From the NCBI GenBank assembly GCA_038049695.1, contig CP142455.1, positions 32,897,501 through 32,961,500 of the forward strand: a DNA stretch of 64,000 nt. The letters run 5' to 3'. Each line of letters starts with the position of its first letter. Position 1 is the first letter of the stretch. Made by a program: the position numbers and the translations under genes. This document shows positions 1 through 64,000 of this stretch, piece by piece. The stretch is from Cinnamomum chago. Lineage: Eukaryota; Streptophyta; Magnoliopsida; Laurales; Lauraceae. The notes below the pieces were generated by a model. It saw only the letters and a list, made by a program, of their open reading frames with translations. It searched no databases and had not been told where the DNA came from.

Positions 1-276
1 CTTCATGTTCGTGTCGCCGGTTTGGTTGAGTGTCAGGTTCAGTCAACTGAGTACGTGGATGTTGTTGATCTTGAAAAAAAGTCATGCACATGTCACAAGT
101 GGGAAGTCATCGGCCTCCCATGCTGCCATGCTTTGGCTTCAATGAAAATGCGGAATGTAAATCCGTATGATTTTTGTGGGCACTGGTACACTAGGAGCAT
201 ATATCAAAAGACATGATGATATAATTCATGCAACGCATGATATGAAGCAGTGGGAGCAACGACCAATTGAGCAGGT
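1..276 (+). pseudogene. Mutator-like (MULE/MuDR) transposase, C-terminal fragment
   Basis: The plus-strand reading has a SWIM zinc finger, Cys-x-Cys followed by Cys-x-His (CTCHKW...GLPCCHAL), then a segment ending near WYTRSIYQKT. This is the usual C-terminal end of plant MuDR/FAR1-type transposases, where SWIM follows the MULE catalytic domain. The catalytic domain would lie left of the window. The typical continuation (DDIIHATHDMKQWEQ) follows at about 212-270 in another frame, so there is a small indel after YQKT and the copy is not intact. The family assignment rests on the finger and its spacing from the WY...Y motif. A FAR1-like host gene is possible but less likely in this transposon-dense setting. 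Confidence 0.75.
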
Positions 277-297
277 AATGATGCATACCTTGAAATC

Positions 298-480
298 TTT
301 TGCAAGTTTTGAGATTTGGAGCTCGCAGCAATGTTGGGACATTTCTTAATCTAGTAGGATTTTAAGGAGCTTTGCAAGTTTTGGAGTTTGGAACTCGCAG
401 CAATGTTGAGCCCTTCTTCAAACTTGTGGAGATTTGATAAGACTGGTTTGATCTTGCAACAATGTTTAAGTTCAAACCTT
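298..480 (+). repeat. Degenerate direct repeat, period about 74 bp
   Basis: The motif TTGCAAGTTTTG..TTTGGA.CTCGCAGCAATGTTG occurs at about 300 and again at about 374. A weaker third copy (CTTGCAACAATGTTTAAG) lies near 450. It falls between the MULE fragment and the mobile-domain ORF and may be intron or UTR sequence. No coding sense was seen. Confidence 0.5.
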
Positions 481-639
481 CTTTGAGAATGCTTCATTGA
501 CTATGAGCTTACAGTGGTATTGAGCTCATCTTCAAGCTTCCTATCTTTTTCGAGGTGTTTCCCTTTTCTTCGGAATTGTCCCAGAACCATAACAAAATTT
601 CGCTAGAAATTTTTTAGCAAAATTATGTCACTTTGATGA

Positions 640-3361
640 TTGGTTTTTTCTTTTCCATCGTTTGCACGTAGTTCCTCTAGAACGAACAAAGGCAAAGAGC
701 CTGTTACTGATGCACCTCGCCGGTCTACCAGGTCTCCTAATGTGGTTGTACAGTAAGCTTGGGAGAAGGTCCAGTTTGTGGAGAGAAACTTGGAAGAGTG
801 TGACTCCCTTAACCGTGATGAGATGAGATAGCGATTGATCGCTCTCAAGGATGAGGAGTTTTACAAGATTATGGTAAGCAATCGTCCTTGGGTCATGGAC
901 GATCAGAGCATTGTGCCCAAGCCTACCTTTTTCTTTGGCGATACAGTCCCTGACGACCTGACATACTAAATGAGATGTTTTCAGTTCTCTTACACGGCAG
1001 ATGGTGAGGGGAGAGCTATTTCTACCCGGTCAACCTTTGATCGCACTGTCTCTATCATGAGTCTTTCTCCCACATGCCCCAAGAGGGAAGATCCTCTGAG
1101 CTGGGTGAAGAGGACTAATGTGATCAAGACCGGGGTTTTTGTTGGCGGCCCTTCTGGTTATGCAGAGAAGTCGCCTATCCGCATGAACATGTTGATGCCA
1201 GCCAGCGGCTACCAAGGTTCTGATCATCCATCAGTCGATTTGAGACCGTTGGGCCTTGGCATTTTTCAGGGTGACGACAGCAATTGGGTGAAGCCTTTTC
1301 GACTTCGTGGTCATTTCAGTGCTGACTCAAGCTGGGAGTCATGGACTGATCACATCCTGCAGGTTGGCGGGACCATTCTGAAGGAGGTCGAGATCTTTGA
1401 CGCGGTTCGCGCTTTTTGGTAGACCGTGGTTTTCTCCGATGAAGCCTTCATGGCCATGTTGGAGTCATTTTTTCCACAAACCAACACCTTCATTGTCACG
1501 AATGGTGAGATTGATTTTTCTTTGAAGGAATTGAGCGCCATCACTGGGCTGCCTGTCCTCGGCAAACTTTATGAGGAGTTTATGCCTATTGACAATGTCC
1601 TTGAGGAGCAGTCTAAGGAGTTCAAGCTTTTATACTTTCAGTTTGTCGCCTTCTATGGTTTTTTGAAGGAGAAGGAGGGCTCCAAAGTCAGGTCCAGTAG
1701 TTGGAGGAGTTTTGACTCCTTGTTCCCCAACATCTTTGACAGTAGAGAGTCTTTTGATAGCATGACCTAGGAGGCCAGAGCTAAGACTCCAGGTTCGAAG
1801 AAGACTTCTGTCACACGAGGAGACTTGAATGACTTCTTCATGAGCACAGATGCCATTTATTTTGACATTGTGTTGCGGAGGGATCTCGCTGTTTACCTCA
1901 CTTACTGGTTGAGTGAGGCTATTTTTGCTAGAGGAGATGGAACGCACATCAAGCTCGTATTGTATCTTTCCGGCTTGTCAGATGGCATTTGGACAGCGAC
2001 TTGCTTTGGTGCTTGCTCTTTACTCCTATCTATGTACCGAATTGCAGGTTGCTGCTTTCCTGGTTCGGCTTGGGCTCCCTATGAATAGGGTATTTTCTGC
2101 CCATATCTTTTATTCGTGGTATGTGTACCACTGTCCCGGCTTTCATTGATTAGGAGTTGCACAGGATGATGACCCTTTCATGATTTGATTGGCTAGAGGG
2201 ACAGCCGTTTCCGAATCTCTTTTGTCTGCCTGTTTGAGAATCCGACGATTCAGGGATGTCGAGATTGGGCAATCTTTAGTGAAGCTTTCTCCAGGTTTGC
2301 GGAAGAAGGCTTTTGATTTTGGTGTCTCCCGTGATTCCACTAGAGCGGGGTGGGGAAGACACTATTATTTGACAAACGCAGAAAAGATGTGGCTTTTCAA
2401 CATACGCATTGGTACAATGGCATACCGTAGACATCTGTTTGTTGATATCCAGCCGTATGTCCCCTCGCGTTTTGCGCTACAATTGGGCTTCTCTCAAGGT
2501 GTTGTTGGAGCGCCTTCGAGCATGGTGAAGCGTTTTGGAGGTTTGCACGATGGGAGGAATGCATGGACTTTTTATAGTGCAGAGGACACTACCACCATGA
2601 TTTCCTATCCTAAGTTGCCCACTTTCCGGACTGCTAGCTTTACGAAATAGTTCGTAGAGTGTTCTTTGGTGTACCGGTGGCTTTCCAAGAAAGAGTTCGA
2701 TGTGAAGCAATCTTCTGGGAAGGGTCTTGGCAAATCAGATGGAGTCCGACGAGAGGAAGTTCTGGCTTTCCTTTCTGGAGAGAAGCACAAGATAGGCTTT
2801 CTTGGTGAACAGAGCGTCATCAGATCAAGAGTTGTACAAAAGATACTTGGTGAGGTTTTGAAACAACTAGAGGAGGAGGAGGCTGAGATCGACGCTTGGA
2901 TGCAACTGAAATAAACGAAGGCTTCCTTGGAGTTTACTGGGAGGAGAAGAGCATCCGACGAGGAGTCAAGCGAAGGTCCTGACTTTGACGACGGGGCAGG
3001 TACTTCAAGCAAACCGACCCATAGAAGCAAGAGGAAAAGAGGGCAGCGCCGTAATAAGAGGCACGGAAACTCTCCTGATCCAGAAGTCCCTCTCACCATT
3101 GCTAAAGAGATGTCAGGGGACGCTAATGAGCCTCCGGAAAAGAGGAATCGAGAGGAAGAGACCCGTTAGTGAAGGTATGATTCCTCCTCTTTCTCTTTTC
3201 GTTGAGATTTTCTTGTTTTGATTTTCCTTCTCTCCCTTTTTAGTTGGAGATGATGATTTGGTGATACCTGAGGTTCTGGCTGATGAAGCAGTGACGGATC
3301 CGATTGTGGCATCTGAAGATGAACCGAGGGACTCTGAAGTGATTCCAGAATCTTCGCCCGG
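640..3361 (+). pseudogene. Decayed transposon-associated plant mobile domain (PMD) ORF
   Basis: Successive plus-strand frames give a protein resembling the aminotransferase-like plant mobile domain proteins found in MULE and Ty3/gypsy elements. A basic Ser/Thr/Pro-rich start (from about 660) is followed by the body (about 970-2,650) with blocks such as TNTFIVTNGEIDFSLKELSA and ITGLPV, and RAGWGRHYYLTNAEKMWLF. The C-terminal region is acidic, then Lys/Arg-rich (about 2,930-3,170). A short last exon, ending at a GT near 3,361, reads VGDDDLVIPEVLADEAV. The copy is broken at roughly half a dozen places. It lies just downstream of a MULE tail and may have belonged to that element or to an LTR element. 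PMD family recognition is fairly firm; the parent element is inference. Confidence 0.55.
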
Positions 3362-3419
3362 TATGACTTCTTTGTATTTTCTTTCTTTCTTTTTTGTATG
3401 TTTTGATTGAGAGGATGCA

Positions 3420-3888
3420 AGACCATCTGATGATATGGAAAATACCGAGGATCGTTGGTTTTGCCAACATCTCCTGGTCTTTTGGGCTCAAGTAAGGTGA
3501 GTTTACTGTTTGCTACGATAGCCTCAAAGATTTCTTCAACATCTTCATCGAACGGGTATTTCTTCTCTATTCGTTCTTTGACGGCTTCAGAGAGTTCATA
3601 TTTCTTACCTGCAGTTTTGTTTTCAACTTTCTTTGGCTGCTGAGGAGCTGACTTGGTATGCACATTAAGAACCTCATTTTTCTTTGGTTTTGAGGTCGTA
3701 ATGGTAATCAGCTCTTTCTTTGATGATTTCTGATTGTTGAGGTCTTTGATCACCGTTTCAGCTTCCATAGCTACTTCTAAGAGTTCTCCCAGGTTCTTTC
3801 GGATTAGAACATCCGAGGGAATATTGTGTTTTTGCCTGAATTCAGCAAGTCCCTCTGGATTGTTAATGAGGCCTTTCAAGTTCCCCAT
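3420..3888 (-). pseudogene. Ty3/gypsy gag-region fragment, inverted
   Basis: The minus strand reads from MGNLKGLINNPEGLAEFRQK through a Lys-rich linker into KKYPFDEDVEEIFEAIVANS, then LTLLEPKRPGDVG and NDPRYFPYHQMVLHPL. These last blocks are familiar from the gag/pre-protease region of plant Ty3/gypsy elements. Only about 155 residues are present, and the likeness stops near the 3' end of the mobile-domain ORF on the opposite strand, so this is an inserted fossil fragment. No protease, RT or integrase is adjacent. Age is not estimated because no LTR pair is visible. Confidence 0.55.
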
Positions 3889-5515
3889 TTAAATAAAGGA
3901 AAAGAAAACAAAAGTAACAAGGAGAAAGAAGAGACTTACAGTGAAAGGATCGAAGACAAAAGAAAAGGATAAGAAGAAGAGCTGCTGCAAAGGATTTTAA
4001 AGAGGAAGGAGATGGAGGATTGCAGGGAGGCGTGCCACCTCGGGAAAGATTTGAAATCTCGAAAGAGATGAGGGGAGATAAAGATGAAGAGACGTTTGGC
4101 GGCTCGATAGACGGGAAAATGGGTTAAACAGCGCCATATATGTGGATGCACTAATGTACCAAGCCTCCCTTTTCCTCGGGAAACAGAAAGGAAAAGGCAG
4201 GCTTTGGGGGGCAATTGTGAGGGCACTGGGCTCGAGCCTGATTTGGATTGAGGCTGATCCAGCCCGTAGGCCCGGTCTAGCCTATAAAACCAGTCTATCA
4301 GTTTTGGGCCTGGCCGGTCTGAATGGAGCTGCTGACTACGTCCAATTAGCCCATGAAGACTCGACATAAAAAAGGAGGAAAAAAAAGGGGATAGATGGTA
4401 ACTGGGGAAGGAAGAAGGTGATCATGCGAAGTGGAATGGTGCACACTCCCCCACACCAGAGGACACGATCAGGGACGTGCGCATCCCTGAGGCAAGATCA
4501 GCAGCTAATGGGGGAGTGGGAGGAAACTGAGAAAACTGAAGAAGGGAAGGTATAAAACTAGAAGGAGGGAAGAACAAGTATGAGAAAACTTCCATAGAAA
4601 AAAAAAAGAAAAAGGTTTATCTCGATTCACTTACTAACTTAAGCATCGGAGTGTATTCAATCGGGCCAACCGATCGAGTTTCACCTTGCTCTTGATCTCT
4701 TAAACAGTTACCAGGTTAGGAGACAGAAGCCCTACAACAGGAGGAAGAAGAAATGCTCAAAGTGATCCCACGTAACCTGATCTTTTAAAATCTAACCTTA
4801 CAAGGCTAAACAAACAAGGGTTGTTGCTACCTAAAAATGAAGATCCGATCTCACGAGAGGGACGAAGATCTTCAAAGCTCACAGTTGAAGCAACTAGATG
4901 GAGACGCCAAAATTCTCTAAGGTATGAACCTAGGATGATCTCAATATATACAATATAACTGCAATGGGGCTGAGCCTTTATGGGCTGAAACAGGACTTGA
5001 GTCAGTGGCTCATTTTTACATTCTGGACAGTTAAGGAAATCATATCATCAATCAAGGAAAAGGTCCACCCATGAAAAAGTTCACCTTCTACAACCATCTT
5101 AGAAAAGGTAACTGAGCAGCTGCAGATAGAAAATCTTCAAGTAGCAGGTTGAAACATGCGTTAGACAGATGCTAGTATTTAATGAAAATCCCCATTACTG
5201 GTAAAAATTATATGGCATTCTGATTGTTGCAGTCGCAAGCATAGATTAGGACTAATATTGTAATTAGTATACTACCTCTTTGATGATAAGGGCCCAAAAT
5301 TCAAAGTCATTAAAGTGTCATAGTCATCTATATCATGATTTATTAACCAGCTTTGGACAGGTTTAGAATGGACTTTTGTGTAATTCATAGTATAGAAATA
5401 GTCGTAGTGGATGACTATATATTTTGTGACTAGACTTAACTTTATTGTACTTGGACAATAGATGTAAATAATTTTTGGTGAAAATGAAATGCTACATTGT
5501 GCTCCTATATCATCA

Positions 5516-5518
<3 letters not shown>
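3889..5518. other. No gene seen; probable LTR remnant around 4,140-4,740
   Basis: No convincing coding sequence was found. Two TATA-like boxes lie at about 4,281 (CTATAAAAC) and 4,551 (GTATAAAAC), with a purine-rich stretch between them and a region ending CCCTACAACA near 4,739. This would suit the promoter half of an LTR, but no partner LTR or primer-binding site was found. The remainder is anonymous AT-rich sequence. Confidence 0.3.

Positions 5519-5559
<41 letters not shown>
5519..5559. repeat. (AG)n microsatellite
   Basis: About 20 uninterrupted AG units. They directly follow, in minus-strand sense, the likely last exon of the CIPK fragment, so the repeat expands in or next to former coding sequence. 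Confidence 0.95.
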
Positions 5560-5563
<4 letters not shown>

Positions 5564-5967
5564 CTGCAAAATCTTCCCAATTCACTGTGATTGGAAATAA
5601 CTCTCTGAATTTCGGATTACAAATTCGGGAAGTTACACCAATTGGGTAATATTTTTAATGTAAAATAGTACTCTAGGTAAGACTTGAAAACAGGAAGAAT
5701 TATTGATGAGAAAAACTAACCTTGTGATATTCAAGTGTGTCACCTGTAGCCTTCCGAACATCCACCATGAAAAGGGATGCTGCAAGTTCAAAAATCTACC
5801 ACAATAAAGAAGAGTTTTCTTCATAGATAATGCCCTCCAGGAGATTAACCCCATCAATTAAATGACGAAAGTGAAAGTTAAAAGAGCTTAAAATATGAAA
5901 ATTACACCTCCAAGACAACAACAAACTGTCCAGTAGTGTTAATTACAGATAATCCTTCAAGTCTAAT
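5545..5967 (-). pseudogene. CBL-interacting protein kinase (CIPK), C-terminal exons only
   Basis: Two minus-strand exons are clear. The first (5,967-5,908) reads IRLEGLSVINTTGQFVVVLE and ends at a GT. The second (5,795-5,721) follows a TAG acceptor, reads IFELAASLFMVDVRKATGDT then LEYHK, and ends at a GT donor. This matches the end of the C-terminal regulatory domain of plant CIPKs, where xFEVAPSLxMVxVRKxxGDTLEYHKFYK is typical. The GQFxVVLE block points to the CIPK8/CIPK24 (SOS2) side. A third piece near 5,588-5,545 (RFCSK, compare SFCSKL) runs into the AG microsatellite. In the family these kinases act downstream of calcineurin B-like calcium sensors. No kinase domain or NAF motif was found nearby, so this is a gene fragment. 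Whether a transposon carried it is unknown. Confidence 0.65.
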
Positions 5968-6728
5968 CTACATAAGAATAATGCAAGAGGAATCACAGCG
6001 TCAGTTGTTTCAGAATCGAGAAAGATTAGTATGTTCTGGAGGGATGAATATTGCAAGGCTTACAGCTTCTTCTCAATATCACACAACTAAATGCCTTCTT
6101 AGTGATAATTACTTGGTTTTTGTTCGCTTTTTTTTTGGGCTTGGGTAAATTTAAAAATGGGCTGGTATGATCTTGATGATAAATACTTTATTGTTGTAGC
6201 ATTCTAGGGAAAACAACACAATCTTACAATATTTCTGCATTTGATTGAAAACCACCAACATGACAATGATAAAATATTGTTGTGATGAAATATTGATGCT
6301 GATCAGGCCATATGCGCTAAAGAAGACCAAGAAGGGGCTCTATCCTTTTGCTTATCTGAAAATGTTTCATTGTCCATGTGAGATCTGAAAGTGCAAGCTA
6401 GACCTAAAGCCCGACTAATTAAAATTTCTAACTTAATTAATTCAGTTAATCCAATTAACCACAAGTTTCCTTGAATTGAACAACAATATAGGTATGACTA
6501 TGTAGTGAGAACGCTCAAGTGAAATGACGCAAAAGAGTGTGTGCTAAATCTATGATATACCAATATGTTCAATGTGATTTAGCACAAGTGTGTGTTTTGC
6601 ATGCCAAAACATGAAATTTATACCTATGTAGCACATGCATCTCAAGGTATAAATATGTGATAATTAACACAAATATTTATAGTGGTTCGATCCCTTGACC
6701 GATCTCTTGACCCACATCCACTCTCAAG
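5968..6728. other. No gene seen; AT-rich, partly LTR-like
   Basis: No upstream CIPK exon could be recognised. From about 6,400 the sequence (up to TTTATAGTGGTTCGATCC near 6,677) resembles plant Ty1/copia LTR or leader sequence and resumes at 7,901 after the hAT-like insertion. That assignment is tentative. Confidence 0.3.
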
Positions 6729-7071
6729 CATAGTTGTCAAGTTCATTTCGGATGTTGTTTCGGCGTGGCTTCAAAATGAAACATTTTGGTTGATTCGGAC
6801 ATTTCTCTTTCCAATTCAAAAATTTATTTCAGAAAATATAAATATTATATACATATATATATATATATATTAAAAACATATAGCACTGCTCAATTTGCTA
6901 ATCAAATTTTTCAATGGGACACTTAAAAAAAGATCAAAACCATTTAAATGGCCCATTTCAGATTGATATTTTAAAAATGGTTTCATAAAAATTTCTAATA
7001 ACATCAAATATCACTGTATGTAATTCATAATGGGCTTTCGTATTTCTTAAATACTGAACGATAGCATCAAT

Positions 7072-7326
7072 TGAAGTCTTCATCAACGTTTACAAATAAA
7101 TGGGCCTTTGATGAACAACAGCGATTACAAATAATTGACCCTTTGATGACATCAGTGATTACAAATAAAGTGGGTGGCCCTCTGATGACATCAGCAACTA
7201 CAAATAAGCCGTGACTCTTAACCCCCTGATGAACATCAGCTATCATAAATGAGGGGCCCGCTGATGACATGAGCAGTTGCAAATTAAGTGGGTGGCCCTT
7301 CGATGAACATCAAAGATTACAAATGG
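7072..7326 (+). repeat. Tandem array, about seven units of 34-45 bp
   Basis: The repeated core is GGGTGGCCCTCTGATGACAT followed by CAGCAACTACAAATAA, with variants starting near 7,072, 7,101, 7,135, 7,170, 7,209, 7,251 and 7,288. Each unit carries TGATGACATCA or TGATGAACATCA, a near-palindrome. The array lies wholly inside the hAT-like element. The minus-strand ORF over it is only the repeat in translation. Confidence 0.85.
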
Positions 7327-7349
7327 TCCCCCCCACCCCCCGGGAAACG

Positions 7350-7547
7350 AAGAAGGAATGGAGAGATCCTACATACCTGGTGGTTATCTGGCAAGTTGTT
7401 TTGCAAGAAATCCAAGCTTCGCAGCAACGAAAGCGTTTGACAATGCACCCAAGACTCTTGGCAAGGGAGAAAATGCTGCAATCTCTTCGGCAGAAAGATC
7501 TTGGAGTTGATATGGACGATATTTTCCCTTTGGAGTCCATTTTATAG
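7350..7547. other. Coding-like stretch of unknown origin inside the hAT-like element
   Basis: Both strands are open here. Plus reads WQVVLQEIQASQQRKRLTMH and ends MDDIFPLESIL at a stop. One minus frame reads LSAEEIAAFSPLPRVLGALS followed by NAFVAAKLGFLAKQLA, which has the composition of a real protein. I do not recognise either. It could be a captured host exon (in which case the minus frame is my preference) or chance. Confidence 0.25.
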
Positions 7548-7900
7548 ATCGATTGGAACTTTGAACGTTGCATGCTCAAGAAGATGAAACGAGGCTTGCT
7601 GGCTTTTTCAAAGCTTTCTCCTTGATTAGAAAAGGTGAGTAGGATAATTTCATATATTTCTTTTCAGATTCATCCAAATCCCCAAATTATTTTCATTTGA
7701 TTTCACTTCTTTCAACGGTTGCCCTCTAGATTCGACTGTTCGTCCGAGATTTGGGGGTTTTGACCGAAACCTTCTTGTTCGGGGGAAATGAAACAAAACC
7801 TAAAAGGAACATCTTCAAGCGAGATGTTCGGTTCAGTTTAGGCTTTGAACCGAGGAAAATCGGACATTTCGTCCAAACCGAAACGTACTTGACAACTATG

Positions 7901-9000
7901 CTCTTAAGAGCTTCAACACTCTTGCTTCCACTAATTGAGGTCACCACACAAGTACACCTCCAATCGCATACATAACTAATTTTTTGATACAACGGTTCGA
8001 TCGCAAAGATCTAATCCACTTTACAACTCAATTTACAAATTGAAACAAAAAACACTTGCCTCTTGGACTATGTCTTGAGGATGCACTTTGATGCTACTCC
8101 AAAGCTCCAAGATTTGACTCCTTGCTTGTTGCCTTGATGTTGATGATGCTCCATTGAGTGCTCAACCAAGAGGGTTTGGGAGTCTAAATCTAGGGTAATA
8201 AATGATTATGACTTGTGAGGCTTGAGGTTTACCCTAGAAAAGTGATTCCACTAATCACACTTAATTAGAGCTTTGAATGCTCTTAAGTATGCCTATTAGA
8301 AGCCTAAGTGTGAGTGGAATTGGATTTTGGGAGCTCTAATAAGGTATTACTATGAGGGCACTTAGTATTGGAAAAAAAGTCTCAAAATCACAAGAGTTAA
8401 GGCCATTGGAATGGGTTCTTGTATATATAGAACACTCTCCAACGGCTAGTCCACAGTTAGCCTTCAACCAATTACTGCTAACCGCCAAACCCCTAATGGC
8501 TAGTTTGACTGAGTCAAAAACAGGGGAAATGCTCTATGGTTGGCTTCATGACTAGCCGCAGGGGACTTATGGTGAGCCGTGAAGCTAACCGTAGTTCATT
8601 TATAGTGAAATATAAGATACTTTCTTTGTGACAGTGAGCTGACCATGGGGTCCTACAGTTAGCTGAACCCTTGCTCTATAATTAAGCTATTCCAAAGATC
8701 AACAACTAACCAATTTTAACCCTGTTGATTTAACCATTTGGTTTGAGGGTCCTAGGGGCCTTTTCTTGGTTTGTGTAGGGTCCAATTTACCTTAATAAGT
8801 TGGCACCAATTGGAGTTTCTTCCTTGATAAAATTCGGGCCTTCCAAGACTTGAATCTTCGCCTTCGACCTTGATCTTCCTTGTAGAGACTCATAGAGGCA
8901 AGATCTTGGACTATTGACAGGAATTGACAACGAAAGGGTAGTGCATATATGACTATGGCACTAACAAGATCCATACCCATGTTTAGCGGGTTTCAAACCA
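7901..9000. other. Probable LTR-retroelement remnant, right part
   Basis: The sequence continues that left of the hAT-like insertion. It includes a TATA-like box (GTATATATAGAAC, about 8,419) followed by several copies of a GGCTA(G/A)CCG-type motif at 8,440-8,610. The same motif family clusters in the Sirevirus-like LTR at 50.9-51.2 kb. No coding region, PBS or LTR pair was found. Confidence 0.3.
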
Positions 9001-12000
9001 TTTGGGTGAAAATCAGTCCCATAAATTTGCTATTAGTAGACTGTTTTATCCAGAAAGCTCCTTATTTCGACTATTCCCATTAATCAGAGGGCCTGGACTG
9101 GAAGCAAGGACTTGATTTGGACCCAAACAGAAGCTCCATATGCTCATGGCTCTTATGTGTTTCCATGTAAAACAAAACAAGCCCAGAAGTGTGTCTGTCC
9201 ATCCCAATAGGACCAAAAGAACAGCCCAACGGCTGTGTGTGCAAGATTGCACATGCACAAATCTTATGCAACTCCTCTCTTTGCCTTTGCTTTTTTAGAA
9301 AGGTAATAATGGCTAGGATCACTTATCATGTTTTCTTAATTGTTGATCAATAGTTTGGGTTGTATATGAGGTTTTCTTAAGTTGAAACTTCATATTAATT
9401 AACAATGAGAAAAGACAGCTGAAAGCCCTATTCTTTGCTGTGCCATGACGGTCTCTCCTCCGTTGATGAAGTTCTGCAACAGCCACTACTACAAGGTGAT
9501 TGAAGACAAGGAGAATTTTGTGGGATTTTGCACATCATGCCCTGGAATGGTTAAAATGGCCTCCTTTTATAGGCTTTTTGGTGGGCATAGGGGGTGTTTA
9601 TGGGCTTTACATGCATTAATGCTCCATAATGAGAGGAGTTACATATTTTTAATTTACGTTTTTGTAACTCCTTTTTCTTAAGTTTTGATTGGCTGGTGGA
9701 GGATAATGGGCCATTATTTGCATTTAACCTTCATGATGGGGGGGAGTTATATTGTTTAATACCACCCATGGCCCTCTCCATTGATCTTCATAGCTTAGAC
9801 ACGTCTCTTTAGCCCGTCTACTTGGTTTTTTTTTATTGAATGTAGGATCTCTTCTTGATCCTTATTCTCAAGAAATCTGAGGCTCGAGCCAAACCAAGAG
9901 AATAAAACACATCCACTATTATCATAAGAAGGATAGCCGCAAAGTCCAAACATGACTTGCAACTGTTAGTTTGTACGAGTCCTCACAATCTTCTAAGAAG
10001 TCAAATGCCCTTTTCTTTATTTTTATTGTATTTGTGTTCAAGTCTCGTCTTTTCTTTTGATGAGAGTTGTAAATCGCCTTTCATGGCACCAGAAAACCGC
10101 CTCTCACGGCAAACACAAAACCGCCTTTCACGCCAAAAACATCCCCTTTCATGGAAATCAAATGAAATTCGACCTTCACAGCATGCAAAATCCAAATTAT
10201 GTCTCTTTTTTGACATATGTGCAATAAAAGTTAGAAAAAAAAATTATTTTCTTCTCTACATGAAAAGGTTGATCTATGGATCACCGTTTGTTGTTTTCAA
10301 ATAGATTAGAAGATTACCATACCCGTACACAAAAGAAAAGGCGGTTGTTCGCTCGTCTCAAGTGACGAAAGGGTTAGACCCCATGGATTCTCACATCCGC
10401 TGACCTCGATAGTCCCGAAACGATCCACGAGCAAAGCTCATAGTCCTTTTCCAAAACACCCGAGGTTTATAGCAGTGAGATGTGAAATCCAAGTAGTTGT
10501 ATCCATCATAGTGATCTCAAGAGAAATTGAACTTTACCCTCCTTTCTCACGAGATGTGCTCTACCTTTTGAAATGGAACTGACTAAGGCAGTCAAAGGGT
10601 CGGGCCCAGGCCGGCCAAGCTAAGCCCTTACGCTACTCTCATATATGTGGATTGGACTTAAGTCAAGCCAAAGCCCTCAGCGGGCCTACAATACCAAAGC
10701 CCTTACCCTACCCTCAAAGGCTAGGGCTGGGCCATGGCTAAAAGGAAAGATGTATTAATATTATTATATAATAACCTTTCTATACTACAATGCTAACTCT
10801 GCTTTTTTCAAGCTAAGGACTGTGCCACTTCTAAAAGAATGCATGAAAAAAATTACTTTTTCCTCATAAAAAAACATTATTTAGGATTAAATGAACTAAG
10901 CTATTCTGATAGTATTGTGACATGAAATTAGTAGATGGAAGAAACTATTTAAGACCTTAGCACACTAGCAGTCACTACATAGTTTAAGTAATGTGCCCGG
11001 CTTTGTTTCTCGTCAGGCTAGTTATAGCATTTTTCATCTGTTTATGTACAACATTTTTTTTTATAAAGCTATAATATAGACTATTGGAGTCTGTTTGACA
11101 AGTCTCATCTGATTCAATTAGATTTATTAAAAGTAGGCATTAAACTTTTTCCAAATAAATTATTTATTATGTGTGGTTCAAATAGACATTAGACCACTCT
11201 TGAATTAGCATTAATTGAAACTTGTAATTCTTTGAAGCGTTACTATTAGACTTTATATCATAGCAATTAGACTTTGACTATCTAAGATGAATAATAAAGA
11301 AGATTTGATGCATTTGAACACGGCTTAGAGTCATAAACTTTAACTCCATATGTGGGGCCCACTTCAATGTAACAACAGTTATGGAAGTAAGAGGATAAAA
11401 GGAATTGGGATCGGTTGGTGGCTAGAGACTAAAAGCTCAACTCTACTCAATGATGATGTTGGTGAAAATTTAACTAAACTCTCAAACATCAACAGTTTAC
11501 ATTATAAGCAGTGAAAACCAATTTAATCAATGACAATAGCAATTTCCTTTTCATTGAAGAATATGTTCATGTTGCGCAAACCGAGAATGGCAACAATATT
11601 GTGATCTATGAGGATATCTATCAAAATATTTTACCAATATCTTGTTATTATTATTTGAAAAAATATTAGAATTTATCATTAATTGCTAATAAGAGGGGTT
11701 CTTTATAATTCTTTTGGTGGGAATTTCTATATATTATTATTATACATATTATTTATTTCATATATTAATAGAGAAAAGGCCAAGTCGGGCCCCCTCAGGC
11801 CAAGTGAATTTCAAAATTGGGCCCTACCCTACCTCGGGCTTTAGGAAAAGAAGAAAACCTATTGCTTTGCGGGTTGAGTCGGGCCGGCCCCCCTCTTCAA
11901 AGGGCCAAATTGAAAGCCCTAGAACCGACACATCATTTCTGGCCTTAGATATAATCCAACGGCTGGATGTTAAGTCGCACATGAAAAGGCAAAATACACA

Positions 12001-12932
12001 ACATGGGCATGTGATAACCTCCTTCTATATATATATATAATTTTTCTGTGGAAGAACATTTTGATTTTCTATTGGAGCGGTTGGGACTGAGAATTAGGAT
12101 TTCACTCTCTTACATGTTTGTATGGTCGTTTTTTTGATGAAAAGACATTCAAAAAGGAAAAAACTTTCACTTTTTAATGTAGCAGATTTTCTCTATGAAG
12201 AAAAATAGAAAAATGAACTAGTTTTTTTGTAATTCTGTAGAAAACTATTTTTATTAGAGGGGTGGGGGACTTGTTTTCCGCATAATGTGGAAATTTTTTT
12301 AAAGAAATTAATTTTATGAAGCGCTACAAGACACAAATTTTTGTTCCAACACAAGATTACAGGACTTCTCTCTCACATGGAAATAAAATTTTGCTTGGAC
12401 ACAGATACATATCCAAAGTAGAATGGAATCCTCCATTCCTCCCATCCCAAGGGCACATTTGGTAAAAGAGAGGAATCCTCTATACAAAGATTTCCTTTAT
12501 TCCTCCAGGAACCATGCTATCATCTGTAAGGATTTTTTTACGAGAAGAGTAACTGCATTCTAGGTTTGAGAAACGCCTAGGAGAAGTCACTCTTTGTAAG
12601 TTAGGTGCTTCTTTGCCTTTGTGGATTTACAAAATTCGATGGGGGGAGGTGGAGACTGAAAAATCAATGAAAGAGAGGAGTTTTGACAGGTTTGGAGTAT
12701 TCAAAAAATCCTCTCTCACTTTTCCTCTCTTCACTCAAACCTGAATTTTCCTCAGAATTAAGGGAAATCATAGATGATTCCTCTCGATGACATTACCAAA
12801 ACATGCCGAAGGAAATTGAAATCTTCTCTAGGGAGGAAAGTCTATTCATTTTCTACATTTACACAATGAAAATATTTCACACTAAACAGCAAAATAGATT
12901 GCAACATGTAAAACCAAAATAATTTTTCTATT
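9001..12932. other. No gene recognised; AT-rich intergenic sequence
   Basis: An ORF at 9,445-9,681 (starts MTVSPPLMKFCNSHYYKVIE) has a plausible composition but no family I know. GGAATCCTC-rich sequence with GGGCACATTTGGTAA near 12,454 resembles Tourist/Harbinger-type MITE termini, and related sequence recurs at about 22,089-22,330 and 57,370-57,490. An AT-rich core at 11,640-11,780 and a GGGCC-rich block at 11,780-11,900 carry no gene signal. Confidence 0.4.
10074..10165 (+). repeat. Short tandem repeat, about four units of 22-25 bp
   Basis: The motif CCGCCTTTCATGGCA...AAAA recurs with variants CCGCCTCTCACGG, CCGCCTTTCACGCC and CCCCTTTCATGG. Confidence 0.6.
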
Positions 12933-12954
12933 CACTACAACAATTTGCACTATT

Positions 12955-13360
12955 ACCGGCGTTTTTTCCCTGCGCAAGCATTAAACGCCGGGAAAAGTAT
13001 AACTTTTACCGGCGAAAAAGCTGTTTTCGCCGGGAAAAAACTGATTTTTTCCGGCGTCATATTATCGCCGGCAAAAGGCCGCTTTTTTCCGGCGATTTAT
13101 TTTTTTCGCCGGTAAAGTTCCTTTTTCCCGGTGATTTATTTTTTTCGCCGGCAAAGGTAATTACTTTTCCAGACATGGGTTAGTTTTTTGCCGGCGCATT
13201 TGTTTTTTTCGCCGGCAAAGTTATTACTTTTCCCGGCGTTCTACCCATTTCACCGGCAAATGTCCTCCGTTCGCGCCTTCAATTGGACCAGCGCGCGCTT
13301 ATTTGGGTTAGGTGTTTTATAATTAGTTTTCCCGGCGCAAATATTGCACCGGGATTGTTA
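12955..13360. repeat. Left subterminal repeats of the 9-kb CACTA
   Basis: About a dozen short motifs of the form TTTTCGCCGGCAAA, TTTCCCGGCG or TTACCGGCG occur in alternating orientation. Such arrays are the usual subterminal transposase-binding sites of CACTA elements. Confidence 0.8.
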
Positions 13361-13753
13361 TCATAAAACAACCCCTCTGCTTATACCCAAAGAAAACAAA
13401 AAAGGAGCCGTTCTGCATCTCCCTCCTGCATAAGCAAAAAATCGCAACTCCCTCATTTCAAACCCGTTCTGCATCTCCCTCCTCTCTCTGCATCTCCCTC
13501 CTCTCTCTGCATCTCGCCTCGTCCAGCCCATCTCGCAGAGCCTCACATCGCAAACTCATGATCATTCCGAAGCGAGTCATGGGTGAGGAGTGAGTCGTGG
13601 ACTCGGACGATTCGGACTCTCCTTTTTAACTCCTTGAAAAGGTCCAAAGGGCTTGCAAGAACAGAGAGAGTTCTGCAAAAAAAGAATAAACGCTTCCTCT
13701 TCATCTTCTCTGCCTTTCAACTTGTTTTTCTCTTTCTCATAGGAACTTCTCAC

Positions 13754-13938
13754 ATGGATTCTGTTGAAACTGTGATAGCTCAGATTCAAGGGCTTTCAGG
13801 CTCTGTTGGTGATATCATCCATCTCAATGCAGTCTTGAATCAGGCCGATGAGACTCTGCAATCCCAATCACAGCGATTGGGGCCTTTTCTCGAGCAGCTG
13901 GACCCATCCAAGCATTGCCTTGGATATCTCTATGTCTT
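13754..13938 (+). pseudogene. CSN3: Captured COP9 signalosome subunit 3 exon 1
   Basis: The reading starts at an ATG and gives MDSVETVIAQIQGLSGSVGD, with LGPFLEQLDPSKHCLGYLYV near its end. This matches the conserved N-terminus of plant CSN3 (MDSVEx(L/V)(V/I)xQIQGLSxS... and LDPSKHSLGYLYxL). In the host, CSN3 is a PCI-domain subunit of the complex that removes NEDD8 from cullins; only 61 codons plus two bases are here and the PCI domain is absent. The exon ends at a GT donor (13,939). Upstream, 13,600-13,753 looks like the 5' UTR with a pyrimidine-rich acceptor (CTCATAG) just before the ATG, so the capture probably includes leader sequence. Confidence 0.85.
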
Positions 13939-16731
13939 GTAATCTTCTATCCCCCTTGTTCCTTTTTGTATTATAAATCTGTGATTTCTTGCATCTGGGG
14001 TTGCTGCGTTTTTTTGCTTTACTTATTGTATTTGCGCTCTTATTGTTTATATTAGAAGTGGGGTTTGATTCATTGTTGAGTTTATGCTTTGTATAAGTCA
14101 CTTTTCTCGATTTGGGATGTTGGGTTTTGCTCGAATTTGGTTGTTTTTGCTTGTGGGTTTTGGTTGATTATTGTTTGTGTGAAGTTTGGCTATTGTTTTG
14201 TCCATTATGTGACTGGAACAATAGCCTGTTGTGGTATTTGTTCTTTTCTTGTTATATTGAGGTTTGGTTATTGTTTTGTCCATTACATCTCATAAACATC
14301 AGCCTCTTGCGTTATTTGCACTTTTCTTCTTATATTAGAATTGGGTTTTTTGCTCATTGCTGTTTTTATGGAGTATTTGGATATGGGTTGCTGGTTGTTT
14401 TTGCTGGTGGGTTTGATCAATGATTGTTGCTTTTTTGTCTGGTTTTTGTTTTGGTCATTACCTCTTTCACAAATTGGAGGTGGTTTTTTGTTCATTGTTG
14501 TTTCTATTGAGTCTGTGGATTGTACAGGTCCTTTTCTCAATTTGGGGTGGTTGGGTTTTGATTGAATTCGGTTGTTTTTACTTGTGGGTTTTGCTCAATT
14601 ACTTGCATCCAGGTGAAAAAGGCCAAGACCAACTTCCCTTTTTATTGTTTTGTATCTTGTAATGAGAATGTTGTTTTTGGAATTAGCAGAGTTTTTTTGG
14701 TGCATCTTTTTAGTGTGTTGGGGTTTATTAGGTGTTATAAGAAATCATGGTCTCCATGGTGGGACGAGCCTGTGAAAGGAGATCGTGAGCATGTAGTGCC
14801 CGAATGTTATTACACTAAACAACCACCTCAGCTGCATGTATGTTTTCATGACTGAATGAAACCTTTTGCTTTGAGTTTTATTATCTTTTGAGTCCTAACT
14901 CTGTTGTTGTGCCTGTAGCAAGGGTATTTTGCGAAGTTTCAGCTTGCAACCCTGTTTTATATCTTTTACAGGTAGAGTTCTTTGTTTCTTACATTAACTT
15001 TGCTGCACTCATCATCCTCAATGAATTAATTTTAGTACCTCCAACTGTAATCTTCTTTTTCTTCCCAGCATGCCAAAGGATGAGGCTCAACTTTATGCTA
15101 CTATTGAACTGTAAGTGCTTTTTTCACTCTCTCATATCCCCCAAGTCTGTTGACCATGAACAGCCCTTTAAAAGTCTGTTAGCACTAATGAAAAATGCTA
15201 AACAGGTTTCTAAATGCATGTTAGCTTATTCCCATTTATGTTTTGTAACCATGTTAAATACGAAGTTGCGGTTATATCATATCATGAGGCCTTTAGTTTG
15301 TTTCAAGTATCATATCTGTAGCAAGCCCATGGAGCACAATGGTGTCATTTTCCCTCCTCCATACAAACCTCAGGGGATTAAGATGCTATACAATGGACAT
15401 CCAGTTGATTTAACTCCAGAACAAGAAGAGGTGATGCTGAATATCTTTTATGATCTTGTACCATTTTCACTATTTCTTTTCACTTCTTGTCATGTGATTC
15501 TTGTTGCTTCCACTTGTCACATTGCATGTGGCCCGTTGCCCTTGATAAATACATTTTATTCTTTACCTGCTGTTTTGATTTACTATTTTTTTTTTTTTGT
15601 ATCTGCTGAAAGTATTAGTTCTGCAGGTAGCTACAATGTTTGCAGTGATGAAAGAAACGGAATATGCAACAAAGCAGAAATTTATTGACAACTTCATGAA
15701 TGACTGGAAAGTGCTACTTGGCCGAAACCATGTGATTAAGAAATTTGAGCTCTGTGATTTTACCCCAATCTATGAGTGGCATGAGAGGGAGAAGGAAAAG
15801 AAAAAGCAAATGAGCACCGAGGTAAATCAAGGTTTCCTTTAATTGATTTTAGATTAGAGTAAAACAGGGAGCTGTACAGTGTAAATTGATACATATGGAA
15901 CTGGTGTATGTGAACAATGAACATTAGTTTAATGATATTGACTTGTTTTATGTCTTAGTGAAAAATAGATGTTTGTCTATGATACCTGGATACTTCAAAA
16001 TTGGGAACGTATCCATATCATGTTGTCTCCCATACTTAAGATTTACATGTTAAATTTATGCCTAATAGCATCCATTGGAGTATCTTGTCTTTTGATAGGT
16101 AATATTAATAGAGATTTTGATTGAATTCTGAATTTTGGTAGGTACTACATTTTTGATATCTCTTACTTCCTCCAAGTATATTTGATATCTCTTACTTCCT
16201 GTTTTGGGAGCATGTAAAATTCTCCAAGTTTCCAGGGTTTTAATTCCTGTTTTGGGAGGCTACTTTCCCTTACCACCTATTCCTTACTCCGCCTGAGGTT
16301 TCCTTGTTTCCTTCTTTTGTTTTGGCCTGATCCTAGGCTGTGGGATATCAGGGCCGTGGGAAATTCACTCCTTGCTGTTGCTCCCTGTTTTGTATCATTG
16401 GTTTCTTTGGCTGCCCAATCTGTGGACTTATTGCTGGCTTGGCTTGTGGGTATTTGCACTTGAACAAAATATATTCCAGTTGTGCCCCTCTAGGGAAGCT
16501 TGCATCAACAAACCAGGCCTCATTCATTTATATTTATATTTTTTATTTTTCATTTTAATTCCCTTTTAAGCTCTATATTATGCTTTTATAATTCATAAAA
16601 GAAATCCATTTTGTATGACTTTCAGGTTAGGGGTGATATAGCAAGGTCATTGATGTACATGGCAGTCCGCTATGGTTTCTATCAACCTGGTGGTAGCCCC
16701 CACCTGCAACTCTCTAATTCACCAAGCATTG
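13754..16731 (+). CDS. Predicted chimeric gene CSN3::NOT2::TOP1::endonuclease I (join of seven exons)
   Basis: The predicted exons are 13754-13938, 14732-14837, 14919-14971, 15069-15110, 15322-15430, 15627-15821 and 16626-16731. Every intron begins GT and ends AG, and the phases agree at every junction (2, 0, 2, 2, 0, 0), including those between unrelated donor genes. The ATG is the original CSN3 start. The product would be about 266 residues: the CSN3 N-terminus, part of the NOT2 domain, the start of the TOP1 DNA-binding core, and one endonuclease exon. The last exon ends in phase 1; splicing onto the CPN60B exon at 17,265 would give a stop one codon later. I infer no function. No truncated piece keeps an active site: TOP1 lacks its catalytic tyrosine and the endonuclease exon lacks the rest of its domain. 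Expression is unproven. A shared exon phase could arise by chance at any single junction, but the whole chain is striking. Confidence 0.45.
13939..14731. other. Intron-like T-rich spacer with internal repeats
   Basis: No exon was recognised. A block of about 65 bp near 14,108 (TCGATTTGGGATGTTGGGTT...TTGCTTGTGGG) recurs at about 14,537. GAAGTTTGGCTATTGTTTTG at 14,181 recurs as GAGGTTTGGTTATTGTTTTG at 14,259. The region therefore grew by local duplication. The several small ORFs over it are chance. Confidence 0.6.
14732..15110 (+). pseudogene. Captured NOT2/VIP2 exons (CCR4-NOT complex)
   Basis: There are three exons. 14,732-14,837 gives SPWWDEPVKGDREHVVPECY then YTKQPPQLH. 14,919-14,971 gives QGYFAKFQLATLFYIFY. 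15,069-15,110 gives SMPKDEAQLYATIEL. Together they match the region leading into the C-terminal NOT box of plant NOT2/VIP2, where YxKFQxxTLFYIFYSMPKDEAQLYAANEL is conserved. In the family NOT2 links the NOT module of the CCR4-NOT mRNA deadenylase complex. All introns are GT-AG. The final exon stops before the rest of the NOT box. The first acceptor is chosen at 14,730-14,731 because it keeps the reading open. Confidence 0.8.
15322..15821 (+). pseudogene. TOP1: Captured DNA topoisomerase I exons
   Basis: Exon 15,322-15,430 reads KPMEHNGVIFPPPYKPQGIK then MLYNGHPVDLTPEQEE. Exon 15,627-15,821 reads VATMFAVMKETEYATKQKFI, then LLGRNHVIKKFELCDFTPIY and EWHEREKEKKKQM. This is the highly conserved start of the eukaryotic TOP1 core (HNGVxFPPPYxPxGVKMxYxGxxVxLxPEQEEVATMFA... 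FxPIYxWHxxxKEKKK). Both borders are canonical (GCAG acceptor at 15,621-15,626; GTAAAT donor at 15,822). The catalytic tyrosine region lies far downstream in the parent gene and is absent. Phases at both ends fit the NOT2 exon before and the endonuclease exon after. Confidence 0.88.
15822..16625. other. Intron-like spacer, no exon recognised
   Basis: T-rich sequence between the TOP1 and endonuclease exons. It holds a short direct repeat near 16,155-16,200 (TTTGATATCTCTTACTTCCT twice) and ends with a good acceptor (TTTCAG). The small ORF at 16,340 has no recognisable family. Confidence 0.5.
16626..16731 (+). pseudogene. Captured exon of a plant endonuclease I-family protein
   Basis: The exon reads VRGDIARSLMYMAVRYGFYQ then PGGSPHLQLSNSPSI, between a TTTCAG acceptor and a GTAAGT donor. 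RGDIARSxMYMAVxYGFxQPGGxPHLxLSDSPSIE is the hallmark of plant proteins of the bacterial endonuclease I type (Endonuclease_1 family). Only this exon is present; an upstream exon of the same kind of gene is found in the other CACTA element at 48,296. Confidence 0.8.
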
Positions 16732-17264
16732 GTAAGTTGTAAAAACTTTGAAATAGTATATGTAAGTCACTATTTTAAGCAATTTGCAAAAGTTTATCTT
16801 GGCCATGGGTTAAAGTGAATAATAGTAAAGGGTTCTGTAAATGGTACGTTTTGTGATGTACCATGTGCATGCTTGTGTGCGTATAAAGCAATTGCAAAAG
16901 GTAATAATTTCCATAAATGTGTCTTGTTTCTAATCAAATGTGGCCACATATAGGAGGGCACAAACAGCCACGAGGAAGTGAACCAGTGAATAGCCTGATT
17001 AAGGGAAGTGGGGCCATTTGTGAGAGGGAGGGAGACCTATTTCTCTTGATTATCATACATATGTTATTTTTTTGAAAAAAAATGAACTGTTGCTTTGTGT
17101 TAGCTTCATGCGTTTTCTTTGTATGGTAAGTCTAGCTTCTTAGTGAATGAAGTATGAATGACACTGGTTGGTGTAATTAATGGAGTAATGATGAAGAAAT
17201 TGATGTCTTGATGGATCATGTTATGTTACTACTGAAGGCTGTTTGAAATCCAATTGTTTCTTAG

Positions 17265-17615
17265 GTTGAATTGGAGGACCCTGTTGAGAACATTGGTGCT
17301 AAGTTGGTGAGACAAGCTGCAGCAAAGACCAATGACTTGGCTGGGGATGGCACTACTACTTCTGTTGTTCTTGCGCAAGGTCTGATTACTGAAGGTGTTA
17401 AGGTCTGTGATATATTTCTCTTCCATGATTGTTGCTGAACCTGAGGAGTATTTGTTTCCCCTCTTTTTTTTTGAGAAATTCCAGCATTTTTGTACTAATT
17501 AAAGCCAATGATCTGTCAGGTGATTGCAGCGGGTGCAAACCCTGTTCAGATCACTCGTGGCATTGAGAAAACCACCAAAGCTCTGGTGGCTGAGTTGAAG
17601 TTGATGTCCAAAGAG
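17265..17615 (+). pseudogene. CPN60B: Captured plastid chaperonin-60 beta exons
   Basis: Exon 17,265-17,402 (46 codons) reads [40 protein letters not shown] and ITEGVK. After a GT-AG intron, exon 17,520-17,615 (32 codons) reads [20 protein letters not shown] then [12 protein letters not shown]. This is group I chaperonin with the GDGTTT ATP-binding motif, and [17 protein letters not shown] is diagnostic of the beta rather than the alpha plastid subunit. The host protein folds RuBisCO large subunit and other stromal proteins. Both exons are phase 0 at both ends and open, but the endonuclease exon upstream ends in phase 1, so this pair is out of phase with the chimeric chain unless another exon lies between. 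Confidence 0.9.
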
Positions 17616-20600
17616 GTAAGTTGAATGCACATACATTTTTTTGGCCCGGACGATTGTTTACTCGTGTAGCTGCAACTTAAATTGATTCTGATGGATGTTA
17701 GCGTACTTTCAAGATTTAAGTACAAAAAAAATGTTTATCTGCATCTGGTTGGGCTTAAAACTGTCCTTGGTAGGTGTGGCAATGAGCTGGATCCTGGCCT
17801 GGCCTCTGTAAGCTAACTCTTTGGCTTAAGGTCCTAAAATTCAAACCTGGATATGTCCCTGAGGTGTGAAAGGTAGGCTGAAGATCAACCTTTTATAACT
17901 GTTGATATGCCTGGATTCAGGGTTGGATAGAGAATTTTGCCAAGCATAGGTCTGTATTCTCTTTTGTTAAGCTGGAAAATTAGGTCCAAGTGGGGCCTGA
18001 GTCCAGCGATTGACATGTTATGTATGGAAGCCGTGCCAACCTGATCCTGTGCCTGTAGTGTTATGCGCTCTGTTTGCTTTCATTAGTTCATTGACATCTT
18101 GACGCAGGCAATTGAAAGCCCTAGCCCTAATTAAATAGAAAACCAAAATTCCAGCCCTAAACCTAATCAACAGTAAACAATGCAAGAAAACGAGGAGATA
18201 AACTATGTTTTTGAGCTTTCTTGTTGGTTCTGAATCAACACTCAAAACCTACAAGGATGATAACAAAAACAAAATATATAAATTTGAAAAACTTACATAT
18301 AGAATCATACTTAGATGAAGGAAGGTAGTGTGATGATTATTTATTTGTGATGGCTTAATGAACCTATTCTAATGGCTCACATGGCATGTTGGTGGACCAA
18401 ATGGAGGGTTTGGATTGGACATCTATCAAAAAAAGAAAAAAAATCCCTTTCTGGGTTTGCTATTCATGGCTTTGATGTTAGCCCCTGGGTACTCATTATG
18501 GAAAGAGACCCAGGGGTATGAAAAGTATCACCTCCATCGACCAACCTCTGTTTCTCTCTGTTTCTGTCTCTCTCTCTGTTTGTAGATGTGCTGTTTATTT
18601 AGTTAGTTTTCTGTATGCTTTCATGGTTGGTGGTTAGTTAGTCAGATGTTATGTTATTATAATTCTTCAATAGAATCAGTGTGGTATCTACTGTTCATCA
18701 TATTCCAAACTGAACCATGCTTGATACAGCACATAAGAGAAATGATTTGGCTTCACTGACTAAAATACGCATTCTGAAGTTTACTTCTGAGAATGCCCGC
18801 AGTGTTGAATAGATCGGGCAGTTAGAATTCAGTGAAAAGATTCTGCAACGTTGTCAGCTGTTCCAGGATATGCATCTGAACTTGTTCCCCCAGGGGTGAA
18901 CCCAAAATTCTCAAGTGGGTTTTCGGAGCAGACTCGAGATTTTTCATTTGGATTTACTCCCACAATACGGAACTACTTCTAAATAACTAAATGCCTGTTT
19001 GTTGTTAGTTTTGTTTCATGATTGTATTTCTATGGGTGGATGGCTTGTGCAGCTTTTTCAAGGCTTTGAATCCCCAACTGTGCATAGAAAGTCCACATGT
19101 GGCAGATAGCTCTTTGCTTGGACTTCCCTTGTCTGCTTAGAGTGGCCCACAAACCCAATTTGAAAGGCTGAATCAAGGTCATCATACAGTGACTGCATTT
19201 GGTACATCACCTGAAGATAGATGTTTATGGTTGGGCTTTTACATGTTTTCTTTTTTTAGCTTCTGTTTTTTCTTTAATAGGGCACTACTACTATACTCTA
19301 GTCTAGATCTATATAGCATCTTGGTTTGTTTGTGAGAGATGCATACAAGCTTGTAGTGTTACTGCATAAGGCTGTGAAAGTTTTGGACTTATTTACTAGT
19401 TTGTGGGTGGTTTCTTTGTAGTGTATGCAACTGTAGTTGGACACTTGTGACAAAAGAATGTATTGTGTTTTAACTGATCCTATACGCCATATGATGTTTT
19501 AGTTGAATACATTGGCTTCATATGATGAAAGATAGCATTGTGAACTTGGACACCGGACAATATATCTATTTACTTAAAACTGTTTCTCCTTTAAATTCTA
19601 AACCCTTGAAGCTATCTTCAATTTTGTCTAGTCATACAAATTATGCTAAATCATTTTTTTTCATTGTTTACGCTAACAGATTCTGAGAGAACTCGCCTGT
19701 AAAAGAAATTCTTGGCCTTTGATATCAGTCCTCATGTAGTGGTTTCTTATTGGGCCAACAACAACTGATTCTTCTGAAGGTAACATGTGTATTTGCTTAC
19801 TTTTCTGTGGGTTAGTCTCTTTTGATTCTTGGTTTGCAATCAGATGTAATGGATCGAGCACCCTGCAAATGCATAATTTTCCTAATGATGTGATTGGCAA
19901 TGCCACTCACAGGTCACACCCACTTTATGCTTCCACTCAATAACGTGCATGTTCTTTTAAAATCTGTGACAACAAATATAGAATTGCATGCAAAGCTAGG
20001 CATAAATCAATACAAAATGTCTATCCACAGTGCCTCGGGGAAATGGTAATGCAATGGAGAGACTGGGGACTTGTATTTTATGTGTCTTGTGGCAATATCA
20101 CATCGTGTCAACAGGTGATGTGTTTAGTGACATATCTTCTTACATGTGGTTGAAAGAACTTATCTTTACCACTTGTTACTTGCCTTCTGGAAGGTCCAAG
20201 TGGCAGGTATACTTCCACATAAATATTATCATTATGTACTTTTTCCTCATGGCCTTGAAGCACATGGGTGCGTTTTGTATTCTGATGTTATAGTCAGTTC
20301 ATGCATGTTGGGGCTTATGGAGTTATTGTAAGCCGATGCAAAAGACCTATGCAAAAGATAAATCTTTACATATTTTTGACCAATACATGTATTGAAAGAT
20401 GAAAGTTTCATGTGATTATCACAAGAGAACAAATGTTCCAGCCCTTTCTCTTTTTTTTCTTCTCTGTTTGAAACTGTTTCCTGAGTCATGTATCTAAGAA
20501 AGTGGAACTTGTTGCATATGAACATAAAGCTTGTAGCCTTATACAAGAGCTTTACTTCCGTGAATTATGTTCCATTTTTGTGATGATGTTTCTTAAAGTT

Positions 20601-20806
20601 GTACTCTTGTGCTACCTGGACACACTAATATGGGCAATTTAGCAATATGAATTACTTCATGCCACAAACAGCACATTCCCAATGCCTAGGTGGGTAGCTT
20701 AGGTTGTATTGATAAGCTTAGAGCTTTATAATAGGTTGTATTCATGTCAACCAGATGGTTGTTTGTATATGTCTATTGCAGTATTAATTTTTTTTTTTAC
20801 ATTCAG
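17616..20806. other. CACTA interior, no exon recognised
   Basis: About 3.2 kb of T-rich intron-like sequence. Possible acceptors at about 19,679 and 20,034 lead into short open stretches that I cannot assign. Given the exons on both sides, more captured exons may be hidden here. Confidence 0.4.
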
Positions 20807-20887
20807 ATATCACCAACTGAGATTCGTGGGGCACTTGGATCTGTCAATCGGCTTTTTATCAGCATTGGAATTCCATGGGGCAATTGA
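20807..20887 (+). pseudogene. Captured plastidic glucose transporter exon
   Basis: After a TTCAG acceptor the reading is ISPTEIRGALGSVNRLFISI then GIPWGN and a TGA. (A/E)ISPTEIRGALGSVNQLFICIGIL is typical of the plastidic glucose transporter (pGlcT, major facilitator superfamily); it covers the PxxxRG loop motif and the start of a membrane helix. The match decays after GI, so the capture edge or local mutation is near 20,872. As phase 0, it could serve as a terminal exon after the CPN60B exons. Confidence 0.7.
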
Positions 20888-21069
20888 AGAAAGTTTTTTG
20901 TTGAAAGATTCCATGCAACGAAGATGCAGTGAACATGAAGGAAAAATGGATGCACAGTAGCAGATTAACATATGTTAAAATAGGATGTATGAAGTTTTTT
21001 TGAACAATGTTGCAGGTGTTGGATTGGTGCAACAATGAGATGATTGTATATGAAGATGTAATTTTTCAT

Positions 21070-21190
21070 TGGCATTTGAATGTTGGCAAATAGTAGAATG
21101 TTAGCATTGATTTTTATTTTGTAATGGTAATGGTAAAGTACTTTTAATATTGTAAGGATATTTGAATATTAATATGAATTGGAATGAATA
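21070..21190 (+). repeat. 3' block shared with the 27.9-kb CACTA
   Basis: About 120 bp, including GATTTTTATTTTGTAATGG and GTAAGGATATTTGAATATTA, aligns with 47,350-47,470 in the other CACTA element with scattered differences. The position relative to the 3' end suggests a transposon 3' UTR. Confidence 0.8.
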
Positions 21191-21299
21191 TTTGGAATAG
21201 ATAGATGTTGGGTGTGTAGGAGATTTTGTCTTAGATACTAGAATAGTAGTTTCATGCGATACAGGTTGGAAGCTGCAATGATGCATATACAGGAAAATT

Positions 21300-21960
21300 G
21301 TCGGCGCAACATTTTCGCCGGCAAAACACCTTCAAAATAATTACTTAAAAAAATAAATGTTTTCCCGGCGACAAAATACGCCGGCAAAAAATTTTGGAAA
21401 ATTAATTTTCATAAAAATAAATGTTTTGCCGGCGCAAAAAAACGCCGGCAATAAATTTTGAAAAAAATCCACAAAATATAAATGTTTTGCCGGCGCAAAA
21501 AAAACGCCGGCAATAATTTTTGAAAAAAATTCCATAAAATATAAATGTTTTGCCGGAGCAAAAAAAACGCCGGCAATAAATTTTGAAAAAAAATTCCATA
21601 AAATATAAATGTTTTGCCGGCGCAAAAAAAACACCGGCAATAAATTAAAAAAAAAATCCATAAAATATAAATGTTTTGCCGGCGCAAAAAAACGCCGGCA
21701 AAAGTTTTTAAATCAATTTATTCTTGAAAAATAAAGGCCTTTTCCCGGCGTTTGATACGTCTTTTCCCGGCGAATAAAAACGCCGTTAATGTATTATTTT
21801 TCCCGGCGCTAACCTTTTTTCGCCGGTAAAAGCTATTGCTGGCGACCTTTTACCGGCGTATTGCCGGCGCAAGGAAAATCGCCGGCAAAGGTGTTCACCG
21901 ACGTTTTATAGACTTTTGCCGGCGCTTTTGTAGCGCCGGCAAAAGTGCAATTTCTTGTAG
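21300..21960. repeat. Right subterminal repeats of the 9-kb CACTA, with a hairpin array
   Basis: Between 21,341 and 21,715 a unit of about 61 bp repeats five to six times. Each has TTTTGCCGGCGC, an A-tract and ACGCCGGCAA, which form an inverted repeat, then a TAAATTTTGAAAAAAAT(C)CATAAAATATAAATG-like spacer. From 21,740 to 21,960 shorter CCGGCG motifs continue to the TIR. The long minus-strand ORFs here are translations of the repeat. Confidence 0.85.
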
Positions 21961-21962
21961 TG

Positions 21963-22589
21963 ATTCTATCATGAGACCCTTTTATTGTAAAATCACACCC
22001 TTGAGGACTTATTTGTGTTGCGGTAGATTCCATGATCCACGAATTTCTGTTTTCACAAAGATAGGAACATCCCATCCCCCACCCTATGATTTAGGGCACG
22101 TTTGTGTCCATGCCGCGAAATACCAATTCTGTCAAAATCCACACGTTTGGTAACGAGAGAGGAATCCTCTATTCAGGGGAATCTTTGTTTCCGTGGAATT
22201 AGACTTTTTTATGTGAGGATTTATGAGGGAGAGGATTCATCGCATTCCACGTTTGGAGGAGCACAAAGGAATCAACAATGATTCCTTCCAACCAAGTTTG
22301 GTAACGGGAGAGGAATCCTCAAAAAAAAAAAATCTTTATCTGATTATCTCCATCTCAAATTCATTCAACATAATCAAAAAAATATTTCACATCCTCTAAA
22401 ACATAATAAAAACACATTTTCTACACATGAAATAACTTAAGAAATCTTTGACAGAGTCTCCCCTTCGTAAGGTTTTAGAGAGTTAGCTAATTCATTGGCT
22501 ATGGACAAAACCAGGGTTCTTAAAGATGTAATTTTATTTTGAATGGACTGCTCGAAATTGTCAACAAAAAAGAACATGCGTTCTGGGAA
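21963..22589. other. Flank of the CACTA element; MITE-like GGAATCCTC sequence
   Basis: No gene. GGGCACGTTTGTGTCCATGC at about 22,089 and two GGTAACG(A/G)GAGAGGAATCCTC stretches (22,149 and 22,301) relate this to 12,454 and to 57,410-57,490. It ends in a poly-A tract at 22,321 and AT-rich sequence. Confidence 0.4.
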
Positions 22590-23330
22590 CTGACTGTGTT
22601 CGCTCAAGCGATGACCTATTCACTCGAGCGAACCCATCACAGAGACTTCTTCGCTCGATCCATCTTTTCTCTCCACTCGAGCCATCTTACTTCTGAAGTG
22701 ATCATCTGAGACAGAGACGAGTTCGCTCGAGCGAACTTGGGTGAATTACAGTTGCATCCGGAAACTCCTTCCTAAATTCTCTCAAGATGTTATGCTATAT
22801 CCTAATTGTATCACAAGTCTTGAGGCACAAGTCCAGGCTTATATATATATCCATGCTCTTTCTATTCCAAAGTACTTCTCATCAAGATTAAACCCAGAGA
22901 AGATTTTGAGAGATCCATCATTCCCCCCCCCCAAAAGGCTTCTAGTTCCGTTCTACTCTCTTAAAGTAGAGACATCTTGAAGACGAATTCAAGGTGGTTT
23001 GTTCAAGCACAGTCGAAGGTGAAGATCAAAGCAATCCTTAGGTTGAGTTAACATCTAGGAAGGGTTGTAAGTTCTCTTGTAACTTTTGTTTTTAATAATG
23101 TTTGGTTATCTGTTGGCCTAGACGGTAAGGCTCGTGGTTTTTTCCCGAGTATGGTTTTCTACGTATAAATCGTATGTCCTTCTTATTGTATGGTTTGATT
23201 GTTTTTAATCTGATTTAGGATTAATTATTAGTTTAATCACGTGGGGATTGATATTTAATAGAAATTTGGTTATTGGGACCTCAGCCTGTGTTAAGGCAGG
23301 TTTTCACACCCTTAACGGGAGGGCTTTTTT
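22590..23330 (+). mobile_element. Sirevirus-like (Ty1/copia) LTR remnant
   Basis: The 5' part has palindromes of the TTCGCTCGAGCGAA type (near 22,600-22,740, one complete GTTCGCTCGAGCGAAC at about 22,719), and clustered short palindromes are a known trait of Sirevirus LTRs. The 3' part (GGCCTAGACGGTAAGGCTCGTGGTTTTTTCCC..., then GTTAAGGCAGGTTTTCACACCC) resembles the R/U5 end of SIRE1-type LTRs from recall. No partner LTR or coding region; limits are approximate. Confidence 0.45.
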
Positions 23331-24806
23331 TTTTTACACTTGTTTAGGTACCTATAAAATCAAACATTATATAATCACTTCGTACAAACAATCCACAATC
23401 TTAAATAACCTGAAACATCTTGGATCAGCTACAAAAGATCCGCCTAATTCATTCTCTTTCAACCGAGGATAGAACAAGAACACATGTTATTACTTTCTTA
23501 TTAGTCAACCTATAATCAAACATAGCAGATGCCTGACTCATCCTTTTCAACTTTCCTACTACCAACTTGCTTATTACAAATGCCTCTTGCAACAATAGGA
23601 AGTTTATTACTAGATTTCTATATGACAAAACTTCATATACTTTCCAAACAGTGGCTTGATTACATAAATGAAATAAAATCCCAAAAAATATTTCATCACA
23701 GTGGCAACATCCCATTACAGACATCACAACAACATAAGATTCATCCAGCTTCACCACATCCCAATCAATTGTCTCATTCCAAACATACTTTTCAAAATGA
23801 AACCTGCATATTCAAATCCTATGGACATCTCAATCTGATAAATCCACAAAACTAGGTCATTAGGTCATCATTTCATTAGCAATTGTGGACCTAATTAGGT
23901 TTAATTGCATACAATTACACTTAATTTCATGATTACATGTATTTGGTATTATTTTTGGAAACATGGTCAGAATTGGTCAAAATTCATTGAATTGCATGAC
24001 TTTTGTGAAATTAAGTTTTTCTCATCTTATTTATCACCCCAAAATTAGGCTTTTGGTTTCATCAATGCATATCTTGCTATTTTTTGCACCATGTGCTATT
24101 TTTGAAAAGTTGGTCATTTAGGTGCATCACTAGGCATGTAGGGTCCCATACATGGTTCATAATTATTTTCTTACATATAATTAGTGTTAAATTTTTCTCT
24201 TTCAATTTCTAGGAGAAAACAAGAAATGGGACTCGCATTGAAAAGCAATTGAGTAGGGACCACACTACACGCCCAAGGAGGAGCCCCACTTTGTTAGCAT
24301 GCAAGTTTCCAAGATTTTGAGAAATTCTTCTTTCTATGTGTTGCAAAAAAATTGTGATTCAAACTCAAGAAAGAGATTTGTTCAAGAATGGAAAGAAGAT
24401 CTAAAGAAGCTTAGAAGAGTCAAACTTGTGGAAGAAGAAATCTAATCCAAGAAGGAGGTAAAGATTAAGAAGAAAGTAAAATCAAGAAACAAGAAACAAG
24501 AGGAGAAACTCAAGTTATGTTGGATGTCCACTAGTGGAGTCCACAAGCCTTGGACGTCCCACATATGGGGAGCACAAATTTGGCACACAATCTGATTTTT
24601 TTTGGAATCCTTCTCACGTGCAATCTTAAAGATCTTTTGAGGAATCCAAAGATGGAAAGAATTGGACCACAAGACTTTATCATTAGCAAGAAATCAATTA
24701 AAGTTGCCAAGATAGGAGGATTGCTTCGAGTTCAAGTCAAGATGGAAAAGGAGTGTTACCAAACAAAGGAACATGAAAAATTATAAAAAGGGTCCAGCCA
24801 AAGGGG
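23331..24806. other. No gene seen; probably part of an LTR split by the CACTA insertion
   Basis: AT-rich sequence with small unassigned ORFs. A TATA-like box (TTATAAAAAGGG, about 24,781) lies just left of the CACTA element, and the sequence right of it (52,734 on) reads on like a transcribed leader, so the CACTA probably landed in an LTR or promoter-like sequence. Confidence 0.35.
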
Positions 24807-25380
24807 CACTACTAGAAAAAAGGGTTTTTATATCGGTTGCAAAAACTGCCCTATATCGGTTTTTCATATAACCGATATAATATCTTCAGTCAAGGTATTT
24901 TATATCGGTTAATATTTTTTTATATCGGTCAATTTTTTTTATATCGGTTACACAGGAACCGACATAATAATATCTATATATAATATCAGTTAGGAAAATA
25001 TGTGATATTAATTTCAATATTTTATATCGGTTATTATAAAACCGATATTATAGACAAATATTTTATATCGTTTGTATACATATATATTTTATATCGGTTG
25101 TATACACATATTTTATATCGGTTATTATGGAACCAATATTATATATACATATTTTATATCGGTTCTTTCCCTCCTTTTTATTTTTCCTTCTTCCCTCCCT
25201 TTTCAGGACGTCCTGCGGCTAACCGCCTGTGCACATGCGGCTAACCGCAAGTGCACCTGCGGCTAACCGCCAGTGCACCTGCGGCTAACCGCCAGTTATA
25301 TATAATATTTTATATCGGTTATTATGAAACCGATATTATATATCCAATGATTTTACATCGGTCTTAGAATCCCTTAATCG
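24807..25380. repeat. Left subterminal repeats of the 27.9-kb CACTA
   Basis: More than ten copies of TATATCGGTT or its complement AACCGATATA, often paired as inverted repeats around an AT spacer. Confidence 0.85.
25213..25296. repeat. Tandem 22-bp palindromic array
   Basis: Four units of TGCGGCTAACCGCCAGTGCA followed by CC, each with the near-palindrome GCGG(C/T)TAACCGC. The array interrupts the TATATCGGTT region. The same motif recurs singly at 26.3 kb, 48.4 kb and 50.9-51.2 kb. Confidence 0.85.
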
Positions 25381-25383
25381 CCC

Positions 25384-25670
25384 GCTCGGGCTCGATCATT
25401 GCGTTTCTTTCCCTCCTTTTTATTTTTCCTTCCCTCCCTTCTCTTTCTTTCTCCATCATTCCTTCTTTCCTCTCACTCTCGCTCTCTTCTCTCCTCACTC
25501 TCGCCTCTCTTCCCAGCGCCTCTCTCCCTCCAATAACCCTTTTCCTCTCACTCTCGCTCTCTTCTCTCCTCACTCTCGCTCTCTCTGCTCTTCTCTCACT
25601 GTCGCTTTCTCTACTCTCTCTGCTCTCCTTGTCTCTCTCGCTCACTCTCGTTCTCTTTCTCTCTGCTATC
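25384..25670 (+). repeat. CT-rich low-complexity leader
   Basis: CTCTCTCTTCTCTCC-type sequence resembling a 5' UTR, directly before the captured carboxypeptidase exon. A similar CT-rich leader stands at 58,600-59,165 near the left end of the third CACTA. CTTTCCCTCCTTTTTATTTT occurs twice (25,164 and 25,407). Confidence 0.6.
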
Positions 25671-25674
25671 TGCT

Positions 25675-25783
25675 GGCCGTATGTTAATGTGGGTGAGAAG
25701 AGAGGGAGGAGTCTCTTTTACTATTTTGCTGAAGCAGAGGAGCATCCTGAGAAGAAGCCCCTTACTATCTGTATGAATGGAGG
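25675..25783 (+). pseudogene. Captured serine carboxypeptidase-like exon
   Basis: The reading [20 protein letters not shown] then [17 protein letters not shown] matches the N-terminal core of plant serine carboxypeptidase-like (SCPL) proteins (GYVxVxExxGRxLFYxFxEAExxPxxKPLxLWLNGGPGCSS). The exon ends at the NGG with a GTTGGT donor, before the GPGCSS that follows in the family. The Ser-Asp-His catalytic residues lie further downstream in the parent and are absent. Upstream the CT-rich leader may be its UTR. Confidence 0.7.
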
Positions 25784-27268
25784 TTGGTTCTTCTTCTTTT
25801 GCTACTATTTTATAAGTGGGTCTTTTTATCTCCTTTTTTTCCTGTTTAATTTTTAGGTTGTAAAGATGAGACATTGGAGTTCTTTTTTCGCAATTTTGGG
25901 TCATGGACCTTTTTTTTTTTCATTTCTCTCCTAACCATCTAGTCTTTTTGTTAGTTCTATCTCAATTTCAAAATGGTTGTTTCTTTCTTTCCTTTTTTTT
26001 TATTTTTATTTTTGGATTCTTGCTGATGGGACTTATGGTTATGGTTATGGTTATGTTTTTTTTTCCCTAACTTGTATAATTTGTTTGGCTTGTTAGCTCT
26101 ACTCAGTATTTTCATTCCAGGAAGAAGCTTTATGTGCCTCTTTGACAGTGTAGTTTCTGTTGACTGTCAATGTTTCTCAATCTGTTTTAACCTGTTACGT
26201 TTGGGCGTTTGGGCGTTTGGTTATTTGGGTTTTATGGTATGGGATTTTGGTTGGCACTGTAGGTGTTTTGTAAGGGGGCTAGCCGCCAGACCCACGGTCA
26301 GCTTTCCAGGAAGCCTATTCTCTCAGGATGATTTTCAGCACGTCCTGCGGCTAACCGCCAGTCCACCTACGGCTAGCCGCAGTGCTAACCGTTGGAGTTC
26401 GGTATGATTTCCAGAGACAAATTTTTTAGAACACCCTCTTGCGATGACCCCTGCAGTTGCCTCACGGCTAGCCCCCAACTATTCCTGCGGCTAGCCGTGA
26501 GCCAACCTGATTCAATTTTCTGAGAGGTAGACGTCGTGGATGGGGTGTGTTGGTGTTTTGTTTATTTCGGTTTTCACTTTTTGGTTGGTGCTGGTGTTTG
26601 TTTTGTTGGTTTTTGTTTGTTTTGGTTTGGGAAGAGGGTTTTGGAAGATGGTTTTTTTTTTCTTGGCCACAGGGGAGCATTTGAGCTAGTTTTTATCCTC
26701 AAATGCACAATTTACAGTAAGTGGGACATGAATAGTCACTTCAACGCACAATTATATCTCTGCACAATTATTGAGCTAGTTGTTATTCGTGACAAACCCA
26801 ACTTATTGAATAGTTCATTGGGGCCGTGCAATTGTCATCAAATTTTGTGTGCAGCTGCATTACTCTTCTCAGGCATTTGTTTGTCATTAGATCTTTTTAT
26901 TTCATCTTATTAATGTCAGACATTTTTTTTCTGTGGATTATCTACATTACTCTTCTCTGTGGGTTAATTTTTTTAAATATTTGTATCTAGTTTAATTGTG
27001 AATTTTTGAACTTGGTTGCTTTTGTATTGTTGTTTGGTGAATCTCTGTCCATGGATTTATTTCTACAAATCTTCAGCCAATCTGAAAGCTTTGCCCGAAC
27101 GAGAATAACCAAGGTTGGAAACAAGAATATTTAGTTCGTTTGGTGCACACCAACCCAGGTCTCTCTCACATTAATTGGTTGTACATTAATTGGTTGTAAT
27201 ATTAGCATTATATGGCAATGACTTTCTGATTATTGCTTGTCTGTATCATTTTATTGGGCTATTCAGAA
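25784..27268. other. CACTA interior between captured exon and transposase
   Basis: No gene seen. A GGCTAGCCG-motif block at 26,270-26,520 is listed separately; the remainder is T-rich, with a likely transposase leader just before 27,269. Confidence 0.4.
26270..26520 (+). repeat. GGCTAGCCG-motif block, homologous to part of the LTR at 50.9-51.1 kb
   Basis: The order of motifs (GGGGCTAGCCGCCAGACC, CCTGCGGCTAACCGCCAGT, GCCTCACGGCTAGCC, TGCGGCTAGCCGTGAGC) is the same as at about 50,888-51,125, with linking sequence also alike. This is therefore a Sirevirus-like LTR fragment inside the CACTA. Confidence 0.7.
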
Positions 27269-29324
27269 ATGGACAAGTCTTGGATGTCATTGAATCGGTT
27301 TTCTATTGCATATGGGGAAGGGGTTGAAAGTTTTTTGATGTTTGCCAAAAAGAAGTTTGGTGATGGGAATCCCATGCCATGTCCATGCAAAACATGTGGT
27401 AATCTCAATAAATTTGTAGCTAAGGATGTTGAGTACCATCTGTTTTTCCATGGTATCGATCGAAGTTATACTAGGTGGATATGGCATGGAGAAGCATCTC
27501 CTGGTGAAGCTCCCTCAAGTGTGCCTTTAAATAGGTCCACCCAACACCATTTTGGGAGTGATGTCCCAGATGATACTACACCCCCAGATGATGCTGCAAG
27601 CTCATTAAAATTGGCTCAGACCGCTTGTGACCAGTATTCATCAAATCCTAAAAAGTTTCAAAGAGTTCTTACAGAGGCTGAGGAACCTTTATACAAAGGT
27701 TGTCTAAAGTTTACCAAATTATCTGCAGTAGTTACATTGTTTAATGAGAAAGCGAGGATTGGGTGGTCTGACATAAGCTTTTCACGGTTGTTGAAAATCA
27801 TTGGAGACATGCTACCCGACGATAATGATTTACTGCCCCGAAGTATGAAAGAGGTTAAAAAGACATTGTCTGTGTATGGGATGAGCTATGAGAAGATAGA
27901 CGCATGTCCGAATGATTGCGTGCTTTATAGAAAGGGATCTGATAATGAGAATAAAACTAGTTGCCCTACTTGTGGTGAGTCAAGATACAAAGTGAATAAG
28001 AACCTGACTGAGCAACGTAAGGGGGCGCGGGCAAAAGTTCTATGGTATTTTCCACCTATCCCTAGGTTTAAGAAATTATTTCAGTCGGTGCAGACATCGA
28101 AACAGATGACTTGGCACGTTGATGAGAGATTGGTTGACGATAAGTTACGCCACCCAGCTGACTCCCCTGTATGGAAGTTGGTAGATGATAAATGGCCGGA
28201 GTTTGCACAAGAGCCAAGAAATTTGCGCTTAGCACTTTCAGCGGATGGGGTCAATCCGCATGGTTTGATGAGAAGCAAGTATAGTTGTTGGCCAGTAATG
28301 TTAGTCACTTACAATCTCCCGCCTTGGTTGTACATGAAAAGAAAGTTTGTGATTTTAACGATGTTGATATCGGGTCCACGACAACCTGGAAACGACATCG
28401 ATGTTTACCTAGAACCATTAATCGATGACTTGAAAACACTATGGGATACAGGGGTTAAAGCTCATGATGCTTACCGACAAGAGGCTTTTACGTTGAAAGC
28501 AATGTTGTTGAGGACCATTAATGATTTCCCTGCATATGGTAATTTGTCTAGTTGTGTTGTAAAAGGCTATCATGGTTGCCCCATATGTGGCGCAGAGACA
28601 CAATCATGCAGATAAAAACATTTGAGGAAGAATTTATACATGGCCCATCGAATGTTCCTTCCAGAAGATCATCCCTTTCGGAAACAGAAAAAATCATTTA
28701 ATGGTGAGCAAGAGTTTCGAAAAGCACCAATGATTTTGACTGGTGAAGAAGTGGCAGAAAAGGTTAATGGAATCAAAACCTTGTGGGGGGAACCAGTACC
28801 AAAAGAGAAGCCCAAGAAAAAGAAAAAAAAATCAAAAAGATCGACTTCATTGAAGAGGAAGCGAGTGGAAGATGGTAGCGATGATGGTGCTAGAATTTGT
28901 TGGAAGAAGAAGTCAATTTTCTTTAACCTCAACTACTGGAAATACTTGCTTCTTCGACACAACTTGGATGTGATGCACATAGAGAAAAATGTTTGTGAGA
29001 GTCTTATTGGAACCTTGCTGAATATTCCAGGTAAAACAAAGGATGGACTGAATAGTCGCCTTGATTTGCAGGATATGGGTTTAAGGGATGAACTGGCACC
29101 TGATGTAAGTCAGAATAGAGCGTACTTACCACCAGCTTGTTTCTCATTATCCAAAGAAGTGAAATTCAGTGTGTGTGAAACATTGCATAAGTTAAAAGTT
29201 CCAGATGGATACTCATCAAATTTCAGAGCATTGGTTTCTATGCAAGACTTAAAGTTAGGGGGTATGAAATCTCATGATTGCCATGTGTTGATGCAGCAAT
29301 TACTTCCTGTTGCTATACGATCCG
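27269..29324 (+). pseudogene. CACTA transposase (TNP2/TNPD family), first part
   Basis: The start MDKSWMSLNRFSIAYGEGVE and the CPCKTCGN...HLFFHGI motif form the transposase-associated domain (residues about 1-75). The TNP2 catalytic region follows: CPNDCVLYR, CPTCGESRYK, then LRLALSADGVNPHGLMRSKY, GPRQPGNDIDVYLEPLIDDL, and after a Lys-rich stretch LRHNLDVMHIEKNVCESLIG. These are the conserved blocks of plant CACTA transposases, which cut at the CACTA ends. A single in-frame TAA at 28,613-28,615 interrupts the reading after GAETQSCR; homologues read through here. The frame is otherwise open up to the LTR insertion at 29,325. The ATG at 27,269 is chosen because the family domain begins there. 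Confidence 0.9.
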
Positions 29325-32300
29325 TGTGAGGCCCCACCCTTTGTGGGCCCTCTAATTGTATTTTAAATACTAATTATTACTAATTATTTACTAATTATTG
29401 CTAATTATTAGTTAATTGTGCTAATTAGGGGTTAATCAGGGTGGTTATGTGTTAATCTCCTAAGTTGTAGTTAGACTAGCTTAGTTGAGTTAGTGATTGA
29501 GTTAGTAGGGTGTCTTGTATAAACCTAGGGTTAATTAGTGTAGGGAGGCCCTTACTAGGGTTTTGAGTGAACTAGAGGGGGGTGTCTATAAAAATACTAT
29601 TTCTAGAACCTTCCCTGCCAATAGACCCTAATGCCCCTAACCCTAGCCCTAATCCTATGCAACCCTAAAGGCTATTTCAGTCATTAGCCACTCCTCCAAA
29701 GCTATAAAATCAGCACTAATCCCAATGAAACCCTACTACTATTCATCTTATTTTCCTCTCCTTCTTCCTCTCTCATTTCTTCTCCTTTGAGCTAAGTGCT
29801 GGGACTGTTGTGTTGCGAGGTTACTTAGGAGCTGCCATTATCATCTTCTTCTTCTTGCATTGGGATTTCTCTCTTCTCTTCACTCTCTACAATACCTTCT
29901 CTTCCAAGCTAAGGCAAGTGCACCTTACTATTAACTTAGAATGTATGTCATATTTCTTGATTTCTATGGTTTTAGTTCATGTATGTTATTAATCAAGTCC
30001 TAGAAATTTACCTGGAGCTTAGTTGTTTGTTGGATGAATTGGGCATTGATGGATGGGGGTTTCACCCCCCCATTTGGAAGATCAATGGGTCTAAATGGGT
30101 GTTGGATTATTGGGCATTGTAGTGTTTTCACAATTTTATTTGTTTATTTGATAAATGAAATTGTATAGAAACAATTTGATTAAAAATTGGATGAAGGGGG
30201 CGACTGTTGCAGTGACTGTAAATGGAACACAGGGAGATTTTGGGTTTATTTGGTATTGAGATCAGTGGGGTCCAGGTGGGCCACCTTTGGAGATCCGGAC
30301 CCCACATCGTGTAGGGCCACCTTGGGCGACCCGGATGATGAGGGCTGATCGTGGGCCCTTGATCAGTGGGACCCACGATCGTTGCTCTCTCCATGTACCA
30401 GGCGAGAGACCTCTGCTGGCAACGTTGTGCAGGGTTCTGTTGCAGAACCTGTTTTGTGTTGAGTGAGGAAAGAGATGAGTGGGGAAGGGTGGTCCATAGG
30501 AGCATGGGAAAAGAGGAGACGCGAGGGAGTATGGGAAAGTGTGGTCCACTGAAATTATGGGGCCCAGGTGGGTCCCTGATTTCAGATCGGGTCCGGACAT
30601 TGGATCCGGGGCTGCTTAGTGACCATGATGATGAGGACTGATCTAGGACTGGGCCCAGTGGGGCCCACTAATCCAATAACCCACTAGTTATATTAATTAA
30701 AATTAATCCTTTAGTTTTTAATGTATACAATTAGCACCATTAATTTTCATAAATTGGTAATATAGACCCCTTAGTTTTTATTGAACCAAATCGGAGCCGG
30801 GACCAGTGGGGCCCACTAATCCATAACCCATTAGTTTTATTAATTAAAATAAAATATTTAGTTTCTAATGTGTACAATGGGACCCATTAGTTTTAGAAAA
30901 TTAGGAAAGTAGGACCCTTAGCCTTTATGGAACCCTATTAGAATAAATTAATTTGTTACCTTTAAAATAATATTTCTTGACCTCTTTAATTTTAGAAATT
31001 AGAAATTATAGATCCATCAGTCTTTATTTAACCTAAATTGAGTTTGAACCCAATTAGAATAGTTTGTGTATGATCTGGATTTTTTCCATCAGACCCAGAC
31101 TTTAGTGCAGAAGTTGAGATTTGGCCTGGAATCTGTTGACTCAGGTACACCTGTGTATCAGATCGACTGGCTGGCCACCTGGTCGATCGGGTACACTGGA
31201 AATTTCAGAATCCAAATCAAGTCCCAACCTTGATTCCCGTGGAGCAGATCGACCCGACCCTTGCCAGGTCAACCTGCCACACTGTGAACACTAAGATGCG
31301 AGTTTAGCCTTTGTTTTATGATTGATCGATTGTGGGCCCATTGACCATCCAAATGAACTTCCATCAATGTGCCAAGCACGAGTCAATGGCGTGGCTCGAC
31401 CTTGACTCGTGGGGACCACCGATTAGGGTTTTGGTTGTTTAATCTAAGATGATTTGACCCCTAAGAGTTGTCAATGATGCCCGTAACCTCATAAGCACCA
31501 AACACAGTATCATATGGCATCAGTGACTTCGTTTAGAGATCAAGTCACCGGAGATGGACCTGAACCTGAATGTGGTCCATTACCTAGGGTTGGACTGTTG
31601 TTATTCTCTCTTGATTCTCTTATTGAAGTTCATACTTCACTTCTATTATTTACTGTCACTCTTATATCCTTAATATAGTTGTTAACTGTTAATTAATGGA
31701 AAATGGAGGACCTGAACCTAGGATATCTTAGAGGTGACCCGTTAGTATGATTTGGAGATCACTGACCCGTGTCTGTGGCTAGGCGGGCCCTTATTGGGCC
31801 TAAGTGTGGAGATGTGTACCTTTAGTTGGAAGAGGTAGTTTATATTGGGCTTTTAAGTCATGATGGATTAGAATGAACTGTTTATCAGTAGTAAATGGAT
31901 TTGATGCCTCGTTTGGACGGTTTTAGACCAGGCTATGTATTGATGGGCCATGGTATGGATCCAACAAGTGGGCTTGGACTTAGAATATAATCCATAGACT
32001 GATTGTTGTACAGACCTCTTAGAGACTTGGTTAGGACCTTGTTCATGCAAGGCAGAGCTTAGACAGACACAGACCCTTAGAGTTATTCTTGAGTCGGCAT
32101 AGACATTCACTCGATTGATTTAAGCTCAGCCTGTGGACTAATCATCCCCGGTAGGAGCTATTATGAGTGTTGAGGAGCTATCATGATGAGCTGTATGGTT
32201 AAGACGGACGGTGTGATACCGTGTCCGGTCTTAAGTGATGAGTGATTTGCGGGATTAGTAATTCCCAGCACTGGTGAGATTTCCCCGCCGCAACTGTGTT

Positions 32301-33005
32301 CAGTATGGGAGGGCCGCGCATAATATCTTACAGTATTCCAGCTCGTGTGAATGTGTCATTTTGTAGTAGATTAGATGTTTTCTATTATCCTAATTCCCTA
32401 TTATTATATTGCTCAACTGCTTAGTTCATTTACCTTGTTATTCTTTAATATATTTACCTGTCTCTATTCATTTGATATATACGTCCTATGTTAGTAGTAT
32501 GCTGTGACTTGCCAGATCTTTTTGATCTGACCCATCTTTGGTGCTTAGGCCTTGACCCAGAGATCACAGATGATGCACACGTGCTAGTAGAGGCTCCGAT
32601 TGTCAGAGATTACGGATGGGGCCCGGCCGACCCGGATGTCGAGCCGGAGGGCGAAGAGGAGTTACCTGGGTTTTGAGGGCACTTACTTATTTTGGGTTTT
32701 GAGAGAATTTTGTAGGTGAGCCGGGTAGCTAACCAAAAATGTATTAACTTTAATACTATCAACTGATACTTTTAACTAGACTGTAGTTCTGCTCACACTT
32801 TACATATATATCGATACCAAATTGCTTCCGCTTTATTTATTATGCTTCCGCACATTTAACCATTGAGTTTATATTGGTCAAAAGTTTTAAATTGGACCTC
32901 ACTGCGGGCCTACGATCTTGGAAGTTCTCGGATTTTTTCGGGAAGTAGCGCGCCAACTTCGGGTATTCGAACGATTTTATCGGTATCCGAAATTGGGGCG
33001 TTACA
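29325..33005 (+). repeat. 5' LTR of the chromovirus
   Basis: 3,681 bp, nearly identical to 37,817-41,502. A TATA-like TATAAAATC lies at about 29,703. Small ORFs inside both copies are not genes. Confidence 0.95.
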
Positions 33006-33011
33006 TTTTTA

Positions 33012-33023
33012 TGGTATCAGAGC
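33012..33023 (+). other. Primer-binding site
   Basis: TGGTATCAGAGC, six bases after the 5' LTR, is complementary to the 3' end of initiator tRNA-Met. Confidence 0.9.
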
Positions 33024-33176
33024 GAGCTGGTCTCTAGGAAATAAAACACACCAGAAACCTTAGGACGTAGTGAGGATTCGAGTGATGGGATACGTGTGAG
33101 GACGATGGATTGGGTAGAATTAGTGTAGTCTTAGGTTTTGGACTTAAACTGACACAAATTCTTTTTTCCATGATAG

Positions 33177-36100
33177 ATGTCTGGAGGCAAGGCACCACCG
33201 GAGACGGTAGTTATCGACGATCAGTCCGGCCACGAGCGTCGATTCAAGAGATTTCTTCAGGCTTTCCTCGCTGCTCAGGAGGCCCAGACTGTAGCCCATC
33301 AGCAGCAGACAGAGGACTTTGCGCAGTTTCAGGCGCAGGTCCTGGACGTGATTGATAAAGTGGCCCCACCAGCCCCTGGGGATGTACCAGTTTGGGAGGC
33401 AGACCCGAACATGTTATTCGAGAGGTTCCTCAAGAGGGGACCGCCAGAGTTCACAGGCACGGATGACCCTATGGTGGCGGACGACTGGATTGTCCGTATG
33501 GAGAAGATCTTCCGAGTGTTCGGGACGTGAGAGAGTGCAGCTTGCAGCTTACATGTTCCGCGGCGTGGCGGACGACTGGTGGAGGATTATGCAGAGACCA
33601 TACGAGGAGATAGGAGATGAGATTGCATGGACTTCCTTCAAGACTGACTTCCTTAGGAAGTTTTTCCCCACCCATGTCAGAGAGCGTAAGCTCCGAGAGT
33701 TCCAGACTCTTATTCAGGGCAGCATGACCGTCTCTCAGTATGAGGTCCGCTTTACTCAGCTGTCCCGTTTTGCAGAGGCGCTACTCACGTCAGAGGCCGA
33801 GAGGGTTCGGCGGTTTGTCGACGGATTGAGAGAGGAGATCCAGATAGCCATGACGTGCATCGAGCTGCCTACCTACGAGGAGGCTTTAAGGAGAGCTTTC
33901 TGGGCAGAGGAACATCTTCAACAGTTGGAGTCCATTCGCCAGCAGAAACGGCTCCGAATCGCCCCGATCAGGCAGCAGCTCGTACCCCCACGACAGCAGC
34001 ACCCGTTTCAGAGAGAGCGGCCGAAGGGCAAGCAGGGCAATATCAGCAGCGTGGACCCCAAGTGTGCTATGACTGCGGAGAGCAAGGGCACATCTCCAGG
34101 TTTTGCCCACTCTGAGGAGGGCAGCCTCAGATGCTTCGGCTTCTAGCACCTCCGACAGTTCCAGCCCCAGCTCCAGTGGCTCAGCCAGCACATCAGGTTG
34201 CATTAGCACCCAGCAGCAGTACCGTGCTCAACAGCAGCAGGTACGGGGACCTCAGCAGCCCAGAGGGCAGCACTTCCAGCGAGGGCGACATCAGAAGCAT
34301 CAGGGCCAGCAGTAGAGACCCCAGGCGGTGGGTCGAGCTTTCGCACTCACTCATGAGGACGCAGGGGCTGCAGGGAACGTCGTCGAAGGTACCCTTTCTA
34401 TTTGTAATCATCCTGTTAGAGTATTGCTAGATCCAGGAGCGACACATTCGTTTGTGTCATCAGCATTTGCTTTAGTCTTTGATGGGATAGGTGAGGCTAT
34501 GCCTTGCACTCTAGTTGTGTCCACTCCGATGGGTAGGAGTGTGATGTGTCAGACTTACCACCCCAGATGCCGAGTGCAGATCGGGGAGTGCATTTTGCTT
34601 GCAGATCTGATCGTGCTACCCATGCATGACTTCGACGTCATCTTGGGGATGGATTGGTTGGCTAGATATCGAGCAGTGATGGATTGCTTCAAGAAGACAG
34701 TCAGACTCTCTATCGACGGATCAGATGACACGATCGAGTTTGTTGGTGAGAGGAGATCACCTAGCACTCGGATGATTTCGGCGCTGAAGGCCGAAAGGAT
34801 GATGAGATCAGGTTGCGAGGGTTACATCGCGTTCATCTCAGAGGACAAGGAGTCCAGGGGAGTCGAGGAGATTCCGGTTGTTTGTAAGTTTCCAGATGTG
34901 TTTCCCGACGAGATCCCGGGATTGCCTCCTGTCAGAGAGATCGACTTCACCATCGAGCTTGCACCAAGCACAACACCGATTTCCAGAGCTCCTTATCGCA
35001 TGGCTCCGGCAGATCTACGAGAGTTGAAGACCCAGTTGGAGGAGTTGCTAGATAAAGGCTTCATCATGCCGAGTGTGTCGCCATGGGGCGCACCAGTGCT
35101 CTTCGTGAAGAAGAATGATGGATCGATGAGGATGTGCATCGACTATCTGCAACTGAACCAGGCAACAATGAAGAACAAGTATCCACTTCCCCGGATCGAC
35201 GAGCTCTTCGACCAGCTTCAGGGTGCGCAGTTCTTTTCGAAGATAGACTTGAGATCGGGATACCATCAGCTGCGAGTCAGAGAGCAGGATGTGCAGAAGA
35301 CAGTGTTTCGATCACGCTATGGCCACTACGAGTTCCTTGTGATGCCGTTCGGACTGACGAATGCACTAGCAGTGTTCATGTCCCTGATGAACAAGATCTT
35401 CGCTCCGTACCTCGACAGCTTCACAGTTGTGTTCATCGACGATGTTTTGGTCTACTCCAAGTCCAAAGAGGAGCACGAGCAGCATTTGAGGACGTCTCTA
35501 CAGTTGTTGCGCGACAACCAGTTGTACGCGAAGCTCAGCAAGTGCGAGTTTTGGTTGGAGCAAGTAATTTTCCTCGGACACATCATCTCCAAGGACAGAC
35601 TAGCAGTGGATCCAGCAAAGATAGAAGCAGTGACGAACTGGGCGAGACCTAAGAATGCCACGGAGATTCGGAGTTTTCTCGGCTTAGCAGGCTACTATCG
35701 CAGATTCGTCAAGAGTTTCTCCACGATCTCAGCCCCGTTGACCAAGCTGACACGGAAGGATGCACCGTTCGTTTGGTCCGATGCTTGTGAGAACAGCTTC
35801 CAAGAGCTGAAGGAGAGATTGACGACAACACTAATCTTGTCTCTACCTACTGGTAACGGTGGATTCGTAGTCTTCACCGACGCTTCAGGGACCGGTCTAG
35901 GTTGTGTCTTGGTGCAGGAGGGCAAGGTCATTGCCTATGGATCACGCCAGTTGAAAGAGCACGAGAAGAAGTACGCAACACACGACTTGGAGCTTGCAGC
36001 GGTCGTTTTTGCTTTGAAGTTGTGGCGGCACTACCTTTATGGCGAGAGATTCGAAGTGCATTCAGACCATCGCAGTTTGCAGTACCTGTTCACTCAGAAC

Positions 36101-37790
36101 GACCTCAACAACCGGCAGAGGTGATGGATGGAGTACATCAAGGATTACGACTTCCCTATCAAATACCATCCTGGTAAGGCGAACGTCGTAGCAGATGCTT
36201 TGAGCAGGAAGACCGCCCTCGTCAGTTTTCTAGCAGCAGAGGGTGTGTGGACCGACGTCTTCAGCAGCTTAGATGTTCAGTTTCAGCCGTTCAGCGAGAG
36301 AGTCTTACTTTCTACCATGTCCGCATGGGAACCAGAGTTGCTAGGAAAGGTCAAGGACAGTCAACGCAACGATCCCAAGCTTGTCTAAGTGATCGAGAAG
36401 ATTGACCAGAGGCCAGAGTTCAGATTGATTGGTGGAGTGCTCTACTACCAAGACAGATTGTGCGTGCCGGATATTCAGGAGCTGAAGGACGTGATCTTAG
36501 CAGATGCACACCATAGCAGATACTCGATTCACCCCGGCAGCACCAAGATGTACCAGAACCTAAGGAGCTACTACTAGTGGAACAACATGAAAAAGGAGAT
36601 AGCACGCTACGTCTCAAGGTGTTTGACGTGTCAGCAGATCAAGGTCGAACACCAGAAGCCGCCAGGACTACTTCATCAGCTCGATATACCTCAGTGGAAG
36701 TGGGAGCATATCACCATGGACTTCATTGCAGGACTCCCAGCCACCAGGAGACGCCACGACGGCATTTGGGTGATTGTGGATCGACTGACTAAGTCAGCCC
36801 ACTTCTTGCCAGTTTCGATGAAGGCAGGACTCGACGTCCTTGCTAAGTTGTACGTGGACAGGATTGTCTCTTTGCACGGAGTTCCAGCTTCGATTGCTTC
36901 GGATAGAGACCCGCGATTCACTTCTCATTTCTGGGAGAGTCTACAGCAGGCCTTGGGCACCAAGTTGAGTTTCAGCACGGCTTATCATCCTCAGACAGAC
37001 GGGCAGACCGAGCGTACCAACCAGACACTAGAGGACATGTTGAGAGCATGTGTCTTGGACTTCAAGGAGAATTAGGAGGATTCCTTGCCGCTTTGCGAGT
37101 TTGCCTACAACAACAGCTACCATTCGAGCATCAAGATGGCACTGTTCGAGGCTCTGTACGGGAGGAGATGCAAGACCCCAGTCTGTTGGGAAGAAGTTGG
37201 TGTCAGGAGTTTTCATGGACCATCCTTAGTCAGCGACACCAGCGAGAATGTTCGGTAGATAGTCGAGAACCTGAAGGTCAGCCGCAGCCGACAGAAGAGA
37301 TATGCAGACAACGGCCGCAGACCTCTCGAGTTCGAAAAGGGAGACAGAGTTTTCCTGAAGGTTTTCCCAGCCAGAGGTACCCTTAGGTTTGGAGAGAAGG
37401 GTAAGCTAGCGCGGAGATATGTCGGACCGTTCGAGATCAGGTCGAGAGTTGGAGATGTTGCCTACAAGCTTCAGCTACCCCCAGAGCTTTCAGGAGTGCA
37501 TGATGTATTCCACGTCTCTATACTGAAGAAGTACGTGGAGGACCCTACACACATTCTTCATCATCAGCCACTCAACATCCAGCCAGACGCTTCATACGTC
37601 GCCAAGCCAGTTGCGATCATCGACACCAAGGAGCAGCAGGTGCTCCAGACTCGAACCATTCATTGGGTGAAGGTTCAGTGGGAGCATCACACTCCGAAAG
37701 AGGCTACATGGGAGCTATGCGACCAAGTGGAGAAGGACTATCACATCTTCAAGCTCAGGTATGATCTAACTTTGTTTTTACATTTGGGGA
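33177..37790 (+). pseudogene. Chromovirus gag-pol, fossil
   Basis: Parts in order: gag from about 33,177 with a CCHC knuckle (CYDCGEQGHISRFC, about 34,067); aspartic protease ([13 protein letters not shown], about 34,425); reverse transcriptase (about 34,970-35,590, with FIDDVLVYS); RNase H (about 35,830-36,200, with [10 protein letters not shown]); integrase (about 36,480-37,300, HHCC finger then [13 protein letters not shown]); and a C-terminal chromodomain (about 37,600-37,770, VQWEHHTPKEATWE). Domain order RT-RH-INT is Ty3/gypsy, and the chromodomain marks a chromovirus. The region is broken in about seven places. Confidence 0.92.
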
Positions 37791-37801
37791 CCAAATGTTT
37801 T

Positions 37802-37812
37802 AAAAGGAGGGA
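37802..37812 (+). other. Polypurine tract of the chromovirus
   Basis: AAAAGGAGGGA lies four bases before the 3' LTR, as needed for plus-strand priming. Confidence 0.8.
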
Positions 37813-37816
37813 ATGA

Positions 37817-40800
37817 TGTGAGGCCCCACCCTTTGTGGGCCCTCTAATTGTGTTTTAAATACTAATTATTACTAATTATTTGCTAATTATTGTTAATTAT
37901 TAGTTAATTGTGCTAATTAGGGGTTAATCAGGGTGGTTATGTATTAATCTCCTAAGTTGTAGTTAGACTAGCTTAGTTGAGTTAGTGATTGAGTTAGTAG
38001 GGTGTCTTGTATAAATCTAGGGTTAATTAGTGTAGGGAGGCCCTTACTAGGGTTTTGAGTGAACTAGAGGGGGGTGTCTGTAAAAATACCATTTCTAGAA
38101 CCTTCCCTGCCAATAGACCCTAATGCCCCTAACCCTAGCCCTAATCCTATGCAACCCTAAAGGCTATTTCAGTCATTAGCCACTCCCCCAAAGCTATAAA
38201 ATCAGCACTAATCCCAATGAAACCCTACTACTATTCATCTTATTTTCCTCTCCTTCCTCTCTCATTTCTTCTCCTTTGAGCTAAGTGTTGGGACTGTTGT
38301 GCTGGGAGGTTACTTAGGAGCTGCCATTATCATCTTCTTCTTCTTGCATTGGGATTTCTCTCTTCTCTTCACTCTCTACAATACCTTCTCTTCCAAGCTA
38401 AGGCAAGTGCACCTTACTATTAACTTAGAATGTATGTCATATTTCTTGATTTCTATGGTTTTAGTTCATGTATGTTACTAATCAAGTCCTAGAAATTTAC
38501 CTGGAGCTTAGTTGTTTGTTGGATGAATTGGGAATTGATGGATGGGGGTTTCACCCCCCCCCCCCCATTTGGAAGATCAATGGGTCTAAATGGGTGTTGG
38601 ATTATTGGGCATTGTAGTGTTTTCACAATTTTATTTGTTTATTTGATAAATAGATTTGTATAGAAACAATTTGATTAAAAATTGGATGAAGGGGGCGACT
38701 GTTGCAGTGACTGTAAATGGAACACAGGCAGATTTTGGGTTTTTTTGGTATTGAGATCAGTGGGGTCCAGGTGGACCACCTTTGGAGATCCGGACCCCAC
38801 ATCGTGTAGGGCCACCTTGGGCGACCCGGATGATGAGGCTGATCGTGGGCCCTTGATCAGTAGGGCCCACGATCGTTGCTCTCTCCATGTACCAGGCGAG
38901 AGACCTCTGCTGGCAACGTTGTGCAGGGTTCTGTTGCAGAACCTGTTTTGTGTTGAGTGAGGAAAGAGATGAGTGGGGAAGGGTGGTCCATAGGAGCATG
39001 GGAAAAGAGGTGACGCGAGGGAGTATGGGAAAGTGTGGTCCACTGAAATTATGGGGCCCAAGTGGGTCCCTGATTTCAGATCGGGTCCGGACATTGGATC
39101 CGGGGTTGCTTAGTGACCACGATGATGAGGACTGATCTAGGACTGGGCCCAGTGGGGCCCACTAATCCAATAACCCACTAGTTATATTAATTAAAATTAA
39201 TCCTTTAGTTTTTAATGTATACAATTAGCACCATTAATTTTCATAAATTGGTAATATAGACCCCTTAGTTTTTATTGAACAAAATTGGAGCCGGGACCAG
39301 TGGGGCCCACTAATCCATAACCCATTAGTTTTATTAATTAAAATAAAATATTTAGTTTCTAATGTGTACAATGGGACCCATTAGTTTTAGAAAATTAGGA
39401 AAGTAGGACCCTTAGCCTTTATGGAACCCTATTAGAATAAATTAACTTGTTACCTTTAAAATAATATTTCTTGACCTCTTTAATTTTAGAAATTAGAAAT
39501 TATAGATCCATTAGTCTTTATTTAACTAAATTGAGTTTGAACCCAATTAGAATAGTTTGTGTATGATCTGGATTTTTTCCATCAGACCCAGACTTTAGTG
39601 CAGAAGTTGAGATTTGGCCTGGAATCTGTTGACTCAGGTACACCTGTGTATCAGATCGACTGGCTGGCCACCTGGTCGATCGAGTACACTGGAAATTCCA
39701 GAATCCAAATCAAGTCCCAACCTTGATTCCCGTGGAGCAGATCGACCCGACCCTTGCCAGGTCAACCTGCCACACTGTGAACACTAAGATGTGAGTTTAG
39801 CCTTTGTTTTATGATTGGTCGATTGTGGGGCCCATTGACCATCCAAATGAACTTCCATCAATGTGCCAAGCACGAGTCAATGGCGTGGCTCGACCTTGAC
39901 TCGTGGGGACCACCGATTAGGGTTTTGGTTGTTTAATCTAAGATGATTTGACCCGTAAGAGTTGTCAATGATGCCCGTAACCTCATAAGCACCAAACACA
40001 GTATCATATGGCATCAGTGACTTCGTTTAGAGATCAAATCACCGGAGATGGACCTGAACCTGAATGTGGTCCATTACCTAGGGTTGGACTGTTGTTATTC
40101 CCTCTTGATTCTCTTATTGAAGTTCATACTTCACTTCTATTATTTACTGTCACTCTTATATCCTTAGTATAGTTGTTAACTGTTAATTAATGGAAAATGG
40201 AGGACCTGAACCTAGGATATCTTAGAGGTGACCCGTTAGTATGATTTGGAGATCACTGACCCGTGTCTGTGGCTAGGCGGGCCCTTATTGGGCCTAAGTG
40301 TGGAGATGTGTACCTTTAGTTGGAAGAGGTAGTTTATATTGGGCTTTTAAGTCATGATGGACTAGAATGAACTGTTTATCAATAGTAAATGGATTTGATG
40401 CCTCGTTTGGACGGTTTTAGACCAGGCTATGTATTGATGGGCCATGGTATGGATCCAACGAGTGGGCTTGGACTTGGAATATAATCCATAGACTGATTGT
40501 TGTACAGACCTCTTAGAGACTTGGTTATAACCTTGTTCATGCAAGGTAAAGCCTAGACAGACACAGACCCTTAGAGTTATTCTTAAGTTCGGCATAGACA
40601 TTCACTCGATTGATTTAGGCTCAGCCTGTGGACTGATCATCCCCGGTAGGAGCTATTATGAGTGTTGAGGAGCTATCTTGGTGAGCTGTATGGTTAAGAC
40701 GGACGGTGTGATACCGTGTCCGGTCTTGAGTGATGAGTGTGATGAGATGATGAGTGATTTACGGGATTAGTAATTCCCAGCATTGGTGAGATTTCCCCGC

Positions 40801-41502
40801 CGCAACTGTGTTCAGTATGGGAGGGCCGCGGTATTCCAGCTCGTGTGAATGTGTCATTTTGTAGTAGATTAGATGTTTTCTATTATCCTGATTCCCTATG
40901 ATTATATTGCTCAACTGCCTAGTTCATTTACCTTGTTATTCTTTAATATATTTACCTCTCTCTATTCATTTGATATATACGTCCTATGTTAGTAGTATGT
41001 TGTGACTTGTCAGATCTTTTAGATCTGACCATCTTTGGTGCTTAGGCCTTGACCCAGAGATCCCAGAGGATGCACTCGCACTAGTAGAGGCGCCGATTGT
41101 CGGAGATTACGGATGGGGCCCGGCCGACCCGGATGTCGAGCCGGAGGGCGGAGAGGAGTTACCTGGGTTTTGAGGGCAATTACTTAGTTTGGGTTTTGAG
41201 AGAATTTTGTAGGTGAGCCGGGTAGCTAACCAAAAATGTGTTAACTTTAATACTATCAACTGATACTTTTAACTAGACTGTAGTTCTGCTCACACTTTAC
41301 ATATATATCGACACCAAATTGCTTCCGCTTTATTTATTATGCTTCCGCACATTTAACCATTGAGTTTATATTGGTCAAAAGTTTTAAATTGGACCTCACT
41401 GCGGGCCTACGATCTTGGAAGTTCTCGGATTTTTTCGGAAAGTAGCGCGCCAACTTCGGGTACTCGAACGATTTTATCGGTATCCAGAATTGGGGCGTTA
41501 CA
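37817..41502 (+). repeat. 3' LTR of the chromovirus
   Basis: 3,686 bp, the same ends as the 5' LTR, with small indels between the copies (for example in a poly-C tract near 38,560). Confidence 0.95.
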
Positions 41503-41507
41503 ATCCG

Positions 41508-43035
41508 TGCTACCAAAACATGTGAGAGTTGTACTTATCATATTTTGCTCATTTTTTAATGAGTTATGTGCGAAGGTAGTAGATGTACCTCGATTGCTTG
41601 AAGTTCAGAAGAATCTGGTGGTCACCTTGTGTTTACTAGAAAAATATTTCCCACCATCATTCTTTGATATTATGGTTCATTTAACCGTCCATCTCATTCG
41701 AGAAGTCCAGATTGGGGGCCCTGTTTGTTTGCGATGGATGTATGGATTTGAGAGGTATGAATAACTTTAAATATTCTTCAAGTTCAATTTACTAATTTAA
41801 ATTATTTAAAGTAATCAATGGTTTACTATGTTTTAGGTATATGTCGGTTTTAAAAGGTCAAGTAAGAAATCGTTACCGTCCAGAAGGTTGCATGGCAAAT
41901 TGTTATATTGCGGAGGAAGCAGTTGAATTTTGTAGTGAGCACTTCTCTGGATTGGATGCAGTTGGAATTCCACCATTTGAAGATAAAACTTACCCTGAAA
42001 TTGTGACTGGAAAGAAACCTCCAGGAGGTGATTTTGTTGAAGTTGATGCTAAGTCCTTGGAGCAAGCACATTGTTTTGTATTGTACAACACAAGTGTTGT
42101 TCAACCCTATATTGAGTAATTGTATTTTAACTTCTTGACTTACAAATTAAAGCGTTACACTAGTTTTAGAGCTAACATGCGGTTTGTATGGAAAACTATG
42201 CAAGAGACACATGAACCACCTAAAGAAAACATTTCCTCGGCAGTCCAAAATTCAGAAATGGTTACAAGATGAACATAACCGTTCTTTTAGTTCTTGGCTC
42301 AAAAACGAGGTAACAATTGTCAATCATAAGACTTGTGTTGTGTCTATTTACTAAATGTGACTAACTTTCTTAGGAACACAGGTTTTTGAAGATCGGCGTG
42401 TCACCAGTAACAACATCTCAGAAATCTTGAGATGGGTATCACAAGGTCCCCGTATACATGTTATAAAATATCATAGTTATACCATTATTGGTTCTCATTT
42501 TACCACAAAGGATCGTGATGCTTCACATGTCACTCAGAATAGTGGTGTAAGTCTAGTGGCCACGACGATGAACGTGTCTAGTGCAAAGGATAATAATCCT
42601 ATTTTCTGTGAATCAGGGTACTATGGTGTTATTGTGGAAATATGGTTGATTGATTATAGTCATTTCAAAATCCCATTGTTCAAGTGTGATTGGGTTGACA
42701 ACAAGACTGGCTTTAAGGTAGATGAGCTGGGATTCACTATAGTTGATCTTGCTAGAATTGGTTATAAATCTGATTCTTTCATTTTAGCCTCTCAAGCAAA
42801 GAAAGTCTTCTATGTACCTGATCCAGTCAATCATAAATGGTCCATTGCTCTAGCAACTCCTGAAAGAACCAATAATGTTGATGACAATGAAGAAGTCCTC
42901 TTTGATGCTGGCATTGAAGATCAAACTCGTCATGAAGTAATGCAATTGGATGAACCATTGGATGCTATAAATGAATCTGAGGCAATGTACACGTGTGAAG
43001 ATGCTGAGGGGACTTGGACAGACATTGATATTTGA
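41508..43035 (+). pseudogene. CACTA transposase, second part (DUF4218 and DUF4216 regions)
   Basis: After the target duplication the transposase reading resumes in the codon it left (VLPKHVRV...), through FFDIMVHLTVHLIREVQIGG and GPVCLRWMYGFER, typical of DUF4218. A further exon from 41,836 gives YMSVLKGQVRNRYRPEGCMA and NCYIAEEAVEFCSE. A short exon (about 42,175-42,312) gives CGLYGKLCKRHMNHLKKTFP and WLQDEHNRSF. The last exon (about 42,380-43,035) gives the DUF4216 block (YYGVIVEIWLIDY...FKCDWVDNKTGFKVDE) and an acidic tail ending at a stop. The introns are short and AT-rich; the border near 42,112 is not resolved. Order and domain set are as in plant CACTA transposases, and apart from the LTR insertion this part looks well kept. 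Confidence 0.85.
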
Positions 43036-43257
43036 AAATGTATTATAATTGTGTTTTTTGTGTAAGTGTTTCTTATTGCTAAATATTCCCTTATGTACTT
43101 GTTTGTAAGAAGCATATATAGGTTATTTGAACTAATGTCACACTTAGTAGTAGTGTTAGTATGCTATGCATTGCGTTGTTGTATGTATTACCTATTCCAT
43201 GACATACACAATATATTTATTGATATGTATGTTTTGTTTTTTTTTTCACAGCTAGTA

Positions 43258-46200
43258 ATGGATCCAGAAAGGCATATTCGTGAATCACAGGACAACATAA
43301 GTAATGTTGGTGAACCCCGCATTCAAAAACAAAGGAAAGCTAGGGGGACAACTTTAATGCTTGAGTTGACCAAGAATTGGGATGGAAATGTAATTACTGT
43401 TGAGTATGATCAAAAGGGTAGGCCTACACCACAAGAAGTACGCAGGAAAATAGCTGGTTATGAAGGGGCTTTGGCAAGAGTGAGGGTCCCACTTAACACA
43501 GTTAGTGATTGGCGTAAATTGAAAGATCTTAGGGAAGGGCAACTGGAAAGAGATTTATGGGATACAATGAAGGTAAATAAATATGTGATTTCCTGTTACT
43601 TTTGGAAGACCTTAGAATAATATGTGCCTTACTAAGCTATTTGTCGTTTTTACTATTTAATTCATTTGGTATAGACCAGATTTGTGTTGGATGAAAATAC
43701 TAGGGCTCAAGTTATATCTGATATTGGCCTCAAGTGGAGGACGTTCAAGACAACTTTGACTACTAAGTACATACTTCCATTCAAAGATAATCCCGAACTA
43801 CTTGTGGAGCCACCTACAAAGTATAAGTTTATCGATAAATTAGATTGGATTGAATTTATGCAATCAAGGTTGACCCCAGAGTTTCAGGTATATATCTACT
43901 TCTATAGATTACTTGTGGAGCCACACCATTGCACTCACTCACACAACACTGAGCACACCACACACAGCCCACAACTGCACTGCAGCACACCCCTGCACAA
44001 TAATGTATTTTCTTCTTTGTAATTTTAAGGAGTTAAACATTCTACAATCTAAAAGGCAGTCCAATAATGTGTATACACACCGACTAAGCAGATCAGGCTA
44101 TGCGGGTCTTGAAGAAGATATTGTAAGTACATTTAGTATAGAACTATTTTAAATAGTTTCTTATGGTTGAACTAAACTAACTTAGATGTTTAATTGTGTT
44201 TTCATATTTAATGTATAGAAAAAAAATCCATAGAGACAGGCATTTTCGTTGATCATGAAGATAGGAGTGTCAAATGGAAATTGGCTCGTCAAAACAAAAA
44301 CGGGGAATATTCAAATGATTCCACAAGGGAAGTAGTAGGAAAAATTGTAAGTTTCCATTCTTTGAAAAATTGTAAATTGTTTTAGACTTTTTGTAAGAGT
44401 GCCCAAGGTAGATGCGAGGCATCAAACGTCTTCACTATAACTTGTAGGTCGAGTATTCTCCCTAAGTGCCTTGCATGACCATGCATCAAGGTATTTGAAT
44501 ATTAGCTATATACATATGGCTCGGGATTCATTGGTATCATGATTATTGTAGGATGATCTGAAAAAGAAAGTAAATGAGGGGGCTGTAATGACTGAGGGGA
44601 GCAATGATGTTCTTACTATGGCTTTGGGTACCCCGGAGCATTGTGGACGAGTTAGAGGGGAAGGGAAGCATGTCACTCCAATGGCCTATTTCAAAATACC
44701 AAAACGCGGAACGAAGAAGTATAATGAGGAGTTGTTGGCCCAGTTACATGAATCTCAGGAAAGGGTGAGAATTTTAGAACAAGTTGTGAAGGATATAGAG
44801 ACACGTCAGAACTCTCCCCATTCAGAAAATATTGCATCCAATAGTAGTGGCGTTTTAAAAGGTCAACAGGTAGTTTACCAAACCATAGTTTTTTGTTGTT
44901 TTGGTAGATTATGTTGAATACATGATTTCTTAACTATTTTACCTAACTATATGCATTGCTTAATAACCATATGAATTCGTATTTAACTCTTATAACATGC
45001 AGCTTGAAGATGGAGGTACTTCAAAAGTGAACAAGACATCATCAAATATTCTTGGTTCCCCGTAAGTATGTTTTATGGGCCGGCTATTAAATTAAGAAAT
45101 TACAACCAACATTAGTTTCATCGTATTATATACATTAGTCGATGTAAGATTTAGTACTTATATATTATTTGAAGATGCAGAACTGTAGATTGGCATTGGG
45201 ATCAAAGGACAAGATTGTTGCGAAAGGAAAGGTTTATGGGAAGACTGGACCATTGGAAAAGATTCACAATATTTCTTTAGGGGAGCACAATGTATGAGTG
45301 TCGATAGATTGTGTATTGTGTCCTGATTCCCCTCTTCCTATACCCGTACGTGGTATTTTTACCACTATTTTAGATGCACACAACTCATTTGTGGCTTGGC
45401 CTGAAAAATGGGTGATATTAGGTGATAAGGTAAAGTGTATTTTCCAACTCTTATTAGTTATGCTTAAGTTAAACTACCGTAATTAACTTTTTCATTTTAA
45501 TTTGGATTTCCATGTAGAGTGTGGTTGATGATTCTTCTGCAGCTAATGGTGATGCAACTAATGGTGAAGGGGCAAGTCAGCTCCAAAAGTTTGGCAAGAT
45601 TCTAGAAACGATGATGAAATCAAGTCAGATAAGTATTCCACTTGAGAAAGGGGTATTTGAAGAAGATATAGAATTCAATTATTTTTTAAAATCTGATTTG
45701 TTAGATCTTTGTAACATGAAGAAGCTAGAGGTTAACTCAATGACTGCATACCAAAGGTAAACTATTTGTCTTTTCCTAAGAAATATCAGTCTCTAATATA
45801 TTTGATGTTATGACCATTTTACTTATCTTATTTCTTTAGGTTTCTCTACGATCGATTTGAAAATTCTCGAGCAAGATATGGATTTTCCCATCCTGCACAT
45901 TTCAATGATTTTGGAGAGAAAGAAGAGATGAAACGCAACATGATAAAGCGGTTGAGATTTGCAAAAAAGGACCAACTGATTTTTGTTCCATACTCCACCA
46001 TGTAAGGGCGTACTATATTTTCACGTGTCTTCAATTTATCTTAGTAGTCATTTTATATCCACTTGTGTGTAATTAAATCTTATTTGTCATTTAATCCGTC
46101 CGCTTTTATGGATTTAGGGGTCATTGGCTTCTATTAGTCATTGATATGACATCAATGGAAGTGTTCTGGTTGGACTCCTTGGTACGAAAGGTTGTTGACT

Positions 46201-46664
46201 TGAATGTAAAGTTCATAGTGAATGAGTGAATAGTCCATTAATTCTTCTTGTTCATTTGTTTTCAAGGCTTCTCTTTTAAAATACTAAGTCTTAATGGATA
46301 TCGTTGTGTGAAGTGCAATGAAAGTGGCAGCTATGGAAATGGGAAAAAGAATTAAAGGAAATCCAACTTGGGAATTGGTGAAGGTGAGCAATGAATAATT
46401 GTGTTTATGATATCACACATACAACATAATCCTTTTTGTATGCTTTTTATGGTCTCTATGTAGTGCCCTAAGCAAACGGGGAAAAAGGAATGCGGGGTTT
46501 ATGTAATGAAATTTATGAAGCATCTTATGGAAGATCCTCTCGTGTCGACAAAATCTAAGTTGAAAGAACTTGGGGAGGCAGCGACATATGGCGATGAGGA
46601 GCTTAATGATTTACGTTTGGAGTTAGTTGAATACATTTTAGATTTTATCAACAATGGAGAATAG
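43258..46664 (+). pseudogene. CACTA second ORF: plant-transposase region plus Ulp1-like cysteine protease
   Basis: This is a multi-exon gene. It begins MDPERHIRESQDNISNVGEP (ATG 43,258) and continues with exons of the Ptta/En/Spm transposase type (MLELTKNWDGNVITVEYDQK; about 43,675-43,886; 44,551-44,870 with a coiled-coil-like LLAQLHESQERVRILEQVVK). Its C-terminal half is a C48 (Ulp1/SENP) protease: GHWLLLVIDMTSMEVFWLDS (from about 46,118) with the catalytic His and Asp, and KKECGVYVMKFMKHLMED with the Cys codon at 46,491-46,493. The stop is at 46,662. Many plant CACTA and MULE elements carry such a protease, whose substrates in transposition are unknown. One in-frame TGA near 45,295 breaks the middle unless it lies in an unrecognised intron. 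Captured or ancestral origin of the protease is not decidable here. Confidence 0.8.
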
Positions 46665-46969
46665 GTACATTCTATGCTTTTGCCTCTAAATTGTCATGAA
46701 TGCATGTTCTGTCTTGATTCATCGAATAGGGGAAGTGTCAACTTCCCACAAGCTTTTACCATCCAAAATGTTCTTAAAACTTACTACCATGTCATTTATG
46801 ATAGGAAGCATATACATATTAGATAGGCTTCTCTTGCAAAGTATTGATCGATGAAGTGATTTATGCCTTGTAGGTCCATTTTTCATTGGACAACTAATCG
46901 GGGAGCAGCGGTACACCAAGGCATCATATGCTACATAGTACATATACATACTTTTGGTAAATTTGTGCA

Positions 46970-47071
46970 TATATAGTTCAACTTTTTGTACAGCCCATGG
47001 AAGACAATGTAGATACTATATATATATATATACAATATTTCCATAGAGATTTGTCTAGTCAAGCTTTATGT
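46970..47071 (+). repeat. Internal direct duplication, copy 1
   Basis: ATATATAGTTC(C)AACTTTTTGTACA.CCCATGGAAGA and the sequence that follows up to TTTGTCTAGTCAA recur at 51,948-52,064 with small indels in the TA microsatellite. Confidence 0.85.
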
Positions 47072-47349
47072 TAAAACAGAAAGAAGTTATGATTCCTTGT
47101 TGTAAGATAAGCCTCCATCCAATTATAAGATCTCTTTTATATGTGATTTAGTACTTGGGTTGGCTAAATTTAGTTTCAATTTGAATCATGGAATGGACAT
47201 GGATTTTTTGGTCTATACTTCGATTGATGTGACCTTCAGGTTTGGAATGGTGGTACAAGTTGAAAATGCATGTACAAGTTGTATGAAGTTCAAAAAGAAT
47301 TGAGAGATTGAATGTAGAAAAGATGCAGCCAACAGAACTCAGAGTTTGA

Positions 47350-47470
47350 ATGTTTTGAATGTTGGTACAAAGTGGAATGTTATCATGGATTTTTATTTTG
47401 TAATGGATCTAGTAAAGTGCTTTTAATGTTGTAAGGATATTTGAATATTAATATGAAATGGAATGAATAT
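47350..47470 (+). repeat. 3' block shared with the 9-kb CACTA
   Basis: Aligns with 21,070-21,190, including GTAAGGATATTTGAATATTA and AATATGAA(A/T)TGGAATGAATAT. It links the two elements as relatives. Confidence 0.8.
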
Positions 47471-47780
47471 TCTTGTTTCATTTCTTTATGGTGGATGGAA
47501 AAGCACTTTACTAGAGGAGGTAGTGGGTGTGCAGGTGGGTGTGTGCAGGGTGGTGCAGCAGGAGGGCAGTGCAGGGTGGTTTGATACTTTTTTTTTAAGT
47601 GACTGAATTGAATTTAAAGAAAGCTATACAGTATAGGAGAGGTATACTGTAACAAAAGAAGTGAAGAAGCTAGGACCCAAGAAAAACTTTGGTAATGTTC
47701 TTAAAACTTTTTGCATGCATAGCTTAATTGGCCTATTATTTTAAGTTGAGCCTTATAATGCCACTCTCTCTGTTCATCAG

Positions 47781-47871
47781 CTGGTGGAGAATGCTGATGA
47801 GTGCATGGTGCTTGAGAATGAGGCCCTCTATGATATCTGCTTCATAACTCTGAAGCTTTCTACTCCCAGTT
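47781..47871 (+). pseudogene. Captured beta-tubulin exon
   Basis: After a CATCAG acceptor the reading is [20 protein letters not shown] then [10 protein letters not shown], ending at a GTGAGT donor in phase 1. Beta-tubulin has [31 protein letters not shown](F/Y)GDLNHL here. A few substitutions (D to E, R to I, T to S) break the near-invariance of the family, as expected of a fragment not under tubulin selection. A weak continuation (LNHMI) follows an acceptor at 48,090-48,091, resembling DLNHLI. Confidence 0.88.
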
Positions 47872-48295
47872 GTGAGTATACCCATACTTAATAGTCTGAT
47901 GACATGATTAATGTGGAATTCCTTCCCAGATTTTTTTTATGGTTTGTCATTCTGTTTTGTTTGGTGATTTTTATATGCATATGGTGAAATGTGTTCCTGG
48001 CTAACGCTCAAATGTGTTCCTGACCTGTTATTGGCTGTATGCTCTTATTAGAATGCCTCTGCTAGTTAAACTCCATTTTCTATTTAAACAGGTCTTAATC
48101 ATATGATTTTCAAAAAAATGGTTCAGCTTATTTGTCATCAAAGATTTGGTAAACGAACACTTTTTTGAGCTTGTGTAGGATAGCTGCTAACTGCAGTGAG
48201 CTTGAGCTTGATAATGTGAGTGAGCTTGAAATTTGGGTGTGAGCTCAAATTGAGCATTAGCATTAGCATGATTATTTGCTTCATGTTCTTTGTAG
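47872..48295. other. Intron-like spacer between captured exons
   Basis: No clear exon apart from the weak tubulin-like LNHMI reading at about 48,095. AGTGAGCTTGAGCTTGATAA and GAGCTTGAAATTTGGGTGTG form a small local repeat near 48,197-48,240. Confidence 0.4.
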
Positions 48296-48371
48296 GGGAG
48301 CATTTATGGCCTCGTTCTTATGGCCAAACAGATGGTCCATCCTTAACTGATTTACACAATATTCATCCTGC
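48296..48371 (+). pseudogene. Captured exon of an endonuclease I-family gene
   Basis: After a TTTGTAG acceptor the reading is EHLWPRSYGQTDGPSLTDLH then NIHPA. REHxWPRSYG...DLHNIRPAD is the active-site-bearing block of the endonuclease I family. It stops at CCTGCAG and runs into A-rich sequence next to the Sirevirus-like fragment. It lies upstream, in the parent gene, of the RGDIARSLMYMAV exon found in the 9-kb CACTA at 16,626. Confidence 0.8.
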
Positions 48372-48846
48372 AGTTACTCTTTAAAAAATAAAAAAATAAT
48401 AAAAAAGGGCTTTTTCGGCTAGCAGTGAAAATTCAGGCGGCTAACCGCATTCTGAGCCTGCGCCCTTTTAAGTTGCTTTTCGTTTCCCTCTTTTTCTTTC
48501 GGTTAGCTGTTGTTCTCTTCCTTCTTTGGTATTCTTCGTTGCTACGTATCCGATCCTCTTCTCCCTTCTTCCTCCAAGGTAGCTTCCCTTCTTTTTCTCT
48601 TATATTTCAGTTCTGTAGAATTATTTCTTTTCCATTTTGTTAACAGTATCTGTTTCGTTTTGGTGTTTCTCTTTTCTTTCTCTCTTTCCAACTTCCTCCA
48701 TTTCTCTCTTCCATTGGTTTCCTTCTTCATATTACTTATTGTCGTGTAATTTTCTCTTCCTTGTTTCTTCTAAATCCTGCCTTTTTGCTCTATGCTGTGT
48801 TTTCTTCCTCCTAGTGTTTTCTTGTGCACTCCAAGTGTTTGTAAAA

Positions 48847-50031
48847 ATGCCTCCACGAATGAAAACAGCTGTGAACCGCCCTGCTAAACGAGGACGATCC
48901 ACTACTGCCTCCTCTTCTCGTAGAACTAGATCTCCCTCACCCTCTCAGTCCACCTCTCCTTCTCTTACCCCTCCTTCTTCTCCTCCTCCACAGCCGGGCT
49001 CTGCTGTTCTCAAACCCAATGCCCAAATGCTGGCTGCTTTGAGAAAACGATCAATCATGGTTGAAAGACGCACTTTGCGTAATGTTGTAAATCCCCATGA
49101 GTCAGCAGCCATTCTTGCTCAGGTCAGATGGGAAAACATCTTAGACTAGGGGGACAAAGCATATCCGTCTCTTGTTTTTGGCCTGTTTGCTTCAATCACT
49201 GGTGCAGTATCTTCCGTTGACTCATGTTCCTTCACAATTGCCTTTCGAAACAAAGAAGTTACGGTTGATCCCAATCTTATCTCTTCAATCATGAATATTC
49301 CAGTGAACCCTGATGGTCTTTCCAAGGTGTCTGATACCCTCACTGAAGCTGAAAAGGCCCAAGCTACTATTGTTCTCTGTGGTCGTTCTGTTAAATGGGG
49401 TCCTAAGAACTTCCTTCCATTGGGATCCCTCATTCCAAAATACAGGCTGTTGCACCACCTATTCACCTTCAATGTCTATCCTCGTAAAGGAAATCGGATT
49501 GAATTAACTGCGTATATGGTAAATGTTCTTTCCAAAGTGGTGTCAGGTGTTCAAATGTGTCTTCCCTCTCTTATCTGTAGAACCATTGTTCGTTTTCACC
49601 TCTCCACTGCCTCTAAACCAGCAATCCCTTTTGGCTTCCTCATCTCTCAAATAGCTCGGTCTCTTGGTGTTCTCCGCCCGAATGAGCCTCCTATTTCCCA
49701 TACACCTTTTGGCCCTGCTAATCTAATTCAGATGAATCTCTTTCCATATGAAGAAGCAGGGGATGTACCCCCTCATCCTCAACCCCAAACCCCTTTAGCT
49801 CCTCAACATCAGGCACCTTCAGGGCTCGCTCCTTCCTCTTCACATCGACAGGCTTCCTCTTCATCTATTCCCCGGAGTATTGAAGAACGGATGGATGCTT
49901 TCGAACGCAATCAGTCCAAAACCGAAAAGCTTCTAAAGAAGACTCTCAAATATCTCAGTGGACTGTCAAAGGCGTGCAGAACTCAAGATGCTACTATCAT
50001 GCCTCCGTCTCCTTCACCTCCGTCGGATTAG
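48847..50031 (+). pseudogene. Extra (env-position) ORF of the Sirevirus-like element, fossil
   Basis: The reading begins MPPRMKTAVNRPAKRGRSTT, continues through a Ser/Pro-rich stretch into a globular region (for example TIVLCGRSVKWGPKNFLPLG) and ends in a Pro/Gln/Ser-rich tail with a coiled-coil-like segment (MDAFERNQSKTEKLLKKTLK). It resembles the putative plant transposon protein family that accompanies copia elements and lies where SIRE1-type elements carry their env-like ORF. The copy is broken in about one place. Function in the family is unknown. Confidence 0.5.
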
Positions 50032-50574
50032 TTCTTTTGGGGATTCATAGCCACTTGTGTTTTTATTGGTTGTACTCTTTTTGGTGGTGTTCTTTTGGCT
50101 TGTGGCTGCCCCTCCTATGGTTAATTGGTTTAAACTTATGTTGGTTACTCTCTATGGATGTTCACTGGATATGGATGTTTTTATGGTCTTAGTGATTAAC
50201 TGCTTTTATGCTTTAATTGTCTATTATCTTCTTGCATTTATTGTCGGTCTTCTCTACATCCATCGTTATTTTATCTTGTTCAATTTGTGACAAAAAGGGG
50301 GAGTATGGTTTTAGTTTGCAGGGGGGGAATCCATCTCCATTTCTCATGCTTTTAATCTTTGTTTGTTAGTGTTGTGCTTTTACAGATTCATCTTCTCAAT
50401 CTCATATGAAGAGCTATGCATACTAGTCTTGATGCCCTTTTGTTCTTGTATTCGTTTTTCAGTTGTAAAAGGTCTTGTACTTAGTATATGGTTGTTCTTT
50501 GAGTTGTTTTGGATATCTTCTGTAATCTTGTATTGGCTAAATGATTTTTTCACGAAATTGATAAAGGGGGAGAT

Positions 50575-51711
50575 TGTAAGTGTCACATGTCTGTGTGCAC
50601 TGAGTTTTGTTTGTCAATTCCGCGCCAATGAGGTCCAAAGTTCTTGCCTCTCAAATTGACTCAAGGAAGATCACATTCAAAAGGATTATCAAGCTTGTGG
50701 GAAAGTCCGGATTAATCAAAGAAGGTCTCCATTTGTGTTTGACAACCTTTTCAGGTAATTCATACCCAGACCAAACCCTTAGATCCCTGGGAAAAGTTGT
50801 GTTTTAAACTCATGTTTTTTATCCTTGATAATTAGTCCCTGTGGAAAGGGTCAGGTGACCCTACGGTCACCTGCAGCTAGCCGCCCCTTGCAAAGGGGCT
50901 AGCCGCCAGACCTGCGGCTAGCTTTCCAGTAAGCTGTTTCTCAGATTTTTTTTCTCTGTGCTTCCTGCGGCTAACCGCCAGTGCACCCACAGCTAGCCGC
51001 AGAGCTAACCGTGGGATTTCGTTTTGCTTTCCAGAGGCTGTGTTTTTGTCAGATCATCTTGCGGCTACCCTTGCGACTGCCTCACGGCTAGCCTCCAACT
51101 GTTCTTGCGGCTAGCCGTGAGCTAACCTGATTTGAAATTTTAGACCGTTATTTGAAATCGGCTAGCCGCTGGTCTAAAGGGGCTAGCCGCCAATATAGCC
51201 GTTGGATCTTTTCTATAAATCTGGAGCTTATTTCTCCTTTCACAGTGACTCTTTTGAGAGAGCTTTTGCAGGCTATTTTGTTCCCAACATATCTTAGCTC
51301 TCAAATCTTCTTCCAAACACTCATGTAGTACATTTAGGAAAATCCTAGAGCTCCATTAGCTCCAAGATGAGTGTGTTGTGTGAGAAGTTGCCTGTGTCTA
51401 TTCTTTGTGGCATGATTTAATCATTTCTATATCTATATTGTGGGATTTGTTATGTATGATAGGTCATCACTAAGATTCAATAGACACACACACTTGAGCT
51501 TATCTACTCTCATCTAATTGTATCTCTTTGGTATTGTTTAAGCTTTCTTGTTGAACACATATGCTACTTAAGTCTTTCTCTTCTTACGTTTGTTCTGTTA
51601 TCTGTTCTGGTTTTATTAAAAGTGCCCTAAAAAGTTTAAAATTGATAATTGATTCCCTTAGTCCTATTCACCCCCCCCCCCCTCTAGGACTTAGTCATTG
51701 GCCCTAGCCTG
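50575..51711 (+). repeat. Sirevirus-like 3' LTR
   Basis: Starts TGTAAGTG after the PPT. 50,860-51,190 holds about ten GGCTAGCCG/GGCTAACCG motifs. A TATA-like TCTATAAATC lies at about 51,210, followed by a leader-like region. The 3' limit near 51,711 is inferred. Confidence 0.6.
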
Positions 51712-51828
51712 CACTATCAAGGACAACCTACATTAGAGGTAGGACCTTCAAACCCTACACAGGTTGAGTCATTTGTTCCATTGAGTGCAATTTCACAGAT
51801 GATTCATGTAGTGTAAGTTTTTTTTCAG

Positions 51829-51909
51829 AAACTGATCATAGCGCCAGTAAAAAAGGAGTTGGGTCTTGCCTTCAAGGGAAGCGAAAAGATGGTTGTTGAA
51901 GCTCTGGAG
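51829..51909 (+). pseudogene. Captured glycyl-tRNA synthetase exon
   Basis: After a TTTTTTCAG acceptor the exon reads KLIIAPVKKELGLAFKGSEK then MVVEALE, 27 codons, phase 0, ending at a GTAAAT donor. Plant cytosolic/mitochondrial glycyl-tRNA synthetase has EKLVITPVKKELGLAFKGNQKxVVExLEAM here, between the class II motifs. This is a single exon with no synthetase activity by itself. It shares the orientation of the other captures. Confidence 0.8.
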
Positions 51910-51947
51910 GTAAATTATGATTATTTATCTTTTGGTTTTTTTGTTTA

Positions 51948-52064
51948 TATATAGTTCCAACTTTTTGTACATCCCATGGAAGATGATGTAGATATATACT
52001 ATATATATATACACACACAATATTTCCATAGAGATTTAATTTGTCTAGTCAACTTTTTTATGTT
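51948..52064 (+). repeat. Internal direct duplication, copy 2
   Basis: Second copy of the 46,970-47,071 block, starting within 40 bp of the glycyl-tRNA synthetase exon. Confidence 0.85.
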
Positions 52065-52199
52065 AATTATTAATTAGTTATATATATATGATCACTTTAT
52101 TAATTTGTATATATAGTGCAAAGTTTTATTGGTGTACAGTGTACTGCAATGGTACTGCATCAATGCAAATTCTTTTGATAAAAAAATGCATATATAATA

Positions 52200-52733
52200 T
52201 TAAATCGGTTACAGAACAAACGATATAATACAATCCAAAAAAACCGATATAACAAAGCCCTTTATAACCGATATTATAAATTATTTTTATATCGGTTTCA
52301 CTCTTTTTTATATCGGTTTTACAGTAATGTATGCTATAATTTCAGTCTCAAAACATATCAGTTCTCCGAAAACCGATATTATAAATAATCTTTATATCGG
52401 TTTCACTATTTTTTATATCGGTTTTACAGTAATGTATGCTATAATTTCAGTTTCAAAACACATCAGTTTATCGAAAATCGATATGATAAATATTTTTTAT
52501 ATCGGTTTTACTTTTTTTTATATCGGTTTTACAATAATATGTGTTATAATTTCAGGTTCAAAAGACATCAGTTGTCCAAAAATTGATATGAAATATTACA
52601 CATATTATATCGGTTATAGTTGTTTATTATATCGGGGGTACTTATATCGGTTTGAAGTTTACTGAAAAACCGATATAATAGGTCTTTTATATCGGTTTTT
52701 AGCTGCTATAAAAACCCTTTTTTTCTAGTAGTG
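52200..52733. repeat. Right subterminal repeats of the 27.9-kb CACTA
   Basis: TATATCGGTTT/AAACCGATAT in both orientations. A unit of about 110-120 bp (TTTTATATCGGTTTTACAGT then AATGTATGCTATAATTTCAG) repeats about three times between 52,290 and 52,560. Confidence 0.85.
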
Positions 52734-54639
52734 GGGCTAGATGTCCAATGGCTAGTAGTTGAAAAATCTTGGAAGTTTTCTCTCCCTCTCCACTCCCATC
52801 CACCCTTTCTCTCTAAGCCCTTTCTTCTTCTTCTCCCTTCTAATTCTTTAGACATAGGTTGAGAGATCATGTTGAGAGAATGATGAAGAGAGAAGAATCT
52901 TAATTTTTTTGTACTCAAAGATCAAGGAATAAAGACATTACTTGGATTAATTCTGCGTATTCTTCATGCAAGTGAGTTAATTTTCTCATTCTGGTTCTTT
53001 ATGTATTTTGATTGGAGACAATTATTTCACACGATTAGATCTATGGATTTGAAAATAAAATAAAAGGATCAAAAGTCGAGAGACAACAGGTAATCACTTG
53101 CATATTTTTTTTTCCTACTCTGAGAATAAAGGACGGCATTATCACATTTTCAATACTTGTATGATCGTCTAGTTTCTAAATCTTTGGTACATATTTTCCG
53201 CTTTTTATTTTTCCACCCCTTTTTTTATTTTAAGTTAATATTCTGATTACTTTTTTATTTGAAAATTCTTGATTTAGAAACCCAACTTGCATCTTTTCAT
53301 GTTTAGTAGAAACTTTTTTTTTATTACTTGCATAATATATGGTTGGAAAGTGTCTTTGCACATACTTCATATTTACATACTTCATATTTAGAAATTGCAT
53401 TAGAGCAGGTTTTTGTTGCTGAAATCACAAGATTATTAACAGATTAGAAAGACTAACTTTAGACTTGGTAGGAGAATAGTGAAAAATTCTGCACAGTTTC
53501 AGCATAATTGACCCAATTGTGCTACAAAAGTGCACGATTTAAAAACTAGGTAAACGTGAATGTTTTGGTCCTAATAATAGCAGATTTAAATTACATTAAT
53601 AGGATTTTGAAACCCTAGAATTTTGGTCCCATTCTTTTTTTTTTTTTTTCATGCATCATCAGAGTGTTGGTTCCAGCCATTAGATTTAGGTTCATACCAT
53701 CTTAGACTAGTCGTACAGTCCAGCGAAATTGGGCATGTGCAAGAGTTTCCATACTTCAAATTTAATTAGCCAAAGGTCCCTAGAATTGAATGTTTCCAGC
53801 CTCCAGTCCAGACGAATTCTTTTTAAGGGCTCTGGTCCAAGCAGCTAGACTGTTTGTAGCCAGAGATCCCTGGATATAATTCTCATAACTGATTTACCCT
53901 TTCAACCATTTTAGGAATAAAATTTTGAAATTTCAAATCTTCTATTTCCCCTCCTCATTCCTAGGCAAAGTCTGAACCAAAGATCGTCTTCGTCACAGAT
54001 TTGATCTCTGCGTCTCTGCAAAAACACCTAATCCAAACTGATCGCCCAGAACAGAGGAACTCGTTTCTTCCGTTGCCGACAAAGAACAGGGTTATTGTTG
54101 TTTGGTGTGATCAAAGGAGAACCGTTGAATCGGACTCGAAAGTGCCACTGATCGTGCGAAGATCGATAGATCGATTGGTGGGTTACGATCGCGGAACAGA
54201 GACTGGTTTCAGAGCTCTCTGTTCTAGTCACAAAAGATCGCAGCAGAACCAGTGCAAGCAAGAAAATCATATGGGTTTTCTGTTACTGTCGCTGCCGGAG
54301 AAGAGGACTGCGTGTCACCGGAAGATGAAAACAGAGAGTGAGGATCGACAGCATAACGTTTTTCGCTAGGCCCCACCTCCGGCGTCTTCGCTGCCGCTGC
54401 TGCGTGCCGCCCCCGTCACCGGAGAACAAGCGATGTTGCGCCGTTACCGTCGAAGGAGAAGAAGACTGGAAGAGGAACGATTCCGGTTCCTGTTGCAAAG
54501 AAACAGAGGAGGAAGAAGACCCTTTTGGGTCGGTTCCAACGCAAGTCAAGTCGGATCAAGCCCGACCTATTTGTAGAAAAAGCCTAGTAGCCAGCCAGCC
54601 CAGTTTGGGTCAAGCCCAAGTTGACCTAACTCTTGAAAA
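52734..54639. other. No gene seen; LTR-element leader-like sequence
   Basis: Begins as the continuation of the CACTA target (24,806). CT-rich, then AT-rich with a poly-T tract at about 53,631-53,650. ORFs at 54,001-54,649 on both strands overlap a GC-richer stretch and match no family I know. Confidence 0.35.
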
Positions 54640-55495
54640 ATTTATCTGAGTCTTTTGACAAATCTATATGAGTTTTAATGAAATTTATCTGAGTGTTTGT
54701 AAAATTTATCTAAGTTTTTTTCAAGTTTATCTGAGTTTTAACAAATTAATATGAGTTTCTGTCAAATTTATCTGAGTTTTTCATTTTTTATCAAATTTAT
54801 TTTAGTTTTATCCAAATTTATCTGAGTTCTGAAATAAATTTCTCTAAGTTTTGGCCAAATCTATCTAAGTTTTGGCTAATTTATCTAAGTTATGAGACAA
54901 ATTTATCTGAATCTGGACAATTTTATCCCAGTTTGTGGCAAATGTATTTGCGGTTTTCTAAATTTATTTGCGTTTTTTAATTTTATTTACATCATTTGAA
55001 ATTTATTTGCGTCTTTTGAGATTTTTTACATTTTTTGGAATTTAATTGTATCTTTTGAAATTGATTTTCAGCTTTTGAAATTTATTTGGTTCTTTTGAAA
55101 TTTATTTGCTTCTTTCTAAATTGATTTTCATATTTTGAAATTTATTTATATTTTTTGAAATTTTTTTAGATTTTTTGAAATTTATTTGCGTCTTTTAAAA
55201 TTTCTGTATGTTCTTTTGATATTATAGCATTTTTTAAATTTTATTTACGTTATTTCAAATTTATTTGTATTTTTTGAAATTCTTTTTTGTTTTTTAGAGT
55301 TTATTTTCATTTTTTTTAATTTTATTTACATCTTTTGAAATTTATTTTCGTCTTCTGAAATTTATTTACATTTTTTGAAATTTATTTTTGTCTTTTGAAA
55401 TTTATTTTGATCTTTTGAAATTGATTTTCATCTTTTGAAATTTATTTACATTTTTTGAAGTTTATTTGGATCTTTTGAGATTTATTTGGCCAATT
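54640..55495 (+). repeat. Degenerate minisatellite, 20-24 bp units
   Basis: About 38 units. The left third repeats AATTTATCTGAGTTTTTGTC; the right two-thirds repeat GAAATTTATTTGCGTCTTTT with ACATT, GATC and GCATC variants. The change from one form to the other is gradual near 54,900-55,000. Confidence 0.85.
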
Positions 55496-56110
55496 AAATG
55501 GTAGTTGGCCATTATTAATGGCATATCCCACTAATTGTGGGATATGATTTTGAAGAAAGGGTAAATTAAACATTTTAGGTCTTCAAATTTGAAAAAATGA
55601 CCTATCACACTATGAAAAAAGATTGTAGATCTAAGGAAATAAAGTGAAATGTTCAGGGACTTGTTGCCGAATGCCCCATTTTTTTTAAGCATGCATCAGA
55701 TTTTTAGAAACTTAAATAAAAATTGCATTGTTAGCATTTAGGGCATTATAGATCATTCATATTTGCATAAAAAGTGATTTTGGTAATTAGGATCTAATGT
55801 AGGAAGTTTTGTTTTGATTTATTTTATATTAAATTGGATGTTTTGATGAGTTTGTTACTTTTGCAGGTTATAGTTAGAATAGGGTTGAATAAACAAGGTT
55901 TCTTTACTTAGTTTAGGTTTTTTTTTTATTTGGAAAGTTGTAATTGTTAATTTTCAGTTTTTAGGAATTTTCTTGTAATTTGATTAGTTTCTTTATTAGG
56001 TTAGATTTAGTTTTTAAATTAGAATAGGTTAAAGTTGGAAAGTTTCTTAAAAAGCATTGCTCCATGTGGATCGACCTGGTCTCACCAGATTATTACTACA
56101 GTTGCACCCT
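55496..56110. other. Probable Ty3/gypsy (Tat/Athila-like) terminal remnant
   Basis: AT-rich sequence ending in CTCCATGTGGATCGACCTGG and ACAGTTGCACCCTTGCACTTGGGG (56,051-56,115). This phrase type is common next to or within LTR ends of plant Tat/Athila elements, from recall. No coding domain was seen. Confidence 0.35.
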
Positions 56111-57007
56111 TGCACTTGGGGGTCCAATCACAATCCATACCAAACATAACAAAAAAATGGCCATTTCACATTATTTGACATATAGTAATTCAAACCATAA
56201 CACCCAGTAAATTCAATCATTCCAAACATAACAAAAAAATATTTAAAAATATACATGATTTATACACTTTTCAACATTCTTAATCTTTACAATTGTATTT
56301 CAAACAAATTAAAATTACAACATCCAACAATAAACCAGTTACAAAATTTCCAAATTCTATAAGTTTATGTCACACAAATGAAAAATCCCACATCTAACAT
56401 TCAAATTACAATCCAATCGTATTTCGTTACAACATCCCAACATAATTTTCCCAACTTCCCTTCAGGTACATTTAGACTAACCTACTATAGATGGCCATGA
56501 CAAACATCAGCTCCACCTTCTTCCTCTAAATCTCCTCCGTCACCCGAAAGGCGACAAGAGCTAAATTCACATCTCATCTTCACTTAGCTTCTACATGACT
56601 CTTCCTCTCCATTTTGCCATCACCACAACTGCTATATGACTACTCTTTAATATTATCATGCAGTATCCAAAGGAATCTTGTACCTTTTTAATTATATTTC
56701 TTTGAAAATTTCTCAATTTGATATGAGGCGACCGCCCTAGATGATGGTATTGTGGGTCCACCCTTGCATAAAAAGATACTCTTATCTTCATCATCTTCCA
56801 ACTTGACCAGGTAAGGATCCATTCATCTTCTTGGGTTTGGGCAGCATAGAGATTGTGGTTGGGTGGAAATGGGTGACATGGAAATTAGGTTCGGTTTGGG
56901 CAGAAATGGAACTCGGTTTAGGGGAGGAAGGGAGAGAGAGAAGGGTGGGCTGGGTTTCGATGCTGGGTGAGAGAAAATGGGGCTGGGTTTCACGTTGGGG
57001 CTGGTCT

Positions 57008-57046
<39 letters not shown>

Positions 57047-58517
57047 CTTCTAGCTCTTCTACTAGAAACCAGGTTTGGGTTTAGGTGAGAGGGAGGAGAG
57101 AGACCTCATTGAGATGTAGAGAACTTGACGAATGCTATGGCACGATGCTAAGATGAGGTCGCAGAGAGAAATCACCGACTTGCTAGGGGCTAGGGCACAA
57201 TGCGAAGAAGGGGAGGGAGATGAATGGATTTTCCTCGCTAAAGAAACACAGTTTTATACCTCATCCTTTTTAAGAATGGGTTCATTCGGTCCGATGGGGG
57301 GAGTTCGGGCCGCCCAAATCCACAAGATCGATTTTTAAACAAATTCATGGCGGGGAAAAAACCATCACAACAAAACTTTTCAAACGTGGGTTTTCCTCCG
57401 AGGAAAATGGAAGAGGAATCCTACCTGTGGATGGTTACCAAACGTGCGGAAACTTTGTGTGCATGCCGCTAAAATACCAATTCCATCAAGGAGTAGTATT
57501 GGGCTTGATTCGTAAACCAGACCTGAATAAGCCTGGGTGGTATTGGGCTTGATTTGGGTTTTTCTTAATTAAGGCCTGTCTGTGTTGGATTGGACCAAAT
57601 GTTTGGCAGGATGATTAAATGGACCATGCTTTGAGCGAGCCAGTTGGTTAGAACAGCATCGATAAGCTCTCTCTGAGGCCTGATATCCAGTGAGTTGGAA
57701 CTTTGAACCGAAAGATATCGACCATTAGTGCCTTAAAATAGGGTGGATTAAGCCAAGATGATGATGATTGCCACCAAACCCGGACATGCATGGCCTGGCC
57801 CAAATGAGTGAGATTTGGGCTTGGCTTGTTCGGGTCGGGTTCAGTGCAGATCTAAATTTGCACAAAAATCTTACATTTCCTAAATTTTACACCCTTTCAC
57901 AAAACAAACCAAACCAAACCCAAAAATCTTGATATCTAACCGACCAGAGTCAGAGTGGCTTAACCCGTGTAGGGAATTAACAAATCGGAAAGGATTCAAG
58001 TAGGGTAGATTTGGGTGTACATGCATTTGGATGGGTTTGGGTATGGGTTGTTACACATAATTGATGTCGAGTTTGGATTAAGCCAATACCCAATCCAAGT
58101 CCTCACACTGCAAAGGCCCGGCCCGACCCGAGATAATTCATAAAGATTTTGCAAATGGTGGGTCTGATTTTCAGGTTTTCAGGCTGTAGTACAAATACAG
58201 GCCTGAAAATTAGACCAAATAACTAAATAGGCCGAGCCTGGACAAACTTGACGCATCCCAATTTGGTGGATGCACGCTACTAGTTTAAAGTCAGGTTTCA
58301 ATACGGTTACACATCTAGGACCAGCCCGGATCTGGGCTAAGCCATCTTAACTTGGCTTGGATATGTTCTTTAGCTCACGCCCTACCTATCTTTTGACCAA
58401 ATACCTAAACGGGCTAAACTTTGGCCTTTGTATATTTAAAAACCCAGCTACATAAAAAATTAGCCATCTTGATTATTGCTTTTTTAACAATCAGTTTAAC
58501 TTCACCAACTCAGCCCG
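56111..58517. other. Intergenic; MITE-like sequence and a (GA)n tract
   Basis: No gene recognised. (GA)n lies at 57,010-57,044. 57,370-57,490 (TTTCCTCCGAGGAAAATGGA, GGTTACCAAACGTGCGG, then TGTGTGCATGCCGCTAAAAT) resembles 22,098-22,165. 57,500-58,500 is anonymous. Confidence 0.4.
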
Positions 58518-58599
58518 CACTACTAGAAAAATGAGCATTCGCTCATCAAAAATGCGGGCGGCCGCTGGTGGCGGTGGCAAAGATGAAATGGCGGTCGCT

Positions 58600-58991
58600 A
58601 AAGCCCAACCCCGCCAAACCCTCTTTTTCCGTCCCACTCCTTTTTTCCCTGGCTCCCGCGCTCTCATCGCTCATCGCTCATCTCCTCTCCTCTGCTCTCG
58701 ATCCGCGCCTCGATCCTCATCTCCTCTGCAATCTTTCTCTTTCTCTCTCTCCTTCCCTTCTCTCTCTTCTCTCCCTCTCCTTCTTCCCTTCTCTCCCGCT
58801 CTCTCCCTGCGTTCACCCTCTCTGGCCAGCGCCCTGTGAAACCCTTCCCACTGATTCTCTCTCTCTTCTTCTCTCTTCTCTCCCTCTCCTTCCCTTCTCT
58901 CCCCCTCTCTCCCTGTGTTTCCTCTCTGCCCAGCCGCCAGCGCCCTCTCTGCGTTTCCCCTCTGCGTTTCCTCTCTGAAACCCTTCCCACC

Positions 58992-59062
<71 letters not shown>

Positions 59063-59165
59063 CAGCGCATCCCTCACCTCACGCCTTTCTCGTCTCCTTC
59101 GGCATCTCCCTCCTACGCTCACGGTCGCCAGCGCATCCTCCGGCCGGCATCCATCAGGTATGTAT
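58600..59165 (+). repeat. CT-rich leader with a (TC)n microsatellite
   Basis: The leader contains an uninterrupted (TC)33 at 58,995-59,060. Two related stretches (58,740-58,810 and 58,860-58,935) with GCCAGCGCCCT-type ends suggest local duplication. The Arg/Glu-rich and Ser/Leu-rich ORFs here are low-complexity artefacts. Confidence 0.8.
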
Positions 59166-62100
59166 CATGTTACCATTTGAAGCGCTGCATCACTTTTGTT
59201 GTAAGATTTCCAACTATTTGTGATTTCAGTATCTCTCTCTAATGTTCCTTCTTTGTATGTGGATTTGTGATTTCAATATCTCTCTCATTTTCCCTTCTCT
59301 GTTTTGTTGGGACCGTTGAGTTGCTCCATGCCCCTTTTTTTTTATTGTGAGTTTTTGGCAGCTCAAAACCTTCAGTTTTTGGCATTCTTAGGAAAGAGAC
59401 ATGTATGTTAGAGGTGTATTATGCAATGCTCAATCATGCAGTCAATGGATTTAGATCAGCTAGCATCATACTAGTGGGTCATTTTGAATCATTCATGCCC
59501 CAATATATATACTCCAAGCCATGCAACTGGAGAAGATTTACTTGTGAAATGTGTTCCATTATCTAAGTTTCGTTTCGAGCCTGTAATTGGAGCATGTTCC
59601 TGAGAAGTGTTCCTCAAACATGACTCGTAGTGGAGCCCACTGGATTCATGGTCTGGATTTTGCACTTGCATTCCTGCCTTGAAAACTAATGGGCTGGCTG
59701 ATGAAATGCTTTTTCATTAGTTGAGCATCATGTAATACATCAAGTTTGATATGAATGTAATGAGATTGTTATATATAAACAGACCCAGATGTCATAAAAT
59801 TACATCAGATCTCTTAGAAACACTTAAATTCGCTCTTGTTGGATGAAGGGTCCAAAGTCCAAACAACCATCTCAAGCCTCCATAATCTTGTTGGATGAAG
59901 GGCCATATTGTCATATGATCTTATTTTGGAAGAAAAAGTGCATTAGTTAACTGTGCCCTGAACCCTGATTTATTTTCAGCTGATTAAATAAATAAATGCA
60001 GAAACTCCCTTCATTTAGAACAGATACCTGGTCCTATTGGAACTTGTTCCTGACTGCTTATTTAGTTATTGATAGGAAACTCTTCGCACACAGCCAAGGC
60101 AGGAAGTCCTTCACTGTGTATTTTATTTATTTGTATGAAACACTCTCTGCACATTGCCAATTGGCATGTTGGGCTAGAAACAACCATTTTTGTGAATCTA
60201 ACAGCACCATATTTTTAAAGTCCAACAGTTCAACCGGCCTATGCTCAAGACCATCAACATCATTATAATTATAATTAATTTAGACTCCATTTTCTTTTTT
60301 TTCATTGAACAGAAATAACAAATGCCCTCTTGACCTGTGATGGGAAAAATGGTTTTCAAATGCCCTGCATTTCCTCCTAACAGAAGCAACCTATAGTTTT
60401 CAAATGCACTTGGCCTGCATTTAATAGACTTGTACAAGGTTAGGGGCAGCCGGCTTTTACCCATCACCTGGTTGGATGACTTAGTGAGGCACACCATGGC
60501 TAAGGATTTTCAAGTTGATGATATGGAGTTAAGTTAGTCTCATCAAACTGAGAATAAACTAGTCATAATAATATCATAATCCTTCAAGCTTATAAGTTCT
60601 GCTCTGGGGTTTTACTAGTATAATTTAATTATCTCCAAATTCCAATCAAACTCCAAGTTCTGGGGTCTCTACAGATGCTACATTCTGATTTTATCATACA
60701 GTGACCCTGATTCTATCTCGAGTTCTGAATTTATTGTTTACTTTCTACAAGTTATGTTCTTATTCACTGCACCTTTCCTTCTACTTTCTATCATTTTCAT
60801 TTGACTATTTGACGGAGGGGAATGGTTGAGATGTTTTATAGAAGTAGAGAAGCATAAAAATACCTATAGAATGGAAAAGACAACTCAAATCGAAAGCCTT
60901 TCTCAGAATTACAACACTTTTATTCAGTACTTGCAAAAGTTCAGTACAATATTACAAACAGCATTTCACCCAAATCAAAATAAAACAATAAATGGTCTAA
61001 CTAACCAAGAATGAAAACAAATAAGAATGACTGCTTGATGAGAATTCACATGACCTCTCTCCCCCATTGATGAAGTGAGGACTTGAAAATCACTTTGCTT
61101 GCGGAGTCAATAAAGTAGGAGACCTGACATTAGAATAAAATGGAACATAAGGATGTCATCAAACAATCCAAATATTGAAATGTCTTGGAACATTTTATTG
61201 ATAATATTTGTTGTTATTCCAATGCCAGATGTTTTATTCCAACAGCAGAGATATTGCAAGATTTAGATTTGATTACCTCCAGATATTGAAATATTCAGAT
61301 GGAGGAGATGGAAACTGGAAACTTTGAAAAGGTTGGCCTTCCATACATAGGTAGCATACATCTCCAATCATAAAAAGCATTAAGATGGTCAAGAAACAAT
61401 ACTCACAATTTCTAGGGGGCTAACTCTGTGCAGAAGGAATCCATCATTATGCATGCCTCTGAAAAAAGGAGCATTCCGTTAAAATCAATTGGAGAGAGGG
61501 AAATAATTGTATCTCTTTCAAGCAAGGAAGACGCTATAAAATCAGTTGGAGGGAAATAAATATAACTATTTGAAGCATGGAAAAAGAAACTCACTTAAGA
61601 GAGCTATTTCTAAGGGATCTATATGGCTTTTGTCTCTGTGATCTGGGTTTCCAATATATGTGACTGGGGTCTCTACAGATGCTACATTTCTCGAGTTCTG
61701 AAAAATGGCATCTAGGCATGATGTTTGTGTTTTTGATGGACGATGATGTTGCATTATCTGTTCTTTCTTTCTTTTTGTTATTTGTTTTGTCTTTGGTCGG
61801 ATTATGTGTCATAACTCCATAAGATGGGGTGCTGATTCAACTTGGTTTGGAGGGTCACTGAGTCAACTCAAATCAATGACTCCACTGATTGTTGGTGGAG
61901 TTGTGATCGATGATGGAAACTATGTATAAAATATATCTGAATCTTGCCAAATTATTTATGGGTCTTACTCACTTTTCCTGCTTTGCTATCCTTACAATCT
62001 TTTTTTAATTTTTTTTATTTTATTGTGTTAGCGGTACTGAAAAGGATTTGGGTTGATTACTTTCACCCCCTTCTTGTTTGGGGTCTTGTTTGTTTTTATG

Positions 62101-63293
62101 ATTGCTAATCTTTTATAAGATTTTGTTTATGTGAATATGATGATGATGTTTCTTGGTGTAAAACACATTTCATTTCAACAGGTTATCAGCCATAAGAACC
62201 TTTTCACTTTAACCAACCTTTTTTTTTTTTCCTGCTTGAAGGAGAAAACGGCAGTACCTTTTTGCCTTTGGAATTAGTAAAAGGATGTAATACGGTTGGA
62301 TTCCTTTGGTCCTCTTGTTATAGACATGGCTTTGCATGGACGCCATGAATATTGTTTAGACCTTTTGTATCATCTCTCACTACTTTTGACTATCGTCCAA
62401 GTGGCTTAAAAGCATGGTGTGTCTTGTCCAATCCGGATCCTTTGAAAGGGCTCTGACTCTGAGAAATAAATGAAAAATACTGGGCATTTCACACTTTTGC
62501 TTCTGTTTTACGGAAAATTTTGATGAAAATGACCACCCTAGTTTGTTTATTGGCTACTTTCAATGAGGGTTGGTTGAAACAAAAAAAAAAAAAAAAAATG
62601 ATATGAGCCTTTTTATAGAATTCGGGAGAGATCCAACCACTCGCTTTTGACTCAGCTCATGTTTTTCCTCTCTCTCTTTTGCCTTTTCTGATTGTATTAT
62701 AATAACTTCTTCACCATTTCTTCTCTCCCAAACCATAGGAATCTCTTCTCTTCTCTTCTCTGAAACTGAGGTATTATTTTCTCCTGCTTTTGAATTTTGA
62801 TTTGATCTCTCCATCATCATCATCTCTTATTTGTAAAAGTTTGATCTGAGTCATGTTTTTATTGAATACTTGTTTTTTTTTTTTTCTCTCTGTGATGGGC
62901 TTTGATTTTGGATTTTGATCTCCTATGTTGTTTATGGAAATACCCCAGATTACAAGAAGTTTATATGTTTTCTGTTGGGTGGATGGATTACTTTTTGTGG
63001 TTAGAAGGAATTGATGAACACATCAGATGTGATGCTTTATTATTATCATCAGCATCTTCTCCTTTTTCCCTTTGAGAAACCCAAATCAATGTAATTTCTG
63101 ATTCCTTAACCACCCATACTGCAGAAACAGATAAAATATTCATATGGTTTTTGGTTTCCTGCAATTTTGGGTATACCCAATCATACTCTGAAAAGTTAAT
63201 TTGGGTTTCCTGCAATTTTGTGTAAATAATTTTTAAATGTTAATTTCAATTATCTTGTTTAATGAAATTTATCTTACAAACATTTGAACAGAT
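59166..63293. other. Third CACTA interior, no gene recognised
   Basis: AT-rich sequence. TGGGGTCTCTACAGATGCTA followed by CATT occurs at 60,661 and 61,667, each followed by CTCGAGTTCTGA (after 33 bp more in the first copy). A poly-A tract lies at 62,581-62,598. The sequence at 62,640-62,830 looks like a transcribed leader. No known exon could be read on either strand. Confidence 0.4.
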
Positions 63294-63531
63294 ATGGCAG
63301 GACGAAAGAGGAGAGATCGTCCGCTGACGATGGACGAGCTGCTGCGCCAGGCCAGCGGACCGTCTGGGGAGCCTAGACCGGCATCGGATGCCGCCCAGTC
63401 TAGTTCGATGTCCCCACTGAGTAGGTCATCGGCATCTCATCCGAGTCCATCCACTCCAGTGGATGCTTCGGCGTCGTCCAGTGTTGCAGCTCTACCATCT
63501 TCAGCACCACCATCAGCAGATACACTGACTG
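63294..63531 (+). CDS. Putative first exon of a CACTA second ORF
   Basis: It starts MAGRKRRDRPLTMDELLRQA and continues as a Ser/Pro/Ala-rich low-complexity stretch to SADTLTG, where a GTATAAGT donor follows. A basic start, a short amphipathic LTMDELLRQAS segment and a disordered tail suit the N-terminus of plant transposon-encoded DNA-binding proteins, but the assignment is by type, not by a matched family. A possible acceptor (AAACAG) at 63,610-63,615 leads into GATSTGPSSF, cut short by the inverted gag. Confidence 0.4.
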
Positions 63532-63634
63532 GTATAAGTTTATTTAATGAAAACATTTTAATTCTAGCAAATTATTTTATTTCAATTTAATTAGATTATC
63601 TCGAATTTAAACAGGTGCTACGAGCACGGGCCCA

Positions 63635-64000
63635 TCTTCTTTCAAACTTGGTGACATAATCTAGCACCGTCATGCTATCTTGCTTGAGCTGCTGGAACTC
63701 AATGGCCTTCTGCCTCTTGACATGAGAGGGAATATACTTATCCTGAAACTGTATTTTGAAAGCTGCCCATGCCTCCTCATCAGCCATAAACGCATAAGGA
63801 TCCTTAACTGTTTGCCACCACCTGTCTGCAAGCCCGTAGAATAGAGAAGCTGTGAGATTGACCTTCTGTATACCCGTGCACATGAAAACATCGAAGATCT
63901 TCTCGGTATTGACTAGCCAGTCATCTGCCACTAACGGGTCCTCATTGCCCGAAAACTCTTTCGGTGCCCTCTTCCTAAACCTCTCAAATAGTGCATTAGG
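63635..64000 (-). pseudogene. Ty3/gypsy gag fragment, inverted, running off the window
   Basis: The minus strand reads FERFRKRAPKEFSGNEDPLV, ADDWLVNTEKIFDVFMCTGI, LADRWWQTVKDPYAFMADEE and YIPSHVKRQKAIEFQQLKQD. This is the retrotransposon gag core (MVADDWI...IF, WW...F..F...Y.P), clearly related to but divergent from gag of the chromovirus at 33.4 kb. The fragment ends near 63,635 inside the third CACTA; the rest lies to the right of the window. State and age cannot be judged. Confidence 0.8.

Follow-up and report, generated by a model that had tools for sequence, protein, structure and literature searches.

Does this stretch of DNA of Cinnamomum chago hold a new gene put together from pieces of unrelated host genes, or a transposon whose captured fragments can merely be read as one? 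In the window, by which the whole analysed stretch of 64,000 nucleotides is meant, an earlier note had described exons of CSN3, NOT2/VIP2, TOP1 and an endonuclease I-family gene that are joined in frame inside a CACTA element. The reading preferred here, with a probability of roughly 90%, is that of a multi-fragment Pack-CACTA element with an accidental open join, like Tgm-Express1 of soybean.

The element and its cargo

That the host of the fragments is a CACTA element is borne out by terminal inverted repeats (TIRs) beginning with CACTA, by subterminal CCGGCG repeats, and by a target site duplication (TSD) of 3 bp, which is the TSD length of the CACTA superfamily. The left end has 268 matches in the genome with at most 2 mismatches, and the reversed-pattern control has 0.

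12930-12932, no strand: left TSD, ATT, identical to the right one
12933-21962, + strand: whole element, non-autonomous CACTA, 9,030 bp, left end CACTACAACAATTTGCACTATTACCGGCG
12933-13360, + strand: left terminal and subterminal CCGGCG repeats
20954-21962, + strand: right end, comprising subterminal repeats and the right TIR
21963-21965, no strand: right TSD, ATT, pairing with the left one

A check of the open reading frames of at least 150 aa found no transposase gene inside 12933-21962, and the only such frame there starts with TTG and spans NOT2 and TOP1 introns. Close to the element, at 27233-29329, lies a broken tnp2-type transposase, the ends of which were looked for and not found. The cargo comes from six host gene families by Pfam, namely CSN3, NOT2, TOP1, Endonuclease_1, CPN60 and, weakly, a sugar transporter, and three of them (CSN3, Endonuclease_1 and the sugar transporter) lie under the curated cut-offs as separate pieces. 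Every recognised fragment is on the + strand, the Pfam matches of CSN3, NOT2, TOP1 and Endonuclease_1 follow each other in that order, as had been claimed, and parent genes of these four were found in the same genome on C1, C7, C3 and C8, respectively. The remaining fragments lie further to the right.

17265-17402, + strand: CPN60-beta-like exon fragment 1
17520-17615, + strand: CPN60-beta-like exon fragment 2
20807-20872, + strand: sugar-transporter-like exon fragment (ISPTEIRGALGSVNRLFISIGI), PF00083 with E 8.8e-4 and 18.7 bits at a cut-off of 22.3

The element has multiplied, and eight copies share the left 5.0-5.3 kb with 99.1-99.8% identity over 13939-18202, followed by at least three different right-hand arrangements. 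Left flanks differ among the six sister copies compared, and a second complete copy on C6 has 12,018 bp and the TSD TAT. Right ends were located in the window copy and in copy L011, and L013 has the right repeats, but no exact end was found in it; the stretch 20954-21290 is 96-97% identical to both sister copies with fetched right ends. The first CPN60 exon is found at 22 places of the genome at 85-98%, 8 of which are the element copies. The element thus has what defines a Pack-CACTA, which is host coding DNA, no transposase gene of its own among the frames of at least 150 aa, and multiple copies with differing flanks.

The predicted join and the parent genes

The predicted fusion consists of seven exons, and their join, from CSN3 through NOT2 and TOP1 to the endonuclease, has 796 nt and 265 open codons, in good agreement with the about 266 codons of the earlier note, and all predicted introns are indeed GT...AG. 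The pieces are as follows.

13537-14619, + strand: captured CSN3 segment, which runs from 217 bp 5' of the ATG through exon 1 into intron 1
13754-13938, + strand: CSN3 exon 1 with ATG and GT donor, ending in phase 2
14614-15312, + strand: NOT2-bearing segment, also present at another locus, downstream of the CACTA left end at C10:45008196
14732-14837, + strand: predicted NOT2 exon a, acceptor not a parental splice border
14919-14971, + strand: NOT2 exon b, parental borders
15069-15110, + strand: NOT2 exon c, parental borders, ending in phase 2
15315-16154, + strand: captured TOP1 segment, in which about 820 bp of an exon are deleted at 15329/15330
15322-15430, + strand: predicted TOP1 exon a, acceptor in parental coding sequence S-V-A-S-P
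15627-15821, + strand: TOP1 exon b, ending in phase 0
16443-16805, + strand: captured Endonuclease_1 segment, 95.9% to its parent (L062, C8:68426001-68429000)
16626-16731, + strand: Endonuclease_1 exon with parental acceptor, phase 0 in and phase 1 out

An open join of this kind is easily taken for a chimeric gene when it lies in a fragment-bearing transposon, and the alignment to the parents in the same genome settles the matter. This alignment, which the earlier note itself had named as a refuting test, shows that the borders were misread for two of the three junctions between genes.

The CSN3 segment is 97.4% identical to the parent gene (C1:4993238-5003138) over 1089 alignment columns. This locus at C1:4.99 Mb had been considered as an element copy, which was rejected; it is the CSN3 parent gene, and its later exons match PF22788. 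The NOT2-bearing segment is 97.6-98.4% identical to the C10 locus (L055), and parental NOT2 is recognisable in it only from about 14720 onward. The parental NOT2 exon on C7 has 432 nt and reads through the AG at 14730-14731, and the predicted start of exon a sits 235 nt inside that coding exon. All 19 of the 19 alignments of this exon to the listed NOT2 proteins span the predicted acceptor, and the residues CYKKSW at the CSN3-NOT2 join are NOT2 bases that are read in the wrong frame. Exon a also has a 91-bp in-exon deletion at about 14750, and it is this deletion that brings the downstream part back into frame. At the other end of the NOT2 piece, the donor of exon c is GTAAGT in the element versus GTATGT in the parent, where the following exon begins with G|TAC (phase 2). 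Two other loci were dismissed as NOT2 source. The NOT2 piece at C10:45.01 Mb contains a short inverted-repeat insertion and lies downstream of a CACTA left end (present in L060), and a search of L055, L059 and L060 for the next NOT2 exon found none. The other locus is the NOT2 paralogue at C6:63.46 Mb, which has no DNA match to the element.

The situation is similar at the NOT2-TOP1 join. The predicted acceptor AG (15320-15321) lies in the TOP1 codons TCT GTA GCA AGC in the interior of a long exon, and 14 of the 63 alignments of this exon to the listed TOP1 proteins span it. The stretches 15315-15329 and 15330-16154 match 1808-1822 and 2643-3463 of the reversed parental locus (L061), so that the deletion lies just downstream of the acceptor, and here too it is the deletion that brings the sequence beyond it back into frame. 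The 15-bp piece 15315-15329 has an E of 0.16 when taken alone but is exact, and it is also found in L056. Over 825 positions, the TOP1 segment is 98.4% identical to the parent. Only the third join has the quality that the earlier note had ascribed to all, which is a match of phase at real splice borders: the acceptor between TOP1 and the endonuclease is parental and in phase 0, the exon is contiguous in the avocado protein P0078, and the C-terminal exon of the parent matches PF04231. Beyond it, the transition to CPN60 breaks the frame with GGT TGA, a stop.

Parental borders with matching phase, as expected from exon shuffling, are thus found at one of the three gene-to-gene joins, and the argument that three kept frames are unlikely by chance had to be given up, as with parental borders only one inter-gene phase match is real. 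By frame criteria only, the number of AGs that give an open, native-frame join is 4-7 for NOT2, 3-7 for TOP1 and 2-3 for the endonuclease per donor phase. Such AGs exist for all donor phases, and because there are 2-7 of them for each, some frame match is to be expected. An open GT-AG path will arise whatever the phases are, because each exon retains its own frame, the sequence in between is mostly intron, and AGs are very common. On the preferred reading, the 265-codon join is a by-product.

Coding gene, regulator, or by-product

If the captured pieces served the plant, they might do so as regulators, with transcripts or siRNAs of the element tuning CSN3, NOT2, TOP1 or CPN60 in trans or drawing methylation to the parents. 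The pieces have long stretches that are nearly identical to the parents including the introns, as in the case of CSN3 and TOP1, and a siRNA conflict over captured donor genes is described in a 2026 review (PMC13317346), but the captured pieces all have one orientation and no source of a hairpin is evident from the fragments, and this role is highly unlikely.

A true chimeric coding gene would have to be transcribed from the promoter-proximal piece of CSN3, spliced as predicted, translated, and selected. The CSN3 ATG has been captured with 217 bp upstream of it, all predicted borders are GT-AG, and four of the eight copies (the window copy, L009, L013 and L015) have an open join, L009 only when splicing leaves out one of its two NOT2 exons a. 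Two of the acceptors, however, are not parental splice sites, and the copies show no sign of being maintained as a gene. Three of the eight are broken (L010, L011 and L016), with a stop at Q40 in L010 and a +1 shift in the endonuclease exon in L011; NOT2 exon a is duplicated in two of the eight (L009 and L010), CSN3 exon 1 is interrupted by about 3 kb of inserted DNA in the copy at C4:41.3 Mb, and L012, which has two CSN3 donors, could have an open join with use of the first. The predicted structure is undisturbed in three copies. Coding variants among the eight copies amount to 12 nonsynonymous, 6 synonymous and 1 stop, where 0.70-0.74 : 0.21-0.26 : 0.04-0.05 would be expected without constraint, and 19 of 796 exonic sites vary versus 51 of 2182 intronic sites; there is no sign of purifying selection on the fusion frame in these 19 coding variants, which have limited power. 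The domains are partial, with positions 4-51 of 232 of COP9_hel_rpt, 4-71 of 126 of NOT2_3_5_C and 5-122 of 213 of Topoisom_I_N, and none of the best 120 of 197 protein hits, at 0.55-1.75 times the query length, joins the pieces of two parents. A gene of this kind is therefore extremely unlikely.

Against the by-product speak the open joins in half of the copies, the location of all fragments on one strand, and the low exon change of CSN3 and the endonuclease. CSN3 exon 1 differs from its parent at 1 of 183 positions (0 nonsynonymous, 1 synonymous) versus 18 of 897 in the non-exonic part, and the endonuclease exon at 1 of 105 versus 11 of 255. Constraint on the parent alone can be sufficient for this low divergence. 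A further point against the by-product is that the copies may have arisen too recently for selection to have left a mark. It can hardly be expected, finally, that the fragments of CSN3, NOT2, TOP1, the endonuclease and CPN60 form a CACTA exchange pool in which they are repeatedly reordered, and from which at least one CSN3-led copy, transcribed from the CSN3 promoter-proximal piece, gives rise to a fusion protein by which the COP9 signalosome or another of the parental complexes is titrated.

Origin of the element and related systems

As a multi-fragment Pack-CACTA, the element probably had its left half built stepwise by the capture of genomic, intron-containing pieces from unrelated host genes, pieces may also have been swapped between it and other CACTA elements in the genome, and the spread to at least eight copies was presumably driven by a transposase in trans. 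The closest known case is Tgm-Express1, a CACTA element of soybean that sits in the wp allele. According to Zabala and Vodkin (2007, PMC1947982), it holds exon and intron fragments from five host genes unrelated to each other, and its alternatively spliced cDNAs have predicted chimeric frames, of which the longest, with two exons of the host gene F3H included, has 418 aa. Both are CACTA elements with exon and intron pieces of several genes and predicted chimeric open frames, but the Tgm-Express1 transcripts are proven and start at the F3H promoter, in the gene that bears the insertion, whereas the C. chago element was analysed as DNA, has pieces of about six genes instead of five, is present in eight copies, and carries captured sequence in front of the CSN3 ATG. 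By analogy, transcripts of the C. chago element, if there are any, would be an alternatively spliced mix, mostly non-coding or truncated, and not one dedicated fusion mRNA.

The element also resembles the Pack-CACTA and other Pack-TYPE elements treated by Gisby and Catoni (2022, PMC8903248), as it is a non-autonomous TIR element that contains coding DNA of several loci. As a capture route, the article proposes that neighbouring elements fuse, and in maize the Pack-CACTA are stated to contain the most distinct loci. The TSD is given there as 5 nt for the rice and maize CACTA sets, in contrast to the 3 bp in C. chago, and the C. chago element is much longer than examples of Pack-TYPE elements drawn in that article. 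Capture of fragments from multiple genes and chimeric transcripts are described also for Pack-MULEs and maize Helitrons (PMC1947982, PMC13317346), which belong to other transposon classes.

With parents and break points known, this young multi-copy Pack-CACTA family is useful for dating captures and for testing the trade of fragments, and expression of the fusion, if it occurred, would make it a case of exon shuffling by a DNA transposon caught at an early stage.

A complete CACTA element with captured gene fragments

The element in the window has both ends, subterminal repeats and a target-site duplication:

12933-21962, + strand: complete CACTA-type element of 9,030 bp

Its left terminus reads CACTACAACAATTTGCACTATTACCGGCG and its right one ends in TTGTAGTG, CCGGCG subterminal repeats are present at both sides, and the target-site duplication is ATT (3 bp). 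Pfam matches within the element, all on the + strand, are to COP9_hel_rpt (CSN3), NOT2_3_5_C, Topoisom_I_N, Endonuclease_1, Cpn60_TCP1 and Sugar_tr pieces, with CSN3, Endonuclease_1 and Sugar_tr below the curated cut-offs when scored as separate pieces. An in-frame chimeric gene of CSN3, NOT2, TOP1 and Endonuclease I-family (ENDO) exons had been proposed here, and the seven-exon join from CSN3 to ENDO (13754-16731) is indeed open, with 796 nt and 265 codons without a stop; splicing ENDO on to CPN60 leads to an immediate frame stop (G|GT TGA).

In the searched genome (1.06 Gb, 14 contigs), the 11 matches of a 301-bp CSN3 exon 1 probe (all 10 candidates scored) fall into nine places, namely eight element copies, including the window and one at C4:41.3 Mb, and one place on contig C1. 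The latter is no element copy, being the CSN3 gene itself, the later exons of which match PF22788; the stretch that it has in common with the element is limited to window 13537-14619 (97.4% identity). Among the listed proteins, the best matches are from avocado, with 95% over 62 aa for the CSN3 piece and 100% over 35 aa for the ENDO piece, so the source is probably a member of the Lauraceae.

The first 5.0-5.3 kb are common to all eight copies, and beyond them there are at least three arrangements (the window; L009 and L010; L011, L012, L013, L015 and L016). Pairwise identity is 99.1-99.8% in 13939-18202. Variation is higher towards the 5' end, with 49 variable sites among 800 in 12933-13753. 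Window 20954-21290 recurs at 96-97% in both sister copies with fetched right ends, and 18203-20953 had no match of note in the copy sequences searched, five of them without right ends. As its pieces at 19620-20269 adjoin TOP1 fragments at two other loci (L033, L056), the right half may derive from another TOP1-bearing element. Longer sister copies (L013 with L065, about 8800-9800) carry putative glutathione peroxidase exons, recognised by eye only.

Exon borders compared with the parental genes

Matched parental borders had been claimed for all inter-gene joins, and this holds for TOP1-ENDO, where acceptor and phase of ENDO are parental (gene at C8:68.427 Mb; avocado protein P0078), but not for CSN3-NOT2 and NOT2-TOP1, whose acceptors lie inside parental coding exons. 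Parent-gene alignment thus reveals misread exon borders at two of the three joins.

The parental NOT2 gene on C7 (L057; following exon in L058) has a 432-nt exon beginning after TTTTTCTCAG, the acceptor being deduced from the open frame. The claimed exon start at 14732 lies 235 nt within this exon, and the AG before it is part of the parental codons for L-L-G-V. All 19 listed NOT2 protein alignments cross this spot, and the stretch is thus ordinary NOT2 protein. CYKKSW, the six residues that open the NOT2 part, come from NOT2 bases read out of frame, after which a 91-bp deletion restores the native frame. Since the same deletion occurs in a NOT2 piece at C10:45.01 Mb, downstream of another CACTA left end, the NOT2 piece of the element probably came from another transposon. 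The C10 piece (L055, C10:45009001-45013500) also contains, at about 1948-2172 of that locus, a MITE-like insert of about 225 bp whose ends are inverted (CAACACCAAAAACAGGAAATTGGAACG...).

Parental TOP1 on C3 (L061) has a 483-aa open stretch, with catalytic-domain exons farther on, and a single long exon holds S-V-A-S-P ... L-G-H-N-G. The element has GTAGCAAGCCCA fused to the HNG part with a loss of about 820 bp (820 by alignment, 821 by motif), and the claimed acceptor (AG 15320-15321) sits in GTA GCA AGC of the parental coding sequence. Among the listed TOP1 proteins, 14 of 63 alignments cross this acceptor, and the remaining 49 do not extend over the spot. The same scar is found in L056 (C8:323.8 kb), adjoining CPN60 and without the ENDO exon.

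Phase, copy state and constraint

One real parental match in three inter-gene joins is about the simple chance rate, one in three. When introns had to be at least 60 bp long and splice-site strength was left unscored, open native-frame joins resulted from 4 of 28 AGs for CSN3-NOT2 (CSN3 donor to the end of NOT2 exon a), 3 of 15 for NOT2-TOP1 and 2 of 30 for TOP1-ENDO, although some of these AGs would trim the homologous part. Under other upstream donor phases there are still 4-7, 3-7 and 2-3 suitable AGs for NOT2, TOP1 and ENDO. The earlier note's argument from a frame kept at three junctions is thus weak, and a phase match picked among many AGs carries little information because suitable AGs exist whatever the donor phase.

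The predicted structure is undisturbed in three of the eight copies (window, L013, L015). L009 has an open join with NOT2 exon a doubled, L010 the same duplication and a stop at codon 40, L011 a 1-bp insertion in ENDO, L012 a 141-column duplication spanning the exon-1 donor, and the C4:41.3-Mb copy (L016, L017) about 3 kb inserted within the CSN3 exon. Variable coding sites among the copies (12 nonsynonymous, 6 synonymous, 1 stop) are close to the unconstrained expectation (70-74%, 21-26% and 4-5%), and 19 of 796 exonic versus 51 of 2182 intronic sites vary. Differences between window and parent, exon versus non-exon, are 10/179 versus 22/384 for NOT2 and 4/294 versus 5/527 for TOP1; the low exonic values for CSN3 (1/183 versus 18/897) and ENDO (1/105 versus 11/255) could reflect constraint on these exons, but they rest on few changes, and selection on the parent gene itself would also reduce them. 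A dedicated CSN3-NOT2-TOP1-ENDO fusion gene is not supported.

Probable fragment exchange among CACTA elements

The window element belongs with the Pack-CACTA transposons known from Arabidopsis, rice and maize (PMC8903248). The closest known system is soybean Tgm-Express1, for which many splice combinations of captured exons and chimeric open frames of up to 418 aa have been reported (PMC1947982). Some expression of the window element would be possible, because the CSN3 capture includes 217 bp upstream of the ATG.

Elsewhere in the window, a degraded tnp2-type CACTA transposase (Transposase_21, Transpos_assoc; 27233-29329) and a DUF4216 domain (42427-43035) possibly belong to a single larger CACTA element interrupted by a Gypsy-type retroelement, of which 34328-36124 encodes protease, RT and RNase H. 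Candidate LTRs of this retroelement are the pattern matches near 29.5-30.2 and 38.0-38.7 kb, which are spaced by about 8,495 bp.

Allowing up to 2 mismatches, the genome has 268 matches to the left end of the element (136 forward, 132 reverse) and 0 to the reversed-pattern control. With the whole join as query there were at least 159 matches (144 of 317 candidates scored), and TOP1 exon b, present at dozens of sites, accounts for many of these. The first CPN60 exon is found in 22 places at 85-98%, including the eight copies (52 matches in total; all 61 candidates scored). Capture and dispersal have affected TOP1 far more than the other genes: dozens of sites hold its exon pieces, catalytic-domain exons among them, and several of the pieces contain stop codons. 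Combinations recur: C5:31.358-31.360 Mb has TOP1-ENDO-CPN60, and C8:19.888 Mb has TOP1-CPN60. Judged from these sequences, the picture is of CACTA elements of this genome that would exchange captured fragments among themselves.
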